Below, in pieces: positions 1-38,604 of a stretch of DNA of 38,604 nt (position 1 is the first letter of the stretch; every line of letters starts with the position of its first letter). The stretch is from a virus. The notes below the pieces were generated by a model. That model was not told the DNA's origin and searched no databases. It was given only the letters and a program-made list of their open reading frames with translations. A program made the position numbers and the translations under genes. The DNA lies in the IMG/VR virus record IMGVR_UViG_3300020177_000024, positions 1-38,604 of that record; one strand, 5' to 3'.

Positions 1-213
1 GCAAGATCTAATGGTTATGCTTTAGCTAGTCATATTAAAGAATGGATTAAAGAAGATAAAATGCAACTTTGGTTTCTTTGGGATTCCGAAGATGACATTC
101 AAGATAGAATGTATGGAGTTGTAGTTACTGAAATTATTCAAAGACCTTTGCAAAAATGTCTAAATATAAGAATAATGACAGGTAAACATAAAGATAAATG
201 GCAACATCTAATT
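1..213. repeat. Terminal direct repeat, left copy
   Basis: The first 213 bases of the window recur at its very end (38392-38604). Aligning by eye gives two differences, A24 against G38415 and C87 against T38478. Both fall in third codon positions of Leu and Ser codons, so the encoded protein is identical. The repeat lies inside a coding gene, so it looks like a circular or terminally redundant molecule cut at an arbitrary point rather than a dedicated terminal repeat. Confidence 0.95.
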
Positions 214-357
214 AAAAAAATTGAAGATTTTGCTTGGAAAAACGATTGTGATTCTATGGAATTAGTTGCTAGACCTGGTTGGGAGAAAGTTTTACGAAGG
301 TTTGGCTATTCTAAAAGCCATGTATTATTAGAAAAACATAATAAGGAGAAAAAATAA
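1..357 (+). CDS. GNAT-like acetyltransferase, C-terminal part (gene crosses the ends)
   Basis: The reading frame is open from base 1, so the ATG at 61 is not the true start. The 5' part is at 38311-38391, and joining the two gives a 145-residue protein. The C-terminal half has the usual look of phage GNAT proteins: a helix with W95 and an IEDFAW segment, then MELVARPGWEK and a GYSKSHVLLEK strand at about residues 113-139. GNAT enzymes transfer acetyl groups from acetyl-CoA, but the substrate here is unknown. It lies between tail-fibre genes and the ejection-protein genes, a place where phages often carry such a gene. The family call rests on the C-terminal pattern only. Confidence 0.7.
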   Translation, partial: ARSNGYALASHIKEWIKEDKMQLWFLWDSEDDIQDRMYGVVVTEIIQRPLQKCLNIRIMTGKHKDKWQHLIKKIEDFAWKNDCDSMELVARPGWEKVLRRFGYSKSHVLLEKHNKEKK

Positions 358-359
358 AT

Positions 360-1076
360 ATGTCATTCGGTGGTGGAAGTAATGATGGTGGAACTACAAA
401 TACTGCTATACAACCATATACAGCAGCTGAACCTCAATTAGGTCAGATTTTATCTGAAGCTGGAACTATATATGGTCAAGGCCCTCAGTATGTAGCACCA
501 ACACAACAACAATTAGAAGGACTAGCTGCACAAGAAAATATAGCTGGACTTGCTAATCAACAAATAGCTGCAACAATACAAGGACAATATTCAAATCCTT
601 TTTTATCTCCATTAATAGCTGATGCTGCATCTAGTGCATATACTGGAGTAGCTGAACAATTTTCTGGTGCTGGAAGAACTCCAGGATCACCTATGTCTCA
701 ACAACAAGTTGTTAGTCAATTAGGAAAACAAGCTTTACCTTTAGCATTCCAAGCTGCTGAAAATGAAAGAAATAGACAATTACAAACAGCAAGAGCTGTA
801 CCTAGCTTAACTGCTGTTGGAGAAGAATTAAGAAGTTTAGAGCAAGAAAGACTTGCTGCACCTTATGAATCACTAGCAAGATATTCAAATATTGTAACAC
901 CTATTGCTTCTGGATTCCCAACTACATCAGCACAAACAAGTGTACAAAAAGATCCATTTGGAAGTGCAGCTGGTGGAGCTTTAGCAGGTGCACAATTAGG
1001 AAGTATGACTGGTATCGGTGGAGGCATGGGTGCTTTAATCGGTGGTGGATTCGGATTATTAGGAGGACTATTATAA
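360..1076 (+). CDS. Putative internal virion / DNA-ejection protein, Gly/Ala-rich C-terminus
   Basis: This 238-residue protein is Ala-, Gln- and Gly-rich. It has a helical middle (about residues 50-175) and a glycine-rich hydrophobic C-terminus (about 200-238, with GGGMGALIGGGFGLLGGLL), which could insert into membrane. The ATG follows an AGGAG two bases after the acetyltransferase stop. It opens a run of five large genes before the lysis cassette, the position where podoviruses keep proteins ejected with the DNA. I recognise no named family. The role is inferred from position and from the membrane-active-looking tail. A minor tail protein is the main alternative. Confidence 0.6.
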   Translation: MSFGGGSNDGGTTNTAIQPYTAAEPQLGQILSEAGTIYGQGPQYVAPTQQQLEGLAAQENIAGLANQQIAATIQGQYSNPFLSPLIADAASSAYTGVAEQFSGAGRTPGSPMSQQQVVSQLGKQALPLAFQAAENERNRQLQTARAVPSLTAVGEELRSLEQERLAAPYESLARYSNIVTPIASGFPTTSAQTSVQKDPFGSAAGGALAGAQLGSMTGIGGGMGALIGGGFGLLGGLL

Positions 1077-1171
1077 TGAAACATAAAGAACATTTTAAAC
1101 ATTACGTTAAAGAACACAAAGTAGCTTTAGGTTTAGCTGCTATTGTTATCATTGCATTAATTATTTTATAA
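1076..1171 (+). CDS. Small single-pass membrane protein (31 aa)
   Basis: The start overlaps the previous stop (TAATG), which suggests coupled translation. Residues 1-15 are charged and His/Lys-rich. Residues 16-31 form one hydrophobic segment rich in Ala, Leu and Ile that runs to the C-terminus. No family is recognised. A tiny tail-anchored protein next to ejection genes could be a virion component or could act on the host membrane. Confidence 0.55.
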   Translation: MKHKEHFKHYVKEHKVALGLAAIVIIALIIL

Positions 1172-1180
1172 AGGATTTAA

Positions 1181-2458
1181 ATGTTATTAGGTAAAGACTT
1201 CGTTATGCAAGGTGGTGTAAGAAACTATCTTGGAAAAACTAAAGAAGTTACTGCACCTAGATATTGGAAATCATCTAAAGATTCTCCAAGTACCGAACTT
1301 GCATATATAACAGAAGCTGAAAAAGGTTTATTACTTGATGCTAATTTACATGGTTCATTGAAAAATGGACAACCAAATGTAGGTGCATCTGGTCTATTAA
1401 GTTATGATGGATGGGGTGATGCAAGTGATGGATTTGGTAGTAGTGGAAATAATAATAGTAGCAATAACGGAAACTCTGGTAATAGTGGAAACTCTGGAAG
1501 TGATAGTAATCATTCAAGATTTGATGTAGGTAGTGGATATTATGGAGAAACAAAAACTACTTCTCCAAGCAATAATAACAATGATAATAATAATAATTAC
1601 AAAGTACCTGATCCTGTTTTACCACCAGGAGTAACAGATAAAAATTTTGATTACGAAACAGAAGCTTATAGTAATGTTGGTGAAATTACTGATGCAACTT
1701 ACAATCCTAAAACAAAAAGTGTTGATATAGAACAAACACCAGGAGTAGTTAATACTGAACAATATCAAACTTCTAGTTTAGGTGCATATTTAGATTCACC
1801 TGATGTTAGTGAAAAAGAAAAAATTGATACACTTGATAGAATACAAGCTTTACAAAATTCTAATATAGTTGGAAGTAAATTATCTAATCTTGAAACAGAT
1901 TTTGTATTAGGTAATTTAACTAAATCTTTAGACAATATTAAATCAGATTCTAAATATAATGATTTAACATCTAAAATAGATGTAGAAGGCAAAACTTGGG
2001 CAAAAGATTTTAAAGATGCTCCTTTAGAAACATTTGTAAAATCTGGTGGAATTCTTGGATCTATTATTAGAAGTGGTTACGATCAATATAAAAATAATAA
2101 AGTTTTAGAATTATTAGGTTATACAGGAAAAACAATTAAATATAACCCTGATGGTTCTGGTGATTTTAATTATACTGGTTATCCAACTGTTAATGTTGGT
2201 AGAGATGAAGTTAATAATTTAGCACCTATGGCTCCTTATGCTGTACAAAATACTACACCTTTACCTTCTGTTGCACAAAAATATTTTGATGAATTACCAC
2301 AAGGTAGTGGTTTATCATTTCAAGCTGCATATGATGCTGCTAAAACAAAAGTAAACCAAACATTAGGTAATCCTTCAGCTATGGGATTACTTGCTGTAAA
2401 TGAAAGTCCATTTTATGACTTTCTAAAAATTAGAGGATTAGATAGGAGAATATTATAA
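1181..2458 (+). CDS. Putative virion protein with Asn/Ser/Gly low-complexity linker
   Basis: This 425-residue protein has a compact N-terminal part (about 1-80), which begins MLLGKDFVMQGGVRNYLGK and resembles a protein often seen in marine podovirus ejection loci. A low-complexity Asn/Ser/Gly stretch follows at about 90-145, then a mixed charged region to the end. It is preceded by AAGGATTTAA. Its stop overlaps the next start (TAATG). The low-complexity linker suggests a flexible structural protein rather than an enzyme. The function is inferred from neighbours only. Confidence 0.6.
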   Translation: MLLGKDFVMQGGVRNYLGKTKEVTAPRYWKSSKDSPSTELAYITEAEKGLLLDANLHGSLKNGQPNVGASGLLSYDGWGDASDGFGSSGNNNSSNNGNSGNSGNSGSDSNHSRFDVGSGYYGETKTTSPSNNNNDNNNNYKVPDPVLPPGVTDKNFDYETEAYSNVGEITDATYNPKTKSVDIEQTPGVVNTEQYQTSSLGAYLDSPDVSEKEKIDTLDRIQALQNSNIVGSKLSNLETDFVLGNLTKSLDNIKSDSKYNDLTSKIDVEGKTWAKDFKDAPLETFVKSGGILGSIIRSGYDQYKNNKVLELLGYTGKTIKYNPDGSGDFNYTGYPTVNVGRDEVNNLAPMAPYAVQNTTPLPSVAQKYFDELPQGSGLSFQAAYDAAKTKVNQTLGNPSAMGLLAVNESPFYDFLKIRGLDRRIL

Positions 2459-3582
2459 TGTCGTTTTTTGAAGAACTTACAAAAAAAGCTACAGGATTAT
2501 TAGCAGATGTTAGACAATCAACAGCAGGATCTGCTGCAGATATAGCTGGAGAAGCAGCTATGCCTGATGACTATGGTAAACCAATAGCACCAATAAGATC
2601 ATTTCCAAGTTATGCTAGAACAGAATCTCCATTAATTAAAAAACCTATATTTCCAACTAACATTATTCCTCCAGGACAAGGTAAAATTGGTGATAGAAAA
2701 ATATTACCAAATAGTATGATGGATAATAAAATACCTACTATTGCAGAATCTTCTGCAACAACACCATCTTTAAGTAAAGAAGGTGAAAAAACTTTAGGTA
2801 TTGGTGAATCACAATTTAAAAAAATATTTGGATTATCTTATAGTGATGTAGCTAAGAATTGGAAAGATAAAGGTGGCTTTGAAGGACTTATGGCTAATCC
2901 TGGATTTACATTAGGACTAGCTATGATGCAATCTTCTGCACAAGGTAGACCAATATCAGAATCTTTATTACAAAATGTATTAGCATCAGGTGAAATATCT
3001 AGTGCTTATGCTGATAGAATTAAAGCTAGATCTAAAGTATTAGGGCCTGTATCAGAAGCTCAAAGAGAAGAAGTTAGATCTGTACTTGCTGAAAGTGATA
3101 TATTCAAAGGTAGTCCTGGTCAGAAATTTAAAAATTTCTTTAAAGGTAAAAATACTGAAGCTCTTAATCGTAGAGCTTTAGATGATATTTATGATACTGC
3201 TTATAAAATAGCTCAGAAAAAAGCTTCACCAGGTAAAGAAGTAAGAGTAGATAGAAATACTATTGAAGAAGCTGTTAGAAAATTAGAAAAAGAAAAGAAA
3301 TTAGAAATATCTGATAAAGGTATTATGTCATTCTTTTTTGGTAGAGGTGTTCAATCAACTGCTCCTGGACTTGCTAAAGGTGGCCCAGCAGAAGCTGGTA
3401 AAGAATACATTGTAGGTGAAGAAGGGCCTGAAATGTTTGTACCAGAAGTTGATGGTAATGTAATTAAAAATGATGATGCTAAAGTAGTTAATATGTTACT
3501 AGAGCATAATCCACAATTAAAAAATATATCTAGAGCTAGAGCTGTTAAGATACTTAAAAATAGATTCCCAGATTACTTTTAG
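2458..3582 (+). CDS. Putative internal/tail protein with tape-measure-like C-terminal motif
   Basis: This 374-residue protein starts within the previous stop. Residues about 130-200 look like a helical region with Ala/Ser-rich segments. Residues about 302-334 carry a KGGP..AGKEYIVGEEGPE.FVP motif, common near the C-termini of tail tape-measure proteins of long-tailed phages. A short helical tail follows. In a podovirus-type genome this is more likely an ejected or internal virion protein that shares that module. There is no catalytic signature. Confidence 0.6.
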   Translation: MSFFEELTKKATGLLADVRQSTAGSAADIAGEAAMPDDYGKPIAPIRSFPSYARTESPLIKKPIFPTNIIPPGQGKIGDRKILPNSMMDNKIPTIAESSATTPSLSKEGEKTLGIGESQFKKIFGLSYSDVAKNWKDKGGFEGLMANPGFTLGLAMMQSSAQGRPISESLLQNVLASGEISSAYADRIKARSKVLGPVSEAQREEVRSVLAESDIFKGSPGQKFKNFFKGKNTEALNRRALDDIYDTAYKIAQKKASPGKEVRVDRNTIEEAVRKLEKEKKLEISDKGIMSFFFGRGVQSTAPGLAKGGPAEAGKEYIVGEEGPEMFVPEVDGNVIKNDDAKVVNMLLEHNPQLKNISRARAVKILKNRFPDYF

Positions 3583-3590
3583 GAGATATT

Positions 3591-4127
3591 ATGAAATACA
3601 AAATTAATTGGTCAAGATTTAAAGGTGTTAAAAAACTTCCTGCACAACCTAGTCCTAGTAGATTTTCTGCTATGCAAAGCGAAGCTTCTGCTGCTGAAAA
3701 AGCTAGAAAAAAGTTTGGTGAACTACCAGAATTTATGGGTTTAAGTACCAAGTCTACACAAAAACTTGCTGCTGAAAGCTATGCTGGTAAAGTAGAAAAC
3801 AGAATGTTTTTTAGAACATTAGGCACAAAGTTAAAAGAAAGCAGAATGAAAACTGCTGGTGGTGTTAAAGCTATTAGAGCTAAAGCAAAACCTGTTCCTA
3901 AAATTAAATTAAAAATGGCTAAGTCTAAAGGTGCTGGAGCTGCATATAAAACAGCCGACATTAAAGGACAACAATCATTTTCTAAAATTGTAGAAAAATA
4001 TACAAGTCAAGCAAAAGGATCATCATTTAAAATGAGATCTGTTCCTGTTGCTAAAGAATCTACTGCATTACATGATAGTAGAGAAATTCAATATATTAAG
4101 AAGATTAAAAAAGATATGGGATTCTAA
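3591..4127 (+). CDS. Basic internal virion protein candidate
   Basis: This 178-residue protein is rich in Lys, Ala and Ser, with many basic residues at about 60-140. A good AGGAG lies upstream of the ATG, and its stop is coupled by TAATG to the following 1085-residue gene. Its charge would suit contact with packaged DNA. No family is recognised. Position in the ejection cluster is the only functional clue. Confidence 0.55.
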   Translation: MKYKINWSRFKGVKKLPAQPSPSRFSAMQSEASAAEKARKKFGELPEFMGLSTKSTQKLAAESYAGKVENRMFFRTLGTKLKESRMKTAGGVKAIRAKAKPVPKIKLKMAKSKGAGAAYKTADIKGQQSFSKIVEKYTSQAKGSSFKMRSVPVAKESTALHDSREIQYIKKIKKDMGF

Positions 4128-7100
4128 TGGCCAATGACATTAGGGTTAATGAATTTAATCTCAATGATCCTATTAGAGATTTAAAAGATCCATTACAAAA
4201 TCCCATTCAAGATAACATACAAAAGCCACCAGGATTCTTTGGTAGTCTTAGAAACCCTGTTGAGCTTGTATTAGAAGAATCTCTCCCTGCCTCTCTATAT
4301 CAATGGATAACAGGCAATACTAAAAAGAAACAAGCACAAGATGCTTTTCGTTTCTTACAAAACAATCCACAATTACAAGGTACTGGTCAATATCAAGAAG
4401 CTGAACGTATATATAATAAGTTTGGTTATTTACTTGAAGAAGGCGATCAGAAATTTGATTTCGGTGAAGTTACTAAATTAGCTAAAAAACATCCAGGTAT
4501 ACTGGGTGCTGAATTAGTTAATATGGTACTAGCTGATCCATATCTATTATTAGTACCTAGCACATTCTTTGCTAAGCTTGGTCGTGGTATGACTAATGCT
4601 ATTAGATCTAAATACTCTACAAGAGTAGGATACAAAACTAAAGCTTTTAAAGATCAATATATTAAAGATATTAAATATGGTGCAGCTGCTACTCTATTTA
4701 CTCCACTAGCCTTTTCAACAGGCTTACAGCTAGGTGAAAAAGGTGAATTAGATCTTGGTAGAACTACTACAGAAACAACAATAGGAGCTACTGCTGGTAT
4801 TGTATTAAGTAGTGTCTTTGGTGGTATTGGTGCTATGACAGCTAGAGAAACTGGTGCTTTGCCTGATAAGGTTAATCAAGCTATGTTACAAGCTGTTAGA
4901 AAACGTGGTGTAGATAAAGCATTTGATATTAATCCTAAAACAGGAAAATACAAAGTAGTTGAAGATACATTTAATTTTTTAAAAGATGATATTCCTGCTG
5001 ATGAATTTGAAAGACTAAGCACAATGATTTCATCTGCTATGAGAGAGCCTATTGAAAATGGCTTAGACATGGCAAAAGCTACTGCATTTAAAGCAGCTAG
5101 TGTTGGAGCTATTGGTGCTACTGCACAATTCTTAACAGAACCTAAAGATAAAGTTGAACAAGCTGCATATGGATTTGGTGCTGGTGTAGGTATTTATTTA
5201 GCAGGTAAAGGGTTATTTAAATTATTCCAAAACCCTGAAGCAGCATTTGTTACTAAATCTATTAATACTGTAGAAAATGCACTTGATGCACATAACATAT
5301 TACAGAATAAACTTAATAGTAATATAGTTCCAATAGTAACTAAAATTAAAGAATTTATACCTGATGATACATCTAGGGTTAAAATATTTCATTATATACA
5401 AGGTACTAAATTAGCTAATGGTAGATTAGTTTATAATCAATATGGTAAACCTTTAACTAAAGCTGATATGACTAAAAATGAATTAGTCGCTGCTAGATAT
5501 ATTCGTAAAGTATTAGATCAATATTATAAAGTATTAAACAAAACAGATCCTAATATAATTAGAGGATATAGACAAAACTATCTTCCTTTATTATGGGATG
5601 ACTTTAATGGTAATAATCCTATTCAATATGTAGACGATCTATTATCTAATGATAAAGTATATGGCCCTTCACCTGGATTTAGATTTGGTAAAGAACGTGT
5701 ATTTAGTGATGTGAATGAAGGATTAGCAGCAGGTAAAATACTTAAAAAAGGTATGGATGATCCTGCTGAACTTATAAGACTTTATGGTTTTTCAGTAGCT
5801 AAATCTGTTAGTACAAGAGAACTTGTTAAATATTTAAAAACATCAAGAATAAGTCCTATATCTATAGGCTATAAAGACAAGCAATATAAAATTCCATTAT
5901 TAATTAGTGATCCAAGAATACAAGCTGGTACAGCTAAGTTTCTTAGAGGTACTGGTAAAGAGTTTTCAGAATATTATACACCATTCAAACACCCTTATTT
6001 AGGGGGTGATATATTTGTAGCTAGAGGTACAGAAAAATCATTAAGAATGATATTTGATGCTACAAGTGAAGGTGCATTAACTTCTGGTATCTTCACTCTT
6101 AATCTTATGATGAAAAGATTAGCAGTTGGTTTTTCATTCTTTCATGCTGGAGCTTTAATAGAATCAATGTGGTTTGCTGGTTCTAAATTTAGAACTATTA
6201 AACAATTTACTAAAGAAGCATTTTCTAAAAAGTCTACAGAAATAACTAAGATGATAGACAATCCAGGTGTTTATATGAAAGAGTTTGCTCATGCTAATCA
6301 AGCAATAAAAGATGCTGGATTTAATGATGTAATACGATTTGCACAAGCTAATAGATTAGTTATTAGTACACCTGAAGACGCAGGGTTTGATAGATTTTAT
6401 GCACAAATGCGTAAGTTTGATAGACTACTTAAACATCAATTTGGTATTAAAACTGGTGAAAAAATAGAAAACGTATTTAGATGGTTTGATAGAATTACAT
6501 GGGATAGAATATTTACCCATGCTAAAGTATACACATTTTTAACACAGCTTAATAGAATGATTGATCCTGCTGTTGATGTAACACAGGCTCAGATTTATAG
6601 AAAAGCTAGACTAGCAGCACAATTTACTAATGATGCTTATGGTGGTCAAGATTGGTTTAATTTAACTAGACGTATTCAAACACCTATATTTAAAAAATTA
6701 GCACAGACTACATTCCAACCAGGATCTAGAGGATATATGCAACTACTTATGTTTGCACCTGATTGGACTATATCTAATTTAAGAATTATAGGTAAATCAT
6801 TACCTGCATTTGAAAATAGTACAGATGCTAGAAGGCTATATGGTTATTACTTTGCAAGAGCTGCTATTATGTATGCTGTAGCTGGAAGTGTTTTAAACTA
6901 TATATTTAGTGGTAAATCAATATTAGAAAATAAAGATCCTACTAGAATTGATATGGGAGATGGAAATGTACTTACATTTTCTAAGCAATTAATGGAGCCT
7001 TTTCATTGGATTACAGATCCTCAAAAAACAGCTCTTAAAAAGATAGGTTCTTTGCCTAGAACTGTTACTGAGGTATTGACTAATAAACAGTATTTAACTA

Positions 7101-7384
7101 CTGGTTATTCTCCAAGTATTACTAAGAAAGATGATACAGCTATAGAAAAAGCCATGAAAATTGGTGGACAAGCTGGTCAAAGATTCTTGCCTATTTGGCT
7201 ACAAAGTAGTGTAAGAACTGTACAAGAGCAATTAGAAAGAGGTGAAGTACCTACTGATATTGCAGCTGATGTAGCACTTGATTTTGTATTAGGGCAATCA
7301 GGTCATCCAAGATATAAAGGCCCTAGATACACACAATACAAACTGGGAGGACTTGTAAGAAATCCTTACGAGACATTATTCTAA
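4127..7384 (+). CDS. Large internal/DNA-ejection protein (1085 aa)
   Basis: This is the second longest gene. It has no obvious enzyme motif. Several glycine/alanine-rich hydrophobic stretches lie at about residues 180-225 and 320-360, and another hydrophobic segment at about 660-690, with long helical regions between. This is the profile of large podovirus core/ejection proteins that cross the cell envelope with the DNA. The short C-terminal tail (KLGGLVRNPYETLF) is compact and may dock to the virion. A lytic transglycosylase domain was looked for by eye and not seen. The role is inferred from size, hydrophobic pattern and position. Confidence 0.65.
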   Translation: MANDIRVNEFNLNDPIRDLKDPLQNPIQDNIQKPPGFFGSLRNPVELVLEESLPASLYQWITGNTKKKQAQDAFRFLQNNPQLQGTGQYQEAERIYNKFGYLLEEGDQKFDFGEVTKLAKKHPGILGAELVNMVLADPYLLLVPSTFFAKLGRGMTNAIRSKYSTRVGYKTKAFKDQYIKDIKYGAAATLFTPLAFSTGLQLGEKGELDLGRTTTETTIGATAGIVLSSVFGGIGAMTARETGALPDKVNQAMLQAVRKRGVDKAFDINPKTGKYKVVEDTFNFLKDDIPADEFERLSTMISSAMREPIENGLDMAKATAFKAASVGAIGATAQFLTEPKDKVEQAAYGFGAGVGIYLAGKGLFKLFQNPEAAFVTKSINTVENALDAHNILQNKLNSNIVPIVTKIKEFIPDDTSRVKIFHYIQGTKLANGRLVYNQYGKPLTKADMTKNELVAARYIRKVLDQYYKVLNKTDPNIIRGYRQNYLPLLWDDFNGNNPIQYVDDLLSNDKVYGPSPGFRFGKERVFSDVNEGLAAGKILKKGMDDPAELIRLYGFSVAKSVSTRELVKYLKTSRISPISIGYKDKQYKIPLLISDPRIQAGTAKFLRGTGKEFSEYYTPFKHPYLGGDIFVARGTEKSLRMIFDATSEGALTSGIFTLNLMMKRLAVGFSFFHAGALIESMWFAGSKFRTIKQFTKEAFSKKSTEITKMIDNPGVYMKEFAHANQAIKDAGFNDVIRFAQANRLVISTPEDAGFDRFYAQMRKFDRLLKHQFGIKTGEKIENVFRWFDRITWDRIFTHAKVYTFLTQLNRMIDPAVDVTQAQIYRKARLAAQFTNDAYGGQDWFNLTRRIQTPIFKKLAQTTFQPGSRGYMQLLMFAPDWTISNLRIIGKSLPAFENSTDARRLYGYYFARAAIMYAVAGSVLNYIFSGKSILENKDPTRIDMGDGNVLTFSKQLMEPFHWITDPQKTALKKIGSLPRTVTEVLTNKQYLTTGYSPSITKKDDTAIEKAMKIGGQAGQRFLPIWLQSSVRTVQEQLERGEVPTDIAADVALDFVLGQSGHPRYKGPRYTQYKLGGLVRNPYETLF

Positions 7385-7590
7385 TGGAAGCATATAAAAT
7401 AGATAAGACTAAGCTAGAAGTAGCTGAAGTTAAAGGCGAAATTAAAGTACTTTATAATAAAATAGATACCATTGAAAACAACCATCTAGCACACATCAAA
7501 AAAGATATAGATAGAATTTTATATATCCTTTCTGCTGTTGGAGTAGTTGTTCTTGGAGAACTATTTGTTTTATTAAATAAAGTTTTATAA
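7384..7590 (+). CDS. Holin-like protein, coiled coil plus C-terminal membrane segment
   Basis: This 68-residue protein has a charged helical N-terminus (about 1-43, with VKGEIKVLYNKIDTIENNH) and one membrane segment at about 46-66. That matches the layout of haemolysin XhlA-like phage membrane proteins linked to lysis. Its start overlaps the stop of the large ejection gene (TAATG). It opens the stretch leading to the muramidase-like gene, which supports a role in lysis. It could also be a membrane anchor for ejection. Confidence 0.55.
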   Translation: MEAYKIDKTKLEVAEVKGEIKVLYNKIDTIENNHLAHIKKDIDRILYILSAVGVVVLGELFVLLNKVL

Positions 7591-7639
7591 ACTTTTACAG
7601 ATATTTTACTTCAACTAAAAATTGTGGTAGTGATTTGAC

Positions 7640-8338
7640 ATGAACAAATCAATATTAATAATAAGTGATACACATATCCCTTATCATCATAAAGACCTAC
7701 TACCATTTTTAAAAGCTATTAAAAAAAAGTATAAACCAGATAGGGTTATACATATAGGTGATGAAGTTGATAAACATGCTATGTCAATGCATGATTCAGA
7801 TCCAGACTTACCAAGTGCTGGTGATGAACTTAAACAATCATTACCTATTATAAAAGAATTAGAAAATTTATTTTCTGATATGGATCTATTAGATTCTAAT
7901 CATGGAAGTCTTGTTTATAGACGAGCTTTAAAACATGGAATACCAAAAGCTTATCTTAGACATTATAATGAATTCCTAGAAGTAGGAAAAGGATGGAAAT
8001 GGCATGACGACCTGACAGTTGATACTCCAGGTGGCCCTGTTTATTTCTGTCATGGTAAAGTTGCTGATGTACTTAAACTTGCTCAATCTATGGGTATGAG
8101 CTGCGTTCAAGGACATTATCACAGTAGCTATAGTATAAAATATTATGGTAATTCATTAGGATTATACTTTGGTTTACAAGTTGGTTGTTTAATTGATAAA
8201 GATTCTTTAGCATTTAGATACAACAAAACTCAAAGAGCTAGACCTATTATAGGACTAGGTATGATTATTGATGGACTACCTAAATTAGTACCAATGGTAT
8301 TAAACAAACAAGGTAGATGGAATGGACAAATTACCTAG
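7640..8338 (+). CDS. Calcineurin-like metallophosphoesterase
   Basis: This 232-residue protein has the ordered metal-binding motifs of the family: ISDTH at 8-12 (D10, H12), GDEVD at 40-44, NHGS at 87-90, CHGK at 137-140 (H138) and GHYHSSY at 158-164. These residues coordinate a two-metal centre that hydrolyses phosphoesters. The substrate cannot be told from sequence. The 3' end overlaps the muramidase-like gene by 17 bases, so the two are probably translated together. Nucleic-acid processing or attack on a host phosphate ester are both possible. Confidence 0.85.
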   Translation: MNKSILIISDTHIPYHHKDLLPFLKAIKKKYKPDRVIHIGDEVDKHAMSMHDSDPDLPSAGDELKQSLPIIKELENLFSDMDLLDSNHGSLVYRRALKHGIPKAYLRHYNEFLEVGKGWKWHDDLTVDTPGGPVYFCHGKVADVLKLAQSMGMSCVQGHYHSSYSIKYYGNSLGLYFGLQVGCLIDKDSLAFRYNKTQRARPIIGLGMIIDGLPKLVPMVLNKQGRWNGQIT

Positions 8339-8756
8339 AGGGATTAGAAATAAAAATCCAGGAAATATAAAATTAGGAACTGATTGGGATGGTCTTGCAA
8401 AAGAACAAACTGATCCTGTATTCTGTATATTTGATGAAGCTGTCATGGGTATTCGTGCATTAATGCGAATACTATTAGTGTATAGATTTCATCATAAAAA
8501 AACTACAATAGATGATATTATAAGTCGTTGGGCCCCACCATCTGAAAATGATACTGATGCCTACATAGACTTTGTATGTGATAAAGTTGGATTAAATCCA
8601 ATGGATGAATTAACTAACAGCATTGAAGATTATCTTCCTTTGGTTAAATCTATCATTCTAATGGAGAATGGAAAACAACCATATGATGATGAACTTCTTG
8701 TAGAAGGGATGTACAAAGCATGGGATGGATTTCCGACAAACTCCTCAGCTTCATAG
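8322..8756 (+). CDS. P5/muramidase-like protein, probable endolysin
   Basis: This 144-residue protein begins with GIRNKNPGNIK at about 7-17. That signature belongs to the phage 'structural protein P5' group, often found fused to or replacing lysozyme-like domains. There is no signal peptide. It sits between a holin-like gene and membrane-protein genes, which fits peptidoglycan degradation at lysis. A virion-associated muramidase used at entry is the alternative. The catalytic residue cannot be assigned by eye. Confidence 0.65.
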   Translation: MDKLPRGIRNKNPGNIKLGTDWDGLAKEQTDPVFCIFDEAVMGIRALMRILLVYRFHHKKTTIDDIISRWAPPSENDTDAYIDFVCDKVGLNPMDELTNSIEDYLPLVKSIILMENGKQPYDDELLVEGMYKAWDGFPTNSSAS

Positions 8757-8887
8757 AAAGCATAGCAATCAAAGTTAAAGTTTGGGCATGGCATAGACGT
8801 GTCAATAGATTATTTATAAAAAGATATAAAAATGAGAGACACAAAAACAATAGAAAAGTTCTTAAAGACAAAAGAACAAAAGATTAA
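8720..8887 (+). CDS. Small basic protein (55 aa)
   Basis: The ATG at 8720 overlaps the end of the muramidase-like gene by 37 bases in another frame. Residues 1-25 form an amphipathic helix with three Trp (WISDKLLSFIESIAIKVKVW). The remainder is strongly basic. This amphipathic-plus-basic layout resembles small lysis accessory or membrane-associated proteins. The overlaps on both sides are typical of this genome, but the gene could be spurious. Confidence 0.45.
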   Translation: MGWISDKLLSFIESIAIKVKVWAWHRRVNRLFIKRYKNERHKNNRKVLKDKRTKD

Positions 8888-8996
8888 AGAATCTAATATA
8901 TTTAGAAATCTTCGTAAAGAAGTTAATGTTGGTGCTAATGGCACTCAAAAATATGTTATTAAAAAAGGTATTAACAAAGGTAAAATAGCTGAATGA
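8832..8996 (+). CDS. Small Lys-rich hypothetical protein (54 aa)
   Basis: The frame runs from 8832 and ends in an ATGA overlap with the next gene. The protein is helical at about 1-30 (KTIEKFLKTKEQKIKES), followed by a short GANGTQKYVIKKGINKGK segment. It overlaps the preceding small gene by 56 bases. No family is recognised. The precise stop/start overlap with the next gene supports it. Confidence 0.5.
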   Translation: MRDTKTIEKFLKTKEQKIKESNIFRNLRKEVNVGANGTQKYVIKKGINKGKIAE

Positions 8997-9367
8997 AAAT
9001 TAATGATAACACAAGTATCGGTCTACCATTAAGAAACTTAATAGGTTTGATTGGTTCTATTGTTATTGGAGCTTGGTTTGCCTTTGGTGTTATTGAAAGA
9101 TTGAATCAATTAGAAACTAAAAATCAATTATTTGAACAAGACTTATTAGCTGCATCTAAGCAATTACCTATAGACCAAGAACAGTTTATGTTGCTTGAAC
9201 ATATTGCAGAACAAGTAGAAAAATTAGAACAAAACCAAGAACAAAACATGACTAATAAAGTTAATATTGAAAGACTACAATCTGATGTTGAAAGACTTAG
9301 AATTGACGTAGAAAAATTAAAAGATTCAGTAAGAGCTAATATTGGTAAATTAAATGGAAGTCATTAA
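8993..9367 (+). CDS. Single-pass membrane protein with long coiled coil (lysis-region)
   Basis: This 124-residue protein has one membrane segment at about 13-34 (LRNLIGLIGSIVIGAWFAFGV), followed by heptad-rich Leu/Gln/Glu helices to the end. One membrane helix plus a periplasmic coiled coil recalls i-spanins or tail-anchored holin partners. The start is ATGA-coupled to the preceding gene, and its end overlaps the next ATG (TAATG). Function as a spanin or holin regulator is inferred. Confidence 0.6.
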   Translation: MKINDNTSIGLPLRNLIGLIGSIVIGAWFAFGVIERLNQLETKNQLFEQDLLAASKQLPIDQEQFMLLEHIAEQVEKLEQNQEQNMTNKVNIERLQSDVERLRIDVEKLKDSVRANIGKLNGSH

Positions 9368-9585
9368 TGTATCAATTAGTGTTTGCATTATGTTTGTTTA
9401 TTAATGGTGAGCTTGTAGAACACAGAATACAAGATAGCTTATCTACTTGTCTTAAAATGAAACGAGAAGCAACTAGAAATATGGATATGAATAACAAACA
9501 ATTTATGTGTGGTGAAGTAGAAGCTGAATTAGAGAATAATATTGATGGTAGCAAAACTATTAAAAAAATAGTAAAGTCTAAGTAA
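9367..9585 (+). CDS. Secreted Cys-containing small protein
   Basis: This 72-residue protein has a short hydrophobic N-terminus (YQLVFALCLFI), then two further cysteines at about 28 and 48, in the context STCLKMKREA...FMCGEVEAELE. The layout suggests export and a disulfide in the periplasm. It is translationally coupled on both sides (TAATG). It resembles the following gene in layout, and both may belong to one family common in marine phages. The function is unknown. Confidence 0.6.
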   Translation: MYQLVFALCLFINGELVEHRIQDSLSTCLKMKREATRNMDMNNKQFMCGEVEAELENNIDGSKTIKKIVKSK

Positions 9586-9800
9586 TGAAGTTCATATTAG
9601 CTTTTAGTATATGTTCTGCAATTACAGGATATTGTAATAATACTGCTACATTACCTACTGAATTTAATAGTTGGTCAGAATGTGTAAATGGTGGTGGTAA
9701 ATTAATACAAACTTTTTCAGTAGAAATGAAAGAATCTATTGAAGATAGAAAGCTATACTTAAATTATTTTTGTAATGAAATTAATAAAGAAGGTGCATAA
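9585..9800 (+). CDS. Secreted Cys-containing small protein, similar in layout to its neighbour
   Basis: This 71-residue protein begins with a signal-like stretch (KFILAFSICSAITGYC). It then has SWSECVNGGGKLIQ at about 30-43 and a late Cys in NYFCNEIN. The pattern of N-terminal hydrophobic segment, then S..C, then C.E, repeats that of the preceding protein. It is probably exported with disulfides. The possible lipobox around C17 is not convincing. The coupled starts mark an operon. Confidence 0.6.
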   Translation: MKFILAFSICSAITGYCNNTATLPTEFNSWSECVNGGGKLIQTFSVEMKESIEDRKLYLNYFCNEINKEGA

Positions 9801-9973
9801 TGGCTAAATCTACAGTTAATAAGTCTGGTAATTATACTAAACCAGCTATGAGAAAAAGAATATTTAATAGAATTAAATCAGGATCTAAAGGTGGTCGTCC
9901 TGGACAATGGTCTGCAAGAAAGGCTCAAATGTTAGCTAAAGCTTATAAAAAAGCTGGAGGTGGCTATAAATAA
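9800..9973 (+). CDS. Small basic phage protein (57 aa), PGQWSARKAQ type
   Basis: The ATG overlaps the previous stop, and the stop overlaps the next ATG (TAATG at both ends). The second half carries KGGRPGQWSARKAQ, then LAKAYKKAGGGYK, a pattern I recognise from small phage proteins of unknown function. It is strongly basic throughout. It heads a run of three short basic proteins that may bind nucleic acid. Confidence 0.75.
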   Translation: MAKSTVNKSGNYTKPAMRKRIFNRIKSGSKGGRPGQWSARKAQMLAKAYKKAGGGYK

Positions 9974-10209
9974 TGGCACTCTCTAAAAGACAACAATCAT
10001 TAAAAAATTGGACTAAACAAAAGTGGAGAACATCTTCTGGTAAACCTAGTAAAGGTAAACGTAGATATTTACCTGATCAAGCTTGGAAATCTTTAAGCCC
10101 TAGCGAGAAAGCTGCTACTAATAGAGCTAAAGCTAAAGGCAATAAAAAAGGCAAACAGTTTGTTAAACAACCTAAAAAAATTGCTAAAAAAACTGCGAGG
10201 TATAGATAA
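9973..10209 (+). CDS. DUF5872-like small basic protein
   Basis: This 78-residue protein has the ordered features of the DUF5872 group: KWRTSSGKPSKGKRRYLP at about 17-34, AWKSLSPSEKAATNRAKAKG in the middle and KQFVKQPKKIAKKTARYR at the C-terminus. The function of the family is unknown. Its charge suggests nucleic-acid binding. The tight TAATG junctions place it in one transcript with its neighbours. Confidence 0.8.
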   Translation: MALSKRQQSLKNWTKQKWRTSSGKPSKGKRRYLPDQAWKSLSPSEKAATNRAKAKGNKKGKQFVKQPKKIAKKTARYR

Positions 10210-10490
10210 TGGCTAAAACTGCTGCATGGCAACGTAAAGAAGGTAAAGATCCTAAAGGTGGACTTAATCGTAAAGGTGTTGCATCTTATAGACGAGCTAA
10301 TCCTGGATCTAAATTAAAGATGGCAGTAACTACTAAACCATCTAAACTTAAACCTGGATCTAAAGCTGCTAAACGTAGAAAATCTTTTTGTGCTAGAATG
10401 AAAGGCATGAAGAAAAGACTTACTTCTGCTAAGACTGCAAGAGATCCAAATTCTAGAATAAATAAATCACTTAGAAAGTGGAATTGTTAG
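10209..10490 (+). CDS. DUF6321-like small basic protein
   Basis: This 93-residue protein has an N-terminal TAAWQRKEGKDPKGGLNRKG, a central PGSKAAKRRKSFCARMKGMK at about 51-70 and the C-terminal ending LRKWNC. This arrangement is that of the DUF6321 group found in many phages. The conserved Cys residues (about 61 and 93) and the high charge point to a nucleic-acid or metal-binding role, which is untested. Confidence 0.8.
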   Translation: MAKTAAWQRKEGKDPKGGLNRKGVASYRRANPGSKLKMAVTTKPSKLKPGSKAAKRRKSFCARMKGMKKRLTSAKTARDPNSRINKSLRKWNC

Positions 10491-10503
10491 GAAAAATATT
10501 TAC

Positions 10504-10881
10504 ATGTGGTTGAACTTAATTTCTTTGGGTGTTAAAACAGCATCTCATTTATACAAAAATAAACAACAAACTAAAATGTTAATGTCAGATGCTCAGCGAG
10601 TACATGCTGAACGTATGGCTAAAGGTGAACTTGAATATAAAGCAAAAATTATTGAGAGTAATGATAATGGTTGGAAAGACGAATTTGTCCTTGTTCTCGT
10701 ATCTTTGCCTATTCTGTTATTGGGTTGGTCTGTGTTTTCTGACGATCCAGAGATTCGTGCTAAGTTAGATCTATTTTTTGAATATTTTAAAAACTTACCT
10801 TACTGGTATCAGGCAATCTTTATAGGTGTTGTTTCTGCAATATATGGGCTTAAAGGTGCTGATATAATGCGAAAGAAATGA
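10504..10881 (+). CDS. Holin-like membrane protein (GTA-holin type)
   Basis: This 125-residue protein has a charged, helical N-terminus (1-57) ending in NGWKDEF. It then has a hydrophobic segment at about 61-77 (VLVLVSLPILLLGWSVF) and another at about 100-118 (YWYQAIFIGVVSAIYGL), with a short basic tail. The arrangement matches the holin family of gene transfer agents, which forms inner-membrane pores at lysis. It ends in an ATGA overlap with the next gene. Confidence 0.7.
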   Translation: MWLNLISLGVKTASHLYKNKQQTKMLMSDAQRVHAERMAKGELEYKAKIIESNDNGWKDEFVLVLVSLPILLLGWSVFSDDPEIRAKLDLFFEYFKNLPYWYQAIFIGVVSAIYGLKGADIMRKK

Positions 10882-11042
10882 CAGAAAAAGAAGTTTATAT
10901 TCCTAGATGTAGATGGTGTAATAAGAAAATGACTAAGAAACATTCCTTTGTTGTTTTGACTTCTGGAGGTATAGCTTGTCATAATTGCTATCGCCTGTCA
11001 GGAGCTTCTTTACCTTTTCTAAATAAACCACAAAATCAATAG
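10878..11042 (+). CDS. Small zinc-ribbon-like protein (54 aa)
   Basis: The start is coupled to the holin-like gene by ATGA. Two CxxC knuckles, CRWC (11, 14) and CHNC (34, 37), are spaced as in a zinc ribbon, so it probably binds one zinc ion and nucleic acid or protein. It is the last gene of the rightward late transcript. Its final 110 bases overlap the 3' end of the leftward MazG-like gene on the other strand. Confidence 0.65.
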   Translation: MTEKEVYIPRCRWCNKKMTKKHSFVVLTSGGIACHNCYRLSGASLPFLNKPQNQ

Positions 11043-11193
11043 CTTCTTCTTGGGCATCTAGTATCCAAGTAACTAAAGGCTTATGGTTAGTTTCCATAGA
11101 TCCACCATATTTCTTTCTACCTTCTTCGTATCTATTAATAATTTTAATCAATACATCAGATAGTATTGGATCCATTTCTTTAAACTTTTTCAT
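10933..11193 (-). CDS. MazG-like nucleotide pyrophosphohydrolase domain protein
   Basis: This 86-residue protein has RYEEGRKKYGGSME at about 21-34 and WILDAQEEAIDFVVYLEK at about 43-60, with the E49-E50-x-x-D53 metal-site pattern of small MazG-like phage proteins. Such enzymes hydrolyse nucleoside triphosphates to monophosphates and can alter nucleotide pools or alarmones. It is the last gene of the leftward block, four bases into the preceding one (ATGA). Its C-terminus (about residue 51 onward) is encoded opposite the zinc-ribbon gene. Confidence 0.7.
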   Translation of the reverse strand: MKKFKEMDPILSDVLIKIINRYEEGRKKYGGSMETNHKPLVTWILDAQEEAIDFVVYLEKVKKLLTGDSNYDKLYLQKSKQQRNVS

Positions 11194-11522
11194 ATATAAT
11201 CCTCATTTAGGTTAATTACATATCTATTTCTAGATATAGATTGTTTATCTTTAAACAATACTTTTGATTGATAATCAGTATAGCTAAACAAATTATGTTT
11301 CTTTGATTTATAATAAACATAATCTGGATCCATATTTGCCATCATACAAATTAATTTAAAATCATTAGATCTATATTGAATCCAATCAATAGCATCTCTT
11401 TTGTGTATAATGTTTTTAATATAAGAACCTTGATATGAAGCATCTTCTAGTGCTAATGTAACTACAGACATAAACAACCTTTGATCTGGTGTTAAATCTT
11501 CTTCATTCTTCAATGACTTCAT
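11190..11522 (-). CDS. Small helical phage protein of unknown function
   Basis: I place the start at the ATG at 11522, giving 110 residues (MKSLKNEEDLTPDQ...). A longer reading to 11564 lies inside the upstream gene. The protein contains KRDAIDWIQYRSNDFKLICM and ANMDPDYVYYK, a pattern seen in small phage proteins in which RDA..WI and DP.YV are kept. Its role is unknown. It overlaps the genes on both sides in the leftward operon. Confidence 0.6.
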   Translation of the reverse strand: MKSLKNEEDLTPDQRLFMSVVTLALEDASYQGSYIKNIIHKRDAIDWIQYRSNDFKLICMMANMDPDYVYYKSKKHNLFSYTDYQSKVLFKDKQSISRNRYVINLNEDYI

Positions 11523-11691
11523 AAGTAGTTTTGGTAGGCATATCAAAAGATATTCTATCTTCATCCCAATTTAAATCAGTACCTTTGTATTGCTTAAATT
11601 GTTTTAAAGCATCTTCATCATTAGCAGCAACAATAACTTGATCAGCTGTTACTGCTATATGTGTCCTTACTCTAAACTTATACTTTTTCAT
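11503..11691 (-). CDS. Small DpnD/PcfM-like protein
   Basis: This 62-residue protein begins KKYKFRVRTHIAVTADQVIV, with AANDEDALKQF following. That is the beta-strand then helix pattern of the small DpnD/PcfM-like group, in which an xxEDAL motif follows strands. The function of that group is unclear. The start overlaps the stop of the 107-residue gene upstream. The fold assignment is tentative. Confidence 0.55.
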   Translation of the reverse strand: MKKYKFRVRTHIAVTADQVIVAANDEDALKQFKQYKGTDLNWDEDRISFDMPTKTTYEVIEE

Positions 11692-12014
11692 TATATATTG
11701 TTTTTACGTCTACTAGCTTCTAAAGTTCTCCAAACATCAATTACTAAAGATTCTTTAGATCTTTTATTTTCTAATAAAGTTAAATCATTAATAAGATCTT
11801 TCTTATCATCAATATGCTTTTTATATTCATCTGATGCATAGTAAGATTGTTCTTTAAGAGCTACACTCTTTTCCTCACTATTCATAATATATTTACCTTT
11901 ATAATGTTTAGCTAAATCTTTAATATATTCTACACCTGCTGATAACTTAGCATGTTCATTATCGCTTTCAGCTAAATATTTAAGAGCTTCTTCTAATCGT
12001 TTTTCTGTAATCAT
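11691..12014 (-). CDS. Helical protein of unknown function (107 aa)
   Basis: This predicted all-helical protein has many Lys, Glu and Leu residues, including NEHAKLSAGVEYIKDLAKHYKG and KKDLINDLTLLENKRSKES segments. It resembles small helical phage proteins without assigned function. An AAAGGAATATT element precedes the start. It lies after the 12038-12094 hairpin in the leftward operon. Confidence 0.6.
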   Translation of the reverse strand: MITEKRLEEALKYLAESDNEHAKLSAGVEYIKDLAKHYKGKYIMNSEEKSVALKEQSYYASDEYKKHIDDKKDLINDLTLLENKRSKESLVIDVWRTLEASRRKNNI

Positions 12015-12037
12015 AATATTCCTTTCTATTGGGCCAC

Positions 12038-12094
12038 ACCCTCTAACCTTTGTTAACTAACCAAAAGGGGATTAAAGATGATTGGCTAGAGGGT
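12038..12094 (-). promoter_or_regulatory. Intercistronic hairpin in early leftward block A
   Basis: ACCCTCTA (12038-12045) and TAGAGGGT (12087-12094) are perfect inverted repeats. A nested CCTTT/AAAGG pair lies at 12047-12051 and 12064-12068, with GTTAAC in the inner loop. The structure fills the only gap in this operon. There is no T-run, so a rho-independent terminator is unlikely. RNA processing or attenuation is a better guess. Confidence 0.5.
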
Positions 12095-12102
12095 ATGATG
12101 TA

Positions 12103-12528
12103 TTAAAATGGAGCTTCCTCCATATTATCAGTTACATATTGTGCATCTAATATTTTGCGAACATATTTATCAATTTGATTATATTCGTCATCATTTAATT
12201 GTTTACCAGATGCTAACCATGATGATATTAGATTACTCATAGTTAATCTATATTTTGTTGGAGCTGTTGAATCTGTAGGTGCAGCATCTCCATCTAATGA
12301 GTCAATGCTTACACAAGTTTGATTATTACTACCTTGTTTTTTAATAGGATAACCATTTACTTTTACTCTTTGACCTTTTTGTATGTGTCTACAATTTTGT
12401 TCTACATACAATCTTCTTTCAGTTCCATTATCAAGATCTACTGATAACCAGTATTTAACTGGTGCTTCTGGTGTATGAATATCTTTCACACCTTTTACAG
12501 TAGCTTCATAAGTTTCTAAGTTAGACAT
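12103..12528 (-). CDS. Possible OB-fold nucleic-acid-binding protein
   Basis: The start at 12528 is chosen because AAGGAGAAAATATAAT precedes it. A 19-residue longer reading from 12585 lacks a ribosome site. The 141-residue protein has strand-rich residues 5-75 (YEATVKGVK, YWLSVDLDNGTERRLYV, KGQRVKVNGYPIKKQG), which look like an OB fold. An acidic C-terminus (DNMEEAPF) follows, as in single-stranded DNA-binding proteins. It lies just downstream of a RecB-like nuclease, which fits a recombination or replication pair. The fold is inferred. Confidence 0.5.
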   Translation of the reverse strand: MSNLETYEATVKGVKDIHTPEAPVKYWLSVDLDNGTERRLYVEQNCRHIQKGQRVKVNGYPIKKQGSNNQTCVSIDSLDGDAAPTDSTAPTKYRLTMSNLISSWLASGKQLNDDEYNQIDKYVRKILDAQYVTDNMEEAPF

Positions 12529-12598
12529 ATTATATTTTCTCCTTTTGTTATTTATATTGTTTATTACATCTGATAATTTTTGCATAGTAATTTATAAC

Positions 12599-13369
12599 TT
12601 ATTTCCATGCATCTTGCCAGATTTTTCTTGCAAATACTCTAGATGGTTCATCTTCTGTTTTACCCCATCTGAAGTTTTCGAAGTTCAAAGGGAACATTCG
12701 AACAACATCTTCCTTAGTCTTTGCAATAGATACTATATGTTCTATAGATCTGAATGCTGATATAATCTCATTTAAAGGTTCTTCACCTCTATCTACCATA
12801 TCAATAGCTTCTTGATCTGCTGCTGAGGTATATAACAACATAGTAGGCTTGTTATTAACTCTAGCATATAACATTTGTTGTCTTACGTCAGATTTTTTAG
12901 GATACCAATTAGGATCTAATGTACCTTTTTTGAGTCTTTTTAAGTATGCTGTAGCTTTAGTATCTACAATAACATCATTAAACTCAAAGTCAGTTATACA
13001 TCTAATTGGGTATTTGAGACCAAATTTTTCAGGTGTAGTTATAGTTTCTTTTTGGTAATTAACTACTTCTCCAAACTCAGCAAGAGCTTCTTTGAATTTG
13101 ATAGATATTTGTTCGGCCATTTCTAATTCTTTTTGATCAGGATCGCCACCTTCATCTATGTATTTCTTTTTAGTTTCTTTTATGATATGTTTATCATCAA
13201 GTGATTTGCTAAGTCCTTCGTATGCACCATGTTCGGCTGCTGTACCCATAATCATACGATTATTTGGTGGGCCTTCAAATCCATACAACTTAGTGATAAT
13301 CCAATAAGCAGGTGAATCTATAAATGCATTTGCAGAACTCGCAGAATGGTGAAAGTCTTTTTTTAACAT
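12599..13369 (-). CDS. RecB/Cas4-like PD-(D/E)XK exonuclease
   Basis: This 256-residue protein has the ordered active-site motifs of phage PD-(D/E)XK exonucleases: GTAAEHG at 42-48, D127 in CITDFEF, DTK at 136-138 and a QQMLYA motif at 164-169. It resembles the DUF3799/YqaJ-like group, which resects double-stranded DNA ends for recombination. An excellent AAGGAGATTAC precedes the ATG. It is the first gene of the leftward block and starts only 11 bases from the divergent rightward gene. It may supply recombination-dependent replication or host DNA breakdown. Confidence 0.8.
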   Translation of the reverse strand: MLKKDFHHSASSANAFIDSPAYWIITKLYGFEGPPNNRMIMGTAAEHGAYEGLSKSLDDKHIIKETKKKYIDEGGDPDQKELEMAEQISIKFKEALAEFGEVVNYQKETITTPEKFGLKYPIRCITDFEFNDVIVDTKATAYLKRLKKGTLDPNWYPKKSDVRQQMLYARVNNKPTMLLYTSAADQEAIDMVDRGEEPLNEIISAFRSIEHIVSIAKTKEDVVRMFPLNFENFRWGKTEDEPSRVFARKIWQDAWK

Positions 13370-13380
13370 GTAATCTCCTT

Positions 13381-13674
13381 ATGGTTAATAATATACAAAA
13401 CTTTATATCAAACAATTATAATATCAATATAAATATTTTAAAAGGTGTTGATAAGGTTAAGAATGATAGAGATTATTTTTTTTATAATCTATCAATTCTA
13501 ATATCTTACCTTTTGCAACCTACGAAAGAGTATGGTTGCAGAAGTAAAATCCTTTACTATCATAATTGTAAATCTACTAATAAATTGTTAAGACTCTATA
13601 ATAAATATGAATCTAATCTACTCTTTAAAAATAAAGTAGATAAATTGATAGTTGAATGGAAAAACCAGAAATAG
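13381..13674 (+). CDS. Hypothetical protein, Asn/Ile/Lys-rich
   Basis: The frame is open from further upstream, but the ATG at 13381 is the last Met before the conserved-looking part, giving 97 residues. There is no good ribosome site. The N-terminal 20 residues are Asn/Ile-rich and may in fact be promoter DNA. From about residue 22 (VDKVKNDRDYFFYNLSILIS) it looks helical. The end overlaps the next gene by 19 bases. I do not recognise it, and it may be partly or wholly noncoding. Confidence 0.4.
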   Translation: MVNNIQNFISNNYNININILKGVDKVKNDRDYFFYNLSILISYLLQPTKEYGCRSKILYYHNCKSTNKLLRLYNKYESNLLFKNKVDKLIVEWKNQK

Positions 13675-14153
13675 TTAGAAAAATTATAGACAAACGTGGT
13701 GTCTATTTTAATATTAGAGAATCTCGTTTAGATTATATGTTCCATAGAGGAAATATATCTGAACATCAATATATTGCTGGATCTAGATATAGACGTTTAT
13801 GTGAAAGTGCACAGTTTGGTGGTAGAGCTGCATCATTTGAACCAAAGGTTGATAATGCTGATACTAATTCATTTGAGTCTAAGCTTGGAGCTATATTTCA
13901 TTTAGTTGCTATCTCAAGGGATCTTGGCGATCTTAGGACCAAAGTCCTAAAGCTATTCTGTTATGAAAACTACTCTATCAAAGAGTTATGTAAAAAACTA
14001 AATTTATCTAATCGAAAAACTTCTAATTCTATACAAGACTCTTTAACTGAACTTGCTATATTTTTTGGGTTGATTAAACAACATAATACTATAAGAGGTA
14101 GAGGTGTCAAAAAGATGGAAATCAAAAAAATACTTAATGTGGATAGCAAGTAA
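13656..14153 (+). CDS. DUF6456-like helix-turn-helix regulator
   Basis: This 165-residue protein contains RESRLDYMFHRGNISEHQY at about 22-40, AGSRYRRLCESAQFGGRAAS and then FEPKVDN. A C-terminal helix-turn-helix-like stretch follows (ENYSIKELCKKLNLSNRKTS at about 109-128). This order is that of the DUF6456 group of alphaproteobacteria and their phages, which looks like a sigma/antitermination-type DNA-binding protein. Being early and rightward, it is a candidate switch for the late module. The regulatory role is inferred. Confidence 0.6.
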   Translation: MEKPEIVRKIIDKRGVYFNIRESRLDYMFHRGNISEHQYIAGSRYRRLCESAQFGGRAASFEPKVDNADTNSFESKLGAIFHLVAISRDLGDLRTKVLKLFCYENYSIKELCKKLNLSNRKTSNSIQDSLTELAIFFGLIKQHNTIRGRGVKKMEIKKILNVDSK

Positions 14154-14469
14154 TAAATGCTTGTTATGTCATTATCACGAATGTCAGGCACATCATATAA
14201 CTATTGCTGAAAAAAGAGGAATATCTCAAAAGGTTAGTGATAAGTTTACAATACCCTTATGTTATCCTCATCATCAACAATTACATAATTTTGGTGAACG
14301 TAAATACTGGGAAAAATTAGACATAGATCCTGTATATCAAGCTAATGTTTTCTACAATATGTGGGAAAAAGACAGAATTTATGATGAAATAATGCTTAAT
14401 GAGCTTATTTACGATAAACTTTTACCAAAGTGTCAGAACAACATTGACTTTCTAATGCAAGTCAAATAG
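14104..14469 (+). CDS. HNH-type (DUF968/Ref-like) endonuclease
   Basis: This 121-residue protein starts at a GTG preceded by AGAGGTAGAG. It carries CLLC (19-22), AHH (29-31), PLCYPHHQQLH (51-61) and W69. The Cys/His set (C19, C22, C53, H56, H57, H61, with H30-H31) is the zinc-bound beta-beta-alpha metal nuclease of the HNH class, as in DUF968 and Ref-type recombination nucleases. It overlaps the regulator gene by 50 bases. It may cut recombination or replication intermediates. Confidence 0.7.
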   Translation: MSKRWKSKKYLMWIASNKCLLCHYHECQAHHITIAEKRGISQKVSDKFTIPLCYPHHQQLHNFGERKYWEKLDIDPVYQANVFYNMWEKDRIYDEIMLNELIYDKLLPKCQNNIDFLMQVK

Positions 14470-14505
14470 TTACTTAATTTATCCTTGCAGGACTATACTC
14501 TATTT

Positions 14506-14772
14506 ATGGCTAAAATATATACTTTCAAACCTAAAATGAAAAAACTTTACTCAGAAAAATTTATGGATCAAGTTGATACCAGAAAAATATCTAATTATCT
14601 GCAAATGGAAAATCCAGATATGCCAGATAAATTAGCTGATGCTATAGCCAATGCAATCATAAGTCATACTTATTTAGATTTAGTTTATAAAGAAACTGGA
14701 TTTAGTGAATATTCTTTTAGTGATAACTTCTATGATAATATAATAAATTATGACGAAGAAACGTTACACTAA
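14506..14772 (+). CDS. Hypothetical acidic helical protein
   Basis: The start is placed at the ATG at 14506 (MAKIYTFKPKMKK). A TTG at 14485 would add seven residues. The protein has 88 residues and is helical, with PDMPDKLADAIANAIISH in the middle and an acidic C-terminus. It overlaps the next gene in another frame by 23 bases. No family is recognised. Confidence 0.5.
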   Translation: MAKIYTFKPKMKKLYSEKFMDQVDTRKISNYLQMENPDMPDKLADAIANAIISHTYLDLVYKETGFSEYSFSDNFYDNIINYDEETLH

Positions 14773-15049
14773 AAAAAAGAAAACAAAATTTAACAAAGAC
14801 TCTACAGATATACCTTATACTAAAGTTAGAGTAGAATGGGTAGATTGCGTATCTGATTCTGCTTGGGCTTCTGAAAGAGAATTTAAAAATATGAAACTGG
14901 CTACTCCAGTTAATGAGGGTTGGATCTTTTCTAAAGACAAACACTCTATAAAGTTATTTGCTTCATATGATAAAGATGAAGATGGTATTACTTTTGGTGA
15001 TCGTACTATGATACCTAAATCTTGGATTGTTAAAATTATAGAAATTTAG
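14750..15049 (+). CDS. Small conserved-type phage protein (VEWVD...GW...PKSWI)
   Basis: This 99-residue protein has a very basic N-terminus (KKRYTKKKKTKF). It then has VRVEWVDCVSDSAWASEREF at about 27-46, NEGWIFSKDKHSIKLFASYD and a final MIPKSWIVKIIEI. The strand-rich VEWVD.., GW.. and IP..I order is familiar from small phage proteins of unknown function. It is the last rightward gene before the structured convergent gap. Confidence 0.65.
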   Translation: MTKKRYTKKKKTKFNKDSTDIPYTKVRVEWVDCVSDSAWASEREFKNMKLATPVNEGWIFSKDKHSIKLFASYDKDEDGITFGDRTMIPKSWIVKIIEI

Positions 15050-15308
15050 CCACCCACCTAGTCTCCCAGATGGGTGATTGCAGGACTTAAACTAACAAGC
15101 CTTAGTACGTTATCTTGCAGTAGGTTACTAGCTTACCTATTCGTCATGATCGAATTTTTTAACTGGCTTTGTTCATTTGATGTTACTCACCAAGTGGGAA
15201 TAAATTTAATACGTTTTCCCAATCCTCAATAAGGTTTTTTGTAACCAGTTTTTGGGAGCAATTCAAAGTGATAGTCATGTTTAAAACTATCATTACTCAT
15301 CCCAAACT
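15050..15308. ncRNA. Structured noncoding gap between convergent operons (candidate ncRNA)
   Basis: No reasonable reading frame was found in these 259 bases. Inverted repeats are dense: CACCCA/TGGGTG (15051-15056, 15071-15076), TAGGT/ACCTA (15121-15125, 15135-15139), TGGGAA/TTCCCA (15195-15200, 15216-15221), AACTGG/CCAGTT (15161-15166, 15245-15250) and a compound stem. The compound stem pairs TTTGGGA (15251-15257) with TCCCAAA (15300-15306) around TGATAGT/ACTATCA (15269-15275, 15286-15292). No T-run follows a stem on either strand. It could be a folded RNA or a bidirectional transcript-end region. Confidence 0.4.
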
Positions 15309-15611
15309 TTAAATACCTTTTGTAGTATACATATCATTAACTTGATCTTGCTCTTTCTGAGCTTCACTCTTTAATGGATCTGTATATATTTCTTCAATAG
15401 AATTACCACCAATTTCAATAATACGTTGTTTAGTTGCAGATATTTCTGCTTTAACATGATCTTTAAAATGTTCAGCAGCTTTAACCAACTTTGGAAAATT
15501 AGTTGGGTAAATGCCATATATAGTCAAATCGTTAATAGCAGTAGCTACTCTTTGTAAACCTCTTTGACGTTTTTCTAATCTTAATATTTCTGAATCAGCT
15601 TCAATCATCAT
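15309..15611 (-). CDS. Helical hypothetical protein (100 aa)
   Basis: This protein is mostly helical and charged, beginning at either of two adjacent Met codons (15611 or 15608). It includes RLEKRQRGLQRVATAINDLT at about 11-30 and AAEHFKDHVKAEISATKQR. It overlaps the upstream 57-residue gene by 11 bases. It is the last gene of early block B before the structured gap. No family is recognised. Confidence 0.55.
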   Translation of the reverse strand: MMIEADSEILRLEKRQRGLQRVATAINDLTIYGIYPTNFPKLVKAAEHFKDHVKAEISATKQRIIEIGGNSIEEIYTDPLKSEAQKEQDQVNDMYTTKGI

Positions 15612-15774
15612 TTACCTCAGGTAATTTATCATCCATAATATCATTTTCATATTCTTGGATTTGTTGTTTATACATCTCAATTTCTTTATAAAGCTTATCA
15701 ATTTTAGCTTTAGCATTTTTAAGTTCAACTAACTTTCTATTTAGTTCAGCTTGTAGCATTATTTCTTTGCTCAT
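15601..15774 (-). CDS. Small coiled-coil protein (57 aa)
   Basis: The ATG is coupled to the upstream stop by ATGA (15771-15774). Residues about 6-46 form one heptad-rich helix (QAELNRKLVELKNAKAKI, then LYKEIEMYKQQ), and the C-terminus is acidic. It is one of three consecutive small coiled-coil proteins in this operon, which might form hetero-oligomers. The function is unknown. Confidence 0.6.
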   Translation of the reverse strand: MSKEIMLQAELNRKLVELKNAKAKIDKLYKEIEMYKQQIQEYENDIMDDKLPEVNDD

Positions 15775-15974
15775 ATTTTAGTCTCCATTATCATTGTTTC
15801 TAATATTTGTATATGATCTTCATACATTTTAATCCATTTTTGCATTTCTAATGAATGTCTATCTTCAAAGTATGTAGATTTAATACATGTTTCCATTAAT
15901 GCAATAGCTTCATTATAATCATCTATTTGATTTTCTAAATCAGCTATTCGATCTTTAGGGTTTCTGACCTTCAT
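15771..15974 (-). CDS. Small coiled-coil protein (67 aa)
   Basis: This helical protein begins MKVRNPKDRIADLENQID and continues through EAIALMETCIKSTYFEDRH to a second helix. It overlaps the upstream 71-residue gene by 20 bases and is ATGA-coupled to the next gene. There is no recognisable catalytic or DNA-binding motif. Confidence 0.6.
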   Translation of the reverse strand: MKVRNPKDRIADLENQIDDYNEAIALMETCIKSTYFEDRHSLEMQKWIKMYEDHIQILETMIMETKI

Positions 15975-16170
15975 ATATTTCCTTCATCTGTATTTTTTGT
16001 TTTAATTCAACAACCTGTTTTTCAAGCTGTTGTATTCTATTTTTATACTCTTGATTATATAAACTCAAGGTATTATTTTCACCTTTAAGTTGAGCAATCA
16101 TTTTATTTAGATGACGTACTTCTTTATTACGATCAATAACTTCAAAATGTTTTTCAGTTAGTTCTGTCAT
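15955..16170 (-). CDS. Small coiled-coil protein (71 aa)
   Basis: This is an almost continuous helix with heptads, including EVRHLNKMIAQLKGENNTL at about 17-35 and RIQQLEKQVVELKQKIQ. The start overlaps the upstream stop (ATGA). Its leucine-zipper-like pattern suggests self-association. No family is recognised. Confidence 0.6.
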   Translation of the reverse strand: MTELTEKHFEVIDRNKEVRHLNKMIAQLKGENNTLSLYNQEYKNRIQQLEKQVVELKQKIQMKEIYEGQKP

Positions 16171-16493
16171 GATAAATCCTTTAATTTAAACTTTTGTTTT
16201 TTAACAATAGCTACAGATCCTGTTATATGGTCGCCTGGCAAACATTGTCTATTAGTTTTTTCTTGCCAAGCATACCAAGCTCTTGTAGCTCTTTTATTTG
16301 GATATGTAGTATTCTTTAATTTAGATTCTTCATCACAGTACATATCAAATGTTTTATGCTCATCTGTATATCCTTTATGTATTTCAATAGTATCACAATT
16401 TAACAATGGATATAAATCTCTAAATGTTGGTTTTTTTTCAAAAACATGCATATCTTCATTGTCATTATCTTTCCATATTATTACGTTATACAT
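16167..16493 (-). CDS. DUF3846-like protein
   Basis: This 108-residue protein begins with strands (MYNVIIWK). It then has PTFRDLYPLLNCDTIEIHKG, FDMYCDEESKLKN, NKRATRAWYAW and a late PGDHITGSVAIV. The order (partitioning helix, then D.YCDEE.KL, N..AT and GD.I.G) is that of the DUF3846 group found in phages and plasmids. The function of that group is unknown. The start overlaps the RHH gene stop. Confidence 0.55.
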   Translation of the reverse strand: MYNVIIWKDNDNEDMHVFEKKPTFRDLYPLLNCDTIEIHKGYTDEHKTFDMYCDEESKLKNTTYPNKRATRAWYAWQEKTNRQCLPGDHITGSVAIVKKQKFKLKDLS

Positions 16494-16704
16494 CTACATT
16501 CTCCTTTGATTTAACATTATCTAAATAATTTTTAACTAAAGTTCTAACTAATGCTGCTTTTGATATATTGTTCATTTTACAATAATTTGATAGTTGCTGA
16601 TATAAATCAACACCTAATGAACAACCAAACACACCATATTTTATAGTAGAACTATTTGGATTATTTTTTTTAGCTAATTTACTTAATACATCTTCTTCAT
16701 TCAT
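16486..16704 (-). CDS. Ribbon-helix-helix-type DNA-binding protein
   Basis: This 72-residue protein has a strand followed by two helices at about 24-63 (KYGVFGCSLGVDLYQQLSNY, then NNISKAALVRTLVKNYLDN), the pattern of Arc/CopG/MetJ-type repressors. Such proteins bind operators as dimers through the paired strand. CTAGGAGTATAT precedes the ATG. With the XRE gene it may control the early block or the divergent control region. Confidence 0.6.
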   Translation of the reverse strand: MNEEDVLSKLAKKNNPNSSTIKYGVFGCSLGVDLYQQLSNYCKMNNISKAALVRTLVKNYLDNVKSKENVDV

Positions 16705-16712
16705 ATATACTC

Positions 16713-16877
16713 CTAGTTATTTAACATTTGTTTTAAATATTTAGTTACAAGTTTATACCAATCATGAAACTCAGCTATAAAATCAGTTTTCTTACCTTTA
16801 CGTTTTTTATTAACTTCAGTAAGAGCTTTATCAGTAGCTTTGTTTAATATCTCAAGTTGTTTATCTTGTTCTATCAT
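16713..16877 (-). CDS. Small Lys-rich hypothetical protein (54 aa)
   Basis: The start overlaps the upstream stop by ATGA (16874-16877). The protein is helical and basic (KQLEILNKATDKALTEVNKK) and ends FHDWYKLVTKYLKQMLNN. No family is recognised. The coupling to its neighbour supports translation. Confidence 0.55.
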   Translation of the reverse strand: MIEQDKQLEILNKATDKALTEVNKKRKGKKTDFIAEFHDWYKLVTKYLKQMLNN

Positions 16878-17062
16878 TGAACACCTACAATCAACTGTGC
16901 AATAAAATAAACAAATAGTATACCAAGTATCATTATCAATACATTGTTGATAGTTTTAATTTGTCTGGTGTTTTGATCAATCATAATTTTCAACAGCTCA
17001 TAATTAGCTTGAGATAATTTAAGTTGATCTTCATGGATTTTTAACATATCTTTTTCGTACAT
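16874..17062 (-). CDS. Helical protein with C-terminal membrane anchor
   Basis: The ATG at 17062 is preferred because AGAAAGGTATAT precedes it, giving 62 residues (MYEKDMLKIHEDQ...). Longer readings from 17122 pass through a GC-rich hairpin. The protein is a charged helix with one membrane segment near the C-terminus (INNVLIMILGILFVYFIAQL). It is probably tail-anchored in the inner membrane with the coil in the cytoplasm. The role is unknown. Confidence 0.55.
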   Translation of the reverse strand: MYEKDMLKIHEDQLKLSQANYELLKIMIDQNTRQIKTINNVLIMILGILFVYFIAQLIVGVQ

Positions 17063-17081
17063 ATATACCTTTCTGTTCATG

Positions 17082-17113
17082 GTGTTCCCCCGATACATAG
17101 TACCGGGGAATAC
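17082..17113 (-). promoter_or_regulatory. Intercistronic GC-rich hairpin
   Basis: TTCCCC (17085-17090) and GGGGAA (17105-17110) pair. The stem can extend by a C-G pair on the inside past one bulged base, and by GGT/ACC-type pairs outside with a mismatch. It sits between the 197-residue coiled-coil gene and the membrane-anchored gene. No T-run follows on the minus strand, so processing or attenuation is more likely than termination. Confidence 0.5.
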
Positions 17114-17122
17114 CAAATTCAT

Positions 17123-17716
17123 TTATTTATTTTCAATCATTAACTGACTAGGCATTTCATCTTGGATTTTAGCTTTAGTCAATACATTGTGTATGTACTC
17201 TCTAACTGATCCAAGTGATGATCCAGAATATAAAGCATTTTCACAAGATTCTTTTTGAGCATCTAACTCTTTAATAGATCTACCTTTAGAACTATTGTCA
17301 TATGCATTTCTAGTTTCTTGTTCTAACACTTTATTTATATAAGAATCTACATTTTCTAATTTAGGATCATTACCATTATATGCTAAAAAATCAGGTGTAT
17401 AATCCCATCTTCTTATATTTTTCCATTTAGTCATATGATCTTCAAGCTTTTTAACTGCTTCTCTTAATTTCATAAATTTAGCAGTTTCAATAGCTTCTTT
17501 TTGAGTTTTAAAGTTTTGATAATCTTTTTCTAACTTTTCTGCTTGTTTTCTTAGACTATCAATCTTTAATGTTGAAACAAACTTTTTATAATTTTTTTGA
17601 GCTTGTTTCTCTACATCAATTTCTCTTTCAGATTCTAAAGCAGATCGTTTATCTCTAAATTTATCTGCAATATAATTTCTAAGATACTCTTGCTCATCTT
17701 TTCTTATCGGTTTCAT
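17123..17716 (-). CDS. Coiled-coil early protein of unknown function (197 aa)
   Basis: The start at 17716 follows AGAAAGGAACGAT. An upstream start at 17752 would read through a hairpin. Residues about 10-105 are a long charged helical region (EKQAQKNYKKFVSTLK, KQAEKLEKDYQNFKTQK). Then comes a segment with RRWDYTPDFLAYNGNDPKLE, and further helices to the end. It is the largest protein of early block B. It has no recognised domain. Confidence 0.6.
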   Translation of the reverse strand: MKPIRKDEQEYLRNYIADKFRDKRSALESEREIDVEKQAQKNYKKFVSTLKIDSLRKQAEKLEKDYQNFKTQKEAIETAKFMKLREAVKKLEDHMTKWKNIRRWDYTPDFLAYNGNDPKLENVDSYINKVLEQETRNAYDNSSKGRSIKELDAQKESCENALYSGSSLGSVREYIHNVLTKAKIQDEMPSQLMIENK

Positions 17717-17738
17717 ATCGTTCCTTTCTGTTATGAAA

Positions 17739-17761
17739 TCCCCCTGCTTCACACAGGGGGA
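17739..17761 (-). promoter_or_regulatory. Intercistronic GC-rich hairpin
   Basis: TCCCCCTG (17739-17746) and CAGGGGGA (17754-17761) form a perfect 8-bp stem with a 7-base loop. It lies just before the ribosome site of the coiled-coil gene and after the stop of the 87-residue gene. No T-run follows. It is the second GC-rich hairpin of this kind in the operon. Confidence 0.55.
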
Positions 17762-17769
17762 ATATTAAT

Positions 17770-18033
17770 TTAAGCTACTTTAGATTTAGTTTGTTTACTA
17801 ATATCCATTAGCTTTTCTGCTGCATCTACTCCATCAGCTTTATCCATTCTAGCACATGCTCTAATGAATAATGTAGTCGCTGAAGTCTTTTGGCCCATAG
17901 GATCTAACTTGTTTAACAAGTTATTACCTTTAACTGCCTCATGACATATACCAAGTAGTTCAGCATAATAGGTAACTACTTTGCCATATTTCTTCTCTAC
18001 TCTTTCTCTTTGACTAAGCTTCGCTTCTGTCAT
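17770..18033 (-). CDS. Hypothetical helical protein (87 aa)
   Basis: The start is well supported by AAAAGGAGGATAACA. It begins TEAKLSQRERVEKKYGKVVT, with a central TLFIRACARMDKADGVDAAEK. It is helical and mixed-charge. It overlaps the 3' end of the upstream 55-residue gene by 20 bases. A strong ribosome site suggests it is among the better expressed early genes. No family is recognised. Confidence 0.6.
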   Translation of the reverse strand: MTEAKLSQRERVEKKYGKVVTYYAELLGICHEAVKGNNLLNKLDPMGQKTSATTLFIRACARMDKADGVDAAEKLMDISKQTKSKVA

Positions 18034-18181
18034 TGTTATCCTCCTTTTTGGTTAGTGTATATGGAAACTCAATTCGTTCTGGTGTTTCCTTTGCTACTGC
18101 TTTGTAGATACCAACACATACCCTAATCGGTAGTGTCAATGTCTTGAACAGTTCGTTTCCTGCTTTTTGTATACGATTCAT
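18014..18181 (-). CDS. Small hypothetical protein (55 aa)
   Basis: AAGGAGGAAAC directly before the ATG is a strong ribosome site, which is why I accept this short frame. It begins MNRIQKAGNELFKTLTLP and has an amphipathic middle (IRVCVGIYKAVAKE). It overlaps the gene upstream by 59 bases and the one downstream by 20. The function is unknown. Confidence 0.55.
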   Translation of the reverse strand: MNRIQKAGNELFKTLTLPIRVCVGIYKAVAKETPERIEFPYTLTKKEDNNDRSEA

Positions 18182-18353
18182 GTTTCCTCCTTAATCGTTG
18201 ATATTTGCCATATGTTTGTCTATACTCTCTAGCAAATTCTTTTGTACCTGGAACTGGATCTACATCTTCTGTAAGCCAATTCCATGATTTTCTTATTGCG
18301 ATAGCACCCATGCTAAAAGCAACAAATCTAATAACAGCAATAACTCCATTCAT
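18123..18353 (-). CDS. Small protein with N-terminal membrane segment (76 aa)
   Basis: Residues 1-20 are hydrophobic (NGVIAVIRFVAFSMGAIAI) and could be a membrane anchor. The rest is strongly basic (EYRQTYGKYQRLRRKHESYT). AAAGGATACA lies before the ATG. The 3' end overlaps the next small gene by 59 bases. It is unrecognised. Confidence 0.5.
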   Translation of the reverse strand: MNGVIAVIRFVAFSMGAIAIRKSWNWLTEDVDPVPGTKEFAREYRQTYGKYQRLRRKHESYTKSRKRTVQDIDTTD

Positions 18354-18365
18354 TGTATCCTTTCA

Positions 18366-18746
18366 CTAAGAATTGTTTTGCGTTAGCCTAAAATAATTCT
18401 TATAAGCTCTCTCATCAATCTTATTAAATTTGTTTAATATATTAGCATCTGTATTGTTTATACCTGATACATCTGCTCTTTTTCGATTTCTACTCCACTC
18501 GTCCAAAGTCACATATGGATCACCATTAGCAACAAGATCTATATCCCATTTATTTGATTTACATATATCAAGTAATTGGTGTGCAAATAATCTATTCTCA
18601 CACTTTTCAATTTTCTGATATTGTTGAAATGTAACTCCAATAATATCTGCAATAGATTGTTGATTTTTACCATGCCACATTCTATGTAGCATAAGCATCT
18701 TAGCTAATTGTTTAGTGATTGATATTTGTCTTTCGTTCTTTCTCAT
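18366..18746 (-). CDS. XRE/Cro-type helix-turn-helix regulator
   Basis: The start at 18746 follows GGAAGGAAAAATA, giving 126 residues. Residues about 8-64 form a Cro/C1-type HTH domain: LAKMLMLHRMWHGKNQQSIADI, then GVTFQQYQKIEKCENR, with LDICKSNKWDID closing it. The C-terminal part is charged and not recognised. This is a DNA-binding regulator, possibly of the divergent control region at 20597-20991. There is no integrase, so a lysogeny repressor is not implied. Confidence 0.75.
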   Translation of the reverse strand: MRKNERQISITKQLAKMLMLHRMWHGKNQQSIADIIGVTFQQYQKIEKCENRLFAHQLLDICKSNKWDIDLVANGDPYVTLDEWSRNRKRADVSGINNTDANILNKFNKIDERAYKNYFRLTQNNS

Positions 18747-19053
18747 TATTTTTCCTTCCATATAAATGTTTCATCACAAGTAATTTGCTTTTGTCATCAT
18801 TACTTGTGGTTACTACTCTTATTGTATTTTGGTGTTTATGCGTATTATTTAGCCTACACACCATGATAAGCCCTGATGATGGATACGTTATTTTTTGGTA
18901 TTTAACCCAATCAATAAAGTTTCTCCACCACCAGAATCTATCTTTTCTAATATATCCAGTAAACTCTAGATTGTATATTAGTTCAAGTCCTTTTTTCAGG
19001 CTTATCTTCCTGTTTCTGAACTTTTCTTCGAACACGACCTTTGGTGTGAACAT
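18712..19053 (-). CDS. Hypothetical basic protein (113 aa), Trp-rich centre
   Basis: The ATG at 19053 is chosen for the strong ACAGGAGGAAAGA before it. The protein starts MFTPKVVFEEKFRNRK and has a cluster of aromatic residues (YIRKDRFWWWRNFIDWVKY) at about 34-52 and a basic C-terminus. It overlaps the upstream gene by 71 bases and the XRE gene by 35. No family is recognised, and DNA binding is possible from its charge. Confidence 0.55.
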   Translation of the reverse strand: MFTPKVVFEEKFRNRKISLKKGLELIYNLEFTGYIRKDRFWWWRNFIDWVKYQKITYPSSGLIMVCRLNNTHKHQNTIRVVTTSNDDKSKLLVMKHLYGRKNNEKERKTNINH

Positions 19054-19150
19054 TCTTTCCTCCTGTAATAGTAACAGCATTTGCAAATGAATTAACTAAA
19101 GTTTGGTATTCTTTCCACTCTTTAGCTGTAAACCCTTTTGGTGTTTTCAT
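18983..19150 (-). CDS. Small basic hypothetical protein (55 aa)
   Basis: The start is coupled to the upstream stop by ATGA. It begins MKTPKGFTAKEWKEYQTLVN and ends in a charged tail (RVRRKVQKQEDKPEKRT). The 3' third overlaps the following gene. No family is recognised. The coupling gives moderate support. Confidence 0.5.
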   Translation of the reverse strand: MKTPKGFTAKEWKEYQTLVNSFANAVTITGGKNVHTKGRVRRKVQKQEDKPEKRT

Positions 19151-19356
19151 ATATTTAACCTATCTGTTATATCTGATATTGTATTATCATGATCATCAAA
19201 TTGATCATTTAAAACTTTCAATTCAGATTTAAGCTCTTTGATAAATATATCTTGAGCTTCTATTTTATTATTAAGACTATCAATAACTGTAAATAACTCA
19301 CTTTTTGTTTTAATAACTGCGTCATTGATTAGATCTATTATTTTTTTATCTTCCAT
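19147..19356 (-). CDS. Acidic coiled-coil protein (69 aa)
   Basis: This is a continuous heptad-rich helix (IEAQDIFIKELKSELKVL, then DQFDDHDNTISDITDRLNI), strongly acidic overall. AAGGAGTAAAT precedes the ATG. It may dimerise. It is one of several short coiled-coil proteins in this operon. The function is unknown. Confidence 0.6.
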   Translation of the reverse strand: MEDKKIIDLINDAVIKTKSELFTVIDSLNNKIEAQDIFIKELKSELKVLNDQFDDHDNTISDITDRLNI

Positions 19357-19365
19357 ATTTACTCC

Positions 19366-19710
19366 TTACCACCAACAACTATAGACAATGTCATAACCAT
19401 TTTCTGTAGCTTCTTTGGCTTGTTTAATTATTTCAAGATCAGTCTTTTGCATTTCTTCATCATAATAGTCGTAACTATCTTGACCAAAGAAAAAACCTGA
19501 AGTCTTGGGCAATAGTCTATCTTTGATTGCTCTTTCTACTTTATCAAGATCAGTCATAGTTAAAAGCATATCTACACAATTAAAATCGTCTTGTGCATCT
19601 GGATGTCGTTCTCTCCACATTTGCTCAAACAGACCATGTAATCTATTATGCTTTCTCCAATACCCTATTTCTTCGGATTGTCTTTTATGTAAATACATAT
19701 CTAATCCCAT
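19366..19710 (-). CDS. Conserved phage protein of the 'MGLDMYL' type
   Basis: This 114-residue protein starts MGLDMYLHKRQSEEIGYWRK. It has NRLHGLFEQMW and a central LPKTSGFFFGQDSYDYYDEE, and it ends DIVYSCWW. This recognisable small phage/plasmid family often carries a mistaken enzyme name in databases. No enzyme motif is visible, and its real role is unknown. A good GAAAGGAGAATAT precedes the ATG. Confidence 0.7.
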   Translation of the reverse strand: MGLDMYLHKRQSEEIGYWRKHNRLHGLFEQMWRERHPDAQDDFNCVDMLLTMTDLDKVERAIKDRLLPKTSGFFFGQDSYDYYDEEMQKTDLEIIKQAKEATENGYDIVYSCWW

Positions 19711-19722
19711 ATATTCTCCTTT

Positions 19723-19896
19723 CTAATTTAAACTAAGTGATACATATCCATGATGATCATTATATTTATAACCTTTATCTAAAAATCTTCTGAGTACGTA
19801 TGTTATTTTACATCCATCTGTACATAAAAATATTTTAGTGTTATTTATTTTTTTATAATTATCAGTTTTATATTTACATATCCTACATTTTTTCAT
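19723..19896 (-). CDS. Small Cys-motif protein (57 aa), possible zinc binding
   Basis: AAAGGAAAAC precedes the ATG. The N-terminus has CRIC (4-7), and a second pair is at CTDGC (25-29). Together these could hold one zinc ion, although the CxxxC spacing is not the classic knuckle. The rest is basic and Tyr-rich. The function is unknown. Confidence 0.55.
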   Translation of the reverse strand: MKKCRICKYKTDNYKKINNTKIFLCTDGCKITYVLRRFLDKGYKYNDHHGYVSLSLN

Positions 19897-19929
19897 GTTT
19901 TCCTTTCAGTTTATAATTATTCTAATGTA

Positions 19930-19954
19930 GAAGCCCTACATTAAGCAGGGCTTC
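19930..19954 (-). promoter_or_regulatory. Intercistronic hairpin
   Basis: GAAGCCCT (19930-19937) and AGGGCTTC (19947-19954) form a perfect 8-bp stem with a 9-base loop. GTA/TAC can extend it past one bulge. It sits in the gap between two small leftward genes. It has no T-run, like the other GC-rich hairpins here. Confidence 0.55.
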
Positions 19955-19968
19955 GTACATATCTGTTG

Positions 19969-20142
19969 TTATCTATCCATATTATTTAGTAATTTCATGA
20001 CAATCGCCTTTAAATCAGCTATTTCAGTCATTACTTCTTTATGGTTATCTAGTGCTTTCTTAGGTAAAAATACACCAGATCTCACATTTTCTTCGTAAGT
20101 CTTACCATTTCTATAGATTTTTATTTCTTGCTTTGTTTCCAT
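19969..20142 (-). CDS. Small hypothetical protein (57 aa)
   Basis: AAAGGAGGATAA directly before the ATG is a strong ribosome site. The N-terminus looks strand-forming (METKQEIKIYRNGKTYEENV), and a helix follows (HKEVMTEIADLKAIVMKLL). This is typical of a small scaffold-like phage protein. It overlaps the upstream membrane protein gene by 22 bases. No family is recognised. Confidence 0.6.
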   Translation of the reverse strand: METKQEIKIYRNGKTYEENVRSGVFLPKKALDNHKEVMTEIADLKAIVMKLLNNMDR

Positions 20143-20249
20143 TTATCCTCCTTTTGGTTATGAAACTCTATTATCTCATCTGTTGCTTTGATGCCTAAAG
20201 CAGCAAACATAAGCAACATAATCAGACTCAATATTATAAATGTTATCAT
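20121..20249 (-). CDS. Tiny membrane protein (42 aa)
   Basis: GAGGATAAT precedes the ATG. Residues 2-20 are hydrophobic (ITFIILSLIMLLMFAALGI), followed by a charged tail. It is probably a single-pass inner-membrane peptide. It is adjacent to another tiny membrane protein, so both may act on the host membrane early in infection. Confidence 0.5.
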   Translation of the reverse strand: MITFIILSLIMLLMFAALGIKATDEIIEFHNQKEDKWKQSKK

Positions 20250-20256
20250 ATTATCC

Positions 20257-20310
20257 TCATATTAAGATTATAATTGACATAATTATACAGAATATAACAT
20301 ATGCAACCAT
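20257..20310 (-). CDS. Possible 17-residue hydrophobic peptide
   Basis: The ATG overlaps the stop of the upstream 39-residue gene (TAATG), and the frame encodes MVAYVIFCIIMSIIILI. It is entirely hydrophobic. At this length it could be a chance frame. The only support is the coupled start and its place between two other tiny membrane proteins. Confidence 0.25.
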   Translation of the reverse strand: MVAYVIFCIIMSIIILI

Positions 20311-20429
20311 TAATCGTCTTTGGTTTTAAAGATACTTTTAATACCTTTGTATGCAATAAACATGCTACCTAGCTCAATAATTAATTTTGCGGCTAGTAGC
20401 ACAAGAACAATACCTATTAACAAGTCCAT
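20310..20429 (-). CDS. Tiny membrane protein (39 aa)
   Basis: The start overlaps the previous stop (TAATG). Residues 2-27 are hydrophobic (MDLLIGIVLVLLAAKLIIEL), followed by a short basic tail (KGIKSIFKTKDD) that would stay in the cytoplasm. It is a single-pass membrane peptide of unknown role. Confidence 0.5.
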   Translation of the reverse strand: MDLLIGIVLVLLAAKLIIELGSMFIAYKGIKSIFKTKDD

Positions 20430-20596
20430 TATTTGTCTCCTTTCTGTGTATACTTATACCAAGCTAATGATCTTCTAATATACTTTCTATATATCTCATC
20501 TTGGTTTAACTCTTTTGTAGTAGGTGTAATACCTATGTCGCTATATCTGAAGTCAAATACTAGCTGATTAGGCTTCTTTTCATGTATCTTATTCAT
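20429..20596 (-). CDS. First gene of leftward early block B, hypothetical (55 aa)
   Basis: The ATG at 20596 is chosen for AAAGGAGAAATTACAA before it. A longer frame from 20653 has no ribosome site. The protein begins MNKIHEKKPNQLVFDFRYSD and has a basic C-terminus (RKYIRRSLAWYKYTQKGDK). Being promoter-proximal, it is probably made very early. No family is recognised. Confidence 0.55.
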   Translation of the reverse strand: MNKIHEKKPNQLVFDFRYSDIGITPTTKELNQDEIYRKYIRRSLAWYKYTQKGDK

Positions 20597-20991
20597 TTGT
20601 AATTTCTCCTTTCTTGAATAAAAACAACAGTTTAATTCATATCCCATATTCAAATAATCAATGGATTTAGCCCAATGTTACTTGAACATAGGATACAAGG
20701 TGAGGTAATCCCCTCACAAGTGAGGGCGATTAGCGAACAAACCACATAAAACATTTACTTATTGATAGACAAATATAAATATATATGCATTTTGCGTAGC
20801 TCATAAGAGCTACAGCTGTGCAAAATGTGAGAAAGTTGTAAGAGCCAAAGCGACAGCTTTGACAACAGCAAAACAAGGGGTTTTAAATCAACCCCAAGCG
20901 AAATGTAGCAAAGTGAATAAAATAATAAAAGGGAGGTAGCTACAGCTCCCATACAAACAGGGGGGGTTTTCCCCTATAACAAGGAGATAAT
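20597..20991. promoter_or_regulatory. Divergent control region with six consecutive inverted repeats
   Basis: This is the largest noncoding stretch. It separates the leftward early genes from the rightward late module and must hold promoters for both. The inverted repeats in order are: H1 20706-20732 (TAATC+CCCTCAC, GTGAGGG+GATTA, one bulged C), H2 20788-20827 (CATTTTGC+GTAGCTC, ATAA loop, GAGCTAC, 6-base bulge, GCAAAATG), H3 20835-20866 (GTTGT, CAAAGC/GCTTTG, ACAAC), H4 20877-20895 (GGGGTT/AACCCC), H5 20931-20950 (GGGAG/CTCCC) and H6 20959-20975 (G-run/TTTT/CCCC). A TTGATA at 20762 followed by TATA-rich DNA is a weak rightward promoter candidate. An origin or packaging site is possible. Confidence 0.6.
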
Positions 20992-21285
20992 ATGTACGCA
21001 GCACTAGCAAGATTTGGATATGGATTAGCAAAAAAAATTAGACCTTCCAAAATTAAAAAAGCATTGAAACCAGCTTATGATAAAGCTACTAAAAAAGCAT
21101 TCACAGGAGCTAAAATGAGCTCTTTAGAAGACAAAGGCATAAAAGCCATACAAGGTGCCTCACAAAAGGCTTATAAGGGCTACAGAAAGGCCTATGGAGC
21201 AGCATTAGGTACTTCTACAAGAAGAAAGGTTACTTCATCAGCTTTAGGTGGATACACTATAGGACAGATGTTTGACGATCTATAA
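20992..21285 (+). CDS. First late gene, basic Ala/Gly-rich protein (97 aa)
   Basis: AACAAGGAGATAAT precedes the ATG. The protein is very basic in its first 35 residues (LAKKIRPSKIKKALKPAYDK), with an Ala/Gly/Tyr-rich region and an acidic end (IGQMFDDL). It opens the rightward structural transcript. A minor virion or DNA-associated role is a guess from charge. No family is recognised. Confidence 0.6.
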   Translation: MYAALARFGYGLAKKIRPSKIKKALKPAYDKATKKAFTGAKMSSLEDKGIKAIQGASQKAYKGYRKAYGAALGTSTRRKVTSSALGGYTIGQMFDDL

Positions 21286-21419
21286 TGGCTAAGCAGAAGT
21301 TTGTCCATTATGTACCAAGACCTAAGCCTCCAAAGCGAAAAGGTGTTCATAAAAAATCAAAAAATAAACACGAAAAACGTCAAATGAAATTGACAAGATA
21401 CAAAGGACAAGGTAGATAA
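21285..21419 (+). CDS. Small basic protein (44 aa), 'FVHYVPRPKPP' type
   Basis: It is coupled to its neighbours on both sides by TAATG. It begins MAKQKFVHYVPRPKPPKRKG and continues with HKKSKNKHEKRQMK and a final YKGQGR. I recognise this layout from small proteins in marine phages. The function is unknown, and the high charge suggests nucleic-acid contact. Confidence 0.65.
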   Translation: MAKQKFVHYVPRPKPPKRKGVHKKSKNKHEKRQMKLTRYKGQGR

Positions 21420-21556
21420 TGAAAAATCCAATAAATATGTGGAAGTTTCCAATTAAAAAGCAATTAGAGCTTAGAAGGGAAATGAAAAAAAACTTCAAAT
21501 CTAAAAAATTTAAGCAAAAAACTAAAATCTTAGAATATGCTAAGAAGTTTATATAA
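21419..21556 (+). CDS. Small Lys-rich protein (45 aa)
   Basis: The start overlaps the previous stop. It is strongly basic and helical (MKNPINMWKFPIKKQLELRR, then EMKKNFKSKKFKQKTK). No family is recognised. It is one of a series of basic small proteins upstream of the terminase genes. Confidence 0.55.
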   Translation: MKNPINMWKFPIKKQLELRREMKKNFKSKKFKQKTKILEYAKKFI

Positions 21557-21565
21557 GGAGAAAGA

Positions 21566-21886
21566 ATGAAATACAGTAAAATAGCAAGTAAAGCTAAAGA
21601 CGTTGCAAAAAAAACAAAAGCATTTGCAAAAAAAAATAAAAAACCATTATTAGCTGGAGCAGCTGGAGCTGGTGCAGGAGCAGTAGGTGGATATGGTTCA
21701 GGTAAATCTAAAGCTAAAAAAGAAGCAAGAAAAGCAATAGCACAAATGTCTATATCAGACGCAGCAAATTCACTTGGAATTAAAAATGCAAGGGGTTTGT
21801 CTATTGAAGATAAAAGAAAAATAGCTAAAAGAGCTTCTGAAATGGTTAACAAAAGATTAAAACAAGCCAAAAAATTTTATAGCTAA
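21566..21886 (+). CDS. Basic protein with Gly/Ala-rich hydrophobic segment (106 aa)
   Basis: AAGGAGAAAGA precedes the ATG. Residues 1-27 are Lys-rich. Residues about 28-47 form a small-residue hydrophobic stretch (PLLAGAAGAGAGAVGGYGSG). Then follow two basic helices. A similar layout is seen in the first late gene and at 22402, so these may be related minor virion proteins that touch membrane and DNA. No family is recognised. Confidence 0.6.
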   Translation: MKYSKIASKAKDVAKKTKAFAKKNKKPLLAGAAGAGAGAVGGYGSGKSKAKKEARKAIAQMSISDAANSLGIKNARGLSIEDKRKIAKRASEMVNKRLKQAKKFYS

Positions 21887-21888
21887 TA

Positions 21889-22122
21889 ATGGAAAAAAAA
21901 TTAGAACAACTAGCTAACGATCTTATGAGTTTATCTAAAGAAGATGCTCAAAGACTTCAAATAATTATTAAAGCTAAACTAATGCCTGAAGTTGAAAAAC
22001 AAAGAGGTTTATTACAACAACAGCAAAATCCTGCTATGGCTCAAATGGGAAGACAACCAACACAAATGCCAAGAGTTGCTTCTCAAAGAGATATTAGAAT
22101 GCAGGGTTTATTAAATAGATAG
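21889..22122 (+). CDS. Gln/Met-rich helical protein (77 aa)
   Basis: Residues 1-40 are helical (EQLANDLMSLSKEDAQRLQI). Residues about 41-65 are Gln- and Met-rich and probably disordered (RGLLQQQQNPAMAQMGRQP). It ends in a basic RDIRMQGLLNR. The start follows the previous stop by two bases. No family is recognised. Confidence 0.55.
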   Translation: MEKKLEQLANDLMSLSKEDAQRLQIIIKAKLMPEVEKQRGLLQQQQNPAMAQMGRQPTQMPRVASQRDIRMQGLLNR

Positions 22123-22130
22123 GATAAACT

Positions 22131-22235
22131 ATGCCAATGGTAGGAAAAAAGAAGTTTGCATATACTAAGAAAGGCAAAGAAGCTGCTAAAAAATATGCTA
22201 AAAAAAAGAAAATGAAAGTTAAGAAAAAATACTAA
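22131..22235 (+). CDS. Very small Lys-rich protein (34 aa)
   Basis: It begins MPMVGKKKFAYTKKGKEAAK and is about half lysine thereafter. Its stop overlaps the next ATG (TAATG), and AGGATAAACT precedes its ATG. Very short proteins with this MVGKKKF.YT..GK beginning occur in other phages. The function is unknown. Condensing or neutralising DNA is possible from charge. Confidence 0.6.
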   Translation: MPMVGKKKFAYTKKGKEAAKKYAKKKKMKVKKKY

Positions 22236-22402
22236 TGAAAAAAAAACCAAAGCTAGGATCTGGAAAAAGATTTAAACAATTATCTGCTAAGCTTAAAAAA
22301 CAAGGAGTTAAAAATCCTAAAGCACTAGCAGCAGCTATTGGTAGAAAAAAATATGGCAAAGCTAAATTTCAAAAAATGGCTGCCAAAGGGAGAAAGAAAT
22401 AA
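22235..22402 (+). CDS. Small basic protein (55 aa), 'GSGKRF...GRKKYG' type
   Basis: It is coupled on both sides by TAATG. It contains LGSGKRFKQLSAKLKKQGVK, NPKALAAAIGRKKYGK and FQKMAAKGRK, a recognisable small phage protein pattern with no known function. The central LAAAIGRKKYG helix and high charge suggest a nucleic-acid-binding helix. Confidence 0.65.
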   Translation: MKKKPKLGSGKRFKQLSAKLKKQGVKNPKALAAAIGRKKYGKAKFQKMAAKGRKK

Positions 22403-22644
22403 TGGCTAAACAAAAATTTTACGCACCAACTAAATATTCAAAACCAAGAGCTATGCTTGGCAAAGCTAAAAAAATGATTGGTAAAGTTGGAAGATTAACA
22501 GGTGCTGGATTAGCTTTAACAGCTGCTGGTTATATTGCAGGTACAAGTAGCAGAAGATATAAAAAAGCTCCTAAACCAGGAGAGAATAGAGATCTAAGAG
22601 ATATGATTTTAGATCAACCAAGCAAAAGGACTTATTACTTATAA
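22402..22644 (+). CDS. Basic protein with hydrophobic segment (80 aa)
   Basis: It begins MAKQKFYAPTKYSKPRAMLG, sharing the MAKQKF start with the 44-residue gene at 21285. A Gly/Ala-rich hydrophobic segment lies at about 33-50 (GAGLALTAAGYIAGTSS), and the tail is charged. It is coupled to the small terminase candidate by TAATG. The function is unknown. Confidence 0.6.
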   Translation: MAKQKFYAPTKYSKPRAMLGKAKKMIGKVGRLTGAGLALTAAGYIAGTSSRRYKKAPKPGENRDLRDMILDQPSKRTYYL

Positions 22645-22925
22645 TGGCTACATTAGGTGGAAAAAGAGAAGGAGCAGGTAGACCAAAAGGATCTACTAAA
22701 AAAAAGAAGTGGAAGATGCTAGATGATCTAGCTCAAAAATATAATCATTCTCCACTTGACTATTTGCTTTCAATCCTTAATAATCCCATGTCATCACCAG
22801 AAAGAAAAATGATGGCAGCAGAAAAAGCTGCACCTTACGTTCATGCTAAACTTGCGACTACGACTACAAAATTAGGATCTGATGGCCCAATCAAAATCAA
22901 CATCAAGTGGGGAGACGAAAACTAA
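22644..22925 (+). CDS. Putative small terminase subunit
   Basis: This 93-residue protein begins with GGKREGAGRPKGSTKKKKWK, an AT-hook-like basic motif common at the start of phage small terminase and packaging proteins. A helical segment with YLLSILNNPMSSPERKMMAA at about 41-60 follows. It overlaps the large terminase gene by 44 bases. The small subunit recognises the packaging site and stimulates the large subunit. It is shorter than most small subunits. The assignment rests on position and motif. Confidence 0.6.
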   Translation: MATLGGKREGAGRPKGSTKKKKWKMLDDLAQKYNHSPLDYLLSILNNPMSSPERKMMAAEKAAPYVHAKLATTTTKLGSDGPIKINIKWGDEN

Positions 22926-24183
22926 GACTATTGCAATACCTTATAGTCCTAGACCATTACAACGAGAAGTACATAATAGTTTAAAAAGATTTAATGTACT
23001 TGTTTGTCATAGACGATTTGGAAAATCGGTATTAGCTATTAATCAACTGATTAAAACAGCTGTATCAAAACCAATGTCTAAATGTGCATTCGTAGCTCCG
23101 ACATATAGGCAAGGTAAATCTATTGCTTGGGAATATTTAAAACAATATACCAAACCATTGATGTATCTTGGTGGAAGTAAAAACGAAACAGAATTAAAAA
23201 TAGAATTGTTTAATGGATCAGCAATACAAATATTTGGGGCTGACCATCCAGATAGTTTGAGGGGCATGGGGTTTCATGGAGTTGTCCTGGACGAATATGC
23301 CATAATGGCTCCTCGAGTTTGGACAGAAATTATAAGACCTGCTATATCTGATCATCTTGGTTGGGTTATGTTTATTGGAACACCAATGGGCCATAATCAA
23401 TTTTGGGAAGTATATGATTTTGCATTAAGAGGTCATAAAGATTGGTTTGGTCAATTATATAGAGCTAGTGAAACTAAAGTTATTCCTGACGAAGAATTAA
23501 AACAAGCTCGGGATATAATGACAGAAGAACAGTTCCAACAGGAATTTGAATGTTCTTTTACAGCAGCAGTTTCAGGAGCTTATTTTGGTAAGCTAATTAG
23601 TAAAGCAGAAAAAGAAAAACGAATTGGTGAAGTGCCTGTTGATGAACATGTTGGAGTTGAGACGTGGTGGGATTTGGGCATAGGAGATTCAACTGCAATT
23701 TGGTTTGCACAAAGAGTTAATGACGAAATACATTTGATTGACTATTATGAAAACTCAGGTGAGAGTTTAGCACATTATGCAGATGTTCTTGATGAAAAGA
23801 ACTATGCTTATGAAAGACATATTGCACCTCATGATATTCAAGCAAGAGAATTAGGAACTGGTAAATCAAGACTTGAAGTTGCTCAGGATCTAGGTATAGA
23901 TTTTGAAGTAGCTCCAAAATTAGAAGTTGATCATGGTATCGAATCTGTTAGGAATGCTTTACCGAATTGTTGGTTTGATAGAGAAAAATGCAAATTAGGT
24001 TTGGATGCATTAAGACAATATCGAAAACAATGGGATGAGAAAAATCAAGTTTTTAAAAACAAACCTCTACATGATTGGTGCTCACATGCAGCTGACGCAT
24101 TTAGATATGGATGCGTTCATGATCCTGTAGATACAACTGACTGGGATAGACCAATAGACGTAACAACTAAATATATTATATGA
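22882..24183 (+). CDS. terL: Terminase large subunit
   Basis: This 433-residue protein has an ATPase half with Walker A CHRRFGKS at 42-49, Walker B VVLDEYA at 134-140 and a FIGTPMG coupling motif at 164-170. The nuclease half has D264 in WWDLGIGDS, D318 in APHDIQ and DAFRYG at 405-410. It drives DNA into the procapsid with ATP and cuts the concatemer. The length is usual for the family. Its stop overlaps the portal start by four bases (ATGA). The absence of a clear terminal repeat outside coding DNA would fit headful packaging. Confidence 0.95.
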   Translation: MAQSKSTSSGETKTKTIAIPYSPRPLQREVHNSLKRFNVLVCHRRFGKSVLAINQLIKTAVSKPMSKCAFVAPTYRQGKSIAWEYLKQYTKPLMYLGGSKNETELKIELFNGSAIQIFGADHPDSLRGMGFHGVVLDEYAIMAPRVWTEIIRPAISDHLGWVMFIGTPMGHNQFWEVYDFALRGHKDWFGQLYRASETKVIPDEELKQARDIMTEEQFQQEFECSFTAAVSGAYFGKLISKAEKEKRIGEVPVDEHVGVETWWDLGIGDSTAIWFAQRVNDEIHLIDYYENSGESLAHYADVLDEKNYAYERHIAPHDIQARELGTGKSRLEVAQDLGIDFEVAPKLEVDHGIESVRNALPNCWFDREKCKLGLDALRQYRKQWDEKNQVFKNKPLHDWCSHAADAFRYGCVHDPVDTTDWDRPIDVTTKYII

Positions 24184-26336
24184 AAAAAACAGATAACGAA
24201 ATTATATCAATTTTAAATAGAGAGATAAGAGCTTCATCAGGTTATATTGGTGGAGAAATAGTTTCTAAAAGAAGAAAATCATTAGAGTATTATCTTGGTA
24301 AACCATTTGGTAATGAAGTAGAAGGTAGATCACAAGTTATATCAACAGATGTTTCTGATACTGTTGAAAGCTTAATGCCTTCTTTAATGAAAATATTTAC
24401 AGCTGGAGATAATGTATTTAGCTGTGAGCCTGTTGGCCCTGAAGATGAAGATATAGCTAAACAAGCTAGTGATTATATTAATCATGTATTCTATAAAGAG
24501 AATAAAGGCTTTGAAGCTTTATATACTGCGTTTAAAGATGCGTTAATTCAAAAGAATGGTATCTTAAAAGTTTATTGGGATGATTCTCAAAAGACTACTA
24601 GAGAAGAATACAAAAAGCTAACTGATGATGAATTTAATTTATTAGTTACAGATCCTGAAGTTAAAGTTTCACAACATACAGAATACGAAGAAGAATTTAA
24701 AGATGATAATGATAAGGTAATTGATACAATTACTTTTCATGATTGTGTAATTCATAAGACAGTTGGATATGGTCAAGTTAGAATTGAGCCTATTCCACCT
24801 GAAGAATTTTTAATTGAACGTAGAGCTAAGTCAATAGACTCAGCTAACTTTGTTTGTCATAGAGTTAATATGACTAAAACACAATTAATAGAAATGGGAT
24901 ATGATAGAGATGTTATTGAAAGTATGCCTGTTGGAGATCATGAATATTATTTAGAAGATAGACAAACTAGACACCAGGAGACAGATTTTTCAGCTCCACA
25001 AGATAGAGGTGATGAAACTACTGATGAAGTTTTAATTCATGAATGTTATGCAAGAATAGATATTGATGATGATGGTAAAGCAGAATTAGTTAAAATTTGT
25101 TTAGCTGGTAATGGATCTTATAAATTACTTGATGTTCAAGAAATAGATTCAATGCCATTTGTTTCTGTTACTCCAATTATCATGCCACACAGATTCTATG
25201 GTAGATCTGTTTCAGAATTAATTGAAGATATACAAATTATTAAATCTACTGTTATGAGACAAATGTTAGATAACATGTATCTAACTAACAATAACAGAAT
25301 AGCTGTCCAGGATGGACAAGTAGCTATTGATGATCTTTTAACTAACAGACCTGGTGGAATTGTTAGAACTAAACAACCACCACAAAATGTTATGCAAGTC
25401 ATGACAGCACAACCTATTACAGAACAAGCTTCTGGTTTATTAGGTTATTTAGATGCTGTTAGAGAAGCAAGATCAGGTGTTACTAAAACAGCTCAAGGAT
25501 TAAATGCTGATGCATTAAATACTGATACAGCAACTGGTATGAACCAAGTCCTAACTCAATCTCAAATGAGAATGGAATTGATTGCTAGAATATTTGCTGA
25601 AACAGGTGTTAAAGATTTAGGTGCAAAAATATTTGAATTACTTTGCAAGTATCAACAAAAAGAAAAGCTTGTTAGAATTAGAGGTAAGTTTGTACCAATG
25701 ACTCCTTTTGAATGGAGAGATAGAGTTAATATAAATGTAGAAGTAGGATTAGGTACAGGTTCTAAAGAACAACAACTAATTCTTTTAAATTCTATATTAC
25801 AGAAACAATTACAAGCAATTAATCTACAACAGAATGTTTATGGCCCAATGGTCAATCTTAAAAACATTCATAAAACTTTACAAAAGTTAGTAGAGAATAC
25901 TGGATTAGGAAGTGCAGAACCATACTTTATGGATCCAGAAGTAGGTGCAGCTCAAATGCCACCACTTCCTCCTAAACCACCAACTGAATTTGAAAAGGTT
26001 TCATTAGCCCAAGTACAAGGTGAAAACGAAAGAGCTATCTTAAGTGCTCAAGTTGAGACTAAGAAAATGGAAGCTCAAATGAGACAGAAATTGCTTGACT
26101 TTGAATTACAAATCAAAGAAATGGAATTAAAATATAATACTCAGATTAATGAGCTTGAAATGCGTAATAGAAGTATGATAGAACAGCAACAAGTTAGACA
26201 ATCAGGGGATATATTTAAAGAGATAATGAAAGGTCAAAAACAATTCTTCAATGAAAAAGGATCTAAGCAAACAGATTTCGGAGGGGGTGAAAGCTCAGCA
26301 ACTGCTGGACGAACCCCTGATGAAGGAAGCATTTGA
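24180..26336 (+). CDS. Portal protein (P22/SU10-type)
   Basis: This 718-residue protein is the usual length for P22-like portals. An N-terminal RRKSLEYYLGKPFGNEVEGR and TDVSDTVESLMPSLMKIFTAG occur at about 30-80. There is a central PHRFYGRSVSELIEDIQIIK at about 335-355 and VREARSGVTKTAQGLNADAL near 425-445. A long Gln/Glu-rich coiled coil follows from about 610. It forms the ring at the capsid vertex through which DNA passes and to which the head-tail adaptor binds. It follows the terminase directly. Confidence 0.9.
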   Translation: MKKTDNEIISILNREIRASSGYIGGEIVSKRRKSLEYYLGKPFGNEVEGRSQVISTDVSDTVESLMPSLMKIFTAGDNVFSCEPVGPEDEDIAKQASDYINHVFYKENKGFEALYTAFKDALIQKNGILKVYWDDSQKTTREEYKKLTDDEFNLLVTDPEVKVSQHTEYEEEFKDDNDKVIDTITFHDCVIHKTVGYGQVRIEPIPPEEFLIERRAKSIDSANFVCHRVNMTKTQLIEMGYDRDVIESMPVGDHEYYLEDRQTRHQETDFSAPQDRGDETTDEVLIHECYARIDIDDDGKAELVKICLAGNGSYKLLDVQEIDSMPFVSVTPIIMPHRFYGRSVSELIEDIQIIKSTVMRQMLDNMYLTNNNRIAVQDGQVAIDDLLTNRPGGIVRTKQPPQNVMQVMTAQPITEQASGLLGYLDAVREARSGVTKTAQGLNADALNTDTATGMNQVLTQSQMRMELIARIFAETGVKDLGAKIFELLCKYQQKEKLVRIRGKFVPMTPFEWRDRVNINVEVGLGTGSKEQQLILLNSILQKQLQAINLQQNVYGPMVNLKNIHKTLQKLVENTGLGSAEPYFMDPEVGAAQMPPLPPKPPTEFEKVSLAQVQGENERAILSAQVETKKMEAQMRQKLLDFELQIKEMELKYNTQINELEMRNRSMIEQQQVRQSGDIFKEIMKGQKQFFNEKGSKQTDFGGGESSATAGRTPDEGSI

Positions 26337-26523
26337 TTATTTAGCTGACAGATATAAGTCAGAAATTTTCAATACTTCTTACAGTGACCATGAACAAAGA
26401 CAAGTTCTTTGGATGGCATATAACATGATCGATAAAGTAAAAGGTCATTTATTGTCTGTCATGGAAAATGGTAAACTAGCTTCTGCCGAGCTAGAACAAT
26501 TAAATGGCTTAACCAGAAAATAG
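26251..26523 (+). CDS. Small head-module protein overlapping the portal gene (90 aa)
   Basis: The first ATG is at 26251, inside the portal gene. A GTG at 26287 behind GGAGG is a possible alternative start. Residues about 24-75 (MKEAFDYLADRYKSEIFNTS, then QRQVLWMAYNMIDKVKGHLL) are the recognisable part, a helical pattern found after portal genes in related phages. The overlap is 86 bases in another frame. The function is unknown. It may be a head-assembly accessory. Confidence 0.65.
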   Translation: MKKDLSKQISEGVKAQQLLDEPLMKEAFDYLADRYKSEIFNTSYSDHEQRQVLWMAYNMIDKVKGHLLSVMENGKLASAELEQLNGLTRK

Positions 26524-26573
26524 GAAGCCAATCTCGCCAATCTTAATCGAAGCGATAACTATAGGAGAAACAT

Positions 26574-27578
26574 ATGAATACAGATAAATCTGTACAAGGT
26601 GCTGCTGATAAAATTGCAGGAATACTGAACCCTGAAGAAGGACAATCAGAACCTACAACTAAAGTAGAGCCATCAGAACAAGCCGAACCTGAAGCTGTTG
26701 AACAAGAAGCTCCAGTTGAAGCTGCTCAAGAAAGCAACCAAACCGAGACTGAGGAAGTTGCTACAGAAGCTACAAGTCCTGAGAATCAAGAAACGAATGA
26801 GAATGAAACTGAATTACAAGAACAAGTTGAGGAACCTTCACTCCACCGAGTAAAAGTAAATGGTCAAGAGTTAGAGGTTAGCCTTGATGAACTTAAGTCA
26901 GGTTATTCAAGAGATTCGGATTACCGACAAAAAACACATTCTTTATCTTTAGAAAGAAAAAATCTTGAAGAAGAAAAAGGTGTTTTGCGTCAAACGTATG
27001 ATACTAAGTTAAAAGAACTTGATGAGTTAATGCATTCAGCAAATAGTTTTATCAGTCAAGGTTCTGAAGTTGATTTAAAAGCTATGTATGAGGAAGATCC
27101 TCAAGCAGCTGCTAAATTAGATTTCCAAATGAGACAGCAAAGAGAAAATCTAGCTGAACTTAGACAGAGATCAGAAGCTGTTAAACAACAGCAATATAAT
27201 CAATTTCTTAATGAACAAAAACAACTAGCTGAACAGGCAATACCTGAGCTATCTAATCCTCAGAAAGCATCAGATCTAAAAGTCAAAATGAGAAATACAT
27301 TATCTGACTATGGATTTAATGATCAAGAGATTGGTAGTTTAGCTGATCATAGATTTCTTAAAGTTTTAAAAGATGCTATGGATTATAGAAACTTAAAAGC
27401 TGCAAAACCTATTGTTCAAAAGAAAGTAGTTAATGCACCTAAAGTTGTTAAGTCTGGAACAGCAAAAACTGAAAGTTCTAAAAGAAGTGTCATACAATCT
27501 AAACTTGGTAGAGTGAAAAAGTCTGGTAAAATCCAGGATGCTCAATCTGCCATACTTGAAATAATCTCAAATAAATAA
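26574..27578 (+). CDS. Scaffolding protein
   Basis: This 334-residue protein has an acidic, Glu/Pro/Gln-rich N-terminal third (about 18-90). It then has LHRVKVNGQELEVSLDELK at about 92-110 and a YSRDSDYRQKTHSL motif. Helical coiled coil follows, and a basic C-terminus (VVKSGTAKTESSKRSVIQSK). This is the layout of podovirus scaffold proteins, and it lies directly before the capsid gene. It would organise capsid subunits and then leave the procapsid. TATAGGAGAAACAT precedes the ATG. Confidence 0.85.
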   Translation: MNTDKSVQGAADKIAGILNPEEGQSEPTTKVEPSEQAEPEAVEQEAPVEAAQESNQTETEEVATEATSPENQETNENETELQEQVEEPSLHRVKVNGQELEVSLDELKSGYSRDSDYRQKTHSLSLERKNLEEEKGVLRQTYDTKLKELDELMHSANSFISQGSEVDLKAMYEEDPQAAAKLDFQMRQQRENLAELRQRSEAVKQQQYNQFLNEQKQLAEQAIPELSNPQKASDLKVKMRNTLSDYGFNDQEIGSLADHRFLKVLKDAMDYRNLKAAKPIVQKKVVNAPKVVKSGTAKTESSKRSVIQSKLGRVKKSGKIQDAQSAILEIISNK

Positions 27579-27590
27579 GGATAAAATAAC

Positions 27591-28538
27591 ATGACACAAG
27601 CAACAAATACATTTGATACCTATGATGCAGTAGGTATTAGAGAAGATCTACAAGATGTTATTTACTCTATCTCTCCAACTGAAACTCCTTTTATGAGTGC
27701 AGCTGCTAGAGAGCAAGTAAAAAACACTTTCCATGAATGGCAAACTGATTCTTTGGCTGCAGCAGTAACTAACAATGCTGTAATCGAAGGTGATGAAGCT
27801 ACATTAGATGCATCAACTGCAACTACTAGAATTGGTAACTACACACAGATTATGGATAAAACTGTTGTAATTACTGGTACACAAGAAGCTGTTGATAAAG
27901 CTGGTAGAGCTTCTGAATTAGCATACCAAATAGCTAAAAAGTCTAAAGAATTAAAAAGAGACATTGAGTCTACTCTTTTGACTAACCAAGCTAGAGCTGC
28001 TGGTTCATCTTCTGCTGCTAGAACATTTGCTTCTATGGGTGCATGGATTGCAACTAACTCAAACAAAGCTTCTGATGGTACTGATCCAACTGCTTCTGAT
28101 GGTTCAGATGCTAGAAATGATGGTACTCAAAGAGCTTTAACTGAGGACATGCTTAAAGATGTAATCAAGGGAACTTGGAATGCAGGTGGTAACCCATCAG
28201 TAATCATGGTTGGCCCTTTCAACAAACAAAAAATTTCTGGTTTCACAGGTGGAAATACTAGATTTGATGCGTCTGAAGATAAAACTTTATACACATCTAT
28301 TGATGTATATTCTTCTGATTTCGGAGATTTAGAAGTTGTTCCAAATAGATTCTCAAGAGATAGAGACGCATTAGTTCTAGATATGGATTACTGGTCAGTT
28401 GGTTTCTTAAGAGATTTCACTATGCATGAACTTTCAAAAACTGGAGATGCTGAGAAAAGACAGATCTTAGCTGAGCTTACTTTGATCTCTAGAAACGAAG
28501 GTGCTTCAGGTGGAGTATTTGATCTTTCAACATCATAA
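27591..28538 (+). CDS. Major capsid protein (DUF5309/SU10 type)
   Basis: This 315-residue protein begins MTQATNTFDTYDAVGIREDL, with IYSISPTETPFMSAAAREQV at about 26-45 and FHEWQTDSLA after it. That is the N-terminus of the DUF5309 major capsid family with the HK97 fold. Conserved later parts are KRDIESTLLTNQARAAGS near 123-140, DVIKGTWNAGGNPSVIMVGP near 188-207 and DMDYWSVGFLRDF near 264-276. It polymerises into the icosahedral shell. A hairpin with a GNRA-type loop follows the stop. Confidence 0.93.
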   Translation: MTQATNTFDTYDAVGIREDLQDVIYSISPTETPFMSAAAREQVKNTFHEWQTDSLAAAVTNNAVIEGDEATLDASTATTRIGNYTQIMDKTVVITGTQEAVDKAGRASELAYQIAKKSKELKRDIESTLLTNQARAAGSSSAARTFASMGAWIATNSNKASDGTDPTASDGSDARNDGTQRALTEDMLKDVIKGTWNAGGNPSVIMVGPFNKQKISGFTGGNTRFDASEDKTLYTSIDVYSSDFGDLEVVPNRFSRDRDALVLDMDYWSVGFLRDFTMHELSKTGDAEKRQILAELTLISRNEGASGGVFDLSTS

Positions 28539-28550
28539 TAATTAATTTGG

Positions 28551-28568
28551 TGGGGGAGCAATCCCCCA
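28551..28568 (+). terminator. Hairpin with GCAA loop after the capsid gene
   Basis: TGGGGGA (28551-28557) and TCCCCCA (28562-28568) pair perfectly around GCAA, a stable GNRA loop. It starts 12 bases after the capsid stop. There is no clean T-run after it, so it may protect or process the transcript 3' end, or terminate partially. Confidence 0.6.
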
Positions 28569-28643
28569 TCATACTAACAATAATTTTGTTTGGTCTTTGA
28601 AGATTTTTGAAGTCGGAACGAAGCAAATAAAAAGGAAAAAAAA

Positions 28644-28991
28644 ATGAGAACACTTAACGATTATTTTTTAACTGCAAAAATAACAGATATTTCTACTGCT
28701 GGTTCAACATTTGTTGCTGTACCTGATGGTGGAAAAATTATTAAAATTTTTTCAAGCATTAAAAATGCTATTACTACTGCTGATGCAGCTTTATCATTTG
28801 AAATTGGTGGAACTGCAATCACTAATGGTGGTATAACTGTAACTCAATCTGGTTCAGCAGCAGGTGATGTAGACACATCTACACCTTCAGCAGCAAACTC
28901 AGTTGAAGAAGGTGATGCAATCGAAATGATTTCAGATGGTGCATCTGCAACAGCTTGTGAAGCAATAATAACATTTGTTATTAGAAGATAA
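28644..28991 (+). CDS. Possible head decoration protein (115 aa)
   Basis: This strand-rich 115-residue protein is high in Ala, Thr, Ser and Ile, as in GKIIKIFSSIKNAITTADAA at about 30-49, and ends CEAIITFVIRR. It lies between two GC-rich hairpins directly after the capsid gene, where capsid-coating proteins are usually found. The start follows AAAAAGGAAAAAAAA. The position and composition make decoration likely. No family signature is seen. Confidence 0.55.
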   Translation: MRTLNDYFLTAKITDISTAGSTFVAVPDGGKIIKIFSSIKNAITTADAALSFEIGGTAITNGGITVTQSGSAAGDVDTSTPSAANSVEEGDAIEMISDGASATACEAIITFVIRR

Positions 28992-28998
28992 TTAATTA

Positions 28999-29016
28999 GG
29001 GGGTGGTAACACCCCC
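28999..29016 (+). terminator. Hairpin with GTAA loop after the decoration-protein candidate
   Basis: GGGGGTG (28999-29005) and CACCCCC (29010-29016) pair perfectly around GTAA, again a GNRA-type loop. It begins eight bases after the stop codon and before the next ribosome site. Like its partner after the capsid gene, it lacks a T-run. Confidence 0.6.
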
Positions 29017-29033
29017 AACTAAAGGAGAAAATA

Positions 29034-29300
29034 ATGCATTTAGCAATGAAACCAAAATCAACAGAAAAAGTTACTTCATCTGGTACTTCAACACAATCTT
29101 CAGCAATATCTGATAATATCTTTTACGTTAGAGTTGCAGCAGATGCTGCTTGTCATATAGAAATCGGTATAAACCCAACAGCAACTACTTCATCAATATA
29201 TTTACCTGCTGATGATTATGAATATTTTAAAATATCGCCAGGCGAAAAGGTAGCTGTAATTGGAACTGTAAACGCATATATTACTGAACTAACTGAGTAA
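29034..29300 (+). CDS. Small strand-rich virion protein candidate (88 aa)
   Basis: AAAGGAGAAAATA precedes the ATG. The protein is rich in Thr/Ser, with strands FYVRVAADAACHIEIGINP and DYEYFKISPGEKVAVIGTVN. This resembles small beta-sandwich proteins such as decoration or fibre-base subunits. Its stop overlaps the next ATG (TAATG). A role in the head or its neck is inferred. Confidence 0.55.
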   Translation: MHLAMKPKSTEKVTSSGTSTQSSAISDNIFYVRVAADAACHIEIGINPTATTSSIYLPADDYEYFKISPGEKVAVIGTVNAYITELTE

Positions 29301-29626
29301 TGAGCATACTAAGAGATAAAGAAAAAGATGGTACTTCTTATTATGTAGAAACTGATGGTAAACTAACAGTTAAAAAAACTGAAAATGTTACCAATCTACT
29401 AAAAAGAAATAAAGAGCTATACAATCAGAATGATGGATATACTCCATCTAAAGATATGAAACGTATAGCTAGTATTCCAAGACTAATGTTAGAAATTTGG
29501 ACTAAAGAATACAATGGTACTAATAATTGGTTTGCTTTACCTCAAGAAGTTAGAAGTAAAATATTAAGAGAAAAATTAAATAGTTCTGATTTTAGATATT
29601 TTAGAACTGCACCAGGAAGAATGTAA
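29300..29626 (+). CDS. Hypothetical head-module protein (108 aa)
   Basis: It begins MSILRDKEKDGTSYYVETDG. The second half is helical and charged (KDMKRIASIPRLMLEIWTKE, then PQEVRSKILREKLNSSDFRY). TAATG junctions occur at both ends. A position between capsid-type and adaptor genes fits a head-completion or assembly role. It is not recognised. Confidence 0.55.
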   Translation: MSILRDKEKDGTSYYVETDGKLTVKKTENVTNLLKRNKELYNQNDGYTPSKDMKRIASIPRLMLEIWTKEYNGTNNWFALPQEVRSKILREKLNSSDFRYFRTAPGRM

Positions 29627-30291
29627 TGGCACTAAATACTTATTCTGCACTTAAAACATCTATAGCTAATTGGCTTAACAGAAGTGATTTAACTTCTGAA
29701 ATAGCTAATGACTTTATTAAATTAACTGAAGCTGACTTTAATGCTAAGTTAAGAATAAGACAAATGGAACAAAATGATTCTATTACTATTAATGCTGAAA
29801 CAGTAACAGTACCTTCAGGATTTATTGGTGTTAGATCTTTTTACATTCTATCTGGTGGAACTAAATATCATTTAAATTATATTACACCTTCTAACTTAAT
29901 ATCTATTAAAGGTGGTTCAACAGCAGGTATGCCAAGAACTTATACTATTGAATCAGATAATGGTACAGAAAGTTTTAGATTTGCACCACAACCAGACACA
30001 TCATACACAGGCTATCTACAATACTACAAAGCTTTTAATGAATTATCAGATAGCAATACAACTAATTATATTTTATTAAATCATCCTGCTATTTATTTAT
30101 ATGGATCATTATATCATGCTGCTAATTTTTTAGGTGGTATAGAGCCTAATCAAGCTCAACAATGGTTAGGTATGTATTCAGCTGCTATGGAAAGAGCTGA
30201 GAATAATGACCAACAAGATTCTTATGGTGGTGCACCAGTTGTACAAAGAACAGATATTGGAACTGATTTATCATTTTATAGAAGAAAATAA
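29626..30291 (+). CDS. Head-to-tail adaptor (P22 gp4/phage adaptor type)
   Basis: This 221-residue protein begins MALNTYSALKTSIANWLNRS, then DFIKLTEADFNAKLRIRQME. It has a strand pair with SGFIGVRSFYILSGGTKYH and a late NHPAIYLYGSLYHAANFLGG at about 147-166. That order matches the adaptor proteins that form a ring under the portal. It follows the head genes and precedes a gp10-like gene, the order expected for a P22-type neck. Confidence 0.75.
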   Translation: MALNTYSALKTSIANWLNRSDLTSEIANDFIKLTEADFNAKLRIRQMEQNDSITINAETVTVPSGFIGVRSFYILSGGTKYHLNYITPSNLISIKGGSTAGMPRTYTIESDNGTESFRFAPQPDTSYTGYLQYYKAFNELSDSNTTNYILLNHPAIYLYGSLYHAANFLGGIEPNQAQQWLGMYSAAMERAENNDQQDSYGGAPVVQRTDIGTDLSFYRRK

Positions 30292-30293
30292 TT

Positions 30294-31754
30294 ATGCAAA
30301 TACCTTTTGGAGAATGGCTACCTGATCAACCACAGCATATGAATCCTGGAGCTAATGTTGCTACCAATGTTTATTATGCTTTAAATTCTTATAAAAGATT
30401 TCCTTCATTGGTAAACTATTCATCAAATAATATAAGCACAGATTCAAGAGGAGCTGGATCTTTTAGAGATAATGCTAATAATGTTTATAACTTTGTAGCT
30501 AATAATACAGATATTTATCAATTAGATGGTGGAACATTTACCTCAAGAAAAGGATCTTTAACTGGTGATAATACAGATTTTTGGACATTTACTCAGTTTG
30601 GTAACTATGTAATAGCTTCAAATGGTGTAGATTTACCTCAGTATTTTTTAATGGGTACATCTACTAATTTTGCTAATTTATCGTCATTAGGATCTGGTGT
30701 TCCTAATTTTAGAGTTTCAGGTGTAGTTAGAGACTTTTTAGTTACTGGTAACTTGACAACAGGTTCTAACACAATACAATGGTCAGGAATTAACGATATT
30801 TCAGAATGGACTCCTGGTACTAAACAATCAGATTCACAAGACCTTCCAGGTTCTGGTGGACAGATAGTACATATAACTTCTGGAGAGATCGGTTACGTAT
30901 TTAGACAAAACCAAATAATCCGAATGGACTATGTTGGTGGTGCAACAGTATTTAGACTATCAGTTATATCTCCTAATAGAGGAGCTGTATATGGTAGAAC
31001 AGTATGTCAGGATAACAGACGTGTATTCTTTTATGCTGATGATGGTTTTTTTGAAATTAATGGAGATCAAGTTATTTCTATTGGTGCAGAAAAAGTAAAC
31101 AGATTTTTTGATACAGATTTAAACAAAGCATTTAGCGATAGAGTTTGTGCTGCTGTTGATCCATTTAATCAGTTAGCATTATGGTTATATCCTAGCTCAA
31201 ATAATACTAGCAATACAACTGGTATTTGTGATAGAATATTAATTTATAATTATGCAACTAAAAAATGGTCTTTAGCAAATACAAATGCTAGTACAATATT
31301 TTCTCAATTCGTTGGTGCTTATACAGTAGAATTAATGGATATTATATCTCAAAACTTAGATCAGATTAATATTGCATTAGATACAGATTTTTGGTCAGGT
31401 GGACAACTATTACTTGGTGCAATAGATAACGAATACAAGGCTGCTATTTTTTCTGGTACTGCAAATCAAGGAGAAATAGAAACAAGTGAAGTTGAGTTGT
31501 TTCCTGGTTTTAGAAGTAACATACAATCTATTAGACCAATAGTAGATGCACAAGCAAGTGTTACTATTAAAACTAGAGACAGACTTGCAGATAATGTTAA
31601 TGAGTCTAGTGAAATATCTATGAACTCAACTGGTATTAATCCAGTAAGACAATCTGGAAGATATGTTAAAATTAATGTTAAAACACCTAGTGGTGTAGCT
31701 TGGTCAGATGCTCAAGGTATTGATTTAGTTGCATCAAGAGCAGGATTAAGATGA
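30294..31754 (+). CDS. P22 gp10-like tail/stabilisation protein
   Basis: This 486-residue protein begins with MQIPFGEWLPDQPQHMNPGA. It has repeated strand segments such as NNVYNFVANNTDIYQLDG, FGNYVIASNGVDLPQYF and FRQNQIIRMDYVGGATVFRL, and later NRGAVYGRTVCQDNRRVFFY. This beta-propeller-like arrangement fits the packaged-DNA stabilisation/tail-tube protein of P22-type neck structures. It overlaps the next small gene by four bases (ATGA). Confidence 0.75.
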   Translation: MQIPFGEWLPDQPQHMNPGANVATNVYYALNSYKRFPSLVNYSSNNISTDSRGAGSFRDNANNVYNFVANNTDIYQLDGGTFTSRKGSLTGDNTDFWTFTQFGNYVIASNGVDLPQYFLMGTSTNFANLSSLGSGVPNFRVSGVVRDFLVTGNLTTGSNTIQWSGINDISEWTPGTKQSDSQDLPGSGGQIVHITSGEIGYVFRQNQIIRMDYVGGATVFRLSVISPNRGAVYGRTVCQDNRRVFFYADDGFFEINGDQVISIGAEKVNRFFDTDLNKAFSDRVCAAVDPFNQLALWLYPSSNNTSNTTGICDRILIYNYATKKWSLANTNASTIFSQFVGAYTVELMDIISQNLDQINIALDTDFWSGGQLLLGAIDNEYKAAIFSGTANQGEIETSEVELFPGFRSNIQSIRPIVDAQASVTIKTRDRLADNVNESSEISMNSTGINPVRQSGRYVKINVKTPSGVAWSDAQGIDLVASRAGLR

Positions 31755-31900
31755 CAGATAGAACAGACGTTGATAACGTAAGATATAGTTTTGAAACTCA
31801 AGAGTTTTTTCAAAGACAAATTGAAGAAGCTATAAACACACTTATTAATGAAAAGAATCAAGAAAACAACAAAGCTTATGCTTGGTTTATAGGAGACTAA
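31751..31900 (+). CDS. Small hypothetical tail-region protein (49 aa)
   Basis: It is ATGA-coupled to the gp10-like gene. The protein is helical (NVRYSFETQEFFQRQIEEAI, then NTLINEKNQENNKAYAWFIG) and ends where the long fibre gene begins. It has the look of a small assembly helper or adaptor. No family is recognised. Confidence 0.55.
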   Translation: MTDRTDVDNVRYSFETQEFFQRQIEEAINTLINEKNQENNKAYAWFIGD

Positions 31901-34900
31901 ATGGCAGGGATTAAAGATTATTCAACAACTAATTTAAATAATACATCATTAAATGGTATCTCAGTTGCAGAAGGAATGTTACCTTCTCAACTTAATAATG
32001 CTATTAGAGCATTAATGGTTAATACCAGATCATGGTATAATGATTCACAATGGACAGAATATGGTGATGGTGATGGAGCTTATACTGCTGCTTACGCATC
32101 AGCTACTTCTTTTACAATAGCTGGTGTTGATGTTACTCCAATTTACCATGAAGGCAGAAGAATAAAATTAACTGCAACAACTCCAGGAACTATTTATGGA
32201 ACAATTAGTTCTTCAAGTTTTTCAACAAATACTACAATCAATGTAACTTGGGATAGTGGTTCATTATCAAATGAAGCAATAGACAATGTTTATATTGGTG
32301 CTTTATCTAAAACAAATAACTCTTTACCAACTGGTGTAATTGCTACTGCAACTTTAGCAGATGGTTCAGTTACTACAATCAAGATTGCTGATAGTGCAGT
32401 TACTACTGCTAAGATTAATGATGCTGCTGTAACTAATGCTAAACTAGGTGCAGACTCTGTTAATGGTTCTAAGATTGCAGATGATAGTATAGACTCAGAA
32501 CACTATGTTGATGGATCTATAGACACAGCTCATATTGCAGACTCACAAATTACAACTGCTAAAATTGCAAACTCAAATGTTACTACTGCAAAAATTGCCG
32601 ATTCAAATGTAACTACAGCTAAACTTGCAAGTAACGCAGTAACTACAGTTAAGATTACAGATTCAAACGTAACAACAGCTAAAATTGCTGCTGATGCTAT
32701 TGATGGAACAAAGATAGCTGACGATAGTATTAATAGTGAGCATTATGTAGATGGATCTATTGATACTGCACATATTGCTGATTCTCAAATCACTACAGCA
32801 AAGATTGCTGACTCTAATGTAACAACTGCTAAGATTGCAGATAGTAATGTTACAACAGCTAAAATTAATGATGACGCAGTAACTGCTGCCAAGATTGCAG
32901 ACGCAGTTATTGTAACTAATTCTGAACAATCAGGACATACACCTGATGACGTTACATTCTTTACAACATCAGCTTCTGATGGCAGATACTTTAGACAGGA
33001 TAGTTCTGAAACTATAGCTTCAGGTGATACTTGGTCTGGATCAGATGCTTTTGTTGCAACAACTGCTGCTATTGATGCTAGAGTTATAGACTTAGTAGAT
33101 GATGTTGGTGGTTTTGTAGCTATAGCAAACGAAGATTCATTTCCAACTACCAATCCAGATATTAATAATGGTACAGGTACTATTGTATCAATTGCTGATG
33201 CTGGAGGTATGACTTATAATACTGGTACTGGAGTTTCAACAGATGCTCAAACTACTGGTGCTACTACAGTAACAATTAATTCTATACCAGCAGGTATTGG
33301 TAGTCCTATTCCTAATGGATATGGAATGTTAGTTGAAACAACAACTACATTAAATACTTACACTTTTCATAGATTAGTTCCTATTGCAACTGAAGTTACA
33401 ACTGTTGCAGGTATCTCATCTGACATTACAACTGTTGCAGGAGACACTACTGATATTGGTGTTGTGTCTGGTTTATCTAGCGATATTCAAAGTTTAGCCG
33501 ATATAGAAGATGGTACAGTTGCAACTAACGCAATTTCAAATGTTGGAAATAATATTAGCTCTGTAACAACAACTGCAACAAATATTGCATCAGTAAATAA
33601 TTTTGCAAATGTTTATAGAATTGCATCTTCAGCTCCAACTACTTCATTAGATACTGGAGATTTATATTTTGACACAACTGTAAATGAATTAAAAGTTTAT
33701 GGTGCATCTGGTTGGCAATCAGCAGGTTCATCTGTAAATGGAACTTCACAACGATACAATTACACAGCAACCAATGCTCAAACAACTTTCACAGGTTCAG
33801 ACAACAATGGTAACACACTTACTTATGATGCAGGTTACATTGATGTATATTTGAATGGTGTTAAATTATTAAATGGAACAGACGTTACAGTTACATCTGG
33901 TACATCAGTAGTCTTAGCTAGTGGTGCAACTACAGGAGATGTAGTTGATATTGTTGCTTATGGAACATTTTCTGTTGCTTCACTTAACGCAGATAACCTA
34001 GATAGTGGTACAGTACCAGATGCTAGAATTACTGGTGCTTATACAGGCATTACTAATCTTACAATGTCTGGAACACTTACAGTTGGTGATGGTCACACTA
34101 TTGGTAATGATGGTTCTTTTGATAATCTTTTAATTCAATCAAGTTCTAATGAAAATATAGAATATAACTCTGGTTTAGGTTCTCATATTTTTAAACAAAA
34201 TGGTACAGAAGTATTTCGTATAGATGATACTACAGGAAGGGTTGGGATTGGTTTAAGTAATCCTACAAGACCTTTAACAGTTTTTCATTCTACTTTACCT
34301 ATTTTATCTTTGCATAATAATACTACAGGACAAAATGCAGATGATGGTTTTCAATTCCAACTTTCAAGTGATGATGGATATGTTTGGAATTATGAAAGTG
34401 GTGGAAATGTAATATTTGGTGCAGGTGGATCAGAAGCCATGCGTATCAACTCATCTGGAAGTGTACTTATAAATACTACCGATGCTGCAACTACTACTTC
34501 TGGAGTTAAATTAAGAGGAGATATAGATGCTATTGCAGTAAATAGAGATAGCAATCCATCTGGTTATTTTGGTAGATTAAATTCTGATGGAGATATTATT
34601 AATTTTAGAAAAGATGGAACAACAGTTGGTCGTATTGGTGTTGTAAACTCAGATTTAAATATTGATTCATCAGATGACTTATTTTTAAAGGCTAATGGAT
34701 TAAACGGCTTGGCAATATTCCAATCAGGTGGAAGTCTGCAAAACGTTACTTGTTACCAAAGTTTTTTACCTATCACAGACAGTTCGTTTGATATAGGAGC
34801 ATCTAGTAGCAAATGGAGAAGATTATATTTATCTGAAGGAGTATTTCTTGGTGGCACAGGCACAGCAAACAAATTAGAAGATTACGAAGAAGGAACTTGG

Positions 34901-35299
34901 TTGCCAAGTTTTCAAGGTTCAAGTAGTTCTCCTAGTGGAGTTAATTTTACTACTAGAGCAGGTTTTTATAGAAAAATAGGAACAACAGTTTTTATATCTA
35001 TAAATCTTAATGTATCAAGTTGGTCATCTGGACCAAGCGGAACTTTAAGAATAGGAACATTACCTTTTAGCACTACTTCTGCAAGTAATTACCAAGCAGT
35101 TTTTCATATTGGATATGCTGCAAATTTTGAAACAAATGACACACCTATTTCTGGTCAAATACCTGCAAGTGCAAACCAAATAAGATTATATAAAAAGAAC
35201 GATAGTGACGCAAGGTCACCATTAACAACTAATTCAGGTTCTTCTGATGTTTCTGGAGATGAACATATTATGCTATCTGGATTTTATGAAACAGATTAA
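31901..35299 (+). CDS. Long tail fibre protein with repetitive shaft
   Basis: This 1132-residue protein begins DYSTTNLNNTSLNGISVAEG, typical of an N-terminal tail-binding domain. Residues about 145-345 are a shaft of short repeats of TTAKI.DS/TTAKIAD type. A strand-rich middle (about 345-730) and a module with RVGIGLSNPTRPL and EAMRINSSGS at about 785-865 follow. The C-terminal domain has EDYEEGTWLPSFQGS and ends GDEHIMLSGFYETD. Such proteins reach out from the tail and recognise the host surface. The C-terminal domain is probably the receptor-binding part. Confidence 0.85.
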   Translation: MAGIKDYSTTNLNNTSLNGISVAEGMLPSQLNNAIRALMVNTRSWYNDSQWTEYGDGDGAYTAAYASATSFTIAGVDVTPIYHEGRRIKLTATTPGTIYGTISSSSFSTNTTINVTWDSGSLSNEAIDNVYIGALSKTNNSLPTGVIATATLADGSVTTIKIADSAVTTAKINDAAVTNAKLGADSVNGSKIADDSIDSEHYVDGSIDTAHIADSQITTAKIANSNVTTAKIADSNVTTAKLASNAVTTVKITDSNVTTAKIAADAIDGTKIADDSINSEHYVDGSIDTAHIADSQITTAKIADSNVTTAKIADSNVTTAKINDDAVTAAKIADAVIVTNSEQSGHTPDDVTFFTTSASDGRYFRQDSSETIASGDTWSGSDAFVATTAAIDARVIDLVDDVGGFVAIANEDSFPTTNPDINNGTGTIVSIADAGGMTYNTGTGVSTDAQTTGATTVTINSIPAGIGSPIPNGYGMLVETTTTLNTYTFHRLVPIATEVTTVAGISSDITTVAGDTTDIGVVSGLSSDIQSLADIEDGTVATNAISNVGNNISSVTTTATNIASVNNFANVYRIASSAPTTSLDTGDLYFDTTVNELKVYGASGWQSAGSSVNGTSQRYNYTATNAQTTFTGSDNNGNTLTYDAGYIDVYLNGVKLLNGTDVTVTSGTSVVLASGATTGDVVDIVAYGTFSVASLNADNLDSGTVPDARITGAYTGITNLTMSGTLTVGDGHTIGNDGSFDNLLIQSSSNENIEYNSGLGSHIFKQNGTEVFRIDDTTGRVGIGLSNPTRPLTVFHSTLPILSLHNNTTGQNADDGFQFQLSSDDGYVWNYESGGNVIFGAGGSEAMRINSSGSVLINTTDAATTTSGVKLRGDIDAIAVNRDSNPSGYFGRLNSDGDIINFRKDGTTVGRIGVVNSDLNIDSSDDLFLKANGLNGLAIFQSGGSLQNVTCYQSFLPITDSSFDIGASSSKWRRLYLSEGVFLGGTGTANKLEDYEEGTWLPSFQGSSSSPSGVNFTTRAGFYRKIGTTVFISINLNVSSWSSGPSGTLRIGTLPFSTTSASNYQAVFHIGYAANFETNDTPISGQIPASANQIRLYKKNDSDARSPLTTNSGSSDVSGDEHIMLSGFYETD
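32341..32930 (+). repeat. Coding repeats of the fibre shaft
   Basis: This DNA encodes a run of about 15 short units of the TTAKIADSNV kind. A larger unit containing DSINSEHYVDGSIDTAHIAD or its near copy occurs twice, at about 32480-32568 and 32719-32806. The two copies encode nearly the same peptide but differ at many third codon positions. Confidence 0.75.
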
Positions 35300-35316
35300 C
35301 AACAAAGGAGAAAACT

Positions 35317-35574
35317 ATGGCAATAACTAAAGAGACACAGATTGGTAAAATCGAAGTGGTCGGAAAATACAAATCAGTTCAAGTAAGAACAGATACTGTA
35401 GTTATGGAAGACAATGAAGAATTATCAAGAAAGTATCATAGACATGCTTTGATGCCAGATGCAGATATATCTAATGAACACTCAGAGGTTCAAGCAGTAT
35501 GTAACGCAGTCTGGACACAAGATGTTAAAGATGCTTATGAGACTTTTAAAGCTAGTCAATCAGAGGAATTATAA
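35317..35574 (+). CDS. Small hypothetical protein between the two fibre genes (85 aa)
   Basis: AAAGGAGAAAACT precedes the ATG. It has MAITKETQIGKIEVVGKYKS, then QVRTDTVVMEDNEELSRKYH and a helical end (DVKDAYETFKASQSEEL). Such proteins are often found beside fibre genes in marine phages. It could be a fibre-assembly helper. No catalytic motif is seen. Confidence 0.6.
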   Translation: MAITKETQIGKIEVVGKYKSVQVRTDTVVMEDNEELSRKYHRHALMPDADISNEHSEVQAVCNAVWTQDVKDAYETFKASQSEEL

Positions 35575-35576
35575 TA

Positions 35577-37088
35577 ATGAGTAACGCAAGAGATAAAGCT
35601 AACATACCTGCGCTAAACTTTTCATCTACAGGTATAGATGATAATGCTACAAGCACAGCTATTACTATTGATAGTAGTGAGAATGTTGGTATTGGTACAA
35701 CTTCTCCAGAAGGTGCTTTAAATATATCAAGAGATAATTTTAATAGTTCAATTCAAACTGTACCAACAAATTATTCTTTAACATTTGATAGTTTGGGTGC
35801 AACAGGAGAATATGGAAATCAAATTGGTTTAAGTAATGGAACAAATATACTTTCATCATTTGGTTTTGTTGATGAAGGTTCTGCTGGAGCTACAGGAATA
35901 TATTTTACTACAGGAAACTCAAGTTCACAAACAGAGAGATTAAGAATTTCTAATAATGGTAATGTAGGTATTGGTGTAAGTTCTCCATTAGCTAAACTTC
36001 ATGTTGATACATCTAATAGTGGTGTAACGCCTAACGCTTACGCAGATGATTTATTTATAGAAAGTAGTGGTAATACTGGATTAACTATTGGCTCTGGTAC
36101 ATCTTCTTATTCAAGTATTTATTTTGCGAACTCAACTGATAACGACAAAGCTAGAATTGAAGTTGTTCATTCTGATAATAGCATGAGATTTACTAATAAT
36201 GCTTCAGAACGTATGCGTATAGATAGTTCTGGTAACGTAGGTATTGGTGTAAGTTCTGTATTAAAACCATTACATTTAAGAAAAGATAATGCAGGAAACA
36301 GTGAAACATTGTTATTATTACAAAATAATAGTGGTACTGATGATACTGAAGTTGAAATAAGATTAGCTCCAACACCTTATCCAAGAGATATTGGTAATGC
36401 TCAAGATGGTGGTGTTGCTAGATGGAGTTCTATTAGAGCAACTAGAGATGGTGCAGGTAATGGAACTAGAATGAGTTTTTTAACAAATTCTGGTGGAGCA
36501 AGTCCATCAGAACGTATGCGTATAAACAGTTCTGGTAATGTTGGAATTGGCACAACTTCTCCAACACAAAAACTAGATGTTAATGGAACAGTAAAAGCTA
36601 CAGCATTTCAAGGAGATGGTTCTGCATTAACTAATGTTTCTGGTGGAACTAACACTCCAATGTTTTTAGCTTATCAATCTAGTAGTCAATCTCTTGCTAG
36701 TGGTGTAACTGTTAGAGTTGTTTTTGATACAGAAGAATTTGATGATGATAATGTTTTTACCAATACATCAGGTAATTATAGTTTTACAGTACCTAGTGGA
36801 CAAGCTGGTAAATATTGGATTTATGTTTCAGTAAGTAAAAATAGTTTTTCAGGTAATGCTTTTGAAGTTTTACTAAAAAGAACTAGAAGTGGCTCAGAAA
36901 CTATTGCTATGAATTGTTCTGCTGGTGGTTCAGGAGATAGTCAAGAAGTAGCTGGAAATGGAAAAATATTTGAATGTCAAGTTGGAGATACATTTCATGT
37001 CACAGCAAAACATACTGATAGTGGAACTAGAACATTATATGGTGATCAAGCTTTTACATTTTTCGGTGCATACAAAATTATTGAATAA
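35577..37088 (+). CDS. Second tail fibre with C1q/TNF-like C-terminal domain
   Basis: This 503-residue protein has a middle with four modules of the type MRI(D/N)SSGNVGIG followed by a Leu/Lys turn (for example at about 38-50, 119-140, 211-230 and 313-330). The C-terminal 150 residues (TPMFLAYQSSSQSLASGVT, then SGNYSFTVPSGQAGKYWIYV) are strand-rich and look like a C1q/TNF-type trimeric head. This is probably a second receptor-binding or side fibre. It shares the same module with the first fibre. Confidence 0.75.
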   Translation: MSNARDKANIPALNFSSTGIDDNATSTAITIDSSENVGIGTTSPEGALNISRDNFNSSIQTVPTNYSLTFDSLGATGEYGNQIGLSNGTNILSSFGFVDEGSAGATGIYFTTGNSSSQTERLRISNNGNVGIGVSSPLAKLHVDTSNSGVTPNAYADDLFIESSGNTGLTIGSGTSSYSSIYFANSTDNDKARIEVVHSDNSMRFTNNASERMRIDSSGNVGIGVSSVLKPLHLRKDNAGNSETLLLLQNNSGTDDTEVEIRLAPTPYPRDIGNAQDGGVARWSSIRATRDGAGNGTRMSFLTNSGGASPSERMRINSSGNVGIGTTSPTQKLDVNGTVKATAFQGDGSALTNVSGGTNTPMFLAYQSSSQSLASGVTVRVVFDTEEFDDDNVFTNTSGNYSFTVPSGQAGKYWIYVSVSKNSFSGNAFEVLLKRTRSGSETIAMNCSAGGSGDSQEVAGNGKIFECQVGDTFHVTAKHTDSGTRTLYGDQAFTFFGAYKIIE

Positions 37089-37100
37089 GGAGATAAAATT

Positions 37101-37442
37101 ATGGCACAACTAAATACAAAAATAAAAGAATACTGCAAAGCTAATGGTGTTAGTGATGTAGATTTTAAAAATGATGTCATGTTGCAAGACGACAGTAATG
37201 GTCAAGGTGTTTATATAGCTGAATGGAATTTAGATATTGCACAACCAACTCAAGCACAATTAGATGCTTTAGAAACTGAAGCACAAGCAGAAGAAAACTT
37301 GCAAAGTATTTTAAATACAAGAGCAACTGCTTATCCATCAATTCAAGAACAGTTAGATATGCAATACTGGGATAAGGTTAATGGCACTACTAACTGGGAA
37401 GATGCAATAGCAAAAGTTAAATTAGACAACCCCAAACCATAA
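37101..37442 (+). CDS. Fibre-associated/tail-assembly-like protein (113 aa)
   Basis: AGGAGATAAAATT precedes the ATG. The N-terminal part has NDVMLQDDSNGQGVYIAEWN, and PTQAQLDALETEAQ follows at about 56-69. The C-terminal part has AYPSIQEQLDMQYWDKVNGT and WEDAIAKVKLDNPKP. This is the pattern of small proteins encoded just after fibre genes that help fibre assembly or attach to them. The exact function is not established by the sequence. Confidence 0.6.
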   Translation: MAQLNTKIKEYCKANGVSDVDFKNDVMLQDDSNGQGVYIAEWNLDIAQPTQAQLDALETEAQAEENLQSILNTRATAYPSIQEQLDMQYWDKVNGTTNWEDAIAKVKLDNPKP

Positions 37443-37455
37443 TAGGAGATAAACT

Positions 37456-37746
37456 ATGGCAATAACATACGAATGGTCTTTTCCAAACTTTGAATGTGAT
37501 TCAGAGAATGTAGTTAAGACAATACATTGGAGATATACAGCAGTAGATGGAGAACATTCTGCATCTATGTATGGCTCTTGTGCAGGTTCAGAAGGTATGA
37601 ACTTTGATGCTATGACTAAGGAGCATTGCGAAAATTGTGTTCTTGAAAATCAAGATACAACGATTGAAGATATGCAAAGCAACTTGTCTGCACAAATCGA
37701 AGAACAGAAATCACCTGCATTGACATCAAAAACTAAGGAGTGGTAA
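37456..37746 (+). CDS. Small phage protein (W.FP...V..IHWRYT type)
   Basis: This 96-residue protein begins MAITYEWSFPNFECDSENVV, then KTIHWRYTAVDGEHSASMYG. It has three further Cys at about residues 42, 58 and 61. This beginning (EW.FP and V..IHWRY) is familiar from small phage proteins near tail fibre genes, related in look to the DUF7936 group. AGGAGATAAACT precedes the ATG. The function is unknown. Confidence 0.6.
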   Translation: MAITYEWSFPNFECDSENVVKTIHWRYTAVDGEHSASMYGSCAGSEGMNFDAMTKEHCENCVLENQDTTIEDMQSNLSAQIEEQKSPALTSKTKEW

Positions 37747-37747
37747 T

Positions 37748-37966
37748 ATGAACTTTAAGTTCGATGACAAAGACTACGATAGCGATAAGCTATCTGATAA
37801 TGGTAAATTATATTTAGGTAAGTTACAAAATATTGGAACTAAAGAACAACAGTTATCTTTAGAAGCACAAGATTTGAGCATACTAAAAGCTAAATATACT
37901 GAGCTGTTAAAAGCTGAACTTCCTAAAGATGAAGTAAAAGAAGATAAGGTAGAAGTTAAAAAGTAA
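37748..37966 (+). CDS. DUF6447-like small helical protein (72 aa)
   Basis: The protein begins MNFKFDDKDYDSDKLSDNGK. A helical middle with YLGKLQNIGTKEQQLSLEAQ and a Lys/Glu/Asp-rich tail follow. The beginning and helix match the small DUF6447-like group next to fibre genes. It starts two bases after the previous stop. No function is known. Confidence 0.55.
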   Translation: MNFKFDDKDYDSDKLSDNGKLYLGKLQNIGTKEQQLSLEAQDLSILKAKYTELLKAELPKDEVKEDKVEVKK

Positions 37967-37975
37967 TAATTCTAA

Positions 37976-38314
37976 ATGGCTAATATATATAAAAATGCAG
38001 GTATTAATTTAACTACTACAAGTTTAACTACAATATATACAGTACCTGCTAATAGAACAGCTATCGTTAAAAACATACAAATTTCTAATGAGCATAGCTC
38101 AAATAATTTAGTAGAAGTATTTGTAACTGATAGTTCAGCTAGTGCTACTTATGAAATATATCATGAAAGCATGGCAGCAGATAGTACAATCAATGCTGCT
38201 TTAGCTCCAATAATATTAGAATCAGGTGATGTTTTAAAAATTCAAACAGCTACTGCTAATGTTGTTGAAGGAATAGTTAGTTATTTAGAAATATTTGACG
38301 AAAAGAGTGCATGA
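37976..38314 (+). CDS. Strand-rich virion-type protein (112 aa)
   Basis: It has MANIYKNAGINLTTTSLTTI, TVPANRTAIVKNIQISNEHS and LAPIILESGDVLKIQTATAN. This is a beta-sandwich-like pattern found in small phage structural or decoration proteins. It ends in an ATGA overlap with the acetyltransferase gene at 38311. The role in the virion is inferred from the fold-like pattern and position. Confidence 0.6.
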   Translation: MANIYKNAGINLTTTSLTTIYTVPANRTAIVKNIQISNEHSSNNLVEVFVTDSSASATYEIYHESMAADSTINAALAPIILESGDVLKIQTATANVVEGIVSYLEIFDEKSA

Positions 38315-38604
38315 TTGATCTTGTTGCCATACCTACATCTAATGTAGACCAAGCATGGAAACATTGTGAATCTATGATTGCAGATGCTTTAGCAAGATCT
38401 AATGGTTATGCTTTGGCTAGTCATATTAAAGAATGGATTAAAGAAGATAAAATGCAACTTTGGTTTCTTTGGGATTCTGAAGATGACATTCAAGATAGAA
38501 TGTATGGAGTTGTAGTTACTGAAATTATTCAAAGACCTTTGCAAAAATGTCTAAATATAAGAATAATGACAGGTAAACATAAAGATAAATGGCAACATCT
38601 AATT
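38311..38604 (+). CDS. GNAT-like acetyltransferase, N-terminal part (runs off the window end)
   Basis: The ATG overlaps the preceding stop by ATGA. The frame is open to the last base (98 codons) and continues at the left end, since 38392-38604 duplicates 1-213. The true N-terminus is MIDLVAIPTSNVDQAWKHCE. Combining both ends gives 145 residues. See the left-end entry for the family evidence. This is the same gene, not a second copy. Confidence 0.75.
   Translation, partial: MIDLVAIPTSNVDQAWKHCESMIADALARSNGYALASHIKEWIKEDKMQLWFLWDSEDDIQDRMYGVVVTEIIQRPLQKCLNIRIMTGKHKDKWQHLI
38392..38604. repeat. Terminal direct repeat, right copy
   Basis: This matches bases 1-213 except at 38415 and 38478, both synonymous. 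It supports a circular or terminally redundant genome with a unit of about 38,391 bases. Confidence 0.95.

Follow-up and report, generated by a model that had tools for sequence, protein, structure and literature searches.

At the large divergent junction (20.6-21.0 kb) of a marine podovirus genome, two unlike structured elements stand back to back, one ahead of the leftward genes and the other ahead of the late operon, and comparison with relatives established them as conserved and strand-specific. Based on this arrangement, we infer divergent promoters whose transcripts both carry structured leaders, the rightward one acting in cis to modify host RNA polymerase for the late operon, a mechanism to which we would give about an even chance. 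The paired leaders probably help the virus to express its ~28 kb late, i.e., particle-building, operon with host RNA polymerase.

The junction and its inverted repeats

On sequence grounds, the window (the whole 38,604-nucleotide stretch that was analysed, IMG/VR record IMGVR_UViG_3300020177_000024) is the genome of a marine podovirus of the wider HTVC010P/HTVC106P type, with a terL gene (22,882-24,183) of 50.5% identity to that of HTVC106P and, downstream of it, genes for portal, scaffold and capsid. Although the record is classed as linear, it is a closed (complete) genome, because its ends overlap (1-213 and 38,392-38,604; 213 bp, 2 of them mismatched) and a second contig, L235, connects the right end to the left end at 99.9% identity. 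The same two observations indicate that the plus-strand late genes to the right of the junction are contiguous from 20,992 to 38,604 and onward from 1 to 10,881, a span of ~28 kb, and leftward genes occupy the other side. The skew changes sign at the junction. The part of the late region between the leader and terS (21,285-22,644, plus strand) holds a run of small, very basic proteins, and further along there are internal repeats of ~70% and ~90% identity (32,339-32,901 and 35,957-36,580) in the tail-fibre gene and a downstream 503-aa gene. The features of the junction are as follows.

20,429-20,596, minus strand: first leftward gene, with its start codon at 20,594-20,596 and a Shine-Dalgarno sequence at 20,606-20,610 (from the sequence and the list of open reading frames)
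20,640-20,695, minus strand: block A, the leftward leader hairpin, with a long stem, a small internal loop and a top stem of 3-4 bp
20,696-20,705, no strand assigned: junction between the leaders, with presumed overlapping divergent promoters; AT-rich, and TATAAT-like in many relatives
20,706-20,732, plus strand: H1, an 11-bp hairpin with a 1-nt bulge on the 3' side and the loop CAAG (folding z -5.5)
20,787-20,828, plus strand: H2, a 16-bp hairpin with a 6-nt bulge, AGCTGT, on the 3' side (z -3.5)
20,846-20,861, plus strand: H3, CAAAGC-GACA-GCTTTG followed by AC (z -3.9)
20,877-20,895, plus strand: H4, the left box of block C, GGGGTTTTAAATCAACCCC, with GGGTTT and ACC invariant in 48 sequences
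20,896-20,930, plus strand: insert of block C, free in sequence and nearly fixed in length
20,931-20,950, plus strand: H5, the right box of block C, GGGAGGTAGCTACAGCTCCC (consensus AGGGGGGTTNNNTACAGC)
about 20,959-20,975, plus strand: H6, a third G-rich tract, GGGGTTT-like in some relatives and at variable distance
20,992-21,285, plus strand: first late gene, encoding 97 aa without a family match, with its Shine-Dalgarno sequence at 20,982-20,986

The earlier note had described H1 to H6 as six inverted repeats, and all six were found where it placed them, with slight corrections to the stems: the single bulge of H1 and the 6-base bulge of H2 stood, and the stems came to 11 and 16 bp rather than 12 and 15 bp. 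It had also put the array ~1.7 kb upstream of the terminase genes, which agrees with distances of 1.65 kb to terS and 1.9 kb to terL. Folding of 20,690-20,995 on both strands, the check that it proposed, revealed a clearly structured region, 5.4-5.8 standard deviations better than shuffles (z -5.4 on the plus strand and -5.8 on the minus strand as RNA, and -5.6 for the plus strand folded as DNA, with zero shuffles as good as the RNA or the DNA folds); the stretch from H4 to H6 taken together reached only -1.8, in contrast to the individually strong H1, H2 and H3. The raised G+C that had been reported holds against the left side (37-42% versus ~29%) but not against the coding sequence on the right, which is also 39-42%. 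As for the two proposed rearrangements of the stems, GTGAGG at 20,700-20,705 and CCTCAC at 20,712-20,717 are indeed present, as are both copies of the 10-base AGCTACAGCT, in H2 and in H5, at the positions reported for them. Neither the alternative pairing of H1 nor the swap between H2 and H5 was seen in relatives, in which the outer context of H1 differs; the TACAGC of H5 is part of a conserved box, while H2 is specific to the window's clade.

The two leaders among relatives

Relatives were gathered by a terL search and by two DNA patterns. Block C was present in 150 fetched loci, some of which are overlapping copies of one contig, and wherever terL was on the locus it followed on the same strand, at a distance of 1.5-3.3 kb; the first plus-strand ORF (at least 40 aa) mostly began 19-106 nt beyond block C, and minus-strand genes lay upstream. 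The mean folding z-scores of 44 diverged leaders were -5.5 on the plus strand and -5.05 on the minus strand. The comparison with related phages that the earlier note had recommended revealed conservation of structure with compensatory changes, i.e., in block A, in H1 and in a class of hairpins with the flanks GA-C..G-AC.

Block A, which lies immediately left of the array and had been missed, is the strongest conserved structure of the region. It is part of the leftward operon's 5' untranslated region, ends ~30 nt before the Shine-Dalgarno sequence of the first gene, and has the loop GCUAAAU on the minus strand (ATTTAGC on the plus strand). The window's copy folds at -25.5 kcal/mol on the minus strand (z -5.7), as against -12.2 kcal/mol on the plus strand (z -1.1). 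Read on the plus strand, the non-Watson-Crick pairs in relatives comprised 111 A·C, equivalent to G·U on the minus strand, and 0 G·T: the 20 pairs in 16 relatives of one loop type gave 260 Watson-Crick, 56 A·C, 0 G·T and 4 other cells, and two further loop types added 55 A·C and 0 G·T. Since the symmetry of DNA would not yield an asymmetry of A·C only, the identification of block A as a hairpin of the leftward RNA is well supported. The short top stem occurred in seven fully paired versions among relatives, and the covariation of block A exceeded that of all 500 shuffles and of every slid version. A covariance model (R2), built from the 16 relatives of one loop type with the window's own type left out, had 20,640-20,695 as its sole match in 38.6 kb (E 0.0075, on a rough calibration).

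The rightward leader (20,706-20,950; ~250 nt, with ~290 nt also given) finishes just before the first late gene and runs, with A-rich linkers between its hairpins, from one or more 3'-bulged hairpins through one or more GA-C..G-AC hairpins to block C. Of the 21 distinct large bulged hairpins upstream of block C, all 21 had a 3' bulge and 0 a 5' bulge, a count in which related sequences are not independent and several unrelated stems are represented. Both H1 and H2 are of this type, and in four clade variants of H1, 7 of the 11 pairs had changed on both sides, with the loop and the position of the bulge kept. Hairpins of the form GA-C(stem)loop(stem)G-AC, with AACA and GACA as preferred loops, occurred in 32 of 66 leaders (26 distinct), versus 0.1 in shuffled leaders and 0 on the reverse strand; H3 is a variant, with GC in place of GA as its 5' flank. 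Six of 7 pairs had changed on both sides in ten same-length examples, which were picked for pairing and are thus 100% paired by construction, the real test being the shuffle control. In some of the leader hairpins upstream of block C in L117, L091, L099 and L061, a tandem G·A pair stands in for two Watson-Crick pairs, in a pyrimidine-GA-purine setting and sometimes with different loops.

Block C consists of GGGTTT(T)..ACCC, a freely varying insert of ~34 nt, and AGGGGGGTT..TACAGC. With 20-60 nt allowed between ACC and the right box, the insert was 34 nt in 67 of 77 matches and 35 nt in 7 (35 nt is also the length in the window), the 3 of other lengths being at least partly chance; many of the loci were fetched by a pattern allowing 31-36 nt, which may under-sample shorter or longer versions, and the first pattern, free of that limit, gave the same insert length. 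The insert usually contains a hairpin, in registers that differ between relatives, and mutual information in a gapless alignment of block C revealed no common structure; the boxes, invariant in sequence, had no covariation. A model of block C (R1), which includes the window's own clade, matches the window at 20,868-20,957 (E 9.5e-15). The single match of the block C sequence pattern in genome_contigs, on a Woesearchaeota MAG contig without terL or portal, looks like chance.

Within what was searched, the element seems confined to an uncultured sub-lineage. When two relatives were compared at the nucleotide level with annotated phages, there were zero matches, and the element was absent from HTVC010P, HTVC106P and Venkman, which were read directly, and from five more records scanned with the models. 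The weak partial resemblance in HTVC106P (L089) is at 35,053-35,340 on the minus strand, where the partial block C-like GGGGTTTTATTTTTGCCGATACCCC and TAGGGGGGTTTTGT lie on either side of gp67, directly upstream of terL (the pair near terL reading GGGGTTTTA..TACCCC and TAGGGGGGTTTTGT), and these pieces are possibly a distant or decayed relative.

The right part is less securely RNA, as opposed to single-stranded DNA, than block A is. Its stems are nearly pure Watson-Crick, with few G·U, and the non-standard pairs in the recurrent large hairpins, mostly G·T on the plus strand (L096, L099, L117, L164, L168, L184, L217) with a few A·C, are too few to fix the strand alone. The folding energies of the 44 diverged leaders revealed no clear preference between plus and minus, and a minus preference in a count of single mismatches was discarded once a listing showed that the recurrent long-stem A·C cases belong to block A. 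The polarity of bulges, flanks and loops, together with the site between the junction and the ribosome-binding site of the late gene, points to plus-strand RNA. A long structured leader RNA, one of three options that had been raised for the region, is the best supported of them because of the compensatory changes, the fixed polarity and the constant site before the first late gene, with the amendment that there are two leaders, one per strand, and that the leftward one lies outside the array. The RNA-type G·U pairs of block A make a replication origin less plausible, and no support was found for a packaging site.

Proposed function and alternatives

In the mechanism that we favour, host RNA polymerase would start in the junction between both leaders, and the rightward leader would act on it in cis, either unaided or with a phage or host protein bound to it, much as HK022 put RNA or lambda nut RNA does, such that the ~28 kb late operon is transcribed; the role of the leftward hairpin would be to make the early RNA more stable or to license it in a similar way. 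For HTVC010P-type isolates, dependence on host RNA polymerase has been predicted (PMC10504331). The junction in the window had no recognisable good match to a sigma-70 promoter, and no N- or Q-like protein was confidently found in the window. A 165-aa protein (13,656-14,153, plus strand), in which a helix-turn-helix stretch weakly resembles sigma region 4 (RpoE match, E 0.018), is a weak candidate for a transcription regulator. A bolder form of the proposal, tentative and in our estimation unlikely, is that the leaders represent a new class of phage RNA antiterminator, in which two unlike leaders, one per divergent operon, would reprogram the polymerase supplied by a marine host, probably of SAR11 type, with the late leader doing so via its modular hairpin array and fixed-length-insert two-box module, conserved across an uncultured podovirus lineage.

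The leaders might instead serve the processing and stability of mRNA, with the 3'-bulged hairpins as RNase III-type sites, the 5'-terminal hairpins as protection for early and late mRNAs, and block C as a stability or ribosome-recruiting element. Long, bulged hairpins of variable sequence near a presumed 5' end, a 5'-proximal hairpin on the opposite transcript too, and a leader that precedes a ribosome-binding site would all fit such a role, which leaves unexplained why the GA-C..G-AC hairpins favour a particular loop and flanks and why the block C insert is of near-fixed length; we consider it possible, but not likely. Somewhat less probable is a function of the hairpins as DNA, in a replication origin, a single-strand initiation site or a packaging site. 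The right-hand stems, nearly pure Watson-Crick, fold well as DNA, the skew switches sign at the junction, and the near-fixed spacing of block C could reflect helical phasing, but DNA does not explain a block A that is G·U-rich on one strand only, the change in skew also tracks gene direction, and the terminal repeat reported for the related isolate P. skadi includes terL rather than the junction (PMC10504331).

An attenuator or riboswitch-like switch, in which CCCC would pair with the upstream GGGG or with the downstream GGGGGG-TTTT as antiterminator or terminator, is more doubtful again. Its attraction lies in the invariant GGG-CCC-GGG tracts, which are in the right order and in many relatives have TTTT after the last, but the window's clade is without the T run (GGGAGGTAGC, GGGGGGTTAG), the invariant tracts yield no covariation, and no plus-strand intrinsic terminator was predicted at the window's site; as a general function it was rejected, since conservation does not extend to the U run. 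That inverted repeats or unrelated terminators simply cluster here by chance is very improbable: such repeats, when short, are a frequent feature of AT-rich intergenic DNA in phages, but the z-scores, the covariation and the synteny across diverged relatives contradict this reading.

Returning to the leaders as RNAs that would act on the polymerase, their wider relevance stems from the type of phage concerned: HTVC010P-type phages rank with the most abundant marine viruses and are predicted to depend on host RNA polymerase (PMC10504331), which raises the question of how they switch to late expression. The conserved RNA pair at the main divergent junction is a concrete candidate for this switch that can be tested in vitro, and models of both elements could help to mark the start of the lineage's late operon in metagenomes.

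Likeness to known phage RNA elements

Neither RNA element matches a known Rfam family, there being 0 matches to Rfam 15 at the gathering threshold in the window and ten relatives. A sub-threshold similarity to drum in the window (17.5 bits, against a threshold of 43) was absent in four relatives and is attributed to chance. By analogy, the element would seem to behave like a phage structured leader. T7-type RNase III sites, e.g., are likewise long, bulged, sequence-variable hairpins in phage mRNA, and are without added conserved boxes or a fixed-length insert. The put element acts in early operons and has two adjacent stem-loops in ~70 nt, an arrangement that the leader does not have; put RNA by itself is able to suppress the pausing and termination of RNA polymerase. 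The put of HK022 is alike in being a hairpin RNA in a phage leader before a long operon, with a suggested cis action on host RNA polymerase (PMC9378689), and differs from the longer multi-hairpin late leader described here (~250 nt), whose two-box module has an insert of fixed length and which is accompanied by an unlike hairpin on the opposite strand.

The lambdoid nut site (boxA-boxB with N) offers a parallel in that it, too, is a small phage-leader hairpin whose loop is of a preferred kind and whose flanks are fixed, and the relatives share AGAC flanks and RACA-type loops; the leader differs in that its preferred loop is AACA/GACA, not a boxB loop. By eye, no boxA-like motif was conserved on the plus strand of relatives. 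No N-like protein was confidently found: the small early proteins had no family match, but N proteins are short and poorly conserved. Lambda Q loads through DNA near the promoter; the window had no match to Pfam Q families or to the Q-like proteins of Venkman and MW202481, two wider relatives with genes annotated as antitermination proteins. The late leader of lambda (pR'/6S RNA, Q) is similar in that a short leader separates a late promoter from a late operon of great length, and it is in this setting, a single ~28 kb late operon with one conserved leader, that the element resembles the put, nut and Q systems.
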